Below are positions 1-64,000 of a stretch of DNA of 64,000 nucleotides, one piece after another. Origin of the DNA: Archangium lansingense (GTDB taxonomy: Bacteria; Myxococcota; Myxococcia; Myxococcales; Myxococcaceae); contig NZ_JAPNKA010000001.1 in the NCBI RefSeq assembly GCF_026626635.1, positions 1,984,001 through 2,048,000 on the forward strand. Direction: 5' to 3'. The position numbers were made by a program, and so were the translations under genes. Each line of letters opens with the position of its first letter. Positions within the stretch are counted from its first letter, which is position 1. The notes below the pieces were generated by a model. The model saw only the letters and a program-made list of their open reading frames with translations, was not told the DNA's origin and did not search any database.

Positions 1-416
1 CCCCCGGCTCCGGCTGTTCGGGATGTCACATGGGCCGGATCAATCCGCTCGGGTTCGCGACCGAGGCCTTTGACGGGCTCGGGCGCGAGCGAACCTCGGA
101 AGCGATCTTCGACGATGCGGGGAACAAGGTGGCGGAGCGCCCGGTGCGCACCGACTCCGTGCCGCGGATCCTCAGCGGTGACGTGACGCCGTCCGAGGGA
201 GCCGCCGACGTCGCTCGCCTGCTCGACGAGAGCGGGCACGTCCATAGCTGCTTTGCCCGCATGGCCTTTCGCTTCAGCTTCGGGCGGAAAGAGCAGGACG
301 GGGATGGGTGCAGCCTGTCCCGGCTCGAGAGTCTCACGCTGGAGAACCGGCCGCTGATGGAAATCTGGCGCGAAGTCGCCTTCCTGGAGCAGTTCAAGAA
401 GAGGTCATTCCCGTGA
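1..416 (+). CDS. DUF1588/DUF1585-type heme-motif protein, C-terminal part (5' end outside window)
   Basis: Only the last ~138 codons are present and the reading frame is open to the left edge. A CSGCH motif is encoded at 15-29, immediately followed by GRINPLGFATEAFDGLGR, the usual arrangement in DUF1588 (a c-type heme-like motif followed by 'PxGFAxExFDxxGR'). The rest matches the DUF1585 tail of planctomycete/myxobacterial DUF1592-DUF1588-DUF1585 proteins. Such proteins are typically exported and of unknown biochemical role. The stop at 414-416 overlaps the GTG start of the DUF1552 gene in a GTGA arrangement, so the two are translationally coupled. Pairing of a DUF1592-family protein with a DUF1552 protein is a recurrent genome context. 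Family assignment is fairly secure; function is unknown. Confidence 0.8.
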   Translation, partial: PGSGCSGCHMGRINPLGFATEAFDGLGRERTSEAIFDDAGNKVAERPVRTDSVPRILSGDVTPSEGAADVARLLDESGHVHSCFARMAFRFSFGRKEQDGDGCSLSRLESLTLENRPLMEIWREVAFLEQFKKRSFP

Positions 417-1975
417 GTGATTTGTCCTTCCGCCCGACGCGGCGATTCTTCCTCAAGGGCGCGGGCGGCGCCGTGCTCGCCCTGCCCGTGCTGCCTTCGT
501 TGCTCAGCACCTCGGAGGCGCGTGCCCAGGCGGCGACGGCCAACAAGTGCTTCGTGGGGTTCATGACCCTGCACGGCGGAATCCAGCCGGGCAACATGTT
601 CCCGGCGGACGCCACGCTGACGGAATCCATGTCCTACGCGGGGCACACCATCTACCGGGGGGCGCTCAACACCGGCTCGACCGCCCTGAGCCCGGTCCTC
701 ACCAGCCCGCTGCTGAGTCCGAACCTGGTCTCCAAGCTGAACGTCCTGCGCGGGTTGGACATTACCTTCCTGATCGCCCACCACTACGGGATGGCTTCGC
801 TGGGAAACCTGGCCGCCACCAACGACCCCCACCCGATGCGGAGCTTTCCGCGCCCGTCGATCGATCAGGTGATGGCCTGGTCGAGCGCCTTCTACCCGAA
901 CCTCACCGGCGTCCGGCAGCGCTCCATCGTCGCCACCCAGAACAGCGTCTTCTCGTACCAGTACGCGGATCCCATCGGCCGGAGCGGCGGAATTCAACCG
1001 GTCTCCGACCAGAGCAGCTCTCTCCAGATTTTCGACCGGCTCTTCCCCAACGTCGGCGGAACGCAGCCGACGCGCAAGCCGATCGTCGATCTCGTCCTGG
1101 GAAGCTACTCGCGCCTCCGCTCCAACTCCCGGCTCTCTGCCGCGGACAAGCAGCGGCTCGACGAGCACGTTCAACGGGTCCACGAGCTCGAGCGCCGCCT
1201 GGCGACCGTGCCCGTGTCCTGCGGCTCGGCTCCGCGCCCCACCCAGAGCAATCATTCGCTCCTTGGCGGCTCCCTGGGCAACCCATCCTCGTCGTACCAG
1301 CTCAACCCGGACACCCAGGTCAGGTACTTCCAGCTCCTCAACGAGGTCATCGCGCTGGGCTTCAACTGTGGGGTCACGCGCGTCGCGTCGGTGATGGGGG
1401 ACGCGTACGTCAACACCTTCTACGCCTATTCCAGGGATCTCTGGCACGAAGAGGTCGCGCATGCGGAGACCACCGCCACCGGGCAGGAACGGTTGGTCGC
1501 GGCGCAGCGACAATTCTTCTCGGGCGTGGTGATGGACCTGGCGACCCGGCTGGAAGGTCTCAGCGACGGGGCCGGAAACACCTTGCTCGACCAGAGCTTG
1601 ATCCTCTGGATGCAGGAGCACGGGCCGTTGGCCCACGAGGGATTCAACATTCCGGTGGTGACCGTGGGCAGGGCCGGAGGCTTCCTCCGGACCGGGAGCT
1701 ACTGTGACTACCGGAACCGAAGCAAGGTGATCGACAGCTCCGTGGGGATGGCGCCGGGCCTCACCTGGAACCAGCTCATGGGCACCAGCCTCCAGGCGAT
1801 GGGCGTGCCCCGCACCGAGTACCAGGAGCCGGACCACGACGGCTACGGCAAGCGCTACGTCCAGACCACCAAGGACAACCCGGACAACCCCTACGGGCGC
1901 TACACCGGCGCGCAGGCCTGGCCGGACAGCGTCTGGTCCGCGGCGGGGGACGTGCTCCCGTACCTCCGGGCCTAG
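413..1975 (+). CDS. DUF1552 family Tat-exported protein
   Basis: A 520-residue protein of the DUF1552 family, whose function is unknown and which is related in context to DUF1501. The GTG at 413 is chosen because it overlaps the upstream stop (GTGA) and gives an N-terminus with a Tat motif, TRRFFLKG, at about residues 9-16, followed by a hydrophobic stretch and an AxA-type cleavage region (SEARAQA) near residue 40. The body contains 'FMTLHGG', 'LRGLD' and late 'LWMQEHG' segments as expected for the family. Folding before export via Tat would fit a cofactor- or metal-binding periplasmic protein, but no cofactor site is obvious. It is probably co-transcribed with the upstream heme-motif protein. 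Its stop codon overlaps the convergent stop of the next gene in a CTAG palindrome. Confidence 0.88.
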   Translation: MSDLSFRPTRRFFLKGAGGAVLALPVLPSLLSTSEARAQAATANKCFVGFMTLHGGIQPGNMFPADATLTESMSYAGHTIYRGALNTGSTALSPVLTSPLLSPNLVSKLNVLRGLDITFLIAHHYGMASLGNLAATNDPHPMRSFPRPSIDQVMAWSSAFYPNLTGVRQRSIVATQNSVFSYQYADPIGRSGGIQPVSDQSSSLQIFDRLFPNVGGTQPTRKPIVDLVLGSYSRLRSNSRLSAADKQRLDEHVQRVHELERRLATVPVSCGSAPRPTQSNHSLLGGSLGNPSSSYQLNPDTQVRYFQLLNEVIALGFNCGVTRVASVMGDAYVNTFYAYSRDLWHEEVAHAETTATGQERLVAAQRQFFSGVVMDLATRLEGLSDGAGNTLLDQSLILWMQEHGPLAHEGFNIPVVTVGRAGGFLRTGSYCDYRNRSKVIDSSVGMAPGLTWNQLMGTSLQAMGVPRTEYQEPDHDGYGKRYVQTTKDNPDNPYGRYTGAQAWPDSVWSAAGDVLPYLRA

Positions 1976-2526
1976 CGGTCAGGCTGCGAGTGGATGGAGA
2001 TCCCGTCCACCTCGAGGGCGTCGCCGGGGTCTCCCTCGCTCCCGGTCAGGTCCACGCTGACGCGCTCGGCGTTGGCGGGTGCGACCATCTCCAGACGGGC
2101 GTTCGCCCAGTCGGCCCCCAACACCGGGCCGGCCAGCCGGTGCGCCTGGAGCTCCTCCCCCCTCGCGTCGCGCCAGCTCACCCTCATCTCGACCCTGAGC
2201 GAGCTTCCTCGAACGGCTCGGGCCCAGAACGTCGCCCGGTGCGCTCCCGGCGTGGCGGGAAAGCCCGGGTAGTTGTCGAGTGCGACTCCCCAGCCGTAGG
2301 GCTCGGTGAGCTCGATTCGCAGGCTCGCTTCCCCCTGCCTGGCGGCGCCCGGGGCGCGCGAGATCTTCGTCCCGTACCAGGCCGTCCAGTGGCCCACCCC
2401 CGCCTCGAGCGAGGCGGTCTCGGCGTCGAGCAGGTTGGACGTGGGGGAGTGGTCGACGACGGCCGGATCGCAGGCGGTGAGCGAGCCCAGCAGCGCCCAG
2501 GCCAGATTCCATCTCTGGAGCCTCAT
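1972..2526 (-). CDS. predicted lipoprotein, last gene of an ECF-sigma operon
   Basis: A 184-residue protein starting MRLQRWN. The signal peptide ends in a lipobox (GSLTAC, Cys at about residue 19), so it is a predicted lipoprotein. The rest is beta-rich and reads like a carbohydrate-binding or jelly-roll module (segments such as GHWTAWYGTKIS, HRATFWARA, LEVDGISIH); this is an impression, not a family match. The ATG at 2524-2526 overlaps the stop of the FecR-like gene (ATGA), so it is translationally coupled and likely expressed with the sigma/anti-sigma pair. The 3' end overlaps the convergent DUF1552 gene by four bases. No enzymatic motif was seen. Confidence 0.72.
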   Translation of the reverse strand: MRLQRWNLAWALLGSLTACDPAVVDHSPTSNLLDAETASLEAGVGHWTAWYGTKISRAPGAARQGEASLRIELTEPYGWGVALDNYPGFPATPGAHRATFWARAVRGSSLRVEMRVSWRDARGEELQAHRLAGPVLGADWANARLEMVAPANAERVSVDLTGSEGDPGDALEVDGISIHSQPDR

Positions 2527-3560
2527 GGTTCGCGCTCTTGCCCATCCCGCGGGCAGTCGAGAACGGCTTGGGCCCGGCTCACTTCGGCATCGTACCGGCC
2601 GCGGATGAACTGGCGCCCATGCCATGCCCAGTGAGTGCACGCGCGCCGGGGGTCGCGGAGCTGATAGGTCAGGAGCGAGCCAAGCTCGAAGCTGAGGAGC
2701 TCGCGCATGGCGGGCGGTTGGGTTCGCAGGCCCTCCCCGAGCAGCCGGGCCGCGCCCTCGAACTCCTTCCGGCTGCGCAGCACGTCCACCTCCCGTAGGA
2801 ACTCCTCCGCCGAGAGCTGCGGAGTCTTGGGCTCGCCCGGTGGCCTGGCTTTCGAGGACCGCGGCCCATTGGACGGAGGAGCGGGGAGCGTACTGATGGG
2901 GGGCGGCGGGCCCGGCACGGCCGGCTCCTCCGGCAACGGCCAATCCAAGCTCTGCCCCGGCTGGAGCCGGACCTCGGAGCCCCCCCGCGCCGGAACGAAG
3001 CGGATGGCGCCCTCGTGCAGCGTGACCGTCCCTCTGCCTTCTCCCTGCTGGACCGTGAAACGTGTTCCCAGGACCTGGATCTCCCCGTCCGATACCCGCA
3101 CCACGGCGGGGGCCGAGCCCTCGAGGCGCGTCGTGACCGACAGCTCGGCCCCTCCGCGTACAATCCGAAGCCCGCCGGACTCCTGTCGGAAGACCAGCGG
3201 CCCCAGGTTCTGCACCGTGACGCCGCTCTCGGCGTCCACCAGCGTGGCCTGGCCCTTTTCGATCTCGAGGTCCTCCGCGTGCTGACGGGTCGTCAGCTCG
3301 CGGGACGCCGACACGATCTGGAATCGCCCGAGCGCTTCCGGCGTGGGGGGAGCCCTCCCCAACACCAACAACACCACCACCATCGCCATGGTGAACGCCC
3401 CGGCCCATATCCAACGGGGTACGGTCCGCCTGGCCCGGGGTTGGAGCGTGCCCTGCAGGCGCAGGCGTACCGCGTGGCGTGCCGGGACCGGCATTCCCTG
3501 CGTGGCTCGGAGGGTCTCCTCCTGCTTCAGCTCGGCGCGAAAGTCACGGTGCGACATCAT
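2523..3560 (-). CDS. FecR-like anti-sigma/regulator membrane protein
   Basis: A 345-residue protein with a short cytosolic N-terminus (about 1-48), one membrane segment (about 50-69, rich in Ala/Met/Val/Leu) and a FecR domain (about 75-190) marked by AELSVTT, GEIQVLGTRFTVQ and VTLHEGAIRF. A Pro-rich linker (about 215-240) leads to a C-terminal helical, TPR-like region. In known systems FecR-type proteins sit in the inner membrane and control a partner ECF sigma factor in response to envelope signals. It overlaps the sigma gene by 17 bases and the downstream lipoprotein gene by four. No TonB-dependent receptor is adjacent, so the input differs from classical Fec signalling. A good ribosome binding site (GGAGG) lies just upstream of two adjacent ATG codons (3560 and 3557); either could be used. 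Confidence 0.8.
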   Translation of the reverse strand: MMSHRDFRAELKQEETLRATQGMPVPARHAVRLRLQGTLQPRARRTVPRWIWAGAFTMAMVVVLLVLGRAPPTPEALGRFQIVSASRELTTRQHAEDLEIEKGQATLVDAESGVTVQNLGPLVFRQESGGLRIVRGGAELSVTTRLEGSAPAVVRVSDGEIQVLGTRFTVQQGEGRGTVTLHEGAIRFVPARGGSEVRLQPGQSLDWPLPEEPAVPGPPPPISTLPAPPSNGPRSSKARPPGEPKTPQLSAEEFLREVDVLRSRKEFEGAARLLGEGLRTQPPAMRELLSFELGSLLTYQLRDPRRACTHWAWHGRQFIRGRYDAEVSRAQAVLDCPRDGQEREP

Positions 3561-4080
3561 CCACCCTCCAACCCCATGACGTGAGCCGCGCCCTGGCCCG
3601 GCCCAGCAGCTTGGAGACGTAACCTTCCGAGAGGGACAGGAGCTGAGCGATCTCTCTCTGACTCAGGTCGTCCATCGTCTTCAGGGCCATGACCACCCTC
3701 TCCTGGGGGGGCAGCCGCTCGAGCGCGCTGGTGGCCGAGTCCATCGTCTGACGACGCGCCAGGAGCTCCTCGGGGGTCGAGGGCGTCGCGGGACGCAGCA
3801 GCGAGTCCACCGCGCTCTGAAGCCGGCCCGCAAGCGTGCTCTCCCTCCGGAGGGCGGTGAAGGCAACGTTCTGGGTCACCCGGAACAGCCAGCCCCGCAC
3901 GTCCTCTTCGCGAAGCCAGGCGCGATGCTCCCAGGCCTTGACGAAGACGTCGTGAGTGATGTCCTCGGCCCAGCTTCTTCGGCCTTGCGCATAGCGCATG
4001 GCCCAGACGAACACCTGGTCCGCGTGCTCGTCGTAGAGCGCCTCGAAGGAGACCGCTCCCTCGGGCGGGCCTGGACTCAT
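3544..4080 (-). CDS. ECF-family RNA polymerase sigma factor
   Basis: A 178-residue sigma-70 family protein with only regions 2 and 4, hence ECF type. Region 2 is about residues 10-75 (FEALYDEHADQVFVWAMRY, WAEDITHDVFVKAWEH, VRGWLFRVTQNVA). Region 4 is about 115-170 (LERLPPQERVVMALK, LSQREIAQLLSLSEGYVSKLLGRAR, with the helix-turn-helix). It should direct RNA polymerase to envelope-response promoters under control of the FecR-like protein encoded downstream. The ATG at 4080 is preferred because the protein then begins just before region 2; the frame stays open upstream to 4116 and no strong ribosome binding site decides. No candidate target promoter could be recognised by eye. Confidence 0.88.
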   Translation of the reverse strand: MSPGPPEGAVSFEALYDEHADQVFVWAMRYAQGRRSWAEDITHDVFVKAWEHRAWLREEDVRGWLFRVTQNVAFTALRRESTLAGRLQSAVDSLLRPATPSTPEELLARRQTMDSATSALERLPPQERVVMALKTMDDLSQREIAQLLSLSEGYVSKLLGRARARLTSWGWRVDDVAP

Positions 4081-4153
4081 TTTTCCGGCAGGAGAAGCGG
4101 GCGACACCTTCAGCAAAAGGTACCACGTTCGGGGCCGCCTGGAGTGGGCCCGG

Positions 4154-5044
4154 CTACGGCGCCCACGTCAGGCCCAAGACTGTTTCCCCCCGGAGACCGC
4201 CTCTCGTCCATAGCGTCATCCCTTCACTCACATGTTCGATCGGCGTGGAGAGGCCGAGGGCGAGGCGCAGTTCCAGGGAGAGGCGCGCTGCGACGGCCCA
4301 GCGCGCCCGCAACCGGGCCCAGCCGGCGGGCCCGACGAGGGTGCCCCCGCTGGCGGCCGCGAACGGGTCCGTCACCTGGTAGCCGTGCAACACCAGGCCG
4401 AACGCGGCGCTGGGCTCGACCTGCAAGGGGCCGGCAAGCGCGAACCGGTAACCCAGCCCCACGCTCCCCTGAGTCTCGAACACGTGCATGTCCAGCCCGC
4501 GCGACGCGGAGATGCCCGCCTCGAGGTCCAGGCCGATTCGCCCCAGCCCCAGGCGTGCGGAGGTGAGCAGGAGCGGGTCCACGGCGCCAGTGCGCCAGAG
4601 GGCACCCGCGCCGAGTGACAACTCGAGCGGCGAGCCGCGTTCCGCAGCAGGAGCCGTCACCGGCGGAGGAGTTGTCTCGGGTGATGGCACGTCCATCGCT
4701 CGCGACAGCTCCGCGACTTTCTGGGTCACCTCGAAATGAAGCGCGTCCAGTGAGCCCGCATCGAGCCGGACCACCCGTTGAAGGCTCCCGGCCGGCCCGA
4801 GCGCTTCGACCACCAGACTGTTCTCGACCCGGCGGGCCCTCACGCGAATCTGCGCGGCCGGGTGGTCCGGGGAGACCACCGCGAACCCCTCCTGGGTCAG
4901 GCGAAGCGATACCTTGCGCTCGAGGGAGAGCCCGTCGAGCTGCCGATAGTCTTTCTCGGACAGCGAGCGGAGGTCGAACGAGACGGAGACCATCGAGGTC
5001 TGCGCGACCAGGATGGTGGAGACGAGGACGGCCAAAGCATTCAC
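4154..5044 (-). CDS. hypothetical exported protein, possible beta-barrel C-terminus
   Basis: A 296-residue protein with a GTG start and an N-terminal hydrophobic signal (about residues 1-18). Residues ~20-110 form a small alpha/beta domain of unknown type, followed by a Pro/Thr-rich linker (about 122-135). Residues ~140-296 carry alternating amphipathic strands (LELSLGAGALWRTG, GSVGLGYRFALAG, LVLHGYQV, ETVLGLTWAP) typical of a small outer-membrane or outer-membrane-facing beta structure. It lies 73 bases upstream of the ECF sigma gene in the same direction and may be the first gene of that operon. No family was recognised. Confidence 0.6.
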   Translation of the reverse strand: MNALAVLVSTILVAQTSMVSVSFDLRSLSEKDYRQLDGLSLERKVSLRLTQEGFAVVSPDHPAAQIRVRARRVENSLVVEALGPAGSLQRVVRLDAGSLDALHFEVTQKVAELSRAMDVPSPETTPPPVTAPAAERGSPLELSLGAGALWRTGAVDPLLLTSARLGLGRIGLDLEAGISASRGLDMHVFETQGSVGLGYRFALAGPLQVEPSAAFGLVLHGYQVTDPFAAASGGTLVGPAGWARLRARWAVAARLSLELRLALGLSTPIEHVSEGMTLWTRGGLRGETVLGLTWAP

Positions 5045-5131
5045 GGATGCGATTCGCTTCTCCGCCGTGGAACGGCGATCGAGAGCACCAGTGTATGCGA
5101 ACCGGCCGGGCTTCCAAGTCTCGGGGGAAAT

Positions 5132-5166
5132 GGGGAGCGCACACGTTCATGGCATGCGCGCTCCCC
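5132..5166 (-). terminator. hairpin downstream of the glp operon
   Basis: Perfect 9-bp inverted arms, GGGGAGCGC (5132-5140) and GCGCTCCCC (5158-5166), with a 17-base loop. It lies 15 bases beyond the glpV stop in the direction of glp transcription. There is no clean T-run, so it may be a terminator or a 3'-end-stabilising stem. Confidence 0.5.
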
Positions 5167-5180
5167 AGCAGGACTGCGCG

Positions 5181-6959
<1,779 letters not shown>

Positions 6960-6963
6960 CGGG

Positions 6964-7242
6964 TTACCCCCAGCGAGCAATGAAGAGCATGAACAGCAAC
7001 GACAGACCTACGGCGAACCAGACAGAGGCATCCGTGAGCCCCACCCACGCGAGGTGGATGAAGGCGCTGCCCATCAGCCCGACGAAGAGGCGGTCTCCGC
7101 GGGTGGTGGCCATGGGCAGCAGGCCGCGGCGGGGCAGGGAAGGGGAGCGGATTCCCCAGACGGTATAGGCGGCGAGCAGCAGCGCGATGACCACGAAGAA
7201 GCCGGCCGTGGGCGCGGTCCAGGCCATCCATTCCAGGTCCAT
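6964..7242 (-). CDS. glpU: small DUF2160 membrane protein of the glycerol transporter (GlpU)
   Basis: A 92-residue protein with three predicted membrane segments (about 8-28, 50-66 and 72-90) and the family signature MDLEWMAWTAPTAGFFV. DUF2160 proteins are encoded between the permease and binding-protein genes of GlpSTPQUV-type glycerol importers, and the same position is seen here. Its role in transport is not established; it may be an accessory membrane subunit. It starts seven bases after the glpQ stop and ends just before the glpV start, so co-translation is likely. Family assignment is confident; the gene symbol follows the rhizobial operon from memory. Confidence 0.85.
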   Translation of the reverse strand: MDLEWMAWTAPTAGFFVVIALLLAAYTVWGIRSPSLPRRGLLPMATTRGDRLFVGLMGSAFIHLAWVGLTDASVWFAVGLSLLFMLFIARWG

Positions 7243-7248
7243 GGTGGC

Positions 7249-8036
7249 TCACACCCTTCCCAGGGCGAAGCCCTTGGCGATGTAGTTGCGCACGAAGTAG
7301 ATGACGACCGCGCCCGGCACGAGCGTCAGCACTCCGGCGGCGGCGAGCAGGCCCCAGTCCATGCCGGCGGCGCTCACGGTGCGCGTCATGGTGGCGACGA
7401 TGGGCTTGGCCTCCACGGATGTGAGCGTGCGCGCCAGCAGCAGCTCCACCCAGGAGAACATGAAGCAGAAGAACGCCGTCACGCCCACGCCCGAGCGGAT
7501 GAGGGGCAGGAAGATGCGCACGAAGAAGCGGGGGAAGCTGTACCCGTCGATGTACGCGGTCTCGTCGATTTCGCGCGGCACGCCGGACATGAAGCCTTCC
7601 AGAATCCACACGGACAGGGGCACGGTGAAGAGCATGTGCGCGAGTGCCACGGCCCACGGGGTGTCGAACAGGCCGATGCTCGAGTAGAGCTGGAAGAAGG
7701 GGAGGAGGAACACGGCGGGGGGCGACATGCGGTTGCTCAGCAGCCAGAAGAAGAGGTGCGAGTCACCGAGGAAGCGGTAGCGCGAGAAGGCATAGGCGGC
7801 GGGCAGCGCCAGCAGTACGGAGAGCACGGTGTTGATGCCCACGTACGTGAGCGAGTTGATGTAGCCGTTGCTCCAGTCCGGGTCGGTGAAGATGGTGACG
7901 TAGTTGGCGAACGTGGGATTGCGGGGCCAGAGCGTGAAGCCTCCCAAGATCTCCTCGTTCGTCTTCAACGACATGCCCACCAGCCAGTAGATGGGGACGA
8001 AGCTCAGCAGCAGGTAGAGGGGAACTGCGAGGCGTC

Positions 8037-8040
<4 letters not shown>
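7249..8040 (-). CDS. glpQ: glycerol ABC transporter permease GlpQ
   Basis: A 263-residue MalG-type permease with six predicted membrane segments. The cytoplasmic EAA loop, the contact site for the ATPases, is seen as REIDETAYIDGYSFPRFFVRIFLPLIRSG (about residues 155-183), whose DETAxIDG core fits carbohydrate permeases. An N-terminal MRRLAVPLYLLLSFVPIYW membrane segment supports the ATG at 8038-8040. This start overlaps the glpP stop by four bases (ATGA), showing translational coupling. With GlpP it would form the transmembrane pore of the glycerol importer. Confidence 0.9.
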
Positions 8041-8920
<880 letters not shown>

Positions 8921-8924
<4 letters not shown>

Positions 8925-10009
8925 GGGATGGCCCGGCCTCCGGCGTACAGCGTCGTCCAGCGAGGCGGCAGCTCCAGCCAGCAGCTCTCTCCGGGCGCGA
9001 GCCGCTCCTCCTCGGGCAGCCGCACCTTGAGGGCCTGGGCTCCCAGCTTCGCGGTGGCCAGCTTGTGCCGCCCCAGGTTCTCCACCTGCGTCACCTCGAC
9101 GCGCACCGAGGACGGCGTACCCTCGGGGACGCGCCGGAGGAACTCGGGACGGATGCCGAGCCGCAGCTCACCCCCGGCCGACCGCGCCCGTGCGCACACG
9201 CCCGCGTCCAGGGCCAGCCGCTGCCCCTCCACCACCACCGCGTCGTCCTCCACCGTGCACGGCAGCAGGTTCATCCCCGGGCTGCCGATGAAGTAGCCGA
9301 CGAAGGTGTCCGCCGGGCGCTCGAAGAGCTCCTGCGGCGTGCCCACCTGCACCACGCGCCCCTGGTTCATCACCACCACCCGGTCCGCGAGCGTCAGCGC
9401 CTCCACCTGGTCGTGCGTCACGTACACGAGCGTCATCTTCAACTGCTCGTGCACCTGCTTCAGCTTGCGGCGCAGCAGCCACTTCACGTGCGGGTCGATG
9501 ACCGTCAGGGGCTCGTCCAGCAGGATGGCGGCCACGTCCCGGCGCACCAGCCCTCGGCCCAGGGAGATTCGCTGGCGCATGTCCGCGGACAGCCCGCTGG
9601 CTCGCAGCCGCAGGTCCGGAGTCAGCTCCAGCAGCTCCGCTACCTCTTCCACCCGCGCCCGCGTCTCGCTGGCCCCCAGGCCCCGGTTGCGCAGCGGGAA
9701 GGCCAGGTTCTCGGAGACGGTCATCGTGTCGTAGATGACTGGGAACTGGAACACCTGGGCGATGTTGCGCCGCTGCGGCGGGGCCTCGGTGACGTCCACG
9801 CCGTCGAAGAGCACCTGTCCCCGGGTGGGCCGCAGCAGGCCGGAGATGATGTTGAGCAGCGTCGTCTTTCCGCACCCCGAGGGCCCCAGCAGCGCGTAGG
9901 CGCCGCCGTCCTCCCAGACCAGCTCCAGGGGGCGCAGCGCGTAATCCTGCTCGGAGGCGGGGACGGCCACATAGGCGTGGGCGATGCTGCGGAGCTCAAT
10001 CCTGGCCAT
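8921..10009 (-). CDS. glpT: glycerol ABC transporter ATP-binding protein GlpT
   Basis: A 362-residue ATPase: nucleotide-binding domain (about 1-235) plus a C-terminal OB/TOBE-like regulatory domain. Walker A is GPSGCGKTT (about residue 40), Walker B is AAILLDEPLTVIDPH, and the switch His lies in YVTHDQ. The ABC signature is LSADMRQRISLGRG rather than LSGGQ; I recall a similar degenerate signature in other GlpT proteins, so it may be a family trait. The ATG at 10007-10009 is chosen because the sequence upstream lies inside glpS and is not ABC-like. The overlap with glpS is 14 bases. It would form an asymmetric ATPase heterodimer with GlpS. Confidence 0.9.
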
Positions 10010-11114
10010 GCGCGGGCTCCTCGGAAGTGAAGGAAGGCGCGGCCACGAGCCGGCCCTCAGCGCTGAACACGAACATCCGGGACGGCGAGACGAACAGCTC
10101 CACCGGCGCGCCAAACGGGTGCCGGTGCACGCCCTCTACCTGCGCGGTGAGCGCGAGCGAGCCGTGCGCCGCATGCACGAGTGTCTCGGAGCCGCTCACC
10201 TCCTCCACCTCCACATGCGCGGGGATGCGGATGTCCCCGGGGGTGCTGGGCGCGAGCCGTACGTGGTGGGCGCGGACGCCCAGGCGGTAGCGGCCGGGCG
10301 CGAGGCCCTGCAGGTGCCCGGACAGTGGGAAGGCCACCTCAGGCGAGAGGCGCGCTCCCGCGTCCGGGGAGACTTCGGCGTCCCACAGGTTCATCTGCGG
10401 ATCGCTGAAGATCTGCCCCACGCGCTCGGTGGCGGGGGACTGGTACACCTCCAGGGTGCGGCCCGTTTGCAGCACGCGGCCCTCGTGGAGCACCGTGGTC
10501 CTCCCGCCGAGCAGCAGCGCCTCGGTGGGCTCGGTGGTGGCGTACACCACGACGGCGGGGCGGTTGCGGAAGAGCTGGCGGATCTCCGTGCGCAGCTCCT
10601 CGCGCAGCTTGTAATCGAGGTTGGCCAGGGGCTCGTCCAGCAGCAGCAGCGAGGCGTCCTTGGCCAGGGCGCGGGCCATGGCCGTGCGCTGCTGTTGCCC
10701 ACCGCTCAGCTCCGAGGGGAGTCGCTCCAGGTAGGGCTCCAGGCGGAGGGCGGCGGCTGTCTCGCGCACGCGCCGATCGAGCTCCTGCTTGCTGAGCTTC
10801 CCCGCCAGCCGCAGCGGCGAGGCGATGTTCTCGTAGACGGTGAGCGAGGGGTAGTTGACGAACTGCTGGTACACCATGGCCACGTTGCGGTGGCGCACGT
10901 CTACGCGCGTCACGTCGACCCCGTCCGCGCGGAGCGTCCCCGTGGTGGGCTTGTCGAGCCCCGCCATCAGGCGCAGCAGCGACGTCTTTCCCGCGCGTGT
11001 GCGACCCAGCAAGATGTGGAAGGTGCCGGGTTCGAGCTTCAGGTGGATGTCCGCGAGGTGTGTCTCTCCCTCCACCACGCGTGTGACGTTCTCCAGCTCG
11101 ATGCCGTGCCTCAC
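9996..11114 (-). CDS. glpS: glycerol ABC transporter ATP-binding protein GlpS
   Basis: A 372-residue ATPase and the first gene of the operon. Walker A has the GlpS-type form LGRTRAGKTSLLRLMAGLD (about residues 34-52), the signature is canonical (LSGGQQQRTAMARAL) and Walker B is LLLLDEPLANLDYKLR. The D-loop and TOBE-like C-terminal domain are present. The position expected for the switch His reads VVYATTEPTEAL, with Thr in place of His, so hydrolysis at this half-site may be impaired; Thr here may be common in GlpS. The GTG start at 11112-11114 is preceded by a GAGGGG ribosome binding site. Neither glpK nor glpD is linked in this window. Confidence 0.9.
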   Translation of the reverse strand: MRHGIELENVTRVVEGETHLADIHLKLEPGTFHILLGRTRAGKTSLLRLMAGLDKPTTGTLRADGVDVTRVDVRHRNVAMVYQQFVNYPSLTVYENIASPLRLAGKLSKQELDRRVRETAAALRLEPYLERLPSELSGGQQQRTAMARALAKDASLLLLDEPLANLDYKLREELRTEIRQLFRNRPAVVVYATTEPTEALLLGGRTTVLHEGRVLQTGRTLEVYQSPATERVGQIFSDPQMNLWDAEVSPDAGARLSPEVAFPLSGHLQGLAPGRYRLGVRAHHVRLAPSTPGDIRIPAHVEVEEVSGSETLVHAAHGSLALTAQVEGVHRHPFGAPVELFVSPSRMFVFSAEGRLVAAPSFTSEEPAHGQD

Positions 11115-11128
11115 CCGGTGTTTCCCCT

Positions 11129-11164
11129 CGATGCGCTACGCCGTGAGTGACCGCGGGCGCATCG
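11129..11164. promoter_or_regulatory. inverted repeat upstream of the glp operon
   Basis: Two 8-bp arms, CGATGCGC (11129-11136) and GCGCATCG (11157-11164), separated by 20 bases. They lie 15-50 bases upstream of the glpS start, between glpS and the divergent protease gene. They could be an operator or a transcript hairpin. No convincing promoter boxes were identified. Confidence 0.35.
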
Positions 11165-11301
11165 TAGGGAGAAGGCTCTCGCCGGGTCCAGCATCAGGAG
11201 AGCGGGCAGCGCCGGTAGCTGGGGGGGGTGCTCTGGACGCGCTGCCTCACGGCACTCTAGCGTCCGGCCTGAAACACCTCTCCTTCATCCAAGGAACCCG
11301 A

Positions 11302-13767
11302 ATGATCCGCCGCCTTGCTGTCCTGGGGCTGTTGGGCCTCACGGCCTGTCCCTTCATCGAGATCGATGACGATGATGATATCCCGCTGCCCGTGTCTTCC
11401 GGCTCGGTGCAGGGAGCCCTCACCCCGTTCCAGGGGCAGTCCGCTGGGGTCCACATCACCCGTTCCCCTCTTCTGGAGGAAGCGGGGGCTCGGGAACTGT
11501 CGCGGGCGGTTGCCAGCGCCCTGGCTTCCAAGGGGGTGCTGCGCACGGGCTACCCGGCGAGCCCCCTCTCGGCGCAGGAGTCCATCATCACTGGAGAAGT
11601 CATCGTCCGCTTCAACGAGGCGAACCTGCCCGCGGAGACGGTCCTCGAGCGGGTGCGGGCTTCTGGCTACCGCGCCGTGCACAAGGGCTATATCAGCGAG
11701 CACCTGCATGTCATCCGCTACGAGCCCACGGGGGTGCAGGCCCAGTCCGGCGCCCAGGGCTCGGCACCCGTGCGCGCCCTGACGAGCGCGGAGCACACCT
11801 CGCTCGTCCAGCGGCTCTCGGCCATTCCTGGGGTGCGCTACGCGGAGAGCAACCTGCGCGTGAAGGCCTTCTCCGTCCCGAATGATCCGCTCTACTCCCG
11901 GCAGTGGCACTACCCGAACATGAACCTGCCGGCCGCCTGGGACATCACCACCGGTGATGACTCCATGGTGGTGGCGGTGGTGGACACCGGCATCGTCCGG
12001 CACCCGGACCTGGACTCCCGCATCATTCCGGGCATGGACCTCATCTCGGACTCCACCAACGCGGGGGATGGCAACGGCGTCGACAACGACCCGACGGACA
12101 TGGGCAAGGACTCGCCCAACGGTGGCTCCTCGTTCCACGGCACGCACGTGGCCGGCACCATCGGCGCGGTGTCCAACAACGGGCTGGGCGTGTCCGGCGT
12201 CACCTGGAAGGGGAAGCTGCAGGCGGTGCGCGTGCTGGGCACCTCGGGTGGCTCGCTGGCGGACATCGCCGCCGGGATGAACTGGGCCTCGGGCGGTTCG
12301 GTACCCGGCGTGCCCGCCAACACCTCGCCCGCGCGTGTCGTCAACCTGAGCCTGGGTGGCACAGGGACCGCGCCCCAGTCGGTGCAGGACATCGTCAACG
12401 CCGGCGTGGCGCGGGGCTCCATCTTCGTCATCGCCGCGGGCAACGAGAACCAGAACGCCACCAACACCTTCCCGTGCAACATGCAGAATGTCATCTGCGT
12501 GGGCTCGGTGCGCTTCAACGGCAAGCGCAGCAGCTTCTCCAACTACGGCTCTCCGGTGGACGTCATGGCCACGGGTGGCCAGACCAGTGAGGACCGCAAC
12601 GGCGACAGCTACCCGGACGGCGTGCTCTCCACCCTGCCGGACGCCCGGAATCAGCCCGGCTACGACTGGTACAACGGGACGAGCATGGCGGCCCCTCACG
12701 TAGCGGGCATCGTGGCGCTGATGCTGGCGGTGAACGAGTCGCTCACCTCCGCCCAGGTGGAGTCCATCCTCAAGGAGACGGCCGACACCGCCAGCCAGTG
12801 CACCGAGGGTTGTGGCGCGGGCCTCGTCAACGCCCAGGCCGCCGTGCTGCGGGCCAAGGGCGCCTCGGACCCCAGTGCGCCACCAAAGCTCGGCGTGAGC
12901 ACCACCCAGCTCTCCTTCACGGGCAACGGCTCCCAGCAGCTCACGGTGCGCAACGTGGGAGGCGGCACGCTCCAGGTGAGCGCGAGCGTCGCCGGGGCGC
13001 AGGCCTCCGCGGTGTCCCTCTCCAACAGCACGCTGTCGATTCCCGCCTACAAGTCCGTCCCGCTCACGGTGAACGTCAACCCGGGGGCGCTGTCCAACGG
13101 CAACTACGTGGCCCAGCTCACCCTCAAGGCCACCACCGGGACGGGCTCCGCCGAAGTGCTGGTGAAGTTCCGGGTGGGTGCCTCGCAGGACAAGGACGCC
13201 GTCATCGCCTTCGCCTACAAGAACCTGCTCGGGGAGTGGAAGGTGGATGAAGAGGGGGTGGCGCTGGTGCCGGCGGACAGCGGCTACAGCTACGCCCTCG
13301 AGCTCCCTTCGCGGACCTACTACGCGCTGGCCACCATCGACGATGACGAGGATGGCGAGTTCTTCGAGGAGGGGGAGCGCGTGGGCTTCTGGCGCGACGC
13401 CACCGAGCTCGAGCCCATCGAGGTGAAGAAGGACCAGGTGGTGAAGGACATCAGCTTCACCCTGGTGCCCTACAGGTCCACTGAGGAGGAGCCGACTTCG
13501 ACGGTGGGACAGCCCTGCACCAGTAACGCGCAATGCGGCACGGCGGGCCTGTGCGTGCCGGCCTCCGAGGGCTACCCCGGGGGGTACTGCACGCAGGACT
13601 GCCTCTCCTCTGGCTGCCCGGCGGGCTCCAAGTGCTACTTCAACACCGCGGAGACTGCGGCCTACTGCTTCGCCACCTGCACGGGCGTTGGTGGCCAGGG
13701 CACGTGCCGCTCGGGCTACGTCTGCTACGACGACGGCACTGGCGGCGGGGCGTGCGACATCCCCTGA
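11302..13767 (+). CDS. subtilisin-like (S8) serine protease lipoprotein with Cys-rich tail
   Basis: An 821-residue exported protease. The ATG at 11302 has an AAGGAA ribosome binding site, and the signal peptide ends in a lipobox (GLLGLTAC, Cys at about 16) followed by an acidic Asp run. Residues ~95-170 resemble an I9-like propeptide (TGEVIVRFNE, YISEHLHVIRYEP). The S8 domain has the full triad: Asp228 (VVDTG), His279 (HGTHVAG) and Ser461 (NGTSMAAPHVAG), with the oxyanion Asn in AAGNE. Behind it lie a beta-sandwich domain (about 530-630), a second beta domain, and a tail with many cysteines (about 735-821) of a type common in myxobacterial secreted proteins. Likely a surface or secreted protease for nutrition or predation. 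It appears to be its own transcription unit and is followed by a strong hairpin. Confidence 0.93.
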   Translation: MIRRLAVLGLLGLTACPFIEIDDDDDIPLPVSSGSVQGALTPFQGQSAGVHITRSPLLEEAGARELSRAVASALASKGVLRTGYPASPLSAQESIITGEVIVRFNEANLPAETVLERVRASGYRAVHKGYISEHLHVIRYEPTGVQAQSGAQGSAPVRALTSAEHTSLVQRLSAIPGVRYAESNLRVKAFSVPNDPLYSRQWHYPNMNLPAAWDITTGDDSMVVAVVDTGIVRHPDLDSRIIPGMDLISDSTNAGDGNGVDNDPTDMGKDSPNGGSSFHGTHVAGTIGAVSNNGLGVSGVTWKGKLQAVRVLGTSGGSLADIAAGMNWASGGSVPGVPANTSPARVVNLSLGGTGTAPQSVQDIVNAGVARGSIFVIAAGNENQNATNTFPCNMQNVICVGSVRFNGKRSSFSNYGSPVDVMATGGQTSEDRNGDSYPDGVLSTLPDARNQPGYDWYNGTSMAAPHVAGIVALMLAVNESLTSAQVESILKETADTASQCTEGCGAGLVNAQAAVLRAKGASDPSAPPKLGVSTTQLSFTGNGSQQLTVRNVGGGTLQVSASVAGAQASAVSLSNSTLSIPAYKSVPLTVNVNPGALSNGNYVAQLTLKATTGTGSAEVLVKFRVGASQDKDAVIAFAYKNLLGEWKVDEEGVALVPADSGYSYALELPSRTYYALATIDDDEDGEFFEEGERVGFWRDATELEPIEVKKDQVVKDISFTLVPYRSTEEEPTSTVGQPCTSNAQCGTAGLCVPASEGYPGGYCTQDCLSSGCPAGSKCYFNTAETAAYCFATCTGVGGQGTCRSGYVCYDDGTGGGACDIP

Positions 13768-13783
13768 CGGGAGGATGAGGGGT

Positions 13784-13810
13784 GACCCGGCTGTTGTCCG
13801 AGGCCGGGTC
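13784..13810 (+). terminator. hairpin after the protease gene
   Basis: Perfect 8-bp arms, GACCCGGC (13784-13791) and GCCGGGTC (13803-13810), with an 11-base loop, beginning 16 bases after the protease stop. It is GC-rich without a T-run. A terminator role separating the protease from the light-sensing genes is plausible. Confidence 0.5.
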
Positions 13811-13915
13811 CCCCGCGCGGCTGTCTCTGAGAACACGGACAGGGCGGCAGGGGCCTGTTCCCCCTTGCTCGCCTGCCCTCCGGGCTGGCGGAAGGTTGAC
13901 ACTCGGATGCATTCT

Positions 13916-13938
13916 TCGTTCCCCGCATCGGGGAACGA
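13916..13938. promoter_or_regulatory. perfect 23-bp palindrome overlapping the heme oxygenase start codon
   Basis: Arms TCGTTCCCCG (13916-13925) and CGGGGAACGA (13929-13938) flank a CAT loop. The last base of the right arm is the A of the heme oxygenase ATG. A TTGACA hexamer sits at 13896-13901. On DNA it could be a repressor operator near the transcription start; in RNA it would fold the ribosome binding region into a 10-bp hairpin. Confidence 0.55.
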
Positions 13939-14576
13939 TGGACATGCTCGGAGACGCCTTGTTTCCCCCAGAGCCCCGCACCTTGTTACAGACCTTGAAG
14001 GCGGAGACCCGCCCCCACCATGAGCGCGCTGAGCGCGTGGTGCGCCTGCTGTCACCGGACCTCACCCTGTCCGGCTACCGTCGTCACCTGGAAGCCCTCT
14101 ACGGCCTCTACGCGCCGTTGGAAGCCGCCCTCGCTTCATGCTTGGAGGGCCTCTTCCCCGCGCTGCGCCTCGCCGATCGGTGGAAGTTGCCGCTGCTGGA
14201 GGCGGACCTCCGGGCACTCGGCCATGACGATGCTTCGCTGGCTCGCCTGCCGGTCTACTCTTGCCCGCCCGCGCTGCCTGGAGTGCCCGAAGCGCTCGGG
14301 ACGCTGTACGTCCTGGAGGGCGCGACGCTCGGTGGGCAGCTCATCCTTCGTCACCTCACGCGCCACTTCGAGCGGGGGGCCGCGGGTGGCTTCTCCTTCT
14401 TCCGGGCCTATGGAGAGTCTGTAGGGCCCATGTGGAGAGCCTTCGGCGAGGCCCTGCTGTGCGCCTGTCCGGACCCGGTACTGACTCCCCGGGTGGTGAG
14501 GGGCGCCCAGGACACCTTCGAGGCCTTCGAGGCCTGGCTCCGTGAGGTCCACGCCGATGCGCCCTCCAGTCTCTGA
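13938..14576 (+). CDS. bphO: biliverdin-producing heme oxygenase (BphO type)
   Basis: A 212-residue heme oxygenase that would open heme to biliverdin, iron and CO, supplying the chromophore for the bacteriophytochrome encoded next. The N-terminal helix has the pattern LKAETRPHHERAE, with the likely proximal heme ligand His28. A distal-helix region is seen as LGTLYVLEGATLGGQLI (about residues 118-134), matching the GxxYVxEGxxLGG motif of bacterial BphO enzymes. The ATG at 13938 is the start that fits the family N-terminus; another ATG (13944) is two codons later. The gene overlaps bphP by 20 bases, so the enzyme and its client photoreceptor are co-produced. A perfect palindrome lies on its start. 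Confidence 0.92.
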   Translation: MDMLGDALFPPEPRTLLQTLKAETRPHHERAERVVRLLSPDLTLSGYRRHLEALYGLYAPLEAALASCLEGLFPALRLADRWKLPLLEADLRALGHDDASLARLPVYSCPPALPGVPEALGTLYVLEGATLGGQLILRHLTRHFERGAAGGFSFFRAYGESVGPMWRAFGEALLCACPDPVLTPRVVRGAQDTFEAFEAWLREVHADAPSSL

Positions 14577-16791
14577 AGCGGACCTCTCCCAGTGCGAGCG
14601 TGAGCCCATCCACCTGCTGGGGGGCATTCAACCCCATGGAGTGTTGCTGGCCTTCTCGGAGCCGGACCTCACCCTGCGGCTGGTGAGCGCCAACACCGAG
14701 GCCTGGCTGGGGCGCCCACCGCAGGCACTTCTGGGTCGGCCGCTGGCAGAAGTCCTCCACTTCTCCTCTCTCGTCCTGCTCACCCGGGCGCTGTCCCAGC
14801 CCGTCAACGGTACCCTGCGCCTCGAGGCCGCGGGTCGCTTCTTCATGGGTCTGCTGCACCGGAGCGACGAACTGGCGGTGTTGGAGCTGGAGCCCACCGA
14901 GGCGGACTTCAGCGAGGAGGAGGCGTTGGGCATGGTGGACCTGCTCCTCTCGCCGCTGGCCCGCGCTCAGGGGCCGCTGGGGCTGCTCCAGGCGGCGGCG
15001 GAGGCGGTGCGCGCGCTCACCAGCTTCGACCGGGTGATGGTGTATCGCTTCGACGTGGACTGGCATGGTGAGGTGGTGGCGGAGAGCCGCGACGAGGCCA
15101 TGGACGGCTTCCTGGGCCTGCACTTCCCCGCGAGCGACATCCCCGCCCAGGCCCGCGCCCTCTACACGCGTCACACGCTGCGGCTCATCGCCGATGCGCG
15201 CGCCGCGCCCGTGTCGCTGGTGCCCTCCGTTCTGCCCTCGTTGGGGCGTCCGTTGGATCTGTCCGGCGCGGCCCTGCGCAGCGTGTCCCCTGTGCACCTG
15301 GAGTACCTCGCCAACATGGGGGTGGGCGCCTCCATGTCCATCTCCGTGCTGCGGGACGGCCGCCTGTGGGGCCTCATTGCGTGCCACCACCGCACGCCCC
15401 TCCTCGTACCGGCCGCCACGCGCCGCGCCTGTGACGTGCTGTCCCGGCTGGTGTCGCTGCAGCTCGCCGCCGAGGAGCGCGCCAGCGTGTCCGCCGAGCT
15501 CGCCCGCCGTGCCCACCTCCAGACACGGCTGGTGGAGCGGCTCTCCGAGCAGGCGGGGACGCTGCCCTCGGCGCTCTCCCGAGAGGCGGACCTCCTTCTC
15601 GGAATCACCGGGGCGGGTGGGGCGGCGCTGCTGCTGGGCGAGGCCCCCGTGCTCTTGGGCGCTACGCCCTCCTCCAAGGACGTGGTGGAGCTGGCCGCCT
15701 GGCTCGCCGGGCAGCACTTCGACGGCACCTTTCACACGGAGCGGCTCGGCCGGCTCCACCCGCCGGCTGCCGAGTACGCGGACGTGGCCAGCGGTCTGCT
15801 CGCGGTGCGCCTGGATGCGGTCACGCCCCGCTTCGTCCTCTGGTTCCGCCCGGAGGTGGCGCGCACCGTCACCTGGGCCGGCAATCCCCAGAAGCCCGTG
15901 GTGTCTGGGCCCGGTGCCAGCCGCCTCCACCCGCGCGCTTCCTTCGACGCCTGGCAGGAGACGGTGCGCGGGGCGAGCAGTCCCTGGACTCCCGAGGACG
16001 TGGCCGCCGCCATGGGCTTCCGCGGGGCGTTGGTGGGCGTGTTGTTGCGCCATGCCGTCGCCCTTGCCCGCTCCAACGTGGAGCTGGATGCCTTCAGCGG
16101 CACCGTGGCGCACGACCTCAAGGAGCCGCTGCGCGGCATCCAGCAGTACGCGGGCTTTCTGCTCGAGGACTACGGCGAGCAGCTCGGCGAGGACGGGCGC
16201 AGGCAGCTCGAGGAGGTGCGGTGGCTGGCCGGACGCACCCAAGGCCAGATGGATGCCCTCTTCGAATACAGCCGGGCTGGGCGTGTGGAGCTGGCCTGGG
16301 GCGAAGTGGACATGCAGGGTCTGGTGGAAGACGTGTTGCTGACCGTATCCGCCCGCTTGCAGGAGAATCAGGTGGAGGTGCGCACCCCCAGGCCGCTGCC
16401 TCGGGTGGAGTGTGATGGGGTCCGCATCCAGCAGGTCTGGGCGAACCTCCTCACCAATGCCGCCAAGTACCACCAGACGGGCGGGCCGCGTTGGGTGGAG
16501 CTGGGCTTCTATGGCCCGGGCGAGCCCCTCTCTTCCCCAGCGCGGCGGCGGCCGGATGAATACGTCTTCTACGTGCGGGACAACGGCATCGGCATCGCGG
16601 AGCGGTTCCACGAGGACATCTTCGAGATGTTCCGCCGGCTGCACCCTGCCCATTCCTATGGGGGCGGCAGCGGGGCGGGCCTGACCATCGCACGGCGGCT
16701 CGTCCGGCTGCACGGGGGCGAGCTGTGGGTAGAGTCCTCGCCCGGCCAGGGCTCCACCTTCTATTTCACGCTGGGAGAGAGGCCTCGTTGA
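14557..16791 (+). CDS. bphP: bacteriophytochrome histidine kinase
   Basis: A 744-residue red/far-red photoreceptor: PAS (about 10-125), GAF (about 140-305), PHY (about 315-505) and HisKA/HATPase (about 510-744). The biliverdin-binding Cys is Cys13 in the CEREPIHLLGGIQPHG motif. The GAF domain keeps FPASDIP (Asp194) and the CHH motif at residues 276-278. The kinase has its phospho-acceptor His519 (AHDLKEPLRG) with N (NLLTNAAKY), G1 (DNGIGI) and G2 (GGGSGAGL) boxes, so it is predicted active. The ATG at 14557 is preferred; a GTG at 14542 would add five residues. It lies inside the end of bphO and ends in TGATG with the mini-ORF that precedes the receiver-kinase gene. Confidence 0.95.
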   Translation: MRPPVSEADLSQCEREPIHLLGGIQPHGVLLAFSEPDLTLRLVSANTEAWLGRPPQALLGRPLAEVLHFSSLVLLTRALSQPVNGTLRLEAAGRFFMGLLHRSDELAVLELEPTEADFSEEEALGMVDLLLSPLARAQGPLGLLQAAAEAVRALTSFDRVMVYRFDVDWHGEVVAESRDEAMDGFLGLHFPASDIPAQARALYTRHTLRLIADARAAPVSLVPSVLPSLGRPLDLSGAALRSVSPVHLEYLANMGVGASMSISVLRDGRLWGLIACHHRTPLLVPAATRRACDVLSRLVSLQLAAEERASVSAELARRAHLQTRLVERLSEQAGTLPSALSREADLLLGITGAGGAALLLGEAPVLLGATPSSKDVVELAAWLAGQHFDGTFHTERLGRLHPPAAEYADVASGLLAVRLDAVTPRFVLWFRPEVARTVTWAGNPQKPVVSGPGASRLHPRASFDAWQETVRGASSPWTPEDVAAAMGFRGALVGVLLRHAVALARSNVELDAFSGTVAHDLKEPLRGIQQYAGFLLEDYGEQLGEDGRRQLEEVRWLAGRTQGQMDALFEYSRAGRVELAWGEVDMQGLVEDVLLTVSARLQENQVEVRTPRPLPRVECDGVRIQQVWANLLTNAAKYHQTGGPRWVELGFYGPGEPLSSPARRRPDEYVFYVRDNGIGIAERFHEDIFEMFRRLHPAHSYGGGSGAGLTIARRLVRLHGGELWVESSPGQGSTFYFTLGERPR

Positions 16792-16868
16792 TGGAACGGC
16801 CCCTGCTGCTGGTGGAGGACACGGTCAGCGCGGTGCTGCTTCCCGGACTGGAGGAGCCCCAGGGATGA
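16791..16868 (+). CDS. 25-codon mini-ORF resembling a response-regulator N-terminus
   Basis: The ORF encodes MERPLLLVEDTVSAVLLPG plus six more residues. ERPLLLVED is the beginning of a receiver domain (beta-1 strand and first acidic residues), but the ORF then stops at TGA (16866-16868). Its ATG shares the A of the bphP TGA (16789-16793 reads TGATG) and its stop overlaps the next ATG (ATGA at 16865-16868), giving an unbroken coupling chain. It may be the remnant of a deleted response regulator that now relays ribosomes, or a real leader peptide. Coding status is uncertain. Confidence 0.45.
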   Translation: MERPLLLVEDTVSAVLLPGLEEPQG

Positions 16869-18040
16869 GCTTGCGTGTGCTGCTCGTCGACGACAGCCTC
16901 GCGGATCAGCGGGGGCTGCGAAGGGCGCTCGAGAAGGATACGGAGGTGCAGTGGGAGGTGGAGCTGGCCAGCTCCGCCGAGGAGGCCCTGGAGCGCATGC
17001 GGCACGAGCCGGTGCCCGACGCGCTCGTCCTGGACTTCCACCTGCCGGGCATGGATGGGGTGACGCTGCTGCGCGAGCTGCGCGAGCGGTGCAAGGCGCG
17101 CATGCCCGCGGTGGTGGTGTACACCGGCAGCGGCAGCGAGGCCGTGGCGGTGGAGGCGATGAAGTCAGGGGCCCACGACTACCTCCTCAAGGAGACCTTC
17201 TCGCCGGAGCGCCTGCGCCACAGCCTCCACAATGCGGTGGAGGCGGTGCGCATGGTGCGCGAGCTGGAGGAGCACCGCCGCCAGGCGGAGAGCGCTGCGC
17301 GGGCGGCGCGCGAGGCTCTCGCGGTGCGCGACGAGTTCTTCGCCATCGCCACCCATGATCTCAAGGGGCCCCTGCAGAGCATCCTGTTGAGTACCCAGCT
17401 CTTGCGTCGTCAGCTGCCCCCGGAGGCGCAGACGGCCGGGGTGAAGACGCGGCTGGATCAGATCCTGCGTGGCACGCAGCGCATGGGCGAGCTGATCGAC
17501 CACTTCCTGGAGGTGACGCGGGGAGGGGAGAAGCCGCTGAAGCGCGAGCCGGTGGACCTGTTCGCGCTGGTGCGCGCCAAGGTACGCGAGCTGGGGCCGT
17601 TGATGGCCACGCACCCGGTGCACCTGCACGTGGAGGGCACGGACTTCCAGGGCAGTTGGGACGAGCCGAGCCTGGAGCGGGTGTTGGACAACCTGCTGGG
17701 CAACGCCGTGAAGTACAGCCCGCGGGGTGGCTCCATCGACGTGTGGCTGAGCGAGGAGTCTCCAGGCCCGGAGGGCTGGGTGCGGCTGCGCGTGCAGGAC
17801 CAGGGGATGGGGATTCCGGCGGCGGACCTGCCGCACATCTTCGAGCGCTTCCGCCGGGGCCGGAACGTGGCGCCGGTCATCTCCGGCAGTGGCGTGGGAC
17901 TGGCGAGCGCGCACCGGCTGGTGGAACTGCACGGCGGGACCCTCACCGTCGAGAGCGAGGAGGGCAAGGGCTCCACCTTCACCGTGCGGCTGCCACGAGG
18001 GATGGGCGCGCGCGAGTCCCAGGTGGAGCAGTCGGCCTGA
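16865..18040 (+). CDS. receiver-histidine kinase hybrid, probable bacteriophytochrome partner
   Basis: A 391-residue cytoplasmic protein with no membrane segment. The receiver domain (about 1-120) has the acidic pair Asp9/Asp10, phospho-acceptor Asp57 (VLDFHLPGMDG), the Thr in VVYTGSGSE and the Lys in LLKE. A coiled-coil linker (about 125-155) leads to HisKA (His164 in IATHDLKGPL) and a HATPase with N (NLLGNAVKY), G1 (DQGMGI) and G2 (GSGVGLAS) boxes. A receiver placed ahead of a kinase suggests that phosphorylation by BphP modulates the kinase. It is coupled to bphP through the mini-ORF. No DNA-binding output is encoded alongside, so the final target is elsewhere. It ends four bases from the convergent next gene. 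Confidence 0.92.
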   Translation: MSLRVLLVDDSLADQRGLRRALEKDTEVQWEVELASSAEEALERMRHEPVPDALVLDFHLPGMDGVTLLRELRERCKARMPAVVVYTGSGSEAVAVEAMKSGAHDYLLKETFSPERLRHSLHNAVEAVRMVRELEEHRRQAESAARAAREALAVRDEFFAIATHDLKGPLQSILLSTQLLRRQLPPEAQTAGVKTRLDQILRGTQRMGELIDHFLEVTRGGEKPLKREPVDLFALVRAKVRELGPLMATHPVHLHVEGTDFQGSWDEPSLERVLDNLLGNAVKYSPRGGSIDVWLSEESPGPEGWVRLRVQDQGMGIPAADLPHIFERFRRGRNVAPVISGSGVGLASAHRLVELHGGTLTVESEEGKGSTFTVRLPRGMGARESQVEQSA

Positions 18041-18044
18041 CGCT

Positions 18045-18788
18045 TCAGGGGCCGATGGAGGTGGGCACACGCGGCGCGGTTCCCACCGCTACGTAGCACT
18101 TACCCTGGTAATCGGCAGCGCCTTCGGAACAGGGCGGGCGTCTGGCGATTTCCATCCAGCAGCCTCCGTGGATTTCCACCTCGGCACGCTTTGCATCGCA
18201 CGGAGGCTTCTTCTGCCCTTCGAAGGGTTTGCTGGGCATGGGGAAGCCCTGAATCCCTGTCGCGGACTCATCGCTCGGACGGGTGAAGACTGGCCGCTCC
18301 ACCATGGCGTTCACCGTTTGGTGATGCACGGTGGACCGTGGCCAGAGGACCACCGGGAGCGCAAGCAGCGCGGCCATCGCCAGACCAATACGGGGTGAAC
18401 GGAGCCATCCACCCGGACGAGACCGCGGCTCCTTCGGGCCTCCGGTCAAGTGGGCTTGGGCCTCGGGCCGCTCATCGAGGCGCAGTAGGGCCGTCGTCCA
18501 CCGGTCGAGCATCCATGCGAGCTGCGTGACCTGACCTCCTTCGGGTGCATGCTCCACCTCAAGCGCGAGGTAGGGGGGTGTTACGCTGGAGATGGCGCGC
18601 ACCTGCCAGACATTCTCTGGCCGCAGCTCTCCTTTTGGTCCGGGTGAGAGCACCAGGGCCGCGTTGCCCGTCTCGTTGTTGCGAGTCTCGTACAGGCGCC
18701 CCACCCCTCCGCCGATACCGCGGTAGCGCCGGGTGATGTGATACGGCCCCAGCGTTTCTCCGCTCGAGGGTTTGTCTTCCTGCTTCAT
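18045..18788 (-). CDS. membrane protein with kinase N-lobe-like segment and Cys-rich extracytoplasmic tail
   Basis: A 247-residue protein. The start at MKQEDKPSS (18788) is chosen because the upstream part of the frame is unlike protein. Residues ~8-60 (GETLGPYHITRRYRGIGGGVGRLYETRN) recall the glycine-rich loop and first strands of a Ser/Thr kinase, but there is no HRD or DFG, so it cannot be an active kinase. One membrane segment lies at about 137-155. The outer part holds a conserved-looking Cys pattern (PPCDAKRAEVEIHGGCW, PPCSEGAADYQGKCY). I recall this architecture, with the same tail, as recurrent in myxobacteria, often annotated as kinase-like or hypothetical. Function is unknown. It is convergent with the receiver-kinase gene and divergent from the toxin gene. 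Confidence 0.65.
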   Translation of the reverse strand: MKQEDKPSSGETLGPYHITRRYRGIGGGVGRLYETRNNETGNAALVLSPGPKGELRPENVWQVRAISSVTPPYLALEVEHAPEGGQVTQLAWMLDRWTTALLRLDERPEAQAHLTGGPKEPRSRPGGWLRSPRIGLAMAALLALPVVLWPRSTVHHQTVNAMVERPVFTRPSDESATGIQGFPMPSKPFEGQKKPPCDAKRAEVEIHGGCWMEIARRPPCSEGAADYQGKCYVAVGTAPRVPTSIGP

Positions 18789-18974
18789 GGTTTCCTCCCA
18801 GGGCCGGGTGCCTCTTATGGAGGACGTCCCTTCAGGTTTCCATTGCGATTCTGGCGATAGCACGTTCGCGGTAGGGCGGCGAGGTTCGCGCGAATTCCCA
18901 GCGCATGTCATGTCGGAGGTGCTCTTTAGAGTCCTGCATCACATTGCCTACCCAATAGGGGCGGGGAGTCATAC

Positions 18975-20291
18975 ATGCGCAACGGATGGCGTGGACTCGG
19001 TTTGTTGCTGCTGGTGCCCTGGCTGGCGGGCTGTGTGAGCGGGCCGAGGGTTCGGCTGGAGACGGGCGAGGGCCCGCCCATCGTCCATGTATCCCCGGCC
19101 ACCGAGCCCCCGCCGGTGCAGGTCGGCATGGAGGAGCTCGTGGGGGCCCTGACGGAGCTGGTGCTGCACATGCCGCTGAAGCTCTCCCTGCCGCGGAGGG
19201 CGGGCCGGGTGGTGCTCGCCTCGTGGGGAGGGGAGGAGGAGGGGGTGCAGCAGCGGCTGCGCGGGCAGTGCGCGCCCTCGGAGCCGGAGGACGGGTGCCT
19301 GGTGCTGCCGGGCAACGCGCCGCCTCCGGAGACGCTGGCGCGCCTGCGGCTGGCGCTCTCGTTCGCCATGGACAGCATCTGGGAAGGGGCGGCGGTTCCG
19401 CTCAGCGAGTACGTCGATCCGCTGGCCTTCAAGGTGATGGTCTATACGGCGCTGAGCACGTATCTGCTGACGTTGATGCTGCCGGACCCGGTGACGAAGG
19501 GACTGGCGGCGGTGCTCACGGTGTACCTGGTGGCCTACCTGGGGCTGGGGCCGGTATGGTCCATGGTGGAGGCGGGGTGGGTGTTGTTGGAGGAGGCCGG
19601 GCGGGCGAGGACGGTGGAGGAAGTGAGGGGGGCGGGCCAGCGCTTTGGCCGGGTGCTGGGGGACAACGGGATGCGCGTGTTCCTGCTGCTGGCGACGGCG
19701 GCCATCGGGGGCCAGACGCGCTTCGTGGGCAGGGGGCCGAAGTTGCCCGGATTCCGCCAGGCGGCACTGGCCTCTCCGGTGCGCACGCGGGTGAGCCTGG
19801 AGGCGGCGGGGCAGGTGAGGACGGTGGTGCTGGGCGCCAGGGAACTGGTGGTGGGACTGGCGCCCACGGCGGTGGCCTCCCAGGCCATGGGGCCGGGGGG
19901 CAGTTTGCCACCCGACCAGAAGTTACAGGCCAACGACAGTCTCGATGCGCAACCTCCGCAGGCATTGCTTGATTCGCAGGCCAAACATATCCAGAAAATA
20001 GAAAATATTATCCGCGATCACGCCAAGCCAAGTGATTTTGAAGGGGTCGCCAAAGAGCTTGCTGGTCAGAAATTTCCAAAGCCTGGTGGCGGCTACTGGG
20101 ATCATCGGCGCGAGATGCTCCAGTCCATCAGGGATCTCAAAAGGCACGTCAGGGCTCTTGAGGGCAGCCTGGAGAGTCCGGCACACTCATCTGTCGTTCG
20201 CTCATATGTACAGAGGGCGATAGACAAGGCCCGTGCCATGATCTCCCGTATGGAGGAAGCTCTTTCCGGAGGAGAGCCGCGTGGACAATAG
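18975..20291 (+). CDS. SitA-like polymorphic lipoprotein toxin
   Basis: A 438-residue protein with a lipoprotein signal (lipobox VPWLAGC, Cys about 20) and a following segment (VRLETGEGPPIVHVSP) like SitA-type toxins, which myxobacteria pass between cells by outer-membrane exchange. Three or four hydrophobic stretches lie at about 155-250. The C-terminal ~120 residues differ sharply: base composition falls (about 38% GC by hand count at 19981-20040) and rare codons such as ATA and AAA appear, as expected for a swapped toxin tip. The tip (KIENIIRDHAKPSDFEG through YWDHRREMLQSI) resembles my memory of the Ntox28 ribonuclease-type domain, unverified. It overlaps the immunity gene by 11 bases. 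No sitB-like partner is adjacent. Confidence 0.75.
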   Translation: MRNGWRGLGLLLLVPWLAGCVSGPRVRLETGEGPPIVHVSPATEPPPVQVGMEELVGALTELVLHMPLKLSLPRRAGRVVLASWGGEEEGVQQRLRGQCAPSEPEDGCLVLPGNAPPPETLARLRLALSFAMDSIWEGAAVPLSEYVDPLAFKVMVYTALSTYLLTLMLPDPVTKGLAAVLTVYLVAYLGLGPVWSMVEAGWVLLEEAGRARTVEEVRGAGQRFGRVLGDNGMRVFLLLATAAIGGQTRFVGRGPKLPGFRQAALASPVRTRVSLEAAGQVRTVVLGARELVVGLAPTAVASQAMGPGGSLPPDQKLQANDSLDAQPPQALLDSQAKHIQKIENIIRDHAKPSDFEGVAKELAGQKFPKPGGGYWDHRREMLQSIRDLKRHVRALEGSLESPAHSSVVRSYVQRAIDKARAMISRMEEALSGGEPRGQ

Positions 20292-20793
20292 AGAGCGAGT
20301 ACGGCACCTGGCTTCTCATGACCGTGAAGAGGTCTTGGAGGCCCTTCGGGAGTTGAAGCTGGATAAGGAGACGCCACCATCCGAAGAGGTTGTGGATGCC
20401 GGGCTGAAGTTGATGAAGAGCCCTGATCCCGAGACGAGGTATGAGGCCGTTTGGGCCCTGTGTCTCCATTGGGGAGACATGCGCACGCTCCCCATGCTGC
20501 GGTCAATGCTGGAGGGACAGGAGACGGATCTTGAGGTGCAGATCATCGTTGCCCGTTCCGTGGGTTCAATGGTCCAGCGATGTGGCCAACCTGATGAACA
20601 GTCGTTCAAGTCGCTTGCGCGTGTCGCGTTGGATGAAAGCGCGGCCTCCGAGTTCAGGGGAGTTGCGTATATCAGTCTTCGCGCTGCTGCCGGGTTGCTA
20701 CCAGCAGCAGAGGAAGCACATCTTCCAGAAGATATCCACCACCTGGAGGTGGATTGGAAATGGCTGCGCGCGATGGACGGTTTCAGCGCATGA
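20281..20793 (+). CDS. HEAT-repeat-like cognate immunity protein (SitI-like)
   Basis: A 170-residue, all-helical acidic protein without a signal peptide. Repeating helix pairs (RHLASHDREEVLEALRELKLD, DPETRYEAVWALCLHWGD, DLEVQIIVARSVGSMV, SEFRGVAYISLRAA) suggest a short HEAT-like solenoid. The GTG start at 20281 lies inside the toxin gene (11-base overlap), the usual toxin-immunity arrangement. It should act in the cytoplasm, binding the toxin tip to protect the producer and siblings. Base composition is lower in GC than the flanks, matching the toxin tip, so both were probably acquired together. The immunity role is inferred from position, size and lack of export signal. Confidence 0.7.
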   Translation: MDNRERVRHLASHDREEVLEALRELKLDKETPPSEEVVDAGLKLMKSPDPETRYEAVWALCLHWGDMRTLPMLRSMLEGQETDLEVQIIVARSVGSMVQRCGQPDEQSFKSLARVALDESAASEFRGVAYISLRAAAGLLPAAEEAHLPEDIHHLEVDWKWLRAMDGFSA

Positions 20794-20914
20794 GGCGGGA
20801 ATGAGGATGGCTCTCATGACCAACGAATCAAGGGTGGAAGGCTGTCTGGTGCGAGAGGTGGTTGAGTGGAATGCTCTCGGGGCGCGCTCCCACCACCTGG
20901 GGTAGCTTTGGCGC

Positions 20915-21733
20915 ATGTTCGAAAGCCAGCGGCCCTTCAGGGCGCTCTACGAGTCCCTCCTCGCGTATGAGGGACGGCGCGTCTCGGACGAGGTGCTCGG
21001 CCCGTGGCTCGCGCGGAACGGCGCGGAGCGCACGTGGCTCCGCGAACTCGGGGCCCGCCCCGGTGAGCCCTGGCCGACCATGAGCGACGAGGACCTCTGC
21101 CGCCTCTATGCGGTGTCGCGGGTCAATGACGTCCTGCTCCTGCGCTTCCAGCCGCTCCGGCGCGAGGGCTGGCACGGGCTCGATCTGCGGCTGGAGGAGT
21201 ACATCTCCTTCCTGGAGGCGCTCGGCTTCGTGCGCGTCGAGCACGGGGGCTTCCACCCGTTCTTTCACGAGATCGTCTCGGTGCAGGCGTCCGAGCAGCC
21301 CGTGGACGGAATCGCGCTCGTGGAGTCGAGGTGGCCCTGCTTCATGCTCGGCGACCTGATGTTCTCGCGTGCCGGAGTGACGGCCCGTGCGGGCGCGCGG
21401 GAACTCGTGCCTGCCATCGCCGAGAGCTCGCCCCTGTACTGGGCGCACCGGAGAGCCAATCGCCCCACCACTGACCTCTCCGTCGGCTGGGGGAGCAACT
21501 CGCAGTGGCGCACGCAGTTCCGGCGAGACTACCGGCGCGGGGGCACGGTCTGCTTCAACGTGGACGGTCGTCTCGCGCCCCATGCACCACTCACCGCCAA
21601 AGATGCCGAGCGGCTGGGAGGCCTCACCCCCGAGGAGCGGGTGGAGCTCCTCGTCCACCGGTGTTTCGTCCGGACACGGAAGGCGGACAATGACCTCTGG
21701 CCCTACGACGACACGCTGACGTTGTCCCTATGA
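20915..21733 (+). CDS. hypothetical cytoplasmic protein
   Basis: A 272-residue soluble protein with no signal peptide or membrane segment and codon use typical of the window. Visible features are an N-terminal helical part (RALYESLLAYEGRRVSDEVLGPWL), conserved-looking HGGFHPFFHEIVSV (about 113-126), WPCFMLGDLMFSRAGV (about 138-153), VGWGSNSQWRTQFRRDY (about 192-208) and the C-terminal WPYDDTLTL. The HxxFHxxxHE-like spacing of histidines could bind a metal but does not match a motif known to me. It follows the toxin-immunity pair by 120 bases; its normal composition argues that it belongs to the host background. No function is proposed. Confidence 0.6.
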   Translation: MFESQRPFRALYESLLAYEGRRVSDEVLGPWLARNGAERTWLRELGARPGEPWPTMSDEDLCRLYAVSRVNDVLLLRFQPLRREGWHGLDLRLEEYISFLEALGFVRVEHGGFHPFFHEIVSVQASEQPVDGIALVESRWPCFMLGDLMFSRAGVTARAGARELVPAIAESSPLYWAHRRANRPTTDLSVGWGSNSQWRTQFRRDYRRGGTVCFNVDGRLAPHAPLTAKDAERLGGLTPEERVELLVHRCFVRTRKADNDLWPYDDTLTLSL

Positions 21734-21801
21734 AGTACCAGGATGGGTGTCAGACATTTCGCACGGAGCGTCCCAGGTGCTTGGACTCCGGGACAGGGGC
21801 C

Positions 21802-22368
21802 TCAGTGCACCGCGGGCAGGCTGCCGCGCAGCATGAAGAAAATGACCACGCCCGTCACGGATACGTAGAGCCAGATGGGCGCCAGCCACCGCGTCACCTT
21901 CCGGTGCTTCTCGAAGGCCTTGCGCCACGCGAAGTAGAAGGCCAGCAGCGCGCCCGGCACCACGAACAGCGACAGCAGCACGTGGCTGGCCAGGATGGTG
22001 AGGTACACCGTCCTCATCACGCCGGTGCCCGCGTAGCGCGTGTCGCCGTGGACGAAGTGGTAGGCCAGGTAGCACACCAGGAAGAGCCCCGAGGATGCGA
22101 AGGCGGACACCATCAGGTACTGGTGCACGCGCCTCGCCTTGCGGCGGATGGCCACCCAGCCCGCCGTCAGGAACGCCGCCGCCAGCGCGTTGAAGCTCGC
22201 GTTCACCGCAGGCAGGAAGCGCAGGTCTACTCCGCCCACCGCGCCTCCTCGGCGGATGAGAAGAATGTACGCAAGAAATGAGAGAGCAGCGGCGGAGACC
22301 ACCGCGGTGAATACGTAGAATCCGCGGTCGCTCACGCGGGAAAGCGGGGCAGTCGTGGCGTCAGACAT
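21802..22368 (-). CDS. DUF420 family membrane protein (CtaM-like)
   Basis: A 188-residue protein with five predicted membrane segments (about 15-37, 52-70, 78-102, 115-142 and 160-178). Conserved-looking His residues sit at the membrane boundaries (RRVHQYLM, AYHFVHGDTRY, LASHVLLS, KHRKVTRW), the hallmark of DUF420. Members such as Bacillus YozB/CtaM are needed to assemble a heme-copper oxidase, so a role in cytochrome oxidase maturation is plausible, though no oxidase gene is adjacent. The ATG at 22366-22368 gives a short cytoplasmic N-terminus. The gene is divergent from the heme-motif locus starting at 22514 and shares its promoter region, which contains an inverted repeat. Confidence 0.82.
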   Translation of the reverse strand: MSDATTAPLSRVSDRGFYVFTAVVSAAALSFLAYILLIRRGGAVGGVDLRFLPAVNASFNALAAAFLTAGWVAIRRKARRVHQYLMVSAFASSGLFLVCYLAYHFVHGDTRYAGTGVMRTVYLTILASHVLLSLFVVPGALLAFYFAWRKAFEKHRKVTRWLAPIWLYVSVTGVVIFFMLRGSLPAVH

Positions 22369-22398
22369 GGCGTAGCTTTCTGTCCCGACTGTGCCCCG

Positions 22399-22433
22399 CA
22401 TGCAACTCGCGAAGTTTGCTTCTCTGTTGCATG
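22399..22433. promoter_or_regulatory. inverted repeat in the divergent DUF420 / heme-motif intergenic region
   Basis: Perfect 8-bp arms, CATGCAAC (22399-22406) and GTTGCATG (22426-22433), with a 19-base spacer. It lies between two divergent starts (22368 minus, 22514 plus), 30 and 80 bases from them. It could be a binding site for a regulator controlling both units; no promoter boxes were firmly identified. Confidence 0.4.
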
Positions 22434-22513
22434 AGCAAGCGTGTAGCCATTCGTGGGAATTCCTGGCATAAGGGGAAATGCAGTCCCCCCGCTGCGCTTT
22501 CCCGGAGGTACCC

Positions 22514-24550
22514 GTGCGATTCGCACGACGCTTCCTCGCCCCCCTGGCGACAGCTGTTCTTTTGGCTTCTCTCCCTGCCCTCGCGGAAGAACCGGTGTGT
22601 GCCCCGGTCTCGAAGGTTCCGCTCGAGCGCCACCTGCGCCAGCTCACGTTGGATCTGCTCGGCCGCCCCCCCACCTATGAGGAGTACCAGGCCGCCCGCG
22701 CCAAGGGCCAGGTGTCGGTCGAGGATGTCCGCGCGCTGATGGACAAGGAGGAGTTCTACGCGCGAATCCGCGGCTACCACCGCGCGCTCCTGTGGAGCAA
22801 CGTGAGCGCCAGCGTCTTCAACAACGGCAACTCGCGCCTGAGCGGTGCGGGCTCGGCCACGGACGCCTTCTCCCTGCGCGGCAACAGCAGCCGCCCGCTG
22901 CGCGGTGCCAACGGCCAGGGCTGTGACAGCTACATGGCCCAGGACGTGTGCAACGCCCGGCAGGATCCGCATGCGGACCCCGCGCTCCCCGCTACGACGG
23001 CGGCCTGCTCAGCCGAGCGCTACGACGAGCGCGGCGTGCCGAAGCCGGTGAGCTGGGACTACGACACCAACTTCTATAACTGCACCCGGGTGGATCAGAA
23101 CCTGGCGGACGGCACCCCCGTCAAGACCTGCCAGGAGGCGGCCGCCGCGAAGCGCCTCGGCGACAACGGGGAGCGCATCTACTTCTGCGACATGCGGCGC
23201 ATCAACGTTGGCAGCCCGGCGGTGCCGACGTTGGTTCCGCACGAGTGCAAGCCCAGGACGGCCACGTATCAGCCGGTCGCGGACGCGGCGGACGGCAACC
23301 GGGTGACCTCCTATGAGGATCCCACCGTCACGTCCAACGCCCCGCTCAAGCGCTGCGGGCTGACGCTCGGCCAGAAGCGCGCCAGCAATGGCGTGGAGAT
23401 CAAGGGCTCCTACGAGCCGCAGCGCGGCTGCGTCCATCGCGAGGGCTACGTCACGCGGCCCGCTCCCTTCTGGAACGCCGGGACCGCGGACGTGAGGGTG
23501 TGTGCCATCGAGGCGCAGACGCGCTCGGCCAACCCGTGGACGTTGGAGCCCTGCACCACCGCGCGCTTCAACGGGGACCGGAGCTGCGGCTGCGGCGAGG
23601 GCATGCGCCGCTGCGAGGCGACCAATGGCAGCACGCACGATGCCCGCGTGAAGGCCATCAGCGCGGAGCCCGAGCTCATCGCCGAGTCGGTGGTGCGCCG
23701 CGACGAGCCCTACTTCAACATCCTCACCACGCGCCGCTCCTTCCTCAACGGCCCGCTGTCGGAGATGTACAGGGATCCGCAGCAGGCCGTGGGCGTCTTC
23801 AGCGCGACGGCTCCGGCGACTCCCGAGGTGCTGCCCAACCTCCCCTTCGCACAGGCGGACACCTGGAAGGAGTACGTGCGTGACAGCGAGCACTCGGGTG
23901 TGCTCACCACGGCTTCGTTCCTCTACCGCTTCCCCACCCAGCGCGCGCGCGTCAACCACTTCTACGCGGCCTTCCTCTGCAAGGCCTTCACGCCGCCGGA
24001 CAACGCCAACCTGCCGCCCGCCGAGGATGCGTGCAACCGGGAGAACAACCTGGCCAAGCGCTGTGGCTGCAACTACTGCCACGCCACCATCGAGCCCACC
24101 GGCGCCCACTGGGGCCGCTACGCCGAGCGTGCCGCGCTCTTCCTCCAGCCGGAGCAGTTCCCCCGCTACGATCCCAAGTGCCGCGACTGCGCGCTCTCGG
24201 GCAACACCTCGTGCGGTGGCGAGTGCGGCCAGTACGTGATGCAGGCGTATGACGGCGACGGCGCCAACTCGCTGGGTCTGCTCAAGACGTACCTCTACCG
24301 CACCGCGGACGAGGAGAAGAACATCGAGAGCGGCCCCGCCCTGCTGGTGCAGCGCATGCTGCAGACGGGCGACCTGGAGCGCTGCACCGTGCGGCGCGTC
24401 TGGCAGGAGTTCCTCGGCCGGCCCATGTCGGTGGAGGAGCAGCGCCTCTATCTCCAGCCGCTCGCCGACGACTTCGCGCGGGACGGCCACCGTTTCAAGG
24501 CGCTCATCGAGCGCGTGTTGATGTCGGACGCCTACCGGAGGATCGACTGA
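22514..24550 (+). CDS. exported DUF1549/DUF1588-like Cys-rich heme-motif protein
   Basis: A 678-residue protein. The GTG at 22514 is chosen because GGAGG lies seven bases upstream and a clean signal peptide follows (RRFLAPLATAVLLASLPALA). Residues ~30-95 resemble DUF1549 (LERHLRQLTLDLLGRPPTYEEY). The middle (about 120-400) is a long Cys-rich insertion, probably disulfide-bonded. CGCNYCHATIEPTGAHWGRY (about residue 515) is a heme c-like motif in DUF1588 context, and the C-terminus (VWQEFLGRPMSVEEQRL to VLMSDAYRR) resembles DUF1585. It is the first gene of a five-gene locus ending at 31930 and couples to the next gene through TGATG. A periplasmic or surface redox role is plausible; the reaction is unknown. 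Confidence 0.75.
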   Translation: MRFARRFLAPLATAVLLASLPALAEEPVCAPVSKVPLERHLRQLTLDLLGRPPTYEEYQAARAKGQVSVEDVRALMDKEEFYARIRGYHRALLWSNVSASVFNNGNSRLSGAGSATDAFSLRGNSSRPLRGANGQGCDSYMAQDVCNARQDPHADPALPATTAACSAERYDERGVPKPVSWDYDTNFYNCTRVDQNLADGTPVKTCQEAAAAKRLGDNGERIYFCDMRRINVGSPAVPTLVPHECKPRTATYQPVADAADGNRVTSYEDPTVTSNAPLKRCGLTLGQKRASNGVEIKGSYEPQRGCVHREGYVTRPAPFWNAGTADVRVCAIEAQTRSANPWTLEPCTTARFNGDRSCGCGEGMRRCEATNGSTHDARVKAISAEPELIAESVVRRDEPYFNILTTRRSFLNGPLSEMYRDPQQAVGVFSATAPATPEVLPNLPFAQADTWKEYVRDSEHSGVLTTASFLYRFPTQRARVNHFYAAFLCKAFTPPDNANLPPAEDACNRENNLAKRCGCNYCHATIEPTGAHWGRYAERAALFLQPEQFPRYDPKCRDCALSGNTSCGGECGQYVMQAYDGDGANSLGLLKTYLYRTADEEKNIESGPALLVQRMLQTGDLERCTVRRVWQEFLGRPMSVEEQRLYLQPLADDFARDGHRFKALIERVLMSDAYRRID

Positions 24551-25212
24551 TGCGACGCCTGCTCCTGTTCGCGCTGCTCGCGCTCGGCGCAGCCGCGTGT
24601 GAGAAGACCCCCGCTGCTCCGCCCCCGCTGGATGGACAGCTCGAGCCAGTGGCCAACCCTCATGGGGACATGGCCGACCCCCTGCCGGACCCCGAGCTGC
24701 AGGATGGTCGGGTGGGGCGCTCCGCTCGCCGGCTCACCGTGGACCAGCTCGACCGCTCCATTGAGGTAGCGGTGGGCCGCTCGTGGACGGGCCTCGACAA
24801 TGGCCTGGGCACCACCCTGGGCCGGGCCGACTTCGCGCTCGTCAACCAGGAGAGCACCGAGCCCAACCTCGTGTTCGCCAAGTTCCTCGAGGACGGGGCG
24901 CGCGAGGTGTGCATGGCGCAGGCGGCGGCCGAGAAGAGCCTGGCCTCGCCCGAGGCCCGCGTGCTCAGCCGCACGATTCCCGGACCGCTCTCGGACCTGC
25001 GCAAGCTCTCCGACGACCAGGTGCGCGAGCTGCTCGTGTACCTGTCCATCCGCTTCTGGGGCTCGCCGCTGCAGGGTGAGGAGCTGACGCGCTGGTCGGA
25101 CTTCTTCAAGAAGGCGGCGACGCGCGCGGAGGCCCTCACCAATGGCCGTGACCAGGCCCTGGCCGCGGTGTGCATCGCGCTGATGACCGACTCGCGGTTC
25201 CTCACCTACTGA
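24550..25212 (+). CDS. predicted lipoprotein of the DUF1501 locus
   Basis: A 220-residue protein with a lipoprotein signal (MRRLLLFALLALGAAAC, Cys17). The mature part starts with a Pro-rich linker and then SARRLTVDQLDRSIEVAVGRSWTG, which resembles the RRLTxxQxxRSI opening of DUF1592-family (DUF1587-like) domains. The rest is helical, with paired acidic stretches, one Cys in the middle and one near the end (AAVCIALMTDSRFLTY). That tail resembles the ends of DUF1592-family proteins, so this may be a split partner of the upstream protein. Its ATG shares a base with the upstream TGA, so the two are made together. No enzymatic motif. Confidence 0.65.
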   Translation: MRRLLLFALLALGAAACEKTPAAPPPLDGQLEPVANPHGDMADPLPDPELQDGRVGRSARRLTVDQLDRSIEVAVGRSWTGLDNGLGTTLGRADFALVNQESTEPNLVFAKFLEDGAREVCMAQAAAEKSLASPEARVLSRTIPGPLSDLRKLSDDQVRELLVYLSIRFWGSPLQGEELTRWSDFFKKAATRAEALTNGRDQALAAVCIALMTDSRFLTY

Positions 25213-25233
25213 CGGCTCCGGGGAGATTCATCC

Positions 25234-26628
25234 ATGAAGAAGAACCTCGAGACTCCTACCTCTCGCCGGACCATCCTGAAGGCCGCCGCTGGCTTCATGG
25301 GCACCACCGTCTTCGGGGGCCTGCCCTTCAGCGCCTTCGCGCAGGCGGCCACGCTCAAGCCCGCGGACCGCTGCTTCGTCTTCGTCTACTTCTCGGGTGG
25401 GTGGGATCAGCTTCTCGCCTTCGATCCGAGGGACCCGGAGGTCTTCACGCCCGAGCGCGTTGCCGAGACGCGCATCCTTCCGGGCTACAACCTCTTCACC
25501 GACGGGACGGATCCCTTCCCCATCATGCCGGCCGAGCTGCCGGGAGCGGGCCCCTCCAACATCACCTTCGGCCCGGCGGTGGGCGAGCTGGCGAAGCACT
25601 ACGACGTCATGTCGGTGGTGCGTGGCATCAACATGACCACGCTCGCGCATGAAGAGGGGATGCGCTACTTCATCACCGGCAAGCGCCCCATCGGTGCGGC
25701 GGCGCGTGGCTCGTCCACGGCGACGGAGATCGTCGGCCAGATGGTGCCCAACGTCCCCATCCCCTCCATCGCGTACGGCGTCGAGTCGTACAACGATCGG
25801 TTCTCCGGTAGCGCCAACGCGCTGCGGGTGAGCCGCTCGAAGGACCTGGTGGACACGCTGTCACCCAGCAAGAAGCGGCTCGACAGTCAGATCGAGGCGG
25901 AGCTGCTGGCGCTGGGCAGTGCGCCCATCACCTGCGACGAGGCGGCCCTGAGCGCGGGCGGCGTGGGGCAGACGTACGAGTCGAGCCGCGAGCAGGTGAA
26001 GCAGGTGATCAACAGCCAGCTCAACGAGGCCTTCGACTTCGCGTTGGCGAAGAACGACACCGTCCGCACGACCTACGGGCTGCAGCCCAATGGGTCCAAC
26101 TCCTACGACTCCGCGGCCGGGCGCGCGGCGCTGGTGGCCACGGCGCTCAAGCTGGGCATCAGCCAGTGCGTGTCCATCAACCTGGTGGGCGGCCTGGACA
26201 CGCACTTCGGCACGCAGACGACGCACCTGTCCAACCTGCGTTCGGGCTTCAACGCGCTGGCAGCCCTGGTGAAGGACCTGAAGAACAGTGTCCACCCGGT
26301 GTCCGGCCGCAAGTTCATCGAGCACACCACCATCCTGGTGTTCTCCGAGTTCGCGCGCACCCCGCTCATCAACGCCACTAACGGCCGCGACCATCACCTG
26401 ACCAATAGCTGTCTGCTGATGGGCGCCGGGCTGAAGCACAACATGGTGTTCGGCCACAGCGGTGACATCGGCATGGCGCCGGGGCTGGTGGACCTGAAGA
26501 CGGGCGCGAAGGACTCGAACAACGGGGAGAACATCCTGCCCGAGCACATCATCGCGACGGTGCTGGCGTCGGCCAACCTGGACTACAGCATCACGCGTGT
26601 CGACCCCCTCAAGGCTCTGCTGAAGTGA
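25234..26628 (+). CDS. DUF1501 family Tat-exported protein
   Basis: A 464-residue protein with a clear Tat signal (SRRTILKAAAGFMG at about 10-23, then a hydrophobic stretch and an AQA cleavage region). The DUF1501 family is related to sulfatase/phosphatase-fold proteins and has no established reaction. FVFVYFSGGWDQLLAFDPRD, GLDTHFGTQTTHLSNLRSG and FSEFARTPLINATNGRDHHLTNSCLLMGAG are diagnostic, the last two holding His/Asp residues that could bind metal. Members are usually encoded next to DUF1549/DUF1800/DUF1592 proteins carrying CxxCH, as here. The stop overlaps the first possible start of the next gene (TGATG at 26626-26630). Confidence 0.9.
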   Translation: MKKNLETPTSRRTILKAAAGFMGTTVFGGLPFSAFAQAATLKPADRCFVFVYFSGGWDQLLAFDPRDPEVFTPERVAETRILPGYNLFTDGTDPFPIMPAELPGAGPSNITFGPAVGELAKHYDVMSVVRGINMTTLAHEEGMRYFITGKRPIGAAARGSSTATEIVGQMVPNVPIPSIAYGVESYNDRFSGSANALRVSRSKDLVDTLSPSKKRLDSQIEAELLALGSAPITCDEAALSAGGVGQTYESSREQVKQVINSQLNEAFDFALAKNDTVRTTYGLQPNGSNSYDSAAGRAALVATALKLGISQCVSINLVGGLDTHFGTQTTHLSNLRSGFNALAALVKDLKNSVHPVSGRKFIEHTTILVFSEFARTPLINATNGRDHHLTNSCLLMGAGLKHNMVFGHSGDIGMAPGLVDLKTGAKDSNNGENILPEHIIATVLASANLDYSITRVDPLKALLK

Positions 26629-26658
26629 TGGATACCCGAGCTTCGTTCCGTGTAGGCC

Positions 26659-26693
26659 CCCTCTCCCGCTGGGAGAGGGCAGGGGTGAGGGTC
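26659..26693 (+). repeat. palindromic repeat, copy 1 (inside a gene start)
   Basis: CCCTCTCCC (26659-26667), loop GCT, GGGAGAGGG (26671-26679), then a tail with GGGGTGAGGGTC to 26693. The same 9-bp stem and a GGGTGAGGG tail occur at 34076 and 38863 in the same orientation. It looks like a REP-like dispersed element. Its tail supplies the probable GTG start codon of the heme lipoprotein gene. Confidence 0.8.
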
Positions 26694-28187
26694 TCTCCCC
26701 TGTTGCTCGCGGCCCTGCTGTCCGCCTGCGACCCCACGCCTTCGGTGCCGCAGGACCACCCGAGTCCCGAGCCGTTCCAGCCGATGCAGGTGCAGGCTGC
26801 GGTGGATGTGGCGCCAGCGCCGGGCTTCGCGGACCAGACGGGAGGCGGCATCTTCGCGACAGCGGAGGGCAACGTCATCCGCCTGCGGCTGGACGGCACG
26901 AAGGCGGCGCTGGAGAGCCACCCGGGGAACACGGTGACGCCGGGCCGGGCCCGAGCCGTCTTCCGGATGGGACCGGACTCGGCGCTGGTGGAGGCGGACA
27001 ATGGCCTCTTCCTGGCGCAGTCGGGCTGGCTCATCGCCCCGCCCTGGCGCGAGGTGCTGAGCACGGGGCTGGCGGCCACGGCGGCGACGCCGGACGGAGC
27101 GGTGTGGCTCGGACATGCCTCGGGCCTCTACCGGTTGCAGGACGGCGCGCTGTCCGCGCTCAAGGTGAATGGCCAGGCGCTGGAGGGCATCACCACGCTG
27201 GCGTCGGCGCCCGCGGAGGATGGGTCGCAGGGCCTGTGGTTCCTTCGTCAGGAGACGCTGAGCGTCGCCGTGCGCACGGCCCCGGGCACCTGGCAGGTGC
27301 GTCAGGTCACCTCGCTGCCGCTGAAGGAGGGCGAGCGTGTCGTGGGGCTGGCGGGGCTGGGTGCCTCGGAGAAGGGGAAGGGCGAGGCGTGGGTGCTGAC
27401 GTCGGAGCGGCTGATGCGGCGCGCGGCGGACGGGTGGCGGCAGGTGGCGCTCGCGCGCAAGCCGGAGCAGCTGCTGGCCGCGGGGCGCTTCATCTGGGTG
27501 AAGGTGGACGGCAAGCTGCTCTCCCATGACGCGGAGGCGGGCACGTGGGGCGAGGCCTCGGGCGTGGACACGCGCGAGTTCCGCTTCCTGGCGGCTGACG
27601 AGAGCGGCTGTGCCTGGGTGCAGCTCGGCGCCGACACGGTGGCGCTCACCCGCGGCCCGATACCGCGAGTGCTTGGGCTGCTCGAGGGCTCGCAGGTGGT
27701 GGAGGACGCCCTGGTGGTGCGCTCGCGCGTGGTGCCGGGCGTGGCGCCGCTGAGCTTCGTCTACGAGGTGGCGGGCGTGGAGGTGCCGGTGCGCGGGCCC
27801 GACTACAGCCTCGGCGGCTCGGAGGCGGACGGGACGCCGAAGCCCTACTCCTTCGTGGGCCTGGAGCCGGGACTGCACACGCTGAGCGCCGTGGCGCGCT
27901 ACGCGGATGGCACCGAGGCCCGACGCTCGGTCTCCTTCGACTACCAGCCGCTGTCCACCGTGGCGCTCGGCTGGGACAAGGACATCCGTCCCATCCACGA
28001 GGCGCGGTGCGCCAAGTGCCATGACTCCGGGCCCGCGCGGCCCCTCTCCACGTACACGCTGTGGAAGGACAACGCGGAGCTCATCATCGCGGCGGTGAAG
28101 GATCAGCGCATGCCCGCGGATGGTCCGTTGGATCCGCAGCTCATCTCCCTCATCCAGCGCTGGGCGGCCACCGGCGCGAATCCCTGA
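26685..28187 (+). CDS. lipoprotein with C-terminal cytochrome c-type heme motif
   Basis: About 500 residues from the GTG at 26685, or 519 from the ATG at 26628 that overlaps the DUF1501 stop. The GTG is preferred because it gives a compact lipoprotein signal (MRVSPLLLAALLSAC) with GAGAGG upstream; both start and ribosome site would then come from a palindromic repeat. Residues ~40-330 read like a beta-propeller sensor/reporter fold (GGIFATAEGNVIRL, AVWLGHASGLYRLQDG). An Ig-like segment follows, and a C-terminal cytochrome c-like domain carries CAKCH (Cys442 in the short form) with a possible axial Met in DQRMPADG. It fits an electron-carrying lipoprotein of the DUF1501 locus. Confidence 0.75.
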   Translation: MRVSPLLLAALLSACDPTPSVPQDHPSPEPFQPMQVQAAVDVAPAPGFADQTGGGIFATAEGNVIRLRLDGTKAALESHPGNTVTPGRARAVFRMGPDSALVEADNGLFLAQSGWLIAPPWREVLSTGLAATAATPDGAVWLGHASGLYRLQDGALSALKVNGQALEGITTLASAPAEDGSQGLWFLRQETLSVAVRTAPGTWQVRQVTSLPLKEGERVVGLAGLGASEKGKGEAWVLTSERLMRRAADGWRQVALARKPEQLLAAGRFIWVKVDGKLLSHDAEAGTWGEASGVDTREFRFLAADESGCAWVQLGADTVALTRGPIPRVLGLLEGSQVVEDALVVRSRVVPGVAPLSFVYEVAGVEVPVRGPDYSLGGSEADGTPKPYSFVGLEPGLHTLSAVARYADGTEARRSVSFDYQPLSTVALGWDKDIRPIHEARCAKCHDSGPARPLSTYTLWKDNAELIIAAVKDQRMPADGPLDPQLISLIQRWAATGANP

Positions 28188-28198
28188 GGCGCTTCAAC

Positions 28199-31100
28199 AT
28201 GTCCCGAGTCTTCCGCACGTCGCTCGTGCTCGCCCTCCTGTCCACGGCCTGCGAGCCCGAGGAGAAGCCCCCCGAGCAGCCCGTGGCGGTGGACCCCTGC
28301 GCGGGTCTGCAGCCCCTGGCCCTCTCCGCGAGCCCCACCCGGACGCGGGTGAAGGAGCCCGTCACGCTCACGGCCACGGGCGGCAGTGGCCACTACCGCT
28401 ACCTCGTCGAGCCCGGAGGCTCCTCGGGAGAGATGCGGGGCTCGCGCTTCATCGCCGGGCTCACGCCGTCGGTGGACACGCTGGCGGTGGAGGACATGCG
28501 CTGCCCTGGGGACGCGCGGACGCAGGTGGAGGTGGTGGCGGCCTTCGACGTGGCTCCCGCGCGGGCCACGCTGAAGCCGGGAACGACCTTCCAGGTACAG
28601 GTGACGGGGCAGATGGGTGCGCCCGTCTTCACCCTGGACCGCAGCGACGCGAACAGCACGGTGACGCCCTCGGGCCAGTACACGGCGGGGACAGGGACGG
28701 GCGTGGACCTGGTGCGGGTGCGCGATAGCCGCACGGGTGACGAGGCCCTGCTCCAGTTCGAGGTCCGCACGGACGCGGTGCTGCGCGGAGACCCGGAGCG
28801 TCTGGCCGTGCCCGCCGGCTCGTCGGTGCAGCTCTTGACGGTGGGCGGCAGTGACCGGATTGCCTGGACGAAGGTGTCCGGACCGGGCTCGGTGGAGGGC
28901 GGGCGCTTCTCGGCCGAGCAGGGGGCGACGGGCGCGGCGGTACTGGAGGGGACGGATCCCTTCACGAAGCAGAAGACGACGGTGTCGGTGCGCGTGCTGG
29001 ACGAGCTGACGCGCGCAACGCAGCCGCACGGCCAGGTTACCGACACCGCCGCGGTGGTGACGGCGGACTTCGACGGGGATGGAGTGGCGGACGTGGCGGT
29101 GGGGCGGCCGGAGAGTGATCTCAACCGGCCCCAGGGTGGCGTGGTGTTCATCTTCAAGGGGAGCACGGCGGGCCTGCCCGCGCAGCCCACGTGGGTGCTC
29201 ACGGGAGAGACGGACACGGCCCGGTTTGGTGATGGGCTGGTGGCGGGAGACATCGACAAGGATGGGAAGGCGGAGCTGGTGGTGTCCTCGCCGGGCGCGG
29301 ACGTCACCATCGACAGCTCGGGCGCGGTGTACCTGTACCGCTTCGGAACCAACGGGCCGGAGCGCATTCGGCCGCCGCTGGCCGGGTTGGGCCGGGGTGC
29401 CTTCGGCACGGGCGTAGCGCTCGAGGACGTGGACGGGGATGGAGACCTGGACCTGCTGGCGGGCTCGCCAGCGGGTGACCTGGCGGCCACCAACCAGATT
29501 TCGACTCGCGGCGTGGTGGACATCTTCCAGCTCACCCCGGGGCAGCCGATTCCGGACCTGCCCTCCATCCGTCTGGGCGGGAGCGACATCAGCGTGAGCG
29601 GCGCCATCGAGCAGCGCTCGCGGACGGGCATCGGCCAGGCGGTGGTGGTGGCGGACCTCAATGGGGACGGACGGCCGGACCTCGCGGCGCTGGGGAAGAC
29701 TTCGCGCTACCGGGCGGATGGCTCTTCCCTGGGCGTGGTGCAGCCCGCGGTGTCCGTGTTCTTCGCGCGCGCCGAGGGCACCCGCTTCCGCGCCACGCCG
29801 GACGTCTTCGTGCTGCCGACGAACGCGTCGGACGGCAACGAGGGCTCCTGGCGGCTGGGTGCCATTCCAGGTGACGGGACTCGGCCCCCGCTGCTGATGG
29901 TGTTGCTGGACCGGGCGGACTCGCCGGATCTTCGCACCAGTAACGGGCTGAACTTCATGACGGACGCGGGCGGAGCGCTGCTCTTCGACGTGAGCACGTA
30001 CGCGCCCACGGGTGATCCCGCATCCACGCCGGCGCAGGTACTGCTGGCGAATGCCTATGCCCGCTTCTACGGGGACGCGGCCTCCATCGTGGCGGGGCGG
30101 AGCTGGGCCCTGGCGGACGTGGATGGCACGCCCGGAGTGGAGCTGCTGCTGGGGGCGCCCTACGCGAGCATCCCCTCGGGGACGACGTCGCTGCGCTACG
30201 GCGGCAAGGTGCTGGTGTACCCGCTGACGGGGCTGGCCCGGGGCACGGCCCTCAACAGGCCGCCCTCCTTCCTGCCGGGGCTGGCGAAGTCGGACGCCTT
30301 CGGGGTGGGTATCGCGCCCTGGACCTTGCCGGGGACCTCGGGGCTGGTGGTCTTCGCGGGGCGGGCCTCCGCGCCGGACGGCCGTGCCTTCACCGGCAGA
30401 GTGGATGGCTTCGTGAAGGCGGGCGAGTCGCTCGCGCAGTGGACGCGCTCGAGCTACCTGGTCCCGGCGAAGCCGAGCGTGGAGCGCTTCGGTGAGGCGG
30501 TGGCGGTGGGCAGGGGCAAGGACGGAGCCGTGGTGGCGCTGGTGGGCTCGCCGGGTTTCGCTGGCCCGGGGGTGAACGCGGACGGCAATGACTTGTCGGC
30601 GGGCCGGGCGTGGACGTATGGCGCGGCGGGCGGCGCGGGCACGCTCGTGGCCGAGGGGACGAACTCCCCCTTGTACAACGGGCGCACCGTGGGCGCGGAC
30701 GTGGCCTTCTCGGACTTCAACGGAGACGGGAAAGCGGACCTGGTGATGGGCGCGTCGGGCTTCACCATCCCGAGGACCGCCTCGAACGTCTCGGAGCTGG
30801 GGAACGCCTACCAGGTGGTGAGGACCCAGTGCCTGCCTACCGGCTCCACGGACCTGCAGGCCGGTGGCGTGCTGGTGTCGCTGGCCCAGGAGGATGGGAG
30901 CTACAAGGCCGCGTACCGGCTGTGGGCCATTGGCAACATCACGGAGAACTGCCCCTCGGGCAGCACCTGCACGCGCGCGGGCATCGGGCGCGGGGTGGTG
31001 GGTGGCTTCGACTTCAACGGGGACGGCCTGCAGGACATCGGAGCGCTGCGCAACAGCGGCTTCGAGCTCTTCCTGGGGCGGGCGCCGGATGACGCCACGC

Positions 31101-31930
31101 TGGCGAAGCGGACGATGGCGTGCGACCCCGTCTACTCCTCGCCCTACTTCGTGACGTCCACGACGGCGCAGACGACCTCGGTGCCCGTGTCGCTGGGAGA
31201 CCTGAATGCGGACGGCTGCGACGAGGTGGCGTGGCGCTACTCGGATGGAAGCCAGCGCTCGGGCGTGGCGGTGCTGTTCGGCTTCGACGCGGGCGGTACC
31301 CGGTGTGGCGGGCGCACGGCCGCGAAGCTGGTGCGGCTGGCAGCGGACCCGGAGGTGGGCATGAACTACATGGGGCTGGGGCTGGCCGTGGCTCGCGTGG
31401 GCCGCGTGCTGGGCAAGACGGGTCCGGACTACCTGGCGGTGAGCGCGACGAACGTGCCCTACAACGGCGTGACGCAGCCGGCGGTGCTGCTGTTCGACAC
31501 GGCGAAGCTGAAGGACGCGTGGCTGGGCTCGGGGGGCAAGGACGTGGTGGGCGCGATGGAGAGCGCGGTGATTCCCCAGATAGTGGTGCACCGCTCGCGG
31601 GCGGTGGGCTTCGGGACGGCGCTGGCGGGTGGCGTGGACCTGACGGGCGACGGTGTTCCGGAGCTGGTGGTGAGCGCACCGGGCGCGTCGGTGGCCTCGG
31701 ATGGCGGAGGCGCGGTGTTCGTGTACGCGGGCGGGCCGGGGGCTACCGGAGCGCTCACGCCCATGTTGACGCTCACGGGCGACGTGACGGAGCGCGCGGG
31801 CTTCGGCAACGACCTGGCGTTGATGGCGGGGAGTGGGAGCTCTCCGCCGACGCTCGTCGTTGGCGCACCGCTGAGCTACCGCACGGGCACGCAGAACGGC
31901 ACGGCCTTCGTGGTGCCGCTCGGCTTCTGA
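28199..31930 (+). CDS. large FG-GAP/integrin-like beta-propeller lipoprotein
   Basis: A 1243-residue protein with a lipoprotein signal (VLALLSTAC, Cys about 15) and two or three Ig-like domains (about 30-270). A long series of FG-GAP repeats follows with calcium-binding loops such as DFDGDGVAD, DIDKDGKAE, DVDGDGDLD, DLNGDGRPD, DFNGDGKAD, DFNGDGLQD and DLTGDGVPE. The repeats probably form one or two seven-bladed propellers on the cell surface. Such domains bind proteins or sugars in adhesion. It begins 11 bases after the heme lipoprotein stop and closes the five-gene locus. A surface scaffold or adhesin for the exported redox proteins is a reasonable inference; no partner is proven. Confidence 0.85.
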   Translation: MSRVFRTSLVLALLSTACEPEEKPPEQPVAVDPCAGLQPLALSASPTRTRVKEPVTLTATGGSGHYRYLVEPGGSSGEMRGSRFIAGLTPSVDTLAVEDMRCPGDARTQVEVVAAFDVAPARATLKPGTTFQVQVTGQMGAPVFTLDRSDANSTVTPSGQYTAGTGTGVDLVRVRDSRTGDEALLQFEVRTDAVLRGDPERLAVPAGSSVQLLTVGGSDRIAWTKVSGPGSVEGGRFSAEQGATGAAVLEGTDPFTKQKTTVSVRVLDELTRATQPHGQVTDTAAVVTADFDGDGVADVAVGRPESDLNRPQGGVVFIFKGSTAGLPAQPTWVLTGETDTARFGDGLVAGDIDKDGKAELVVSSPGADVTIDSSGAVYLYRFGTNGPERIRPPLAGLGRGAFGTGVALEDVDGDGDLDLLAGSPAGDLAATNQISTRGVVDIFQLTPGQPIPDLPSIRLGGSDISVSGAIEQRSRTGIGQAVVVADLNGDGRPDLAALGKTSRYRADGSSLGVVQPAVSVFFARAEGTRFRATPDVFVLPTNASDGNEGSWRLGAIPGDGTRPPLLMVLLDRADSPDLRTSNGLNFMTDAGGALLFDVSTYAPTGDPASTPAQVLLANAYARFYGDAASIVAGRSWALADVDGTPGVELLLGAPYASIPSGTTSLRYGGKVLVYPLTGLARGTALNRPPSFLPGLAKSDAFGVGIAPWTLPGTSGLVVFAGRASAPDGRAFTGRVDGFVKAGESLAQWTRSSYLVPAKPSVERFGEAVAVGRGKDGAVVALVGSPGFAGPGVNADGNDLSAGRAWTYGAAGGAGTLVAEGTNSPLYNGRTVGADVAFSDFNGDGKADLVMGASGFTIPRTASNVSELGNAYQVVRTQCLPTGSTDLQAGGVLVSLAQEDGSYKAAYRLWAIGNITENCPSGSTCTRAGIGRGVVGGFDFNGDGLQDIGALRNSGFELFLGRAPDDATLAKRTMACDPVYSSPYFVTSTTAQTTSVPVSLGDLNADGCDEVAWRYSDGSQRSGVAVLFGFDAGGTRCGGRTAAKLVRLAADPEVGMNYMGLGLAVARVGRVLGKTGPDYLAVSATNVPYNGVTQPAVLLFDTAKLKDAWLGSGGKDVVGAMESAVIPQIVVHRSRAVGFGTALAGGVDLTGDGVPELVVSAPGASVASDGGGAVFVYAGGPGATGALTPMLTLTGDVTERAGFGNDLALMAGSGSSPPTLVVGAPLSYRTGTQNGTAFVVPLGF

Positions 31931-31939
31931 GCCGGCGCC

Positions 31940-32374
31940 TCAGTGCGCCATGGACATGGATGGCTCGGAGATGCCTTCGAGCACGCGGCCGGCGAGCTGC
32001 TGGTCCTCCATCTCCATGGCGAGGTCCCCCAGGGAGACGATGCCGATGAGCCGCTCCCGCTCGTCCACGACGAGCAGACGGCGTACCTGCAGCTCGCGCA
32101 TCTGATGGGCGACGTCCTCGACGTCGTCCTCCACGGAGCATGTCTGCACGTTGCGGGTCATCACGTCAGCGACGGTGGCCGTGCGGGGGTTGAAGCCCAG
32201 GGCCAGTCCGCGCACGACGATGTCCCGGTCTGTGAGGATTCCTATGACGCGCTCGCCCTCGACGACGGGCAGGGAGCCCACGTTGAGCAGGCGCATCATC
32301 TCGGCGGCGGCCATCAACGTCGTCTCCGGGTGGGCGGCGACGGCGTCCGGAGTCATCACGTCACGAATCTTCAT
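31940..32374 (-). CDS. tandem CBS domain protein
   Basis: A 144-residue cytoplasmic protein made of two CBS motifs: KIRDVMTPDAVAAHPETTL to VIGILTDRDIVVRGLA (about 1-60) and ADVMTRNVQTCSVEDDVEDVAHQM to LIGIVSLGDLAME (about 70-125). The pair should fold into one Bateman module that senses an adenine nucleotide. There is no attached enzyme or transporter domain, so it acts as a stand-alone regulator. The ATG at 32374 is chosen for its GAGG ribosome site; a GTG three codons upstream is possible. It is convergent with the FG-GAP gene and divergent from the SemiSWEET-like gene. Confidence 0.88.
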   Translation of the reverse strand: MKIRDVMTPDAVAAHPETTLMAAAEMMRLLNVGSLPVVEGERVIGILTDRDIVVRGLALGFNPRTATVADVMTRNVQTCSVEDDVEDVAHQMRELQVRRLLVVDERERLIGIVSLGDLAMEMEDQQLAGRVLEGISEPSMSMAH

Positions 32375-32576
32375 GGGACGCACCTCGGGGCTGTGAGTGG
32401 ATGCCTTTGGAGGAGAGGGTGTGTCCGCTTGGGTGAGGATGCCGTGGAATTCCCCACCCTTCTTTTGTGACTGGATGCCCGCTCACCAGGCGCGGCGCAG
32501 AAGCAGGGCCACGCTTGCCCGTCTGCCCATCGGGAGGGTTCTCCACGGGGCCGCGGGCGTGCGCATCGTTGAGCCC

Positions 32577-32891
32577 ATGGGGAGCGAAGCCATCGGATGG
32601 TTCAGCTCGTTCGTGCTGGTGCTGACCATCTCCAATCAGGTGTACAAACAGTGGAAGTCGGGCACCAGCAAGGGCGTGTCCAAGTGGCTCTTCGTGGGGC
32701 AGATCACCGCCTCCACGGGCTTCACCATCTATAGCGTGATGGTGGGCAACTGGGTCTTCGTGGTGACCAACGCCCTGATGTTGCTGAGCGCGCTGGTGGG
32801 GATCGTCATCGTGGTGAAGCACCGGCGCACGGAGCGGCGGGCCGAGCGGCGCGACACGGTGCTAGCGGGCGCGAGCCCCGCGAGAGCGTGA
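32577..32891 (+). CDS. SemiSWEET/PQ-loop-like small membrane protein
   Basis: A 104-residue protein with three predicted membrane helices (about 5-24, 36-58 and 62-82) and a short basic tail. NQVYKQWKSGTSKGVSKWLFVGQ fits the loop after helix 1 of SemiSWEET half-transporters (K-x-K/S-G-x-S-x-x-x-S), and VVTNALMLLSALVGIVIVVKHRR fits helix 3. The canonical PQ proline is replaced (NQVYKQ). SemiSWEETs dimerise to carry sugars across the inner membrane, so sugar transport is possible but unproven. The ATG at 32577 excludes an unlikely hydrophilic upstream extension. It stands alone, followed by a convergent small gene. Confidence 0.6.
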   Translation: MGSEAIGWFSSFVLVLTISNQVYKQWKSGTSKGVSKWLFVGQITASTGFTIYSVMVGNWVFVVTNALMLLSALVGIVIVVKHRRTERRAERRDTVLAGASPARA

Positions 32892-32964
32892 GCCGCTCGG
32901 AAACGCGAGAGCCCCCAGGCACACCTCCCGAGGGAGGGGCAGGGGGCCCGGATGCGCGAGCCGT

Positions 32965-33279
32965 TCAGCTCACCGGCTGTGGAGACATCTGGTGGGTGAG
33001 CTCCTCGGGCGACTTCAGCATGGAGGCATGGCCGCCGTGCCGGACGCGCTGCTGCTCGTCGAGGGGGGCGGAGAACGTCTTGGCGATCTTGTTGTAGGTG
33101 CCGAGGATGAGGATGGTGGGGGCCCACTGTCCGATGAAGTTCGCCCAGTGCTTGCGGCCGGTGATCATCAGGAAGGCACTGGCGGTCATGCATCCGATGG
33201 CGACTCCAAGGAAGCCGATGGAGGGAATGCGCCGCGTCTGCAGCTCGACATTGGTGGTGACCATGTCTTCGTTCTTCAT
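32965..33279 (-). CDS. small membrane protein of unknown function
   Basis: A 104-residue protein starting MKNEDMVTTNVELQTRR, with a GGAGG ribosome site eight bases upstream supporting this ATG. Two membrane helices are predicted (about 18-37, IGFLGVAIGCMTASAFLMI, and about 47-60, WAPTILILGTYNKIAK), joined by a short loop. The C-terminal ~40 residues are hydrophilic and probably cytoplasmic (DEQQRVRHGGHASMLKSPEEL). The composition matches the surroundings. I do not recognise the family. It is divergent from the ferritin-like gene at 33461, with which it could share a stress-related promoter region, but nothing in the sequence proves that. Confidence 0.6.
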   Translation of the reverse strand: MKNEDMVTTNVELQTRRIPSIGFLGVAIGCMTASAFLMITGRKHWANFIGQWAPTILILGTYNKIAKTFSAPLDEQQRVRHGGHASMLKSPEELTHQMSPQPVS

Positions 33280-33460
33280 GTCCGGTGCCTCCGGTGGTGA
33301 GAGGTGCATGACAAAGGTGCGCATGGGAGGAGTCGGTGAAGGGCGGGGGTGATGCCCCCCTGCCTGCTGTCCGGGCGAGCGCCGAGTCGGTGGGGTTGGC
33401 CGTGCGGGCGGGTCCGAGCAGATTGCCGGGGACTCTGACGCGAGGGCGGGGGAGGACGAG

Positions 33461-33928
33461 ATGGGACGTAAGTCCGAGGTGGAGAAGCTGCGGAGCCTGG
33501 CGCAGATGGACGTGGATGCGGTGGGGGCCTACGACGCGGCCATTGCCCGGGTGAAGGAGCCGCTGGTGCGCGAGCGGCTGAACGAGTTCCGGGTGGATCA
33601 CGTGCGACATGTGCAGGACCTCAACGCGTTCATTCGCCAGTTTGGGGGAGAGCCAGTGGAGCTGCGGCCGGACCTGAAGGGCGCGGCGATGAAGGGCCTG
33701 ACGGCGATGACGAGCATGATGGGGACGGAGGCGGCGCTGGTGGCGATGCTCGGCAACGAGGAGTTCACCAACCGGGCCTACGAGCTGGCGCTGAGCTTCG
33801 AGTGGAGTCCCGAGGTGCGCACGCTCATCGAGAAGAACCGGCGGGACGAGGAGCGGCACATCACCTGGGTGAAGGAAGCGGTGCGCAAGCGCCCATGGGT
33901 GATGGAAGGCGCCGAGGTGCAGGCGTAG
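33461..33928 (+). CDS. ferritin-like four-helix protein (DUF2383-like)
   Basis: A 155-residue, all-helical cytoplasmic protein. Four helices are visible, carrying carboxylate/His positions of a ferritin-like diiron fold: VDAVGAYDAAIAR (about 18-30), DHVRHVQDLNAFI (about 46-58), EEFTNRAYELAL (about 100-111) and RDEERHITWVKEAV (about 129-142). ExxxH-like spacing (DEERH) is present in the last helix. Members of this group are often stress- or stationary-phase-associated, with an uncertain iron or redox role. The ATG at 33461 has a strong GGAGG ribosome site. It is monocistronic and followed by two palindromic repeat structures. Confidence 0.72.
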   Translation: MGRKSEVEKLRSLAQMDVDAVGAYDAAIARVKEPLVRERLNEFRVDHVRHVQDLNAFIRQFGGEPVELRPDLKGAAMKGLTAMTSMMGTEAALVAMLGNEEFTNRAYELALSFEWSPEVRTLIEKNRRDEERHITWVKEAVRKRPWVMEGAEVQA

Positions 33929-33997
33929 AGCGGCCAGGGAACTCGCCGTCAGGGGAGACCCACTGCGTCAAGAACCCTTCGCCCACAGGGAGAGGAT

Positions 33998-34035
33998 CCC
34001 CCCCTTCGTTCAAAGGGGGGGCAAGCCCCCCGGGG
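33998..34035 (+). repeat. C/G-run hairpin with repeat-like tail
   Basis: Seven Cs plus TT (33998-34006) pair with AA plus seven Gs (34013-34021) around a CGTTCA loop. Then comes GCCCCCCGGGGTGAGGGT (to about 34042), whose GGGGTGAGGG end matches the tail of the three palindromic repeats. It is probably a diverged or composite member of the same family and could also terminate the ferritin-like gene. Confidence 0.55.
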
Positions 34036-34075
34036 TGAGGGTGCCACGGATCCCGGGTTGAATCCCGAGTCAATC

Positions 34076-34110
34076 CCCTCTCCCTCTGGGAGAGGGCCAG
34101 GGTGAGGGTC
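34076..34110 (+). repeat. palindromic repeat, copy 2
   Basis: CCCTCTCCC (34076-34084), loop TCT, GGGAGAGGG (34088-34096), then CCAGGGTGAGGGTC. The stem is identical to copies 1 and 3; only the loop differs. It is intergenic, between the ferritin-like gene and argE, 58 bases before the argE start. Confidence 0.8.
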
Positions 34111-34168
34111 TACATTCGGTGGGCACCACCCGCGCGGAGCGCGGAACCCGAGCCCCGGAGGCCCCACT

Positions 34169-35332
34169 GTGAGTGACACACTGCCCGAGCTGAGGGCGAC
34201 GTTGAGCGAGCTGGTCGCGCTGGACACGACGTCCTCGCGCCCCAACGCGCCGCTGGTGGACCTGGCGAGCGGGAGGCTGGAGGCGGCGGGCTTCCAGGTG
34301 GAGCGGGTGAGGTACCGGGACGAGGCAGGGGTGGAGAAGGTGAACCTCGTCGCGGTGAAGGGGGGCGGGGGGGAGGAGCGAGCGGGGCTGGCGCTGGTGG
34401 GGCACACGGACTGCGTGCCGTACGACGCGGCGTGGACGGAGGCGCTGCGGCTGACGGAGCGGGACGGGAGGCTGTACGGCCGAGGGGCGTGTGACACCAA
34501 GGGCTTCATCGCCTGCGCGCTGTACGCGGCGACGCACTTCACGGGGCGGCTGAAGGCGCCGTTGATGGTGCTGCTGACGGCGGACGAGGAGGTGGGCTGC
34601 GAGGGAGCCAAGCACCTGGTCGCGCTGGGCAAGGGTCGGGCGCGGCACGCCATCGTGGGAGAGCCCACGTCACTGGTGCCAGTGCGGGCGCACAAGGGGT
34701 ACTGCCTGGCGGAGGTGGAGGTCCAGGGTCGGGAGGGGCACAGCGCGTACCCGGATGAGGGGGCGTCGGCCATCTTCCGGGCGGGGCGCTTCCTGCAGAA
34801 GTTGGAGACGCTGGCGCGCACGCGGCTGCGCGAGGAGCGAGACGAGTCCTTCGAGCCGCCCTTCACCACGGTGAACGTGGGCCTCATCAGCGGGGGCAAG
34901 GCCCCCAATGTCATCTCCGGGGCGTGCCGCTTCACGGTGGAGTGGCGCCCCATCCCCCGGCAGCCGAAGGAGCGGGTGTTGGAGCTGCTGGAGTCCATCC
35001 GGCACGAGCTGGTGCGGGACGAGCCGGGCTACGAGGCGCGTATCCGGCTGTTGCGGACGGAGCCGGCGGTGGACACGCGGGCGGACGCCGAGGTGGTGCG
35101 GGTGCTGGCGGAGCTGTCTGGCAACGCGCCCATCACGGTGCCTTTTGGCACGGAGGCTCCGCAGCTCACGGAGCTGGGCGCGCAGGCGGTGGTGTTTGGC
35201 CCGGGGGACATTCGGGTGGCGCACCAGACGGGGGAGTACGTCCCGATGGAGGACCTGGTTCGGTGCGAGGCGTACCTCACGCGGGCCATCGCGCACTTTT
35301 GCGGCGCGGCCATACAGGGTTCCACCTACTGA
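34169..35332 (+). CDS. argE: acetylornithine deacetylase / M20 family metallopeptidase
   Basis: A 387-residue M20-family enzyme. ArgE removes the acetyl group from N-acetylornithine in arginine biosynthesis. Metal/catalytic motifs are present: GHTDCVP (about 75-81, metal His and catalytic Asp), RGACDTKGFIA (about 109-119), ADEEVGCEGA (about 137-146, catalytic Glu and metal Glu), GEPTS (about 166) and a late His in VAHQTGEYV (about 352). The dimerisation ('lid') domain is about 175-290. Length and motif order fit ArgE better than DapE, though other acylamino-acid substrates cannot be excluded. The GTG at 34169 has GGAGG upstream. It is not in an arg operon here. Confidence 0.85.
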   Translation: MSDTLPELRATLSELVALDTTSSRPNAPLVDLASGRLEAAGFQVERVRYRDEAGVEKVNLVAVKGGGGEERAGLALVGHTDCVPYDAAWTEALRLTERDGRLYGRGACDTKGFIACALYAATHFTGRLKAPLMVLLTADEEVGCEGAKHLVALGKGRARHAIVGEPTSLVPVRAHKGYCLAEVEVQGREGHSAYPDEGASAIFRAGRFLQKLETLARTRLREERDESFEPPFTTVNVGLISGGKAPNVISGACRFTVEWRPIPRQPKERVLELLESIRHELVRDEPGYEARIRLLRTEPAVDTRADAEVVRVLAELSGNAPITVPFGTEAPQLTELGAQAVVFGPGDIRVAHQTGEYVPMEDLVRCEAYLTRAIAHFCGAAIQGSTY

Positions 35333-35473
35333 GCGTCAAGGCGCACCGGGTCATGGGAGGCGGGGAGCGCAACGGCTCTGTCTGATTTCCTGACCTGGAG
35401 GTACAGTCCTTGGAGGTAGGGCCGGGGAACCGGTCCACGAGCGTCGCGAAGGGCCATGGGGAGGGGCCGCGAT

Positions 35474-36070
35474 ATGCAATTCGTCCCTTTTGAAGACGGT
35501 ATCGAGGTCAAGGGACAGACGGTGAAGGCCGTCGTGGACGGCTTCAACACCTTCGTGGTGCTCGGCAGTGCCTACCTGTTGGACGAGGGCATCGGCACGC
35601 CCGCCCGGAATGGCCTGGTGAACCTGGAGCTGGAGGGGTGGTACCCGCAGAAGTCCTGGCTGCTGTGCCTGCAGCAGATCGGCAAGCAGCTGGGCGACGG
35701 GCTGTTGATGCAGAGCGGCATGGCCGTCCCCCGGAACGTGGCGCTCCCGGAGGGCATCCATGACATCCACAGCGCCATCAAGGCCGTGGATGTGTCGTAC
35801 CACCTGAATCACCGGAAGAACGGTCGGCCCATGTTCGACCTGGAGACTGGGCGCATGCAGGAGGGGATTGGTCACTACGGCTACGAGCCGGTGCCCGGTC
35901 AGCGGAAGATCATCTGCCTGTGTGAGACGCCGCATCCGTGCGCCTTCGACCATGGCGTGCTCACGGCCATGGCCCAGCGCTACGAGGTCCACGCACGCGT
36001 GGTGCATGACGAGAAGCAGCCCTGCCGCAAGCGGAGGGGAGACCGCTGCACCTATGTCATCACCTGGTGA
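35474..36070 (+). CDS. V4R-like small ligand-binding protein, function unknown
   Basis: A 198-residue cytoplasmic protein starting MQFVPFEDGIEVKG; the ATG at 35474 is chosen for its GGGGAGGGG ribosome site. The layout resembles V4R/heme-NO-binding-like alpha/beta folds: a helical first half (WLLCLQQIGKQLGDGLLM, about 65-82) and a beta-rich second half ending in a Cys motif (ICLCETPHPCAFDHGVL to CRKRRGDRCTYVITW, about 153-198). Such domains bind small hydrophobic ligands or metals and often regulate signalling. I recall similar stand-alone proteins as a paralogous group in Myxococcus, but the family is not confirmed. It precedes the GGDEF gene by 93 bases and could be a sensory partner. Confidence 0.55.
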   Translation: MQFVPFEDGIEVKGQTVKAVVDGFNTFVVLGSAYLLDEGIGTPARNGLVNLELEGWYPQKSWLLCLQQIGKQLGDGLLMQSGMAVPRNVALPEGIHDIHSAIKAVDVSYHLNHRKNGRPMFDLETGRMQEGIGHYGYEPVPGQRKIICLCETPHPCAFDHGVLTAMAQRYEVHARVVHDEKQPCRKRRGDRCTYVITW

Positions 36071-36163
36071 ACGATGGCTTCCCAGCTGGGCTGGGGGGCA
36101 GGGGAGGGTGATCCCTTCCGCGCCGTCCACCTGATAGCCTCACGGTCAGACAGAACGGAGCCC

Positions 36164-37837
36164 ATGGCAGCGCTCAATACCCTCGGAACCACCGGCCGCG
36201 TCCTCCTGGTGGATGACAGCCCCATTGCTCTCGAAGCCATTGGCTCCCGGCTGATGGAGAGCGGGCTGGATGTGGTGATGACCACCTCGCCCCGCGAGTC
36301 CCTCGGGCTTGCCACCGAGGGGTCCCATCCGTTCGATCTGATCATCCTCGACGTGATGATGCCGGAGATGAATGGCCACGAGCTGACGCGCCGCCTGCGC
36401 AGCAACACGCGGACCAACAACACGCCCATTCTGCTGCTCACCTCGCTCGACTCCACGGATGATCGGGTGAACGGCCTGGTCGCGGGCGCCGACGACTTCT
36501 TCACGAAGACGGCACCGGACGCCGAGATGCTGGCCCGTGTGCGCTCGTTCATCTCCCTGGGGAAGATGCGCGCCCAGCTCCAGGCGCAGCACGAGGCCAT
36601 GGCCCGCGTCATGCGCGAGCCGGAGGCCCCCACCCCGCCCCAGGCCCGGGTGGAGATCATCCACCACATGCCCGTGGTGAGCGAGCGGCTCGCCCGAGCG
36701 GTGCGCGGCTCTCCGGTGGGCGGTGAGTTCCAGCTCACCCAGCGCGCGCCCTCGCAGCGCATGGCCACCTCCGACGCCGACCTGCTCGTTGTCAGCTACG
36801 CCGTTGCGCTCGAGGGGGATCAGCCGCTGCTCAAGCGCTTTGGTTTCGACGAGGAGGCGCCCGCCATCCTCGTGGTGGACGAGACGGAGTCCACCTCGCG
36901 GCGCGTGATGGCGTTCGACGCCGGTGCCGATGACTACCTCACGCTGCAGACGCCCATGGCCGAGCTCGCTGCCCGTCTGGGCAGTGCGCTGCGCCGCCAG
37001 CGCCGCCAGCGCCAGCTTCGCACCTCGCGCGATCGGGCCATGCTGGTGGCGGTGACGGATCCGCTCACCGGGCTGTACAACCGCGCCTACTTTCACGAGG
37101 CCCTTGGCGTCGAGTTCCGGCGCGCGCAGCGCTACAAGCACCCGATGACGCTGGTGCTGCTGGACCTGGACCACTTCAAGCAGGTCAACGACAACCTCGG
37201 CCATACCGCTGGGGATCAGGCGCTGCGCGAGGTGTCCCAGCGGCTGCGCCAGACGGCGCGCTCGACGGACGTGGTGGCCCGGCACGGTGGCGAGGAGTTC
37301 GCGATGATCCTCCCAGAGACGGACCTGGAGCATGGGCTGATCGCCGCCGAGCGCTTCCGGGCCGCGGTGGACGGGGCCACGGTGCATGGCGCCCGGGGAG
37401 GCAGCCGCGCGTTGACCATCAGCGCCGGAGTGGGCTGCTACCCCGCGCACGCTACCTCCATGTCCGAGCTCATCGAGCTCACCGACGCGGCGCTCTACAA
37501 AGCCAAGCGCCAGGGCCGGAACCGGGTGTGTGCGGTGTCGGTCGGGGCGGAGCCTGCCGTTGCTCCCCCTGCCAGCACCAACACCCCCAACAGCGTCCTG
37601 GAGCGGCTGCGCCGCCTGCTGGCGGAGGATGTGGAAGGGCCGCTCACGGCCACGCGCACGGCCGCCCGCATGCTGCACGAGGCCTCCGCTCCGGGCGACA
37701 CGCTGCACACGATCACCTCTCAGCTTCGCATGTCCACGGATGAGGTGCGGCAGGAGCTGCTGCGGCTGATGGACGAGCTCTCCCGGGCCGTTCTGGATGC
37801 GGGCCGGACGGGAGCGCCTCACGGCGAGCAGAAGTGA
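36164..37837 (+). CDS. PleD-like diguanylate cyclase (REC - degenerate REC - GGDEF)
   Basis: A 557-residue cytoplasmic protein. Receiver 1 (about 12-130) has Asp17/Asp18 and phospho-acceptor Asp63 (LIILDVMMPEMNG). A second receiver-like domain (about 200-285) has lost its acceptor (LLVVSYAVAL) and keeps only the late GADDYL motif, as in PleD adaptor receivers. The GGDEF domain (about 300-460) has an active-type GGEEF at 375-379 and an inhibitory-site RxxD at 366-369, so it should make c-di-GMP with product inhibition. An extra helical C-terminal region (about 470-557) is not part of standard PleD. The layout resembles M. xanthus ActA, but orthology cannot be shown here. Confidence 0.92.
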   Translation: MAALNTLGTTGRVLLVDDSPIALEAIGSRLMESGLDVVMTTSPRESLGLATEGSHPFDLIILDVMMPEMNGHELTRRLRSNTRTNNTPILLLTSLDSTDDRVNGLVAGADDFFTKTAPDAEMLARVRSFISLGKMRAQLQAQHEAMARVMREPEAPTPPQARVEIIHHMPVVSERLARAVRGSPVGGEFQLTQRAPSQRMATSDADLLVVSYAVALEGDQPLLKRFGFDEEAPAILVVDETESTSRRVMAFDAGADDYLTLQTPMAELAARLGSALRRQRRQRQLRTSRDRAMLVAVTDPLTGLYNRAYFHEALGVEFRRAQRYKHPMTLVLLDLDHFKQVNDNLGHTAGDQALREVSQRLRQTARSTDVVARHGGEEFAMILPETDLEHGLIAAERFRAAVDGATVHGARGGSRALTISAGVGCYPAHATSMSELIELTDAALYKAKRQGRNRVCAVSVGAEPAVAPPASTNTPNSVLERLRRLLAEDVEGPLTATRTAARMLHEASAPGDTLHTITSQLRMSTDEVRQELLRLMDELSRAVLDAGRTGAPHGEQK

Positions 37838-37987
37838 GGCCGGCCTTGGACGGGGGGCGGGGCGAGTAGCAGAGGGCAGCCGAGCGCCCCCCATCGTGAG
37901 GAGCAGCGGGAGTGGGCGCTTCCTGCTCGCCAGCGGCCCCTCACTGGATATTATTGGCGCTCAAACTATCCATCAGGAGAACCGGAC

Positions 37988-38833
37988 ATGCGGAACAGGC
38001 TGTTGGCACCCCTGTGCGCCCTCGCGCTCGCGGCGGGGTGCGTGCCGCAGGGCAAGTACGACGCGGCGATGCAGAGGGCCCAGACACTCGACGAGCAGCT
38101 CGCGGAGGAGAAGGGTGCACGCGCGGCGGCGGACGGGAAGGTGCGCGAGTTGGAGGAGCAGGTGAAGGGGCTGGAGGAGAAGGTGTCGGGGCTGGAGAAG
38201 GACAAGGAGGCGCTGGCCACGCGGCTCAACACCGCGGAGGCGAGGCTGACCGCAGGGGCCGCCGAGCGCCGCGCTCTGGAGCAGACGAACGCCGAGCTGG
38301 CAGCGCTCAACGAGGAGCTGGCCCGCTCCAAGCGCAAGCTCACCGAGGCCAAGGAGGCGCTGGAGAAGAAGAGCTCCGAGTATGAGAGCCTGGCCAAGAG
38401 CCTGGGGAAGGAGATCTCCGAGGGGAAGATCGAGCTATCGGAGCTCCGGGGCCGGATGACGGTGAACCTGAAGGACAAGATTCTGTTCGCCTCGGGCTCG
38501 TCGCGGGTGGGCAAGGAGGGGGTGGAGGCGCTGGGGAAGATCGCCGAGGCGCTCAAGGGCGTGCAGGGGAAGATCATCCGGGTAGAGGGGCACACGGATG
38601 ACGTGCCCACGGATCCAAAGGGACCGTTCCCGTCGAACTGGGAGCTGAGCCTGGCGCGGTCGATGGCGGTAGTGCGGGCGCTGCAGGACGCGGGCGTAGA
38701 CCCCACGGTGCTGTCGGCCGCGGGCTATGGCCCGTACCAGCCCATCGCGCCCAACGATTCGGCGGAGAACCGCAGCCTCAACCGGCGCATCGAGATCGTC
38801 CTCGCGCCCGGGGCGGTGACGAGCGGCCGCTGA
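37988..38833 (+). CDS. OmpA-family peptidoglycan-associated lipoprotein with coiled coil
   Basis: A 281-residue lipoprotein (lipobox LAAGC, Cys18; ATG with AGGAGA ribosome site). Residues ~25-155 form a long coiled coil rich in Glu/Lys/Ala heptads (KVRELEEQVKGLEEKV). Residues ~160-275 are an OmpA-like domain with the peptidoglycan-binding features VEGHTDDVPTD, NWELSLARSMAVVRAL and NRRIEIVL. It should be anchored in the outer membrane and reach the cell wall across the periplasm. It is separated from the convergent mfd gene by a palindromic repeat that may serve as a terminator for both. Confidence 0.9.
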   Translation: MRNRLLAPLCALALAAGCVPQGKYDAAMQRAQTLDEQLAEEKGARAAADGKVRELEEQVKGLEEKVSGLEKDKEALATRLNTAEARLTAGAAERRALEQTNAELAALNEELARSKRKLTEAKEALEKKSSEYESLAKSLGKEISEGKIELSELRGRMTVNLKDKILFASGSSRVGKEGVEALGKIAEALKGVQGKIIRVEGHTDDVPTDPKGPFPSNWELSLARSMAVVRALQDAGVDPTVLSAAGYGPYQPIAPNDSAENRSLNRRIEIVLAPGAVTSGR

Positions 38834-38862
38834 GTCATTCGGGGGAAGCCCTCATCTCCTCT

Positions 38863-38895
38863 CCCTCTCCCGCTGGGAGAGGGTCGGGGTGAGGG
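38863..38895 (+). repeat. palindromic repeat, copy 3
   Basis: CCCTCTCCC (38863-38871), loop GCT, GGGAGAGGG (38875-38883), then TCGGGGTGAGGG. Identical stem and loop to copy 1. It sits between the convergent OmpA lipoprotein and mfd genes, where it could act as a bidirectional terminator. Confidence 0.8.
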
Positions 38896-38967
38896 CATCT
38901 TCTCCCCACGAGGCGTTCGCTTCGAGCAGGGCCGACCCCCGTCCCCGGAATGCGTGGGGCCTCCCAG

Positions 38968-41900
38968 CTATGCCTCCGGCAGCGCGCAGGTGCCGAGATC
39001 GCGCAGCACCTTCTTGGCTTCGGCGATGAGCGCCTGGCCCTTCACCTCGGCACCCAGCTTCACCACCAGCTTCATGTCCGGGGTGAGCCGGTAGACGCCC
39101 TTGGACCTCTGGACCAGGCCCGCCACCTTCATCCCATCCAGCAGCGCGTCCGCGCCCAGCGTCACCACCAGCCGGCCCGGGCCTCCCTCCAGCGCACGCA
39201 GGCGGAGGTCTCGCATGTCGATCTTCAGCAGCGTCTGCTCCGAGAGGTTGTCCACCTCGTCCGGCGCCTCGCCGAAGCGGTCCACCAGCTCCGAGCGCAG
39301 GTCCTGCACTTCGTCCGGATTACTCGCCTGGCTGAAGCGCTTGTAGAACACCAGCCGCTGATGCACGTCCGGCACGTAGTCGTCCGGAATGAGCGCCGGC
39401 ATCGACAGGGTGAGCTCCGGTTCGATCTGCACCCTCGGCGGCTCGCCCCGTACCTCGGACACCGCCTCCTCCAGGAGCTGCGCGTACAGGTCGAAGCCAA
39501 TCGCCGAGATGGAACCCGACTGCTCCGAGCCCAGCAGGTTGCCCGCGCCGCGGATCTCCAGGTCGTGGCTCGCGATGGAGAAGCCCGCGCCCAGCTCGGT
39601 GAAGCGCTGCAGCACCTCCAGGCGCCGCTGCGCGTCCTTCGTCACCGTGCGCCGCGTGGGCACCAGCAGGTACGCGTACGCACGCTCCTTCGAGCGGCCC
39701 ACGCGCCCTCGCAGCTGGTAGAGCTGCGCGAGACCGAACGTGTCCGCCCGGTTGACGATCATCGTGTTGGCGCTCGAGATGTCGATGCCACTCTCGATGA
39801 TGCTGGTGCACAGCAGCACCTGGTACTTCTTCTCGGTGAAGTCCAGCATCGCCTTCTCGAGCTGGCCCTCGCCCATCTGCCCGTGCGCCACGCCCACGGA
39901 GATATGGGGCACCAGCCGCTTGAGCATCTCCTCCATCGAGGGCAGCGACTCCACCCGGTTGTGCACGAAGAAGACCTGGCCGCCGCGAGCCACCTCGCGC
40001 TCGATGGCCTCCTTGATGGTCTGCTCTTCGTACTTCATCACGAAGGTACGGATGGCGCGCCGGTCCTGCGGCGGCGTGGCGATGATGCTCATCTCGCGCA
40101 CGCCCGACATGGCCATGTGCAGCGTGCGGGGGATCGGCGTCGCCGACAGCGTGAGCACGTCCACCAGCGCCCGCAGCTTCTTGATCTGTTCCTTGTGCTT
40201 CACCCCGAAGCGCTGCTCCTCGTCCACCACGAGCAGCCCCAGGTCCTTGAAGGCCACGTCCCCGCCCAGCAGCTTGTGCGTGCCGATGAGGACGTCCACC
40301 TTGCCCTCCTTGGCGCGCTTGAGGATCTCCCGCACCTCGGCGGGCTTCCTCATGCCGGAGATGACATCCACCACGACGGGGTAGTCCTTGAAGCGCTTCT
40401 TGAAGGACAGGTAGTGCTGCTGCGCCAACACCGTGGTGGGCACCAGCACCGCCACCTGCTTGCGGTCCAGCGTGGCCTTGAAGGCGGCGCGCATGGCCAC
40501 CTCCGTCTTGCCGTAGCCCACGTCGCCGCAGACGAGCCGGTCCATCGGCTCGGACTTCTGCATGTCGTTGAGCACGTCCTCGATGGCCTTGCCCTGGTCC
40601 GGCGTCTCCTCGAACTCGAAGTCCGCCTCGAACTGGGCGAAGTACCGGTCCGGCGCACTGAAGGCGTGGCCCGGGTGTGCCCGGCGCGCCGCTGCGATGT
40701 TGAGCAGGTCCGCCGCCATCTTCAGCAGCTGCTCCTTGACCCGCTTCTTCGTCTTCTCCCAGGACGTTGTCCCCAGCTTGTCCAGCGTCACCTGGGTGGG
40801 GTCCCCACCGGTGAACTTCTGGATGAGCCGCATGCGGCTCACCGGGAGGTAGATCTTGTCCTTGCCCGCGTACTCCAGGACGAGGAAGTCCCCGGGCACC
40901 CCGTTCACCTGCATCTTCGTCAGGCCCGCGTAGCGGCCCAGTCCGAAGTCGGTGTGAACGATGATGTCGCCTTCCTTCAGGTCCTTGAAGCCCGAGGCGA
41001 AGGCATCCAGGCTCTTCGAGCGCCGCACCCGCCGGCGCGCCCGCGCTCCAAAAATCTCCTCGTCCGAGAGCACGGCGATGCCGCCCGTGCCGTCCACGAA
41101 GCCGTGGCTCACCTCGCCCGTGAAGAGGTGGGCGAAGACCGAGGGCTCATAGAGCGTGGCGGCGTCCGCGAGCGGCTCGGTGTGGACGCGGACCATCACG
41201 TTGCGATCCAGCAACAGGCGCTTGAGCCGGTCCGCCTGGCTCAGCGTGCCGCAGGCCACGGCGCAGGCAGTCCGCGTGTCGCGCCAGCGCTGGAGCCGCT
41301 CGACGAGTGGGGTGAGCGCGCCCTCCTCACCGTGGTGGGCCAGGATGGCCTCGCGCACGTCCTGCGTCGTGCCGAAGGGGAAGTGCACCGGCGGAGCCTC
41401 ACTCTGGGTGAGCGACAGGCCCCCGCCCTCCATCACCCGGAAGGCCTTGAGCTGCTGCTCTGCCTGCTCGCGCGTGAGGAAGTGCTCCAGGGGCGGGTAG
41501 GTGAGCTCCTGCTCCGCGTCGGCCGTCGCGGCGGAGCGCTCCACCTCGGTCCACAGCTCCTCGGCGATGCGCTCGAGGCCCATGGGGTCGTCCAGGTAGA
41601 AGAGCGGCTCCGCGTGCCACAGGCGCAGGTAGTCGAAGACGGTGCCCAGGCCTCCCTCGAAGAAGCCGGGCAGCAGGCCCTCCAGGCCGAAGCCGGGCAG
41701 TCCCTCGCGCATGGCCTCGAGGCGCTCGCGCAGCTTCGTGGTGGGCAGGTTGATACGATCCGCCACCGCGCGGGCAGCGGCCTCGGCGCGCGTGCGTGTC
41801 TGCTCGGAGAAGATGACCTCGCGCGCCGGCAGGAGGATGATCTCCTTGAGCGAGTCCACCGTGCGCTGAGTCTCCGGGTCGAAGGCGCGGATGGACTCGA

Positions 41901-42549
41901 TGGTGTCGCCGAAGAACTCGATGCGGACGGGCTTCTCGTATAGCGGGCTGAAGACGTCGATGAGGCCGCCGCGTACGGAAAAGGTGCTCAGGTCCTCGAC
42001 GAGCGGGCTGCTCTGGTAGCCCATGTTGGCGAGCTTGCGGGCGAGCTCGTCCCGGTCGAAGTCCTGGCCCACGGTGAGGCGCTCGGACAGCTCCTTCATC
42101 ACCCCGGGCGGCAGCACGCGACGCAGCAGGCCGCGCATGGAGAGCACGAGCGCGGGAAAGCGGGTGCCCTGGCTGAGGTGGAAGAGGGCGCCCAGCCGGT
42201 CCGCGACGACGTCCGCGTCCGGGGACAGCTCGTCATAGGGGAGCACCTCGTCGGCCGGCAGGCGCAGCACATGGGGCTCGCGCGGGCCGCCCTTGCCGCC
42301 GAGGAAGAAGGCGAGGTCGCTGGCGAGGGCATCCGCGGCTTCCTCGTCCGTGGCGATACAGACGAGCGGGGCCTTCAGGCCGCGGGTCAGCCGGGCGAGC
42401 GCGTAACCACGAGCGGCTCCCTGGAGGCCTTGCGTGCGGACACGCTGTCCCGGGCGGAGCAGCTCCTGCACACGGGCGAAGGGGTCCCCTGCAACGGGAG
42501 GCGTGTGAAGCGCCTCCCCAACGAGCTTCTGGGTAAAAGGAGTTTCCAT
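38968..42549 (-). CDS. mfd: transcription-repair coupling factor Mfd
   Basis: A 1193-residue DNA translocase that removes RNA polymerase stalled at lesions and recruits UvrA. Order: UvrB-like N-terminal module (about 20-350), linker, RNA-polymerase-interacting CarD-like domain (about 500-580, LKEGDIIVHTDFGLGRYAGL), RecG-like translocase (about 620-1000) and C-terminal TRCF domain (about 1040-1170). Helicase motifs are intact: GDVGYGKTEVAMRAAF (Walker A), DEEQRFGVKHKE (motif II), LSATPIPRTLHMAMSGVR (motif III) and QLRGRVGRS (motif VI). Length matches the family. The ATG at 42549 follows an AGGAG-like site. It forms the end of a minus-strand series but has a 120-base leader, so it is probably independently expressed. 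Confidence 0.97.
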   Translation of the reverse strand: METPFTQKLVGEALHTPPVAGDPFARVQELLRPGQRVRTQGLQGAARGYALARLTRGLKAPLVCIATDEEAADALASDLAFFLGGKGGPREPHVLRLPADEVLPYDELSPDADVVADRLGALFHLSQGTRFPALVLSMRGLLRRVLPPGVMKELSERLTVGQDFDRDELARKLANMGYQSSPLVEDLSTFSVRGGLIDVFSPLYEKPVRIEFFGDTIESIRAFDPETQRTVDSLKEIILLPAREVIFSEQTRTRAEAAARAVADRINLPTTKLRERLEAMREGLPGFGLEGLLPGFFEGGLGTVFDYLRLWHAEPLFYLDDPMGLERIAEELWTEVERSAATADAEQELTYPPLEHFLTREQAEQQLKAFRVMEGGGLSLTQSEAPPVHFPFGTTQDVREAILAHHGEEGALTPLVERLQRWRDTRTACAVACGTLSQADRLKRLLLDRNVMVRVHTEPLADAATLYEPSVFAHLFTGEVSHGFVDGTGGIAVLSDEEIFGARARRRVRRSKSLDAFASGFKDLKEGDIIVHTDFGLGRYAGLTKMQVNGVPGDFLVLEYAGKDKIYLPVSRMRLIQKFTGGDPTQVTLDKLGTTSWEKTKKRVKEQLLKMAADLLNIAAARRAHPGHAFSAPDRYFAQFEADFEFEETPDQGKAIEDVLNDMQKSEPMDRLVCGDVGYGKTEVAMRAAFKATLDRKQVAVLVPTTVLAQQHYLSFKKRFKDYPVVVDVISGMRKPAEVREILKRAKEGKVDVLIGTHKLLGGDVAFKDLGLLVVDEEQRFGVKHKEQIKKLRALVDVLTLSATPIPRTLHMAMSGVREMSIIATPPQDRRAIRTFVMKYEEQTIKEAIEREVARGGQVFFVHNRVESLPSMEEMLKRLVPHISVGVAHGQMGEGQLEKAMLDFTEKKYQVLLCTSIIESGIDISSANTMIVNRADTFGLAQLYQLRGRVGRSKERAYAYLLVPTRRTVTKDAQRRLEVLQRFTELGAGFSIASHDLEIRGAGNLLGSEQSGSISAIGFDLYAQLLEEAVSEVRGEPPRVQIEPELTLSMPALIPDDYVPDVHQRLVFYKRFSQASNPDEVQDLRSELVDRFGEAPDEVDNLSEQTLLKIDMRDLRLRALEGGPGRLVVTLGADALLDGMKVAGLVQRSKGVYRLTPDMKLVVKLGAEVKGQALIAEAKKVLRDLGTCALPEA

Positions 42550-42669
42550 CCGAGCGGGCGCCTTGGAGCGCCCCCCGGTAATTAGGAGCCAGATCTGTGT
42601 AGGTCAACGGAAGAGCGAGAGGGGCAGTTGGCGACAGTCAACCCGCCCCCAGGGCCTACAGCGCCCTAC

Positions 42670-42873
42670 TCAGCCCAGGGCCCGGACATCCTCGTCGTCG
42701 TCGTCTTCGTCATGGCCGCCGTCGTCGCCGCCATCGCCTCCGCCACCGTTTCCACCTCCGTCGAGCACGGGGGAGGCAGAGCGGCGGGCCTCGGCGCCCG
42801 GAACGGCCAGCGGGGTGCCGACAAGGGCGGTAAGGGCAAGCAGGCAGACGAGAGCGGTGGTGAGGATGCGCAT
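42670..42873 (-). CDS. small secreted Gly/Asp/His-rich protein
   Basis: A 67-residue protein with a good signal peptide (MRILTTALVCLLALTALVGT, cleavage near residue 30 after AEA). The mature part is low complexity: glycines with Asn/Asp, then HDE followed by an Asp run (about 48-63). Such acidic, His-containing tails can bind divalent metals, but no homologous family is recognised. The ATG is supported by an AGGAGG site ten bases upstream. It lies 70 bases after the cytochrome c gene in the same direction. It could be a real small exported protein or a fast-evolving remnant. Confidence 0.5.
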   Translation of the reverse strand: MRILTTALVCLLALTALVGTPLAVPGAEARRSASPVLDGGGNGGGGDGGDDGGHDEDDDDEDVRALG

Positions 42874-42943
42874 GGGGGGAAGGCCTCCTGTCCCGGAAGA
42901 CGACACGGATGACAGGGATATTCACCCCTGGCCCGGTTGGGAA

Positions 42944-43267
42944 TCAGCCCTTCTTGAACGTGCGGATATAGGCGACAAGGGCGTCGATCTGCGCCGGGGT
43001 CAGCTTGTCCTTGTAGGCCTTCATCTTCTTGTTGCGCGGGGATCCCTCGGCGATGGCCTCGCGGATGTCCGCGTCCGTCTGGGCCTGCTGCCAGGCCGGC
43101 TGGGACATGTCGACGATGGCTTCCTTCTTCCCCATCTGGGTCTGCGCCTTGCCATCCGGCCCGTGGCAGGACTTGCACTTGGCCGTCCACACTTCGGTGG
43201 TGGTCTCGTCGGCGTGTGCGGCGGTGGCCACGGAGAGGGAGAGGAGCAGGGCGAGGTGAATCTTCAC
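42944..43267 (-). CDS. mono-heme class I cytochrome c
   Basis: A 107-residue exported cytochrome. The signal peptide (VKIHLALLLSLSVATAAHA) is followed by the heme motif CKSCH (CKSCHGPDGKAQ, about residues 31-42) and a distal Met in NKKMKAYKDKLTPAQIDALVAYIRTF (about 80-105), the standard class I ending. It would carry electrons in the periplasm. The GTG start has an AGGAGA site and overlaps the stop of the SGNH-like gene (GTGA), so it is co-translated with cell-envelope acylation genes, an unexpected partner. Confidence 0.93.
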   Translation of the reverse strand: MKIHLALLLSLSVATAAHADETTTEVWTAKCKSCHGPDGKAQTQMGKKEAIVDMSQPAWQQAQTDADIREAIAEGSPRNKKMKAYKDKLTPAQIDALVAYIRTFKKG

Positions 43268-44334
43268 GGAGGGGTCTCCTGGGCGTTCAGGTGGGTGCCG
43301 AGTATAGGCCATGCGCCTGGAGCCTGGCGCACCAGCTCCTGACCGAGCAGCCGGGTGTACTCAGGCGCTGCGCGGTAATCGAGGTGCGAGCCCTCGGGGC
43401 ACTCGAAGCGGGCCAGCGTGGGGACGTCCTCGAAGGTGATGCCCCTACTGCCGGTGCGTTGGAGGAGCCGGTCCCAATACTGCTCGCGCGGGTAGCGCGT
43501 GTCCTCGATGCTCCGGAGGCCCCCCGAGGTGACCATCCGTACGAAGACGACCTCTCCGCCGCGCGAGCGGATGCGCTGTACCAGGGAAGACACCCGCTCC
43601 AGCAGGGCGTCCAACTCAGCGAGCTCCGGTTCCTTCCCATGTGCGCTCTGGTGGCGCTGCTCCCAGAGCTGGCGCAGCGGCGCCAGGTCAACGCCTTCGA
43701 AGTTGGACTGCTGCTGGCGGTTGGCCAATGTCCGGCTGTAGGGCGGGGCCGGCAGCGAGCGGTTCACCAGCACGTGGTGCAGCACGCTCTTGGGCTGCAC
43801 CGCCGACAGCAGCAGCACGAGCCGCTCCTGGAAGGGCACCCGCATCGCCGCTTCCCAGTCAGCCACGAAGGTGCGGTGCCGGTGCTGGGTGACATACGTG
43901 CCCGCCCGCGTGCGCACCTCGGTGGGCTCCACCGAGAAGAAGAGCGTGGGGCTCACTTCGCACAGCACCAGTCCCCGGAACTGCTCGTCCGAGGCCAGGT
44001 CCTCCAGCATCGGCAGGCTGCTCGAGCCGTTGATGGAGAGTTGCACGGTGCGTGCGCCTCCCAACGCCTTCGACAGCTCCTCGGGCACCAGGCCCACCTG
44101 GAAGCGGGAGGAGCCCAGCAGCGCCACGGTGCGTCCGTCGCCTGTGCTCGCCTCGGCCCGCGCCAGCGACCACAGCTCCGGCGTGTCCTTCACACTCGGC
44201 TGGAAGCCGCGGCGGCGCCAGCCCAGCTCGGCACCCGCCAGCAGCACCCCGGCCACGAGCAGCGCTACCCACCACACCCGCCCCAACGAGCCGGACGTGG
44301 GCGTCTCGCTAGAACTGAAAGTAGATGAACGCAC
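43264..44334 (-). CDS. SGNH/AlgX-like membrane-anchored partner of an MBOAT acyltransferase
   Basis: A 356-residue protein with one N-terminal membrane anchor (about 19-37, VWWVALLVAGVLLAGAELGW) and a periplasmic SGNH-hydrolase-like domain. LLGSSRFQVG (about 71-80) fits the nucleophile block, and SHLDYRAAPEYTRLLG (about 320-335) fits the late Asp/His block in modified form. Such proteins work with MBOAT enzymes to O-acetylate or otherwise acylate exopolysaccharides. It overlaps the MBOAT gene by 26 bases and the cytochrome gene by four. The acceptor glycan is unknown; the nearby exopolysaccharide genes are a candidate target. Confidence 0.72.
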   Translation of the reverse strand: MRSSTFSSSETPTSGSLGRVWWVALLVAGVLLAGAELGWRRRGFQPSVKDTPELWSLARAEASTGDGRTVALLGSSRFQVGLVPEELSKALGGARTVQLSINGSSSLPMLEDLASDEQFRGLVLCEVSPTLFFSVEPTEVRTRAGTYVTQHRHRTFVADWEAAMRVPFQERLVLLLSAVQPKSVLHHVLVNRSLPAPPYSRTLANRQQQSNFEGVDLAPLRQLWEQRHQSAHGKEPELAELDALLERVSSLVQRIRSRGGEVVFVRMVTSGGLRSIEDTRYPREQYWDRLLQRTGSRGITFEDVPTLARFECPEGSHLDYRAAPEYTRLLGQELVRQAPGAWPILGTHLNAQETPP

Positions 44335-45733
44335 GGTCGACTCCGGTTGCGGTGACCAGGGCCACGAGCATTGCCGTCACGGCGCCCGCCGAGGCCCACC
44401 AGGGAACGGACTCGAACATCTTGGGCAGGGGCTCGTCGCGGTAGCGCCACTGCAGCGCGAGCAGCGCGCCCACTGCGAGCACGGCGAGCAGCATGTCCAG
44501 CCGGCTCAGCAGCCCACCGGCCTGGGCACCGGTGAAGCCCACCATGGCGCGCACCACGGTGAAGGCGGTGGAGAAGTCAGGGGCGCGGAAGAAGACCCAT
44601 GCGAAGCAGACGCACACGAACGTCACCGCCACGCCCGCGAACCGGCCCAGGGGCCCGTGGGTCCAGCGCTGCTTCTGCAGCGAGGGCCGCAGCAGCCGCT
44701 CGGCGACGAGGAACAATCCGTGCAGGCCGCCCCAGACGACGAAGGTCCACGAGGCGCCGTGCCACAGGCCGCCCAGCAGCATCGTCACCACCAGGTTGAC
44801 CTGGGTGCGCACAGGCCCCTTCCGGTTGCCGCCGAGCGAGATGTAGAGGTAGTCGCGCAGCCAGCTGGACAGGGAGATGTGCCAGCGGCGCCAGAAGTCG
44901 CTGAAGCCCACCGAGGCGTAGGGGCTCTGGAAGTTGTCGGGCAGGTGGAAGCCGAAGCACAGCGCGACGCCGATGGCGCACAGCGAGTAGCCCGCGAAGT
45001 CGCAGAAGATCTGTCCCGAGAAGGCGAGCGCCGCGCTCCAGGCCTCCCAGACGTTGGGATTGGCGCCGGGGGCGAACACGGTGTCCACCAGGGGCGCGAG
45101 CAGCCCGTCGGCGATGACCGTCTTCTCGAAGACGCCCAGCACCAGCAGGAGCAGGCCCCAGAGGAGCTGGGGCGGGGTGGCGCGTCGCTCCTCGGCGCAC
45201 TGGGGCAGGAAGTCGTTGGGCCGGACGATGGGGCCGGCCACCAGGTGAGGGAAGAAGGTGAGGAAGAGGGAGAAGTCGAGGAACGAGCTCCAGGGCTTCT
45301 CGTCCCCCCGGTAGACGTCGAGCGTGTAGGCGAGCGACTCGAACGTATAGAAGGAGATGGCCACCGGCAGGACGACATCCACGCGGGGCACCACCAGGGG
45401 CACGCCGAGCGCCTGGAAGAATGCGTTGGCGTTGTCCGAGAGGAACGGGCCGTACTTGAAGAAGGCGAGCAGCCCCAGGTTGCTGACGAGGCTCAGCACG
45501 AGCAGGGCCTTCTTTCGCCCCTGGGTGGGGGCCGCGGCGATGGCGCGCGCGAGGAACCAGTCCAGGGTGATGGCGTACCAGAGCAACGGCAGGAAGAGCG
45601 GATTCCAGGCCGCGTAGAAAAGGCTGCTCGCCACGAGCAGGTTGGCCTTCCGGGCGCGCCAGGACAGCGGCAAGTGATGCAGCCCGAGGCAGACGGCCAG
45701 GAAGACCAGGAATGAGAGGGAGTTGAAGACCAT
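44309..45733 (-). CDS. MBOAT family O-acyltransferase (AlgI/DltB-like)
   Basis: A 474-residue protein with about eleven membrane segments. Diagnostic features are FNSLSFLVFLAV at the N-terminus, AISFYTFESLAYTLDVYRG (about 115-133), RRWHISLSSWLRDYLYISLGG and the catalytic His325 in GGLWHGASWTF. AlgI-type enzymes move an acyl group across the membrane to a polysaccharide, helped by a periplasmic SGNH-type protein, which is encoded immediately downstream. The ATG at 45733 is chosen because it begins the conserved hydrophobic opening; the ten residues upstream are basic and unlike the family. It is divergent from the next multi-pass membrane protein. Confidence 0.93.
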   Translation of the reverse strand: MVFNSLSFLVFLAVCLGLHHLPLSWRARKANLLVASSLFYAAWNPLFLPLLWYAITLDWFLARAIAAAPTQGRKKALLVLSLVSNLGLLAFFKYGPFLSDNANAFFQALGVPLVVPRVDVVLPVAISFYTFESLAYTLDVYRGDEKPWSSFLDFSLFLTFFPHLVAGPIVRPNDFLPQCAEERRATPPQLLWGLLLLVLGVFEKTVIADGLLAPLVDTVFAPGANPNVWEAWSAALAFSGQIFCDFAGYSLCAIGVALCFGFHLPDNFQSPYASVGFSDFWRRWHISLSSWLRDYLYISLGGNRKGPVRTQVNLVVTMLLGGLWHGASWTFVVWGGLHGLFLVAERLLRPSLQKQRWTHGPLGRFAGVAVTFVCVCFAWVFFRAPDFSTAFTVVRAMVGFTGAQAGGLLSRLDMLLAVLAVGALLALQWRYRDEPLPKMFESVPWWASAGAVTAMLVALVTATGVDRAFIYFQF

Positions 45734-45910
45734 GGGCCGGGGCCGGCGAGAGTACGTGCACACCGGCGCGCTTGCCAGCGGACACCATGGCCCCTGGCCT
45801 CTCGAACCACCAGCGGCCGGCCGTGCTCGCGCGGGGCCTCCTGGTCCGGGTGCTTCTCGCTGACACTCATGGCGGGCGTCGTGGTTGGATGCGCGCCGGA
45901 CCGTGCGCGA

Positions 45911-47629
45911 ATGAAGACTCCCCCCTCATCGGCTTCGCTGCGGCGCGACCTCCTCTGGGTGTTCGCGGGCGCAGCCCTGCTCTACCTGAGCCTGCTCTCG
46001 CGTGAGTACATCGGGGACGGCTTCCGCTGGCTGGAAGAAATGTCCGCGCCGGAGCTGCCGAGGCCCGGAGGCAACAACCACTTCCTTACCCCGTATGTGG
46101 GGTGGCTCGCCTGGCGGCTCGCGACGGTCACGGGCTTCTCCTCGCTGCTCGAGCACCTGACGGATAGGCCCGCGGCGCTCGCGTACTTCCAGGGACTCAA
46201 TGCCCTCTTCGGGGCGGCGGGGCTGGCGGCGCTCTTCCTGCTGCTGCGCTGGAGTGACGTGTCGCGGCGCGGTGCCTGGCTCGGCGTGGCCATCACCGGG
46301 CTGTCGCATGCGTACCTGCTGCATGCCACGGACATGACGGAGCCCATGGCGTCCGTACCCTGGATGGTGCTCGGAGCCGCCGTGGTGCGGCGCGCGCCAG
46401 AGTCCCGTGGGGCGAGGTGGCTGGGCGGAGCGCTCGTCGGGCTGGGGGCGGCCTTCTACCTGTCGGCGCTCGGCATCTGTGTGCTGATGGGCGCCACGGT
46501 GGGCCTGCGCTACCTGCGGCGCCGCGAATGGGGACGTGGGGTTGTAGCCGTGACGGAGCTGGGCGTGGCCGCGGTGGGTTGTCTCGGGACCATCTTCTTC
46601 CTGGGGCGGCTCCTGGTCGCGGCCCCGCGCAACCTGACCGGCCACGCGCAGTCCTTCGCCGAGATTCCCACTGGCAGCGGCCTCTTCGGGCACTTCGACC
46701 CTCGCCACCTCGTGGGGGCCTTCTTCGGCTTCGCCAATGCCTTCGCGCCGCTACGGGACTGGCTCGGGGCCGCGCGGCTTCGCGAGTCCCCGCCCGGCGT
46801 GCTGGCCTACAACCTGGCCCTCGTCGGCTTTTTCGCGCTGCTCGTCCTCCTGGTGGGACTGAGCCTGCGGCGGGCCGCGCCAGCGCTCCTGCGCTCGGAC
46901 AAGGTCGCGGACCTGACGGGGGCGCTGCTGTGGACGGCCTGCATCTACGTGCTCGCGAGCCTCTGGTCCGCGACCTACGAGAAGCTGTGGATTGGTGGCG
47001 TGCTGGGCACGACCCTCTTCCTATGCATCCTCTTCGAGGGTGGCGAGCAGGAGCAGCCGGCCCGTCCCTCAGGGGAGCCCGAGAGGCTCTGGCGCCACTG
47101 GCTCCCCCTGACCCCGCTCGCGCTGCTGCTGCTCATGAGCCTCGTGGCGGGAGGCGTGTGGCGCCGGGTCACGATGAACGAGGACCTGCGCGTGGCCACC
47201 GAGCTATCCAAGCGTCTCCAGCCCTCGGACGTCGCCATCTGCTCGGGCTGGGACGCGCCGAGCTCCCTGTTGGCCCATGTCGTCACGCCCACCTTCGAGT
47301 GCTGGAGCATCGTCAACGAGATGATTGCCGCGGGGCTTCGCGAGGAGGTGTTCACCGAGCGCCTCCACAAGCTCCTCGACGAGGCGCGTGCCGGGCAGCG
47401 GCGCATCTTCTTCTTCGGGCTGCTCGACATGGACGAGGTGGAGTGGAGCCGCTTCAACGGGAACAGGTTGAAGCTGCCCTATTCGGTGCTCGACCCGTAC
47501 CGCGAGCACGCCATCGTCGTGGAGAAGCTGCGAGGCAAGGAGGGACGGGAGCTCACGCTCTACCAGCTCTGCGACGCTCCTGCCCCGGGCTGCCCCCAGA
47601 CGACGCCCTCGGCTGCCTCCGGGAAGTGA
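45911..47629 (+). CDS. multi-pass membrane protein, probable glycosyltransferase-like (GT-C fold)
   Basis: About 572 residues from the ATG at 45911; an ATG at 45869 would add 14 residues and neither has a clear ribosome site. About ten membrane segments are predicted. The first periplasmic loop has acidic residues (REYIGDGFRWLEEM) and a later HATDMTEPMASVPW, as expected for GT-C enzymes that use lipid-linked sugars. The C-terminal ~150 residues form a soluble periplasmic domain (AICSGWDAPSSLLAHVV, IFFFGLLDMDEVEW). No named family is secured. It is convergent with a second multi-pass transferase-like gene and likely belongs to envelope glycan synthesis. Confidence 0.6.
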   Translation: MKTPPSSASLRRDLLWVFAGAALLYLSLLSREYIGDGFRWLEEMSAPELPRPGGNNHFLTPYVGWLAWRLATVTGFSSLLEHLTDRPAALAYFQGLNALFGAAGLAALFLLLRWSDVSRRGAWLGVAITGLSHAYLLHATDMTEPMASVPWMVLGAAVVRRAPESRGARWLGGALVGLGAAFYLSALGICVLMGATVGLRYLRRREWGRGVVAVTELGVAAVGCLGTIFFLGRLLVAAPRNLTGHAQSFAEIPTGSGLFGHFDPRHLVGAFFGFANAFAPLRDWLGAARLRESPPGVLAYNLALVGFFALLVLLVGLSLRRAAPALLRSDKVADLTGALLWTACIYVLASLWSATYEKLWIGGVLGTTLFLCILFEGGEQEQPARPSGEPERLWRHWLPLTPLALLLLMSLVAGGVWRRVTMNEDLRVATELSKRLQPSDVAICSGWDAPSSLLAHVVTPTFECWSIVNEMIAAGLREEVFTERLHKLLDEARAGQRRIFFFGLLDMDEVEWSRFNGNRLKLPYSVLDPYREHAIVVEKLRGKEGRELTLYQLCDAPAPGCPQTTPSAASGK

Positions 47630-47656
47630 CGCTCTCGAGTGGTAGACGTCTACCGC

Positions 47657-50945
<3,289 letters not shown>

Positions 50946-51069
50946 GCCCGCGTGACTACCACACGGCGGGCGCGGGTGCTCGTACGGGTGAACGGTGCGT
51001 GGCCGGAGGGCTTGCGAGCAAGTCCGGGAAGATTGACCCCCCCGTCCCTCCGGGGCAGTCTGACCCATT

Positions 51070-53265
51070 GTGGAAGAGACTTCGAACGAAGCCCCAGAGG
51101 CCCCGGAGCCGTCGCTGGACGTGATGCAGTACGTCCGCGCGCTCTGGAGGCGCAAGTGGCTCATCGTCGGCGTGACGGCCGTGATGGTGCTGCTGGGCCT
51201 GTTCCACACCCTGCGCCAGCCGAAGATCTACGCGGCCAGCACCTCGCTCATCATCGACGTCGCCGCGCCCCGGGTGCTCGACACCGACGTCAAGGAGGTG
51301 ATGGGCGACGAGCGCGGCAACTACTGGGCGAATAAGGAGTACTACCAGACGCAGAGCGAGGTCATCACCTCTCGCGCGGTGGCCGCGAGGGTGGTGGACC
51401 GGCTGGGGCTGCGCACCGACGCGGCCTTCCTCGGGGTGGCGGGCATCCAGGACGAGGAGGCACGCAAGAAGGCCATGGCCTCCGTGGACGCGGTGTCCCT
51501 GGTTCGCTCGCGCATCACCGTCATTCCCTCGGCGAACTCGCGCGTGGTGCGCGTCGCCGTGGAGGACGTAGACCCCAAGCGTGCGGCGCTGCTGGCCAAC
51601 GAGGTAGCCGAGGCCTACATCGCGGAGAACCTGGCCCTCAAGCTGAAGACGACCGAGGGTGCCAGCGTCTGGCTCGAGGAGCGGATGGGAGAGCTGGGCT
51701 CGCGCGCCAGCACCAGCGAGCTGGACCTCTACAAGTTCAAGCGCAGCGCGGACGTGCTCTCCCTGTCCGTCAATGGCAAGGACGGGGAGCAGAAGCCGAG
51801 CTCGGCGAAGGTGGCCTACGACACGTACATGGCCGAGCTCATCGCCGTGCGCACGAAGATGGCGGCGGTGCAGGCGCGGGTAGACGCCATGCGCCAGCTT
51901 CGCAAGAGCGCGGGGCCCGACACGGAACACTGGGCCGAGGGTCTCTCGGAGGCCAGCGAGGGCGCCCTGCGAGACCTGCGCAACAAGGTGCTGGAGCAGC
52001 GCACCGCCTGTGTGGAGCTGTCCGAGCGCTACCTGGCGGAGCACCCCAAGATGCAGGAGTGCCAGGGGAAGTTGGCCGTGCTCCAGCAGGAGCTGCGGCG
52101 CAGCCTGGAGAACCTGGTGAAGGGCGCGGAGACGGACCTGGCGGCCGTCAAGGCCAACGAACGCACGCTGCTCGAGCGGGTGGGGCAGGCCAAGGCCGAG
52201 GCCTTCGAGCTGACGGAGAAGGAGATTGCCTACCACAAGCTCCGGCGCGAGGCGGAGAACGACCAGCGGCTGTACGAGATGGTCCTCAAGCGCTTCAAGG
52301 AGCTGGAGCTGTCGGGCCAGCTGCGCACCAGCAACGTACGCGTGCTGGACGCGGCGCTGCCCAACCCTGTGCCGGTGCGCCCCAACACTCGCAGCGCGGT
52401 GATTCTCTTCTTCCTGCTGGGGCTGCTGGGGGGCGTGGCGGTGGTGCTGGGGTTGGAGGTGCTCGACGCGAGCGTGGCCAGCCGCGCGGACGTGGAGGAG
52501 AAGCTGGGACTGGCCTTCATCGGCGCCATGCCGCCGCTCAAGCCCGAGGATGGGGGCCCGGCGGACCTGTTCATCCACCGTCACCCGCGCTCGCCGGCGG
52601 CGGAGATGTGCCGGGCCATCCGTACCAACCTGCTCTTCATGTCGCCGGACAAGCCCTTCCGCACGGTGGTGGTGAGCTCGGCCGGGCCCGCCGAGGGCAA
52701 GTCCACCGTTGTCATCAACCTGGGCATGGTGATGGCGCAGACGGGCACCCGGGTGCTGTTGATGGACACGGACATGCGCCGGCCGCGCCTGCACAAGGCC
52801 TTCGGCGTCCCCGACGACGTGGGCGTCAGCTCGCTGGTGGTGGGCGAGGGCTCGCTGGAGCGCGCCATCAAGTCCACGGACGTGCCCAACCTCTTCGTGC
52901 TGCCCTGCGGACCGCTGCCGCCCAACCCCGCCGAGCTGCTCCACACGCGTGCCTTCTCCGAGCTGCTCGGCAAGCTGCGCGAGCGCTTCGACTGCATCCT
53001 GCTGGACAGCCCGCCGCTGGGGCCCGTCTCGGACGCGCTCGTCCTGTCCAAGCAGACCGATGGCATCCTGCTGGTGCTCAAGGCCGGGGTCACCCAGCGA
53101 GAGCAGGCGAAGCGGGCCATCCGCTCGCTGCGTGACGTGAAGGCCCGAGTCATCGGCGCCCTGCTCAACCACGTGGACCTCAAGGGTGGCAGGTACGGTG
53201 CCGAGTACGGTTACAACTACCGCGCCTACGGCGGCGAGCGCGACGAGCAGCGCACCGCCACCTGA
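51070..53265 (+). CDS. Wzc-like polysaccharide co-polymerase with BY-kinase domain
   Basis: A 731-residue inner-membrane protein controlling exopolysaccharide polymer length and export. N-terminal Wzz domain with membrane segments at about 33-52 and 440-462; the periplasmic part is largely coiled coil (about 185-430) with the GNVR-like end. The cytoplasmic tyrosine kinase has Walker A (SAGPAEGKST, Lys544), Walker A' (VLLMDTDMRRP), Walker B (CILLDSPP) and a Tyr-rich autophosphorylation tail (YGAEYGYNYRAY). Sensor and kinase are in one chain, as in Gram-negative Wzc. The GTG at 51070 opens the only plausible N-terminus. It leads a four-gene polysaccharide set. Confidence 0.93.
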   Translation: MEETSNEAPEAPEPSLDVMQYVRALWRRKWLIVGVTAVMVLLGLFHTLRQPKIYAASTSLIIDVAAPRVLDTDVKEVMGDERGNYWANKEYYQTQSEVITSRAVAARVVDRLGLRTDAAFLGVAGIQDEEARKKAMASVDAVSLVRSRITVIPSANSRVVRVAVEDVDPKRAALLANEVAEAYIAENLALKLKTTEGASVWLEERMGELGSRASTSELDLYKFKRSADVLSLSVNGKDGEQKPSSAKVAYDTYMAELIAVRTKMAAVQARVDAMRQLRKSAGPDTEHWAEGLSEASEGALRDLRNKVLEQRTACVELSERYLAEHPKMQECQGKLAVLQQELRRSLENLVKGAETDLAAVKANERTLLERVGQAKAEAFELTEKEIAYHKLRREAENDQRLYEMVLKRFKELELSGQLRTSNVRVLDAALPNPVPVRPNTRSAVILFFLLGLLGGVAVVLGLEVLDASVASRADVEEKLGLAFIGAMPPLKPEDGGPADLFIHRHPRSPAAEMCRAIRTNLLFMSPDKPFRTVVVSSAGPAEGKSTVVINLGMVMAQTGTRVLLMDTDMRRPRLHKAFGVPDDVGVSSLVVGEGSLERAIKSTDVPNLFVLPCGPLPPNPAELLHTRAFSELLGKLRERFDCILLDSPPLGPVSDALVLSKQTDGILLVLKAGVTQREQAKRAIRSLRDVKARVIGALLNHVDLKGGRYGAEYGYNYRAYGGERDEQRTAT

Positions 53266-53277
53266 GGACACCACGGT

Positions 53278-54414
53278 ATGAAGGTCCTCCAACTGGGCAA
53301 GTACTACGCTCCCTACCGGGGCGGCATGGAGACGCACCTGTCGGGGCTGTGCGAGGAGCTCAAGGGCCGCGTGGAGCTGGAGGTGCTCGTCTCCAACACG
53401 GCCCTGCGCACCGTGCGCGAGGTGGTGAACGGCGTACCCGTCACCCGCTGCGCCGAGCTGGTGAAGGTGGCCTCCACTTCGCTCAACCCCACGCTGTCGC
53501 TGGAGCTGTCGCGGCGCCGGTACGACCTGCTGCACATGCACTTCCCGCACCCCATGGCGGTGATGGCATACCTGGGGAGCGTACGGCCGCGGCGGCACGG
53601 GCTCGTCATCACCTACCACAGCGATGTGGTGCGCCAGAAACGGCTGCTGAAGGTGTATGGCCCCTTCATGCAGCGGGCATTGGCACGTGCGGACGCCATC
53701 CTGGTGGGCTCGCCCAACTATGTGGAGACGTCCGAGGCGTTGCGACCGCACCGGGACAGGTGCCACGTGGTGCCCTTCGGCATCGACGTGTCTCGCTTCG
53801 TCCGCACGCCCGCGCGCGAGGCGGCGGCCGCGGCCGTGCGGGCCCGGTATGGCGGGGCTCCGCTGCTGATGGGGGTAGGGCGGCTCGTTTATTACAAGGG
53901 CTTCGACCACGCCATCCGCGCGCTGCGCGAGGTGGAGGGTGCGCACCTGCTGCTGGTGGGTGAGGGGCCGCTGCGCGCGGAGCTGGAGGCACTGGCCCGG
54001 GCATGCGGCGTGGCCGGGCGCGTCCATTTCCTCGGGAACCTGGGAGACGAGGAGCTGCTCGCGCTCTACTTCGCGTGCGACGCCTACGTGCTGTCCTCCG
54101 TCACCCGCGCCGAGGCCTTCGCGCTGGTGCAGCTCGAGGCGCTGGCGTGCGGGCTGCCCGTCATCAATACCGCGTTGGACTCGGGAGTGCCCTTCGTCAG
54201 TCGCCACGAAGAGAGCGGTCTCACCGTGCCGCCAGGGGACGAGGCGGCGCTGGCCGCGGCCATGCGGCGAATGCTGGGGCACCCGGAGCAGCGGCGGGCC
54301 TGGGGCGAGGCGGGCCGAGCGCGCGTCTTGGCCGAGTTCACCCAGGCGCGCATGGGTGAGCGGGTGCTCGCCGTCTACCGGGAGGTCATGGACGCGAGAA
54401 GGGGGAGGGGATGA
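53278..54414 (+). CDS. GT4 family glycosyltransferase
   Basis: A 378-residue GT-B enzyme. N-lobe: MKVLQLGKYYAPYRGGMETHL with a Gly-rich donor loop, and ITYHSDVVRQK. C-lobe: MGVGRLVYYKGFDHAIRAL and the GT4 EX7E motif EAFALVQLE (about residues 281-289). It should use a nucleotide sugar to extend a lipid-linked repeat unit at the cytoplasmic face. It starts 12 bases after the Wzc-like gene and overlaps the ligase-like gene by four bases, so it is part of the exopolysaccharide operon. Sugar identity cannot be read. Confidence 0.92.
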   Translation: MKVLQLGKYYAPYRGGMETHLSGLCEELKGRVELEVLVSNTALRTVREVVNGVPVTRCAELVKVASTSLNPTLSLELSRRRYDLLHMHFPHPMAVMAYLGSVRPRRHGLVITYHSDVVRQKRLLKVYGPFMQRALARADAILVGSPNYVETSEALRPHRDRCHVVPFGIDVSRFVRTPAREAAAAAVRARYGGAPLLMGVGRLVYYKGFDHAIRALREVEGAHLLLVGEGPLRAELEALARACGVAGRVHFLGNLGDEELLALYFACDAYVLSSVTRAEAFALVQLEALACGLPVINTALDSGVPFVSRHEESGLTVPPGDEAALAAAMRRMLGHPEQRRAWGEAGRARVLAEFTQARMGERVLAVYREVMDARRGRG

Positions 54415-55799
54415 TCGGCCTCCTCCTGACGCTCTTCTCCCTCATCGGGACGCTGCTGGCCACGCGGCGCAGCCTGGGCCACGGGCTGGGCGCGCTGCTG
54501 CTGGTGGGCTACTTCTACGGCATCCTTCGGGCACGCTTCGCGGACGGCTTCTCGCACTTCATGTTCGACGCCGCCGTGGCCGGCCTCTACCTGGCTGTCC
54601 TCACCAACCGGAGGCGGAAGATGCGCTTCGGCCATGACGGCCAGGTGCTGCGGCTCTGGGTCAAGGTGCTGATGGTGTGGCCGCTGTGCACCATGCTGCT
54701 GTCGCCCTTCTTCGACTCGCAGCACTTCTTCATCCAGTTGGTGGGCCTGCGCGTGGCCATCCTGCTGCTGCCGTTGATGGCCATCGGCGCGCGGATGACC
54801 GAGGAGGAGTTGGATTCGCTGGGGACGTGGGTGCTGTGGCTCAATGCCGTGGCGTTCCTCTTCGCCGTGGCGCAGCTTGCCATTGGCGTAGAGCCCTTCT
54901 TCCCGCGCAACGCCGTCACCACCGTCCTCTACCTGTCCAACGACGTGGGCGAGGAGCGCGCCCTGCGCATCCCGGCCATCTTCAACACCTCGCACGCGTA
55001 CGGGGGCACCATGCTGCTGTCGTTGCCGCTGCTGGTGCGCCGCTGGCAGCGGTTGTCCTCGGGCCGGAGCCGGGTGTTTACCGGGATGGTGCTGGCGGCC
55101 AGCGTGCTGGGAGTCTTCATCTGTGCGGCGCGTAGCCCGGTGGCGCAGCTCGTGCTCATCCTCGGGCTGCTGCTGCTCGTCGCTGGGTTGTCGTTCAGGC
55201 TGCTGGCGGGCGTGGTGGGACTGGCGGGGGTGGTGGGGTTGATCGTTGCCGCCAACCCGCGCTTCCAGCGCTTCGCCACGTTGGAGGACACCAGCTATGT
55301 CTCGGACCGGGTGGCGTTGAGCGTGAACACCAACCTGTTCGACGTCATCTCGAATCATCCGCTGGGCAACGGGCTGGGCAGCGCCGCGGGAACGAGCATT
55401 CCCTTCTTCCTGTCTCATCTGGCCCGGCCTCAGTACGGCCTGGAGAATGAGTTCGCCCGCATCGCCATGGAGCAGGGTCTTATCGGCCTGGTGTTCTGGG
55501 TGCTCTTCCTCGGCTGGCTCTTTACCCGGTTGCCGCCGCGCCGCCGCGGTGGTTCGCTGATTGCCGAGCGGATGATGTGGGCCACCGTCCTGACGGTCTG
55601 GGCCACTGCCGTCATGGGTACGGGCACGCTCTCCTCGATTCCTGGCACCGCCTTCCTGCTGCTGTGGATGGGCATCATCGTCGGGACGCGGCGTCCCGCA
55701 CCTGTCCCGCAGCGCCGGCTGGTGGTGTCCCAAGCCCTCGTGCCTCAGGCTCCTGTCACGCCGCCGCCGCCCGTGGGGCTCTCGGAAGGGCGCGCATGA
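54411..55799 (+). CDS. O-antigen ligase/polymerase-like (Wzy/WaaL) membrane protein
   Basis: A 462-residue protein with about eleven membrane segments and one large periplasmic loop (about 290-375) including FDVISNHPLGNGLGSAAGTS and GLENEFARIAMEQGLIGLVFW. The NHPLGNGLGS and N/H-x-E-x-A-x-x-G-x-x-G pattern is characteristic of the Wzy_C family. It would polymerise repeat units of the exopolysaccharide assembled by the neighbouring GT4 enzymes, or ligate glycan to a lipid. ATGA overlaps on both sides show coupling to both GT4 genes. Confidence 0.88.
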   Translation: MIGLLLTLFSLIGTLLATRRSLGHGLGALLLVGYFYGILRARFADGFSHFMFDAAVAGLYLAVLTNRRRKMRFGHDGQVLRLWVKVLMVWPLCTMLLSPFFDSQHFFIQLVGLRVAILLLPLMAIGARMTEEELDSLGTWVLWLNAVAFLFAVAQLAIGVEPFFPRNAVTTVLYLSNDVGEERALRIPAIFNTSHAYGGTMLLSLPLLVRRWQRLSSGRSRVFTGMVLAASVLGVFICAARSPVAQLVLILGLLLLVAGLSFRLLAGVVGLAGVVGLIVAANPRFQRFATLEDTSYVSDRVALSVNTNLFDVISNHPLGNGLGSAAGTSIPFFLSHLARPQYGLENEFARIAMEQGLIGLVFWVLFLGWLFTRLPPRRRGGSLIAERMMWATVLTVWATAVMGTGTLSSIPGTAFLLLWMGIIVGTRRPAPVPQRRLVVSQALVPQAPVTPPPPVGLSEGRA

Positions 55800-56911
55800 G
55801 CCCACGCAGGAGGCGAGTGGCCTTCGTGGTGAATGGCACGCAGGGCAGCCCCATGAGCACTCGCGCCGAGTCCTTCGCGCGGGCCTTGGAAGCGGACTTC
55901 GACTGCGTGCTGCTCCACCGCCAGCCCCGAAAGCTGCGGGCCATCTCCGAGCTGGCGTCTGGGCTGAGCGCCTTGCGGCCCGACGCAGTGTACGTGCTCG
56001 ACCTGGGATATTCGGGTATCGCCGCCGCGGCTCTTTATGGAGTGCTCGGGAGGGTGCTCGGGCGCTGCCCTCGCGTCGTGGACACCGGGGATGCCATCGC
56101 GGCCCTCGCGCGCTCGGTGGGAGGCCGAGGCCGGGTGGGGGAGCTGCTCACCGAGGGCCTCGAGCAGTTCGGCTTGCGTACCGCGGATGCCATCGTGGTG
56201 CGGGGCACCTTCCACCAGCGATTGCTCTCTGAGCAGGGCCTCGCCAGCACCGTCATCCAGGATGGTGTGCACGTTGACGCATTCCTGCCCCGTCCCGCGG
56301 CGGAGCTGCGCCGGAAGCTGGGTTTGGAGGACGTGCTGACGATTGGCATTCTCGGCTCCTCCATCTGGAGTGAGCGGCTTCAGGTGGCCGTAGGCTGGGA
56401 GCTGATTGAGCTGATGCGCCTGCTGAAGGGTCGGCCCGTGAAGGGCGTGCTCATCGGTGATGGCAGTGGTGTGCCCCATCTGCGTGAGCGGTGCCGGCGT
56501 TATGGCATTGAGGAGCAGGTGCTCTTCATCGACCGCGTGCCCTACGCGTCCGTGCCTGAGTATCTCGGCGCGCTCGACGTGGTGTTGTCGACGCAGAGCA
56601 ACGACGTCGTGGGCCAGGTGCGCACCACGGGGAAGCTGCCCCTCTACATGGCCAACGGGCGCTTCATCCTCGCCACCGACGTGGGCGAGGCCTCACTGGT
56701 ACTGCCGGAGGAGATGCGCGTGCCCTATGCGGGCGTGGTGGATGCGTCCTACCCATCCCGTCTGGCCGAGCGTGTGGAGGGATTGCTCGCCAGGCCCGAG
56801 CGATTGCGCGCGGGTGAATCACTGATAAGCGTGGCACGGCAAAAGTTTGACTACACCGTGTTGGCCAGACGCGTCAGGGATGTGCTCGAGCGTGTTGTGT
56901 CATCTCGTTGA
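55796..56911 (+). CDS. GT4-like glycosyltransferase
   Basis: A 371-residue GT-B enzyme starting MSPRRRRVAFVVNGTQGSPMSTRAE; the ATG overlaps the upstream stop (ATGA). Domain features: VYVLDLGYSGIAAAALYG and VVDTGDAIAALAR in the N-lobe, VIQDGVHVDAFLP at the hinge, and TIGILGSSIWSERLQVAVGWELIELM with FIDRVPYASVPEYLGALDVVLSTQS in the C-lobe. The usual EX7E motif is not obvious, so donor binding may differ from the first GT4 enzyme. It is the last gene of the exopolysaccharide set; a TTGACA lies on its stop codon and may belong to the promoter of the next gene. Confidence 0.82.
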   Translation: MSPRRRRVAFVVNGTQGSPMSTRAESFARALEADFDCVLLHRQPRKLRAISELASGLSALRPDAVYVLDLGYSGIAAAALYGVLGRVLGRCPRVVDTGDAIAALARSVGGRGRVGELLTEGLEQFGLRTADAIVVRGTFHQRLLSEQGLASTVIQDGVHVDAFLPRPAAELRRKLGLEDVLTIGILGSSIWSERLQVAVGWELIELMRLLKGRPVKGVLIGDGSGVPHLRERCRRYGIEEQVLFIDRVPYASVPEYLGALDVVLSTQSNDVVGQVRTTGKLPLYMANGRFILATDVGEASLVLPEEMRVPYAGVVDASYPSRLAERVEGLLARPERLRAGESLISVARQKFDYTVLARRVRDVLERVVSSR

Positions 56912-56946
56912 CACTCTTTCGGCACCCGGGTGATGCGATAAATCCT

Positions 56947-56965
56947 GAGTGAAATGTATTCACTC
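56947..56965. promoter_or_regulatory. palindromic operator-like site upstream of the molybdenum hydroxylase gene
   Basis: Perfect 7-bp arms, GAGTGAA (56947-56953) and TTCACTC (56959-56965), with spacer ATGTA, in an unusually AT-rich stretch 55 bases before the start codon. Just upstream, TGCGATAAAT (56934-56943) looks like an extended -10 box. The geometry fits a repressor site over a transcription start. Confidence 0.55.
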
Positions 56966-57020
56966 TATGTCTGTCTGTGTACATTTGCGCTGATTACGCC
57001 CATCAGGGGAAGTCAGCGCT

Positions 57021-60000
57021 ATGAGCAACCCGGTTTCCTTCTTCCTCAACGGTCAGGCCGTTACCATTGAGGACCCGTCGCCCGACCTGCTGCTGATCGA
57101 CTTTCTGCGCTCGCCCGAGGTGGGGCTCGCAGGGCCGAAGAAGCCCTGCGGACAAGGCGGATGTGGTGGCTGCACGGTCATTCTCTCTCACTGGAACGAG
57201 GACGAGGGTCAGGCCGAGCACCGCGCCATCAACTCCTGTCTGCGCCCGGTCTGCTCTTTGGGCGGGCTCGTGGTCACGACAGTCGAGGGGACGGGTGCCG
57301 CGCGGCGTCCGAACCCCGAGCACCTCACCCACTCCCTGACCTTCGGCCGCTCGGCGGCCCCACCGCAGACGCCGCCTCCCGCGGTGCTCGAGGCGCAGCA
57401 TCAGGCGGAGGCGAAGCGGATGGCGGTGCTGAAGAAGGCAGGCGCGGCGGTCGCAACTGCCGCGTCCCCTTCCGTCCGGCTCAGGGACGAGATGGCGGAC
57501 CACCCCTCTGAGCTGTCGCACGAGGGCATGAACCCGGTGGCTCACCGCCTGGCCATGAACAATGGCACCCAGTGCGGCTATTGCACCGTGGGGTTCGTGA
57601 TGAACATGTCGGAGTTCATCGCCAACAACCCGAGGGCCACCAAGCGGGAGATTGAGGATGCGCTGGATGGCAACCTCTGCCGCTGCACGGGCTATCGGTC
57701 CATCCTGACGGGCATGAAGACCTTCGCCTCCAACTGGACGGCGGAGGATGAGAAGAACCGGATGAAGTGCCTGCCGGACGACGAGGCCCTGTCCCAGAAG
57801 CCGGCAAGCTCTGTTGTCATTCCCTTCCCGCCCGAGGCCCAGACTCCGGCTCAGGGCGTTTCAGTGGATGACGGGCAGCGCATCTGGCGCACGCCGGCCA
57901 CCCTCGCCGAGCTCGCCCAGCTGATGCGCGAGCATCGTGGCTCCAGGCTGCGGCTTGTCTACGCCAACACCTCCTACGGTATCTACCCGGAGGAGTACCT
58001 CGCGGCCCAGGTGCTGCTCGACATCCGGCTCATCCCGGAGCTCAACGCGGCTCCGGTCGTGACGGAGGAGGGGCTCCGCATTGGTGCCGGCATCACCTAT
58101 TCCGAGCTGCTCACCGTCCTGGAGTCGGTGATGCGCGAGCGGGGCGAGCTCTCGGCGGGCCCCGACAACGAGCTCCAATACAAGGCGACGACCCGGCTCG
58201 GGGCCGCGCACTTCATGGCGCGGCGCACCGCCGGACGCATCGTGCGCAACGCGGCCTCGCTGGGCGGCAACTCGATGCTCGTGCTGAAGCACATCACCGG
58301 AAAGTCCGAGCCGTTCCCGTCGGACATCTTCTCGGCCCTGGCCGCCATCGAAGCGGAGGTCGAGTATCTCGACACGCGGAGCACGAAGGACTCCTCGCTC
58401 CGCCGCAGCACGGTCGAGAAGCTGGTCGCCCTCGTCCAGGAAGAGCCGGAGCTGATCGACGCCCTGGTGCTGGTTGCCTACCACCTGCCCTATGGCTCGT
58501 CTGGGGAGGTGGTGCTGCCGCAGAAGGTGGCGCTGCGCGAGGTGAATGCGCACAGCATCGTCAATGCCACCAGCCGGTTCGGGTTGTCCGATGACTTCAC
58601 CGTCGAGACGGCCGTCCTGGTGTTCGGCGGCATCGCTCCCTTCCCGTGGCGGGCTCGGCAGACGGAGGAGAAGCTGCTGGGCAAGCGGCTGGCGCTGACC
58701 GACATGCCGGAGCTCGCGAGCGTGCTGGAGAAGGAGGTTCGTGCCGAGCTCCAGCGCTGGGCCGAGCGCATGAAGGGGTTGCCGACGGAGGGCTTCACCA
58801 ACGAGTACCGGGTGCAGCTTGCAATCTCGTTCCTCTACAAGGCCGTGGTGAACGCGCTCGTCGAGCGGCACGCTCCCGTTCCGGAGCCGGTCCGCTCCAG
58901 CGGGGAGATCACCTGGGGCCGCTGGCCCGTCAGTGACGGCAAGCAGTCCTACAAGAGCCAGTCCTTCAAGAAGCCTGTCTCGCAGCCCTACATCAAGTAC
59001 ATGGCGATGGAGCAGGCCTCGGGGCAGATTCACTACGCCCACGAGCTGCCGGTGCCGCCGCTCACCGTCAATGCGGCCTTCGTGCAGAGCCGCCGTGCGC
59101 TGGCCTCCTGGAACTTCGTGATTCCTGGCCAGAATGGGGCGGTGAGTGCGGGGGCGTTGCGCGAACATCTGAGCGAATACTCCGCCTCCTTCGTCGACCT
59201 CATCACCTCCGAGAACATCAAGGACGGTGGCATCAACCTGCAGGGCATGGGGTCCGACCAGCCGCTGTTCGCGGTGAAGCAGGTGGAGTACGTCGGACAG
59301 TCGCTTGCCCTGGTGAGCGCCGACACTGAGCAGGAGGCGTTCCGGCTCGCCGACTACGTCACCAGCCAGTGCGTGGCCTACGGGCCCGTCGAGGTGTCTG
59401 AGTGCTCGCCGGCCTGGTGGAGCAAGCCCGTGCTGGGCCTGGACGAGGCCATCCGCCTCAACAGCATCTTCCCCGACTGGCCGAGCGCAGCTCCCTTCAT
59501 CTCGCACATCTGGAAGATCACTCGGCCGGGCAGCCGCTTCGACTGGGCCAACGTGGGGAAGGATCCCCTGGACAAGTCCATCGTCAACCGGAAGGCGGTG
59601 TTGGACGGAGTGCCCTGCCAGGTGGTGGAGGGCACGCAGGCCACCGGCGGTCAGGTCCACTTCTACATGGAGCCTCAGGCCGCCGTGGCCGAGCCCGCTG
59701 ACGGTCGGCGGTTGATCATGCGGCCCTCCACGCAGAGCCCGATGGAAATGCACCAGACGGTGGCCTCGGCGCTGGGCGTCCAGCACAACCGCATCGACGT
59801 GCAGGTTCCGCCCGTGGGAGGTGGCTTCGGCGGCAAGACGGAACAGGCCCGCTTCGTCGTGGGTGCCGCCGCGGTCGCCGCTCACGCGATGAAGAGGCCA
59901 GTTCGCCTGACGCTCACGCGCGAGCAGGACACGGCGATGATTGGCAAGCGCCACGCCTATTACGGTCAGTACCAGGTCGCCATCGACCGGGGTGAGTTGA

Positions 60001-61604
60001 ACCCAGCCGACCGCGGCCTCATTCGCGGCTTCCTGAACCGGATGTGGGGCGACGGCGGCGCCTTCTACGACTGCTCCTTCATCGTCTCCAACTGCATCCA
60101 GACGCGCGCGGACAACGCCTACCGCATCCCGAACTTCGAGAACCAGATCGACGTCTGCCGCACCAACACGGCTCCCAGCACCGCCTTCCGGTCCTTCGGC
60201 GATGTCCAGGCCAAGGTCATCACGGAGAGCGCGCTCGACGACGCGGCCTTCAGCGTCGGGATGACGGCCGAGGAGGTCCGCGAGAAGAACCTCTACGTGC
60301 GTGGCGACGTCACGCCGTTCGGCCAGGCTCTGTCGTACTGCTACATCCGTCAGGTCTGGGACTACCTGAAGCAGGTCTGCAAGTACGAGCAGAAGCGGCA
60401 GGAGGTCGAGGCGTTCAACGCCGCGAATCGCTGGCGCAAGCGCGGGCTGGCCATGCTGCCCGTCAAGTACGGCTCGGGCTACAACCTGGCGCAGCTGGAG
60501 CAGGCGACGGCCGTGGTCTCCATCTTCCAGGCCGATGGCTCCATCGTCATCCACCAGGGCGGCGTGGAGATGGGGCAGGGCCTGCTGACCCTGGTGCGGC
60601 AGATTGCCGCCTACATCCTGAACGTGCCCATGGAGATGATCCATGTGGAGGGGCCGAGGACCAGCGTCACCCCCAACCCGTCCAGCACCGGCGGCTCGAC
60701 CGGAACGGCCTACAACGGCGAGGCGGTCAAGCGCGTCTGCGAACAGCTCCGCGGCCGCCTGGCGGAGTTCGCCTACAGCATGCGGGACGAGAACGGCGGC
60801 GACTGGTGCACCGCCAACGGCATCGACTTCTGGAACTTCAGTGAGACGGGCTGGAACACCGAGGTGACTATCAATGGGCAGAAGTCGTTGATCTGGCAGA
60901 AGCTGGTGCAGCTGGCCTACTCGAAGCGGATCGGCCTGGTGGCGAGCTTCACCGCGCCCATCCCGGGTGGCACCACGCCCATGCCAGCGCTGACCTTCAA
61001 GACGCATGAGCAGCAGCCCGTCATTCCGGGCTACACGAGCGACCCGAACTTCAGCGGAGGGGGCTTCGACAGCTTCGTTGGCTTCACCTACTCCGCCGCC
61101 TGCTCGGTGACGGAGGTGGATGTGCTCACCGGCGAGGTGAAGGTCATCAGCTCCGACATCGTCTACGACATGGGGTGGAGCCTCAACCCAGCCATCGACA
61201 TCGGCCAGGTGGAGGGCGCCTTCGTTCAGGGGCTCGGCTACGTGCTGTCGGAGAAGCTGGAGTTCGAGCAGGACGGCGAGGATGTTGGTCGCCTCAACAC
61301 CCTGAACACCTGGCGCTACAAGCCGCCCGCCGTCACCAGCATCCCGCTGGAGATGAACGTGCACCTGTTCCCGCGCGACCTCGCCGGTGTTCCCATCAGC
61401 CCGACCGACGGCGTGCTCTCCTCCAAGGAGGTGGGTGAGCCGCCGCTGGTGCTGGCCACCAGTGCGTTCCTGGCGACGAAGGCGGCCATCCGCGCCTCGC
61501 GCCTCGAGCGTGGCCTCGCGGGGCTGTTCCGGTTCGACGCTCCCGCCACCGTGCAGCAGGTGCGGACTGCCTGCGAAGTCAGTGCAAAGGATCTTGCCCT
61601 GTAA
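57021..61604 (+). CDS. single-chain xanthine dehydrogenase-family molybdenum hydroxylase
   Basis: A 1527-residue enzyme with all three parts in one chain, as in animal XDH (~1330 aa). Plant-type 2Fe-2S cluster: Cys43, 48, 51 and 73; second cluster: Cys185, 188, 220 and 222. About 72 extra residues, Ala/Pro/Gln-rich, separate the two. The FAD domain is about 280-600 (NAASLGGNSML). The molybdenum part is about 660-1510, with GGQVHFYMEPQ, GGGFGGK (Phe936), AFRSFGDVQ (Arg1057) and the catalytic Glu1473 in VGEPPLVLA. It should hydroxylate a purine, N-heterocycle or aldehyde; the substrate is unknown. No Tat signal is present, so it looks cytoplasmic. It is preceded by an operator-like palindrome and followed by an exported heme protein. 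Confidence 0.88.
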   Translation: MSNPVSFFLNGQAVTIEDPSPDLLLIDFLRSPEVGLAGPKKPCGQGGCGGCTVILSHWNEDEGQAEHRAINSCLRPVCSLGGLVVTTVEGTGAARRPNPEHLTHSLTFGRSAAPPQTPPPAVLEAQHQAEAKRMAVLKKAGAAVATAASPSVRLRDEMADHPSELSHEGMNPVAHRLAMNNGTQCGYCTVGFVMNMSEFIANNPRATKREIEDALDGNLCRCTGYRSILTGMKTFASNWTAEDEKNRMKCLPDDEALSQKPASSVVIPFPPEAQTPAQGVSVDDGQRIWRTPATLAELAQLMREHRGSRLRLVYANTSYGIYPEEYLAAQVLLDIRLIPELNAAPVVTEEGLRIGAGITYSELLTVLESVMRERGELSAGPDNELQYKATTRLGAAHFMARRTAGRIVRNAASLGGNSMLVLKHITGKSEPFPSDIFSALAAIEAEVEYLDTRSTKDSSLRRSTVEKLVALVQEEPELIDALVLVAYHLPYGSSGEVVLPQKVALREVNAHSIVNATSRFGLSDDFTVETAVLVFGGIAPFPWRARQTEEKLLGKRLALTDMPELASVLEKEVRAELQRWAERMKGLPTEGFTNEYRVQLAISFLYKAVVNALVERHAPVPEPVRSSGEITWGRWPVSDGKQSYKSQSFKKPVSQPYIKYMAMEQASGQIHYAHELPVPPLTVNAAFVQSRRALASWNFVIPGQNGAVSAGALREHLSEYSASFVDLITSENIKDGGINLQGMGSDQPLFAVKQVEYVGQSLALVSADTEQEAFRLADYVTSQCVAYGPVEVSECSPAWWSKPVLGLDEAIRLNSIFPDWPSAAPFISHIWKITRPGSRFDWANVGKDPLDKSIVNRKAVLDGVPCQVVEGTQATGGQVHFYMEPQAAVAEPADGRRLIMRPSTQSPMEMHQTVASALGVQHNRIDVQVPPVGGGFGGKTEQARFVVGAAAVAAHAMKRPVRLTLTREQDTAMIGKRHAYYGQYQVAIDRGELNPADRGLIRGFLNRMWGDGGAFYDCSFIVSNCIQTRADNAYRIPNFENQIDVCRTNTAPSTAFRSFGDVQAKVITESALDDAAFSVGMTAEEVREKNLYVRGDVTPFGQALSYCYIRQVWDYLKQVCKYEQKRQEVEAFNAANRWRKRGLAMLPVKYGSGYNLAQLEQATAVVSIFQADGSIVIHQGGVEMGQGLLTLVRQIAAYILNVPMEMIHVEGPRTSVTPNPSSTGGSTGTAYNGEAVKRVCEQLRGRLAEFAYSMRDENGGDWCTANGIDFWNFSETGWNTEVTINGQKSLIWQKLVQLAYSKRIGLVASFTAPIPGGTTPMPALTFKTHEQQPVIPGYTSDPNFSGGGFDSFVGFTYSAACSVTEVDVLTGEVKVISSDIVYDMGWSLNPAIDIGQVEGAFVQGLGYVLSEKLEFEQDGEDVGRLNTLNTWRYKPPAVTSIPLEMNVHLFPRDLAGVPISPTDGVLSSKEVGEPPLVLATSAFLATKAAIRASRLERGLAGLFRFDAPATVQQVRTACEVSAKDLAL

Positions 61605-61643
61605 GTGGTTGCATCCCCCGTAATGGAAGGAAAGACATCAGGC

Positions 61644-63092
61644 ATGACACAAAAATGGAATGCAGCGGCGGCGCTGGCCGCCATGGGTCTCTCGCTGACG
61701 GGTGGTGTGGCGTCCGCTCAGCAGAAGCTGGCTCCGAAGAAGCAGCTGACGGCCCAGGCGCCGGCCGCCGCCGAGGCCCTGCTGCGTACTCCGGAAGGAT
61801 ACAAGCTGAAGGAGACCCCGTTCCCCGACTTCGGCTACATGGTCTCCACTCAGGATTATCTGAATAAGTATTCCGACCAGCCGATCTTCCGCCTGAAGAC
61901 GGACTTCCCCACCGTCAAGCCGAAGAAGCAGCCGGACTTCGTTCAGAAGATCGACTTCCGGAAGAACCCGAAGGAATACCTGCTGGCCGTTCGCGACTAC
62001 TCCTTCGACGGCAACCTGCCGGATTGGGATCCCTTCAAGAACACCAAGCGCGGCTGGTATCACATTCCCTGGCTGCATCCGTCGACGGAGGGTCCGAATG
62101 CCTATCCGCCCAACGGAGGGACGGAGGGGTTCCATGGTCTCATCAAGGAGGCCCCTCTCAGCCCTCTGCAGCTCGGGCCTGGGCAGAAGGGCAAGGATGG
62201 CGGCTACTCGGTCTATGCCATCACGCTCGTCAATGACATGGCTGGCTACACGCTGGGCCGGATGTGGGCCGATCCCAACAATCCGGATCCGCGGGCGACG
62301 GATCGACGCTACGGCGGCGGCTTCCCGCCCGGCACGGTGTTCGCCAAGCTGTTGTTCACCGATGCGCCCCAGGGGGATGACCAGCTCCCCTTCATGCAGA
62401 ACCCGCTGCAGTGGACGGCCTACATCACCGAGAACTTCTGGAAGTCCTCCAAGCGCATCGTCACCAAGGTGAACCTGCTGCAGATGGACATCGCCGTGCG
62501 CGATACCCGCGCCGATGGGCCCGGCGGCACTGGCTGGGTTTTTGGGACGTTTGCCTACAACGGCCAGGTGAACAACCCCAACAAGTTCCTGAACCTGGTG
62601 CCGGTGGGCATGATGTGGGGCAATGATCCCGACAACAAGGTGAATACCACCAACCCGTTCCCGCCGACCGAGACCAAGGTCAATCCCGACCTGAAGGAGA
62701 CGGTCATCTTCCCGTCGAAGGAGCTGCCGCCGCAGCACCTGGGCTGGAACGGGCGGCTGAACGGGCCCGCCGACCTCAACACCACCTCGTGCCTGAGCTG
62801 CCACAACGCGGCCCAGTACCCGGCGGTGTCGAGCCTGGTTCCCGACGGGGCGGTTCCCGACGGCGGTCCGAAGCCGCCCCCGCAGGGTGGCACCGCGGAG
62901 TGGATGAAGTGGTTCCAGAACGTGCCGGCCGGCACTTCCATGGACCAGCGCGTCTACTCCACCGACTTCTCGTTCCAGGTGGCCATCGCCCTGACCAATT
63001 TCTTCACGGTGAAGGGCAAGGAATTGCAGGGCAACTGGGCCAGTGACTACCAGCTGGCCCCCGTTCCCATTACACGCGGCTTCCCGGATTGA
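61644..63092 (+). CDS. exported mono-heme-motif protein paired with the molybdenum hydroxylase
   Basis: A 482-residue protein with a signal peptide (AAALAAMGLSLTGGVASAQQ). The ATG at 61644 is chosen for the GGAAGGAAAG site before it; an ATG at 61623 is possible. A large N-terminal domain without known family (about 30-360; GGYSVYAITLVNDMAGYTLGRMW, AFVQ-free) is followed by CLSCHNAAQYPA (Cys383, Cys386, His387), a single c-type heme site, and a C-terminal helical part. It begins 39 bases after the hydroxylase stop with no terminator between, so co-transcription is likely. It could accept electrons in the periplasm, but how electrons would reach it from a cytoplasmic enzyme is unclear. Confidence 0.75.
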   Translation: MTQKWNAAAALAAMGLSLTGGVASAQQKLAPKKQLTAQAPAAAEALLRTPEGYKLKETPFPDFGYMVSTQDYLNKYSDQPIFRLKTDFPTVKPKKQPDFVQKIDFRKNPKEYLLAVRDYSFDGNLPDWDPFKNTKRGWYHIPWLHPSTEGPNAYPPNGGTEGFHGLIKEAPLSPLQLGPGQKGKDGGYSVYAITLVNDMAGYTLGRMWADPNNPDPRATDRRYGGGFPPGTVFAKLLFTDAPQGDDQLPFMQNPLQWTAYITENFWKSSKRIVTKVNLLQMDIAVRDTRADGPGGTGWVFGTFAYNGQVNNPNKFLNLVPVGMMWGNDPDNKVNTTNPFPPTETKVNPDLKETVIFPSKELPPQHLGWNGRLNGPADLNTTSCLSCHNAAQYPAVSSLVPDGAVPDGGPKPPPQGGTAEWMKWFQNVPAGTSMDQRVYSTDFSFQVAIALTNFFTVKGKELQGNWASDYQLAPVPITRGFPD

Positions 63093-63102
63093 TGAAGGCC
63101 CT

Positions 63103-63141
63103 CGGGCATCCGTTCCCCATCCAGGGTGGAGCGGATGCCCG
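63103..63141 (+). terminator. hairpin after the hydroxylase-cytochrome operon
   Basis: Perfect 10-bp arms, CGGGCATCCG (63103-63112) and CGGATGCCCG (63132-63141), with a 19-base loop, starting ten bases after the stop and followed by GGTTTGT. It sits between convergent genes and probably terminates the plus-strand operon. Confidence 0.65.
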
Positions 63142-63241
63142 GGTTTGTCAGGAGTACTGATGGCTGGGCGGCGCTCCTGGCCAGCACCCCACCGTCATTC
63201 TCTATGACCCCATAATGCAGTCCGGGGCACGGTGAGTGGAG

Positions 63242-64000
63242 TCAACGAATGGAGGAGTCCGCGAGCCGCTCGTAGAGACGGAAGTAGGCCTCGGCCATCT
63301 GCGCCCAGCCGTGCTCCCGGGCCACCTCGCGAGCCCGGAGCCCCATGCGCTCGCGCAGCGGAGCATCCTCCACCAGGGAGCGCATGGCCCGGCTGAGCGC
63401 GGCGGCATCCTCCGGATTCGGCAGGACGACACCGCACTCGGGTGTCACGAGGCTCGCGGCCCCCACCGAGCGGGCCGTCACCACCGGGACACCCGAGGCC
63501 AGCGCCTCGAGCACCACCAGCGCGAACGTCTCGTAGCGCGAGGGGAACACGAAGAGGTCGCTCGCGCGCAGCAGCCGGGCCACGTCGTCGCGGAAGCCGA
63601 GGAAGCTCACCCGGTCCGCTACCCCCAGCCGATCGGCCAGGGCGGGGAAGGGCGAGCCTCGCACGTCTCCCACGACGGCCAGGTGCAGCCCCGGTACCTC
63701 GCGCAGCGCGGCCAGCACCGTGTCCAGGTTCTTGCGCCCCGTGCGAATACCTCCCACGAAGAGGGCCAGCGGCCGGTCCTCCGGCAGTCCCCACGTTGCG
63801 CGCGGCTCCCTCCCCGGGCGGAACTCCTCCAGGTCGACGCCGTTGGGCACCGTCACCACGTGCTCGGGCGGGAGGCCTGTTGCAAGCAGATCCGCGCGCA
63901 CTGGCTCCGACACCGCGGCGACGAGCCGAGCCTGACGGTAGGCCCTCTGCTCCCAGCGCGCATTGGCCGCCGTGTAGAGCCACTGGTAGGTGGACTGCAG
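63242..64000 (-). CDS. GT4 family glycosyltransferase, 5' end outside window
   Basis: The frame is open to the right edge; 252 residues are visible. The last part of the N-lobe (WLYTAANARWEQRAYRQARLVAAVSEPVR) precedes VVTVPNGVDLEEFRP at the lobe boundary. The C-lobe has ALFVGGIRTGRKNLDTVLAAL and the EX7E motif ETFALVVLE, diagnostic of GT4. It would transfer a sugar from a nucleotide donor; its place in the exopolysaccharide pathway of this region is likely but unproven, since it is on the opposite strand and separated by the hydroxylase operon. The true start lies beyond 64000. Confidence 0.92.
   Translation of the reverse strand: MQSTYQWLYTAANARWEQRAYRQARLVAAVSEPVRADLLATGLPPEHVVTVPNGVDLEEFRPGREPRATWGLPEDRPLALFVGGIRTGRKNLDTVLAALREVPGLHLAVVGDVRGSPFPALADRLGVADRVSFLGFRDDVARLLRASDLFVFPSRYETFALVVLEALASGVPVVTARSVGAASLVTPECGVVLPNPEDAAALSRAMRSLVEDAPLRERMGLRAREVAREHGWAQMAEAYFRLYERLADSSIR

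What the first reader, a model, noticed from the sequence alone, without database searches (positions are those of the whole stretch)
22514..31930. Five-gene exported redox/surface locus with no described function
Seen: a Cys-rich DUF1549/DUF1588-like protein with CxxCH, a coupled lipoprotein, a Tat-exported DUF1501 protein, a lipoprotein with a C-terminal CAKCH and a 1243-residue FG-GAP lipoprotein, all co-oriented with overlaps or gaps of 21 bases or less. Known: DUF1501/DUF1549/DUF1592 proteins recur together in Planctomycetes and Myxococcota without an assigned reaction. Inferred: one assembly combining heme proteins, a Tat-folded subunit and a calcium-dependent surface propeller, perhaps for extracellular electron transfer or oxidative attack on a polymer.
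Basis: partly seen in the sequence, partly recalled or inferred. Interest (0 to 1): 0.72.

Follow-up and report, generated by a model that had tools for sequence, protein, structure and literature searches.

The report
Conserved five-gene exported heme–enzyme locus
Myxobacteria such as Archangium and Myxococcus keep an intact block of five exported proteins (two single-heme proteins, one enzyme with an alkaline-phosphatase-type fold and two lipid-anchored partners) whose job nobody knows, so it is a real, testable, uncharacterised surface machine rather than a chance cluster.

Summary
Five co-oriented, tightly packed genes (22,514–31,930) encode a Cys-rich CxxCH protein (P1), a lipoprotein (P2), a Tat-exported DUF1501 protein (P3), a lipoprotein with a cytochrome c tail (P4) and a 1,243-residue FG-GAP lipoprotein (P5).

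In 193 genomes of the phylum, P1, P4 and P5 occur together or not at all (79 of 81 P1-bearing genomes). In all 69 genomes where the three lie on one contig, their starts span under 7.7 kb. A four-gene core (P4-P1-P2-P3) recurs in other Myxococcota classes and as paralogs; two distant loci add a divergent FG-GAP partner.

CxxCH is invariant in P1 and P4. P4 also keeps a Met-Pro that fits His/Met ligation; P1 has no conserved distal Met. The predicted structure of P3 has the alkaline-phosphatase-superfamily fold (Z 19.8), with invariant metal-type residues.

Best reading: an outer-membrane-tethered, heme-linked metallohydrolase complex, a split variant of the planctomycete PSCyt/DUF1501 pair. 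The substrate and the redox coupling are inferred. Extracellular electron transfer is poorly supported: two hemes in all, no porin.

Verdict: new variant of a known, functionally undescribed kind; interest 0.55.

The parts
22514..24550 (+). P1: Sec-exported Cys-rich protein with one CxxCH (CNYCH), remote PSCyt2...PSD4-PSCyt3-PSD2 architecture (in-frame ATG also at 22478)
24550..25212 (+). P2: lipoprotein (LGAAAC), 1-base overlap with P1, remote PSD5 (DUF1595); invariant C121 and C208
25234..26628 (+). P3: Tat-exported DUF1501 protein, predicted alkaline-phosphatase-superfamily fold; invariant H139, D322, H324, E372, R375, N380, D386, H387
26625..28187 (+). P4: lipoprotein, probably a propeller, with C-terminal cytochrome c domain (CAKCH ... 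RMPADG)
28199..31930 (+). P5: 1,243-aa FG-GAP lipoprotein with conserved Ca-loop motifs
26659..26691 (+). dispersed REP-like repeat lying in frame inside the signal-peptide region of P4

Best explanation
The block encodes one envelope complex, probably tethered to the outer membrane by the lipid anchors of P2, P4 and P5. P3, folded in the cytoplasm and exported by Tat, would be its enzymatic head: a divergent alkaline-phosphatase-superfamily metalloenzyme acting on a sulfate, phosphate or related ester of an envelope or environmental polymer. P1 and P4 each carry one c-type heme and would link that reaction, or an accompanying oxidation, to the respiratory chain. P2 pairs with P1. P5, a calcium-stabilised FG-GAP propeller, would present or bind the substrate or a surface. 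SHOWN: gene order, co-conservation, export and anchor signals, invariant heme and metal-type residues. PREDICTED: the P3 fold. INFERRED: physical complex, catalysis, substrate class, redox coupling and side of the membrane.
For: Unit: 81 genomes have P1, 79 have P4, 80 have P5, 79 have all three; the two exceptions look like assembly gaps (G007 is 78% complete and its contig ends soon after P3; in G181 the P5 match begins at base 32 of its contig); 69 of 69 genomes with all three on one contig have starts within 7.7 kb; order P1-P5 kept in every tested locus whose contig spans it. The order differs outside the family (P4-P1-P2-P3 with P5 divergent in L139 and L142), so linkage survived rearrangement. 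P4 of the block and the roughly 400-aa CxxCH lipoproteins beside paralogous P1-P2-P3 are homologous over their length (hhalign 99.3%). All four DUF1501 loci of this genome carry a PSD-type or P1-like protein and a CxxCH lipoprotein. P3 model: pLDDT 83.8, pTM 0.83; VIA-align Z 19.8 over 268 residues to alkaline phosphatase PafA, 19.6 to a nucleotide pyrophosphatase/phosphodiesterase; Foldseek best E 1.8e-5, a carrageenan sulfatase. Metal-type residues H139, D322, H324, E372, D386, H387 are invariant in 36 DUF1501 proteins. P4 tail: C462, C465, H466, M496, P497 invariant in 24. P1 C519-x2-C522-H523 invariant in 26.
Against: No biochemical data for any DUF1501 or PSCyt protein turned up in the papers searched. 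P3 does not show the textbook ligand set: by motif order, E372-F373 stands where the superfamily has Asp-His, and a profile comparison with a phosphodiesterase family was not significant. P1 has no recognised fold and no conserved distal Met, so its heme may not carry electrons. No CAZyme or carbohydrate-binding domain was found in the five proteins. A complex is inferred from linkage only.
Confidence: 0.45

Rival explanations
1. Adhesin assembly: P5 is the functional surface protein and the cytochromes P1 and P4 are chaperone-like, as TfcP is for the calcium-binding PilY1.1 of Myxococcus xanthus, not electron carriers.
For: TfcP, a c-type cytochrome with His/Cys ligation, stabilises PilY1.1 by promoting calcium binding (PMC8833165). 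P5 has seven Ca-loop motifs kept in most orthologs. P1 lacks a conserved distal Met but keeps C556 (22/22) and C571 (21/22) after CxxCH.
Against: The P4-P1-P2-P3 core recurs at many loci where no P5-like gene was found. P4 keeps a Met-Pro fitting canonical His/Met ligation. It gives P3 no role.
Confidence: 0.13
2. Oxidative polymer attack by the hemes themselves (peroxidase- or oxygenase-like), with P3 as an accessory.
For: PSCyt genes lie near sulfatase genes in freshwater Verrucomicrobia and some encode carbohydrate-binding modules (PMC5615132). P1 shows no conserved distal Met, which could leave an open heme site.
Against: No known peroxidase, oxygenase or copper oxidase domain in the five proteins. 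P1 has no fold match. The tail of P4 looks like a plain electron-transfer cytochrome.
Confidence: 0.15
3. Extracellular electron transfer conduit.
For: Two heme proteins and surface-type lipoproteins in one operon.
Against: One CxxCH each in P1 and P4 only; no multiheme cytochrome and no porin family match in the five genes or ten neighbouring ORFs scanned. No metal-respiring lifestyle is known for these aerobic bacteria (own knowledge).
Confidence: 0.06
4. Structural or stress role: P3 is catalytically dead and the complex stabilises the envelope or internal membranes.
For: DUF1501-containing clusters were reported as preferentially present in PVC bacteria with internal membranes (Kamneva et al. 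2012, as cited in PMC4452313 and PMC4960237). A PSCyt/PSD gene and the ECF sigma factor thought to regulate it are discussed under the common stress response of Rhodopirellula baltica (PMC2754498).
Against: Metal-type residues are invariant across very distant DUF1501 proteins, unlike a dead enzyme.
Confidence: 0.15

Closest known systems
Planctomycete/Verrucomicrobia PSCyt/PSD proteins with neighbouring DUF1501 or DUF1552 genes (PMC5615132, PMC2754498, PMC4452313)
   Same: Exported protein built of PSCyt/PSD-type domains next to a Tat-type DUF1501 protein; remote sequence kinship of P1, P2 and P3.
   Different: In Verrucomicrobia the cytochrome and PSD domains are described as combined in single proteins with various arrangements. 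Here they are split over P1 and P2, the second cytochrome sits on a lipoprotein (P4), and an FG-GAP lipoprotein is added. P1 and P2 are below the Pfam cut-offs.
Alkaline phosphatase superfamily (PafA, NPP, sulfatases)
   Same: Predicted fold of P3 (Z 19.8, rmsd 3.6 A, 268 residues); conserved acidic and His residues in a matching order along the sequence.
   Different: 9-13% identity; motif order suggests E-F in place of D-H; no activity known.
TfcP-PilY1.1 of Myxococcus xanthus (PMC8833165)
   Same: A c-type cytochrome working with a calcium-binding surface protein in the same group of bacteria.
   Different: TfcP has His/Cys ligation and a type I signal peptide; P4 is a lipoprotein with a probable His/Met site and is linked to DUF1501.
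Porin-cytochrome electron conduits
   Same: Heme proteins and outer-membrane lipoproteins.
   Different: No multiheme protein, no porin.

Membership tests
DUF1501 (PF07394) | Score above the curated cut-off | tested here: met
   97.3 bits vs 27
Alkaline phosphatase superfamily | Superfamily fold | tested here: met
   AlphaFold2 model pLDDT 83.8; Z 19.8 to PafA over 268 residues, 489 of 868 aligned chains with Z of 8 or more. Fold by prediction only.
Alkaline phosphatase superfamily | Canonical two-metal ligand set (Asp, Thr/Ser/Cys nucleophile, Asp-x3-His, Asp-His, His) | tested here: inconclusive
PSCyt/PSD (DUF1549, DUF1585, DUF1553, DUF1592, DUF1588) | Score above the Pfam cut-offs (P1) | tested here: not met
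   25.1/29.8, 22.2/25.8, 20/28.5, 16.6/23.3, 15.5/27 bits; homologous relatives reach E 6e-45 for PSD4, so P1 is a remote relative, not a member by cut-off.
PSD5 (DUF1595) | Score above the Pfam cut-off (P2) | tested here: not met
   15.2 vs 34.2 bits; 5 of 21 relatives match at E of 0.01 or less
c-type cytochrome with His/Met ligation (P4) | CxxCH plus distal Met at a fixed place | tested here: met
   C462, C465, H466, M496, P497 invariant in 24 proteins; 12 of 24 relatives match Cytochrome_CBB3 at E of 0.01 or less, the window protein itself only at 14.6 vs 27 bits
c-type cytochromes (P1 and P4) | Covalent heme | not testable with these tools
   needs heme stain or spectroscopy
FG-GAP/integrin-like propeller (P5) | FG-GAP repeats with Ca loops | tested here: met
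   8 repeats, 144.7 vs 22.1 bits; seven DxDxDGxxD-type loops conserved
Porin-cytochrome extracellular electron conduit | Multiheme cytochrome plus outer-membrane porin in the locus | tested here: not met
   single CxxCH in P1 and P4; no porin family match in the five genes or ten neighbouring ORFs

The most novel reading that the evidence does not exclude
A new kind of surface enzyme complex in which an alkaline-phosphatase-superfamily metalloenzyme is obligately coupled to c-type hemes, so that ester cleavage (or another reaction at its metal site) is gated or driven by electron flow to the respiratory chain. No redox-coupled member of that superfamily is known to me.
Probability: 0.18. Interest if true: 0.82.

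Novelty: new variant of a known kind. Interest (0 to 1): 0.55.

Why it matters
DUF1501/PSCyt genes are abundant in Planctomycetes (each of two of these domains occurs 41 times in Rhodopirellula baltica, PMC2754498) and no function is described in the papers searched. Here is a compact version, one ortholog per genome in nearly all cases, in bacteria of which Myxococcus xanthus is genetically tractable (a M. xanthus record was found, L100). The predicted phosphatase-superfamily fold and the fixed subunit set turn an open question (what does the module do?) into direct experiments: heme spectra, metal content, ester-hydrolysis screens and knock-outs.

Tried and rejected
1) The divergent DUF420 neighbour (CtaM-like, oxidase maturation, PMC4958251) as a functional partner: rejected as specific evidence, because DUF420 is also found in genomes of the family and order without the block.
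2) Calling the tail of P4 a PSCyt1 domain (PF07635): no hit in 24 P4 relatives; only one paralogous lipoprotein of the genome (L070) hits it weakly.
3) Placing P3's metal ligands on the phosphodiesterase family by profile comparison: not significant, so the ligand mapping rests on motif order only.
4) A solved structure for DUF1501 by sequence: none; the only hit is a signal-peptide match to TMAO reductase 1.
5) Fold of P1: no match; the best was Z 5.2 to a phycobilisome protein, below the tool's chance level.
6) Promoter and RNA scans: nothing.
7) Papers linking FG-GAP or DUF1501 proteins to Myxococcus: none useful.
Full report
WHAT IS THERE. The window lies in a 13.8-Mb genome; its closest named relative among the loci fetched is Archangium violaceum (81% identity for P1). 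Between 22,514 and 31,930 five genes run on the + strand with overlaps of 1-4 bases or gaps of 11-21 bases. P1 is a Cys-rich exported protein with one CxxCH. P2 is a 220-aa lipoprotein overlapping P1 by one base. P3 is a twin-arginine DUF1501 protein (97.3 bits, cut-off 27). P4 is a lipoprotein whose tail holds CAKCH...RMPADG. P5 is a 1,243-aa lipoprotein with eight FG-GAP repeats (144.7 bits, cut-off 22.1). P1 hits five PSCyt/PSD families, all below the curated cut-offs; P2 hits PSD5 weakly.

IS IT MORE THAN CHANCE. In 193 genomes of the phylum, P1 orthologs occur in 81, P4 in 79, P5 in 80 and all three in 79. The two exceptions look like assembly gaps: G007 is 78% complete and its contig ends about 2.5 kb after P3, and the P5 match of G181 begins at base 32 of its contig. 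In all 69 genomes with the three genes on one contig their starts lie within 7.7 kb. In every fetched Myxococcaceae locus whose contig spans it, the order P1-P2-P3-P4-P5 on one strand is kept, down to 44-52% identity. Named carriers of P1 include Archangium, Myxococcus (M. xanthus AM003 among them), Corallococcus, Pyxidicoccus, Hyalangium and Citreicoccus. Where related genomes lack the block, DUF420 still stands near the usual downstream genes in two cases (L178, L182), which suggests gain or loss of the block as a unit.

A FOUR-GENE CORE. Divergent paralogs in the family, and relatives in other classes of the phylum, carry [CxxCH lipoprotein]-P1-P2-DUF1501 in that order. The lipoprotein there is homologous to P4 over its length (hhalign probability 99.3%, E 4e-20). 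L138 lacks P4; several other contigs end too early to tell. At two loci outside the family (L139, L142) a large FG-GAP protein stands divergently beside P4. It aligns with P5 through the N-terminal part that precedes the FG-GAP repeats (28.6% identity over 357 residues, E 9e-28 for L142). Linkage has therefore survived a change of gene order, which is better evidence for a shared function than simple synteny. The other three DUF1501 genes of the genome are also each flanked by a PSD-type or P1-like protein and a CxxCH lipoprotein.

P3: THE LIKELY ENZYME. An AlphaFold2 model from 36 homologs has pLDDT 83.8 and pTM 0.83. Foldseek's best match is a carrageenan sulfatase (E 1.8e-5). VIA-align gives Z 19.8 (268 residues, 3.6 A) to alkaline phosphatase PafA and 19.6 to a nucleotide pyrophosphatase/phosphodiesterase; 489 of 868 aligned chains have Z of 8 or more. 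H139, D322, H324, E372, R375, N380, D386 and H387 are identical in all 36 proteins; D58 is kept in 26/26 module members and 80% of the others; T136 is kept in all module members but in only 1 of the 10 others. Their order matches the superfamily's ligand motifs, but F373 stands where a His is expected, and a profile comparison with phosphodiesterases was not significant. Catalysis is therefore inferred, not shown. Tat export fits a protein metallated in the cytoplasm (established knowledge of Tat).

P1, P2 AND P4. CxxCH is invariant in 26 P1 relatives and 24 P4 relatives. P4 also keeps Met-Pro 30 residues after the motif, which fits a His/Met cytochrome. P1 keeps no Met at a comparable place; conserved candidates after its motif are H532, C556 and C571. 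P1 is Cys-rich, so these may be disulfides, and its ligation is open. The P1 model (pLDDT 76) matches no known fold. P2 keeps two invariant Cys and remote PSD5 similarity.

HOW IT MOST LIKELY WORKS. Shown: one conserved unit, export and anchor signals, heme-type and metal-type residues under strict conservation. Predicted: phosphatase-superfamily fold of P3. Inferred: a lipid-anchored envelope complex in which P3 processes an ester-bearing substrate, P1 and P4 connect the reaction or an accompanying oxidation to the electron-transport chain, and P5 (seven conserved calcium loops) binds a surface or substrate. Extracellular electron transfer is unlikely with two single hemes and no porin. A TfcP-like role, cytochromes helping a calcium-binding surface protein, has a precedent in M. 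xanthus (PMC8833165) but does not explain P3 or the P5-free core loci.

KNOWN OR NEW. PSCyt/DUF1501 gene pairs are described in Planctomycetes and Verrucomicrobia without a function; a role in carbohydrate metabolism has been suggested (PMC5615132), and DUF1501-containing clusters were noted in PVC bacteria (PMC4452313). The myxobacterial form is a split variant with an added FG-GAP partner. I file P3 under DUF1501 and, by predicted fold, under the alkaline phosphatase superfamily; P1 and P2 only as remote relatives of PSCyt/PSD proteins, because their scores miss the cut-offs. I found no paper describing this five-gene block, but the held library covers open-access papers only.

VERDICT. Observation confirmed; interpretation partly supported; new variant of a known kind; interest 0.55, mainly because it makes a long-unassigned protein family testable in a tractable host.

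Noticed in passing
window 26659-26691: A dispersed REP-like repeat (CCCTCTCCCNNTGGGAGAGGGNNGGGGTGAGGG, 169 exact copies in the genome, none for the reversed control) lies in frame inside the signal-peptide region of P4. The closest orthologs (L030, L031) lack it; L032, L033 and L034 carry a similar copy there, and L038 a partial one.
   Followed up: partly
window 34076-34108 and 38863-38895: Two further copies of the same repeat in the window.
   Followed up: no
window 21802-22369 (-): DUF420 (CtaM-like) membrane protein divergent from the block at nearly every block locus whose contig reaches it; also present without the block elsewhere.
   Followed up: yes
window 13782-18040 (+): A heme-oxygenase-like gene, a bacteriophytochrome-like histidine kinase and a response-regulator/kinase hybrid in a row; the first two named by eye, the third by Pfam.
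   Followed up: no
G000:C1 at 2.74 Mb (L070), 5.80 Mb (L072), 7.62 Mb (L071): Three more DUF1501 loci of the same genome, each with a PSD-type or P1-like protein and a CxxCH lipoprotein.
   Followed up: partly
window 18975-20291 (+): Lipoprotein with a weak C-terminal Ntox28 (bacterial toxin) match below the cut-off, followed by a HEAT-repeat protein (20281-20793) that could be its partner.
   Followed up: no

Follow-up and report, generated by a model that had tools for sequence, protein, structure and literature searches.

The locus and the molybdenum hydroxylase gene

The window analysed here is a 64,000-nucleotide stretch of Archangium lansingense DNA, positions 1984001-2048000 of a 13.8 Mb genome, and all features given below by coordinates with two dots lie on its plus strand. 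It carries an intact, ATG-initiated open reading frame (57021..61604) for a single-chain xanthine dehydrogenase (XDH)-like molybdenum hydroxylase of 1527 aa, followed by a gene for a predicted exported CxxCH protein (61605..63092; 495 aa from the called GTG). The pair is flanked by glycosyltransferase and O-antigen-ligase-type genes (53278-56911 and 63242-64000), with Wzy_C at 54411-55799 and a glycosyltransferase at 55790-56911 upstream of the enzyme gene; it looks as if enzyme and heme protein had been dropped into a polysaccharide cluster. A promoter and terminator scan at the locus gave no signal exceeding shuffles.

Along the enzyme follow a Fer2 domain holding the first [2Fe-2S] cluster at Cys43/48/51/73 (57042..57248, residues 8-76, Pfam PF00111), a Fer2_2 domain holding the second at Cys185/188/220/222 (57522..57716, residues 168-232, Pfam PF01799), the FAD-binding domain with its C-terminal part (57885..58847, residues 289-609) and the molybdopterin-binding domains MoCoBD_1 and MoCoBD_2 (59619..61346, residues 867-1442). 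Fer2, Fer2_2, FAD_binding_5, CO_deh_flav_C, MoCoBD_1 and MoCoBD_2 all exceed their Pfam cut-offs, and Ald_Xan_dh_C remains below its own (27.1 vs 31.3 bits). This order of Fer2, Fer2_2, FAD and MoCoBD domains within one chain is that of a molybdenum hydroxylase, and a preliminary description of this DNA had rightly recognised a single-chain XDH-type enzyme, all XDH domains lying in the one ORF. Its remark that a single chain is unusual for bacteria carries less weight here: all three myxobacterial insert-less XDHs that we opened (L045-L047) are single-chain as well, and L046, the only one of them scanned, exceeds both the XdhA and the XdhB cut-offs.

Glu1473 (61437..61439), the counterpart of the catalytic bovine Glu1261, and all eight cluster cysteines are invariant in 78/78 aligned homologues. 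The first-cluster cysteines align one to one with residues 43/48/51/73 of rat XDH (PDB 1wyg), in agreement with the XDH numbering given earlier. The second four lie 73 residues later than their counterparts in the rat enzyme, close to the shift of about 72 that had been proposed. In bovine numbering the offset is 72. No signal peptide is seen at the N-terminus of the window protein. An AlphaFold model of residues 1-1190, built on a 54-row alignment, has a mean pLDDT of 84.8 and matches bovine XOR (3amz) with an E value of 1.7e-65 and a TMq of 0.75. The FAD loop (LGGN...PFPSD) is longer than that of XDH, and Ser318 occupies the position of Glu263, where the 70 insert-bearing rows all have S, A or G. 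In XDH, Glu263 lies near the flavin. Given that this residue is replaced and the loop is longer, the use of NAD by the enzyme is doubtful.

The insert and the substrate pocket

Between the two [2Fe-2S] domains lie about 72 additional residues (57297..57530, residues about 93-170), so that the T91-N171 linker of the window enzyme measures 81 residues, compared with 8-10 in eight insert-less homologues. The insert is carried by 70 of the 78 aligned single-chain homologues, from seven phyla, with a T91-N171 segment of 52-95 residues. These 78 chains are the contig-scan loci, the window's enzyme, three copies from the same order and, in addition, L044, L046 and L047, minus three loci (L099, L112 and L113) whose frames are broken or short; the 70 insert rows include near-copies, with L040 and L098 apparently one contig, and the insert-less L140 was added later, outside the 78 rows. 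Translation in three frames shows the insert in L099 and L113 and its absence from L112. L099 and L113, broken near the N-terminus, are otherwise intact homologues, either pseudogenes or assembly errors. Two contigs of one Nocardiopsis quinghaiensis assembly (L078 and L092) bear identical inserts, through either recent duplication or a doublet in the assembly.

Both ends of the insert are conserved (TG..R.P.P..L.H....SR and HPSE..H.GMN) and its middle is variable. An insert that is Ala/Pro/Gln-rich and then helical had been expected, and the AlphaFold model agrees: the chain is poorly ordered to residue 119 (pLDDT 59-77 in the ten-residue blocks of 91-120), forms a confident helix at 120-145 (blocks of 83-84, the last part 67) and ends in a weak tail (52-60 over 151-170). 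The helix has a conserved face made of A125, A129, K132, R133, V136, V140 and A143. The best conserved residues of the insert are Arg110 (93%) and Ala125 (84%), and among the insert-bearing alignment rows it holds no conserved Cys. An extra metal site within the insert was considered and is ruled out on this ground.

The purine-binding residues of the XDH pocket are replaced. By alignment, Thr940 (59838..59840) stands at the position of bovine Glu802, Cys1025 (60093..60095) at that of Arg880, and Tyr1154-Asn1155 (60480..60485) at those of Phe1009-Thr1010. Across the insert rows these positions are T in 70/70, C in 69/70 (with one gap), Y in 69/70 and N in 69/70; by comparison, L046 and L047, which are single-chain XDHs with no insert, retain E, R, F and T. 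The insert-less L112 and L140 also have T, C, Y and N, and the pocket change therefore probably predates the insert. Glu941 adjoins Thr940 in 70/78 rows and, judging from the alignment, might stand in partly for Glu802. PMC4334109 and PMC3624778 treat the roles of Glu802, Arg880 and Glu1261 in XDH, and PMC3624778 reports that mutating Glu803 or Arg881 lowers the activity of human XOR.

Besides lacking the purine-binding pair Glu802 and Arg880 of XDH, replaced here by Thr940 and Cys1025, the window enzyme fails the XDH equivalogs TIGR02963 (xdhA, 228.6 vs 467 bits) and TIGR02965 (xdhB, 462.8 vs 849.5 bits), both of which are exceeded by the positive controls L001 and L046. Its top NCBIfam match by E-value is TIGR02969 (mammalian aldehyde oxidase), and this cut-off is failed as well (574.7 vs 1912.3 bits). 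As judged from sequence, the enzyme is different from an ordinary XDH.

The host genomes point in the same direction. The window's genome encodes a separate canonical XdhB (1033.3 bits), and among 12 further hosts chosen from the loci, 6 have an XdhB above the cut-off. 5-hydroxyisourate hydrolase is above cut-off in 8/13 hosts and Pfam uricase is found in 2/13, neither being present in 5/13, where some hosts are incomplete MAGs and the uricase scan covers the Pfam uricase as distinct from FAD-type urate oxidases. All seven genomes with canonical XdhB, the window's included, have the hydrolase, and it is absent from 5 of the 6 others. Given the absence of the hydrolase, a xanthine-to-urate role is disfavoured in these five hosts, and a reading of the enzyme as a housekeeping XDH appears weakened.

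Distribution, heme-protein partner and other neighbours

The nearest named homologues of the window enzyme belong to Archangium and Hyalangium, and homologues with 49-71% identity occur in seven phyla; the insert-bearing rows represent Myxococcota, Pseudomonadota, Bacteroidota, Acidobacteriota, Verrucomicrobiota, Actinomycetota and Chloroflexota. Among 145 searched genomes of its order, five full-length copies besides the window's turned up, 69-72% identical and all insert-bearing. Scanning genome contigs for the enzyme family gave 74 loci, a sample biased to members carrying the two exact peptide patterns that were used; genes in these loci are ORF picks rather than annotation, and clusters of shadow ORFs were disregarded. 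In the tree, a branch supported by an SH-aLRT of 100 sets the insert rows apart (45 vs 8 rows), whether the insert columns are kept or removed. Taxa follow a patchy order, the window gene, for example, being placed among alphaproteobacterial rows and away from the two further Myxococcota, and this suggests horizontal transfer within the insert-enzyme family. An insert-less relative of 44.8% identity, labelled 'molybdopterin cofactor-binding domain-containing protein', is located on a conjugative Methylobacterium plasmid. There, on Methylobacterium indicum plasmid pVL1_1 (L140, 8413-20925), the insert-less sister is accompanied by two CxxCH proteins; the region also holds a calcineurin-like phosphoesterase and a PLD-domain protein, with an integrase and an IS5 transposase nearby. 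A literature search, with subscription journals largely outside its coverage, found no description of the insert-bearing family and no paper containing both 'cytochrome P460' and 'xanthine dehydrogenase'; neither 'xanthine' nor 'molybd' occurs in PMC11928373.

The likely start of the partner gene is the ATG at 61644, after which a plausible Sec signal peptide can be seen by eye. Its heme-c motif, CLSCH (62790..62804), comprises C396, C399 and H400, all three unchanged across 33 rows. A CxxCH heme motif in a predicted exported protein, the signal peptide again being assigned by eye, is as in cytochromes P460 and c'-beta. Pfam PF16694 (P460) scores 20.2 bits against a gathering threshold of 27, and is sub-threshold in four close members of the partner family that were scanned. 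With the predicted model (pLDDT 71.9), the 14 best Foldseek rows are P460, at E values of only about 0.1 and none below 0.001. With VIA-align, P460 and c'-beta cytochromes fill the 17 best rows (Z 4.8-5.9, the highest over 132 residues), below which stand only unrelated folds with Z of 3.4 or less. The partner is thus likely to have an enlarged P460/c'-beta fold, as far as the model tells.

A CxxCH gene lies within 5 kb of the enzyme gene in 40/67 insert loci by ORF, or 41/67 when L058, found by tblastn, is added, and these represent six phyla. In 33/67 the distance is 300 bp or less, and 34 of the 35 such ORFs are on the same strand. No gene of the window's type is found nearby at 26/67 insert loci, among them all actinobacterial ones; the partner is absent from the rhizobial insert-bearing loci too. 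The insert-less sisters L111, L112 and L140 adjoin the same kind of partner. Within the order, partner orthologues of 78-81% identity, in three genomes besides the window's, are all beside the insert enzyme, and paralogues of 33-41% occur in other genomes. Archangium violaceum has the enzyme with no partner nearby, and its counterpart in the order search, G045, has no partner match at all. At four loci (L116 12693-18387, L109 6539-14014, L050 12704-16197 and L051) two different CxxCH paralogues flank the enzyme, which suggests a pair of heme proteins. In Caballeronia L077 (6215-11838) and L110 the insert enzyme has beside it a different CxxCH protein (561 aa), together with a Tat protein, a PF00383 deaminase and an oxidoreductase of the GMC type.

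Neighbours other than the CxxCH gene are bound to particular lineages and are not common across them. A guanine deaminase is located directly upstream, at 60-262 bp, in 6/7 Nocardiopsis loci (six proteins alike by similarity, of which two were scanned); a nucleoside hydrolase, a nucleoside phosphorylase and an NMT1-type transporter lie near the enzyme gene in 5 rhizobial loci; and the PF00383 deaminase of Caballeronia L077 is convergent to it. These nucleobase-related neighbours in three lineages hint at a base or a related heterocycle as substrate. A PF04185 phosphoesterase is present in 17 loci, with another form in 3 roseobacterial loci (two scanned), DNase II in 8, a multicopper oxidase in 6, and an XdhC-like gene, named by the look of its sequence, within 5 kb in 12/67 insert loci. 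At L062 (14340-16958), and likewise at L059, L063-L065, L073 and L116, homologues of DNase II and the phosphoesterase share one gene run. Both are usually secreted enzymes. By eye, no signal peptide is visible on the phosphoesterases and DNase II proteins found here.

Proposed function, rival readings and comparison with known systems

Beyond the preliminary description, the analysis brought out the altered pocket, the adjacent CxxCH gene and the spread over many phyla. We regard it as probable that the window gene encodes a molybdenum hydroxylase of an undescribed clade, set apart by its insert and recoded pocket, which acts on a substrate other than xanthine, has a structural insert and shares a pathway with a P460-like protein. 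The enzyme is a catalytically competent-looking single-chain member of the XDH/aldehyde oxidase superfamily, and the 52-95-residue linker insert together with the Thr/Cys/Tyr/Asn pocket are the marks of its clade. Its substrate would be hydroxylated in the manner of XDH and would most likely be a nitrogen heterocycle, for example a modified nucleobase. Electrons would pass from Mo through FeS I and FeS II to FAD and on to an acceptor, with NAD not required. The insert looks like a structural linker, whose helix would pack against the surface of the protein, and would have no redox role. The partner may be an electron sink reached through some carrier or may catalyse a separate periplasmic step; given that its export is predicted and that no signal peptide can be seen on the enzyme, a direct transfer of electrons between the two would be left unexplained.

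A wider view, which we put forward tentatively and hold to be rather unlikely, is that of an undescribed, partly mobile redox module with a new specificity, found in many phyla and composed of the insert enzyme, the P460-like protein and, depending on the lineage, a Tat multicopper oxidase, the PF04185 phosphoesterase and DNase II. If so, a nucleic-acid-derived or related heterocycle would be processed across the cell envelope, with heme protein and copper oxidase as the oxidising end.

Could the enzyme nevertheless be an isoform of xanthine or other purine dehydrogenase, which binds purines in another way and belongs to a family serving nucleobase catabolism? The guanine deaminase of Nocardiopsis fits plain xanthine oxidation, and the rhizobial nucleoside hydrolase, phosphorylase and NMT1-type genes, the Caballeronia deaminase, the DNase II loci and the XdhC-like genes are all in keeping with such a role. 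Yet Glu802 and Arg880 are replaced, the XDH equivalog cut-offs are missed, the window's genome and half of the other hosts possess a canonical XdhB besides, and five of the thirteen hosts show neither 5-hydroxyisourate hydrolase nor Pfam uricase. We consider this isoform unlikely. Electron transfer or docking through the insert, as the preliminary description proposed, would make it a module through which a redox partner is reached, for instance the CxxCH protein encoded alongside, and the joint occurrence of insert and CxxCH gene in 41/67 loci, as well as the confident helix with its conserved face, speak for it. However, the insert is without a conserved Cys, its best conserved residues being Arg and Ala, and a role for it in electron transfer is not supported. 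A partner of this kind also accompanies the insert-less L111, L112 and L140, so that the insert is probably not a docking device for the CxxCH protein and is hardly needed as one; actinobacterial and rhizobial loci, conversely, have the insert and no partner, and the two proteins are predicted in different compartments. We therefore judge a docking or electron-transfer module improbable. Finally, the low-complexity look of the middle part of the insert speaks for an artefact of sequencing or assembly, or for an extension that arose by chance and is private to the window's genome. Absence from orthologs, named beforehand as the observation that would dismiss the insert, is not what we find: it recurs at the same site, with similar length and conserved ends, in those 70 rows and seven phyla, and is neither chance nor artefact, an explanation to which we assign practically no weight.

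Members of the family are likely to bear no more specific name than 'xanthine dehydrogenase family' or that of a 'molybdopterin cofactor-binding domain-containing protein'. Judging from their pocket residues, enzymes of the insert clade should not be counted as xanthine dehydrogenases, and the near-invariant Thr/Cys/Tyr/Asn signature offers a simple way to separate them. The partner gene raises a concrete question, which substrate is oxidised, and are its electrons finally received by an exported heme of the P460 type?

Compared with known systems, the window enzyme resembles vertebrate XDH/XOR (1fo4, 3amz, 1wyg) in its single chain, the order FeS I-FeS II-FAD-Mo, the fold, the cluster cysteines and the catalytic Glu1261, and departs from it in the FeS I/II linker insert, the longer FAD loop, the change of Glu263 to Ser and the replacement of Glu802, Arg880, Phe1009 and Thr1010. 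It shares its domains with bacterial XdhA/XdhB and with the single-chain myxobacterial XDHs (L045-L047), some of these being also fused in one chain, whereas it scores only about half of either cut-off, is without the purine-binding residues and carries the insert. Aldehyde oxidases are not known to have the XDH pocket residues. Mammalian aldehyde oxidase and the window enzyme are alike in this absence, but differ in the insert, in the pocket replacements themselves and in a score far under the cut-off. The partner, for its part, shares with cytochromes P460 and c'-beta one CxxCH and a predicted beta-rich fold, yet at about 480 aa, compared with about 150 aa, and with sub-threshold matches, it stands apart from them.
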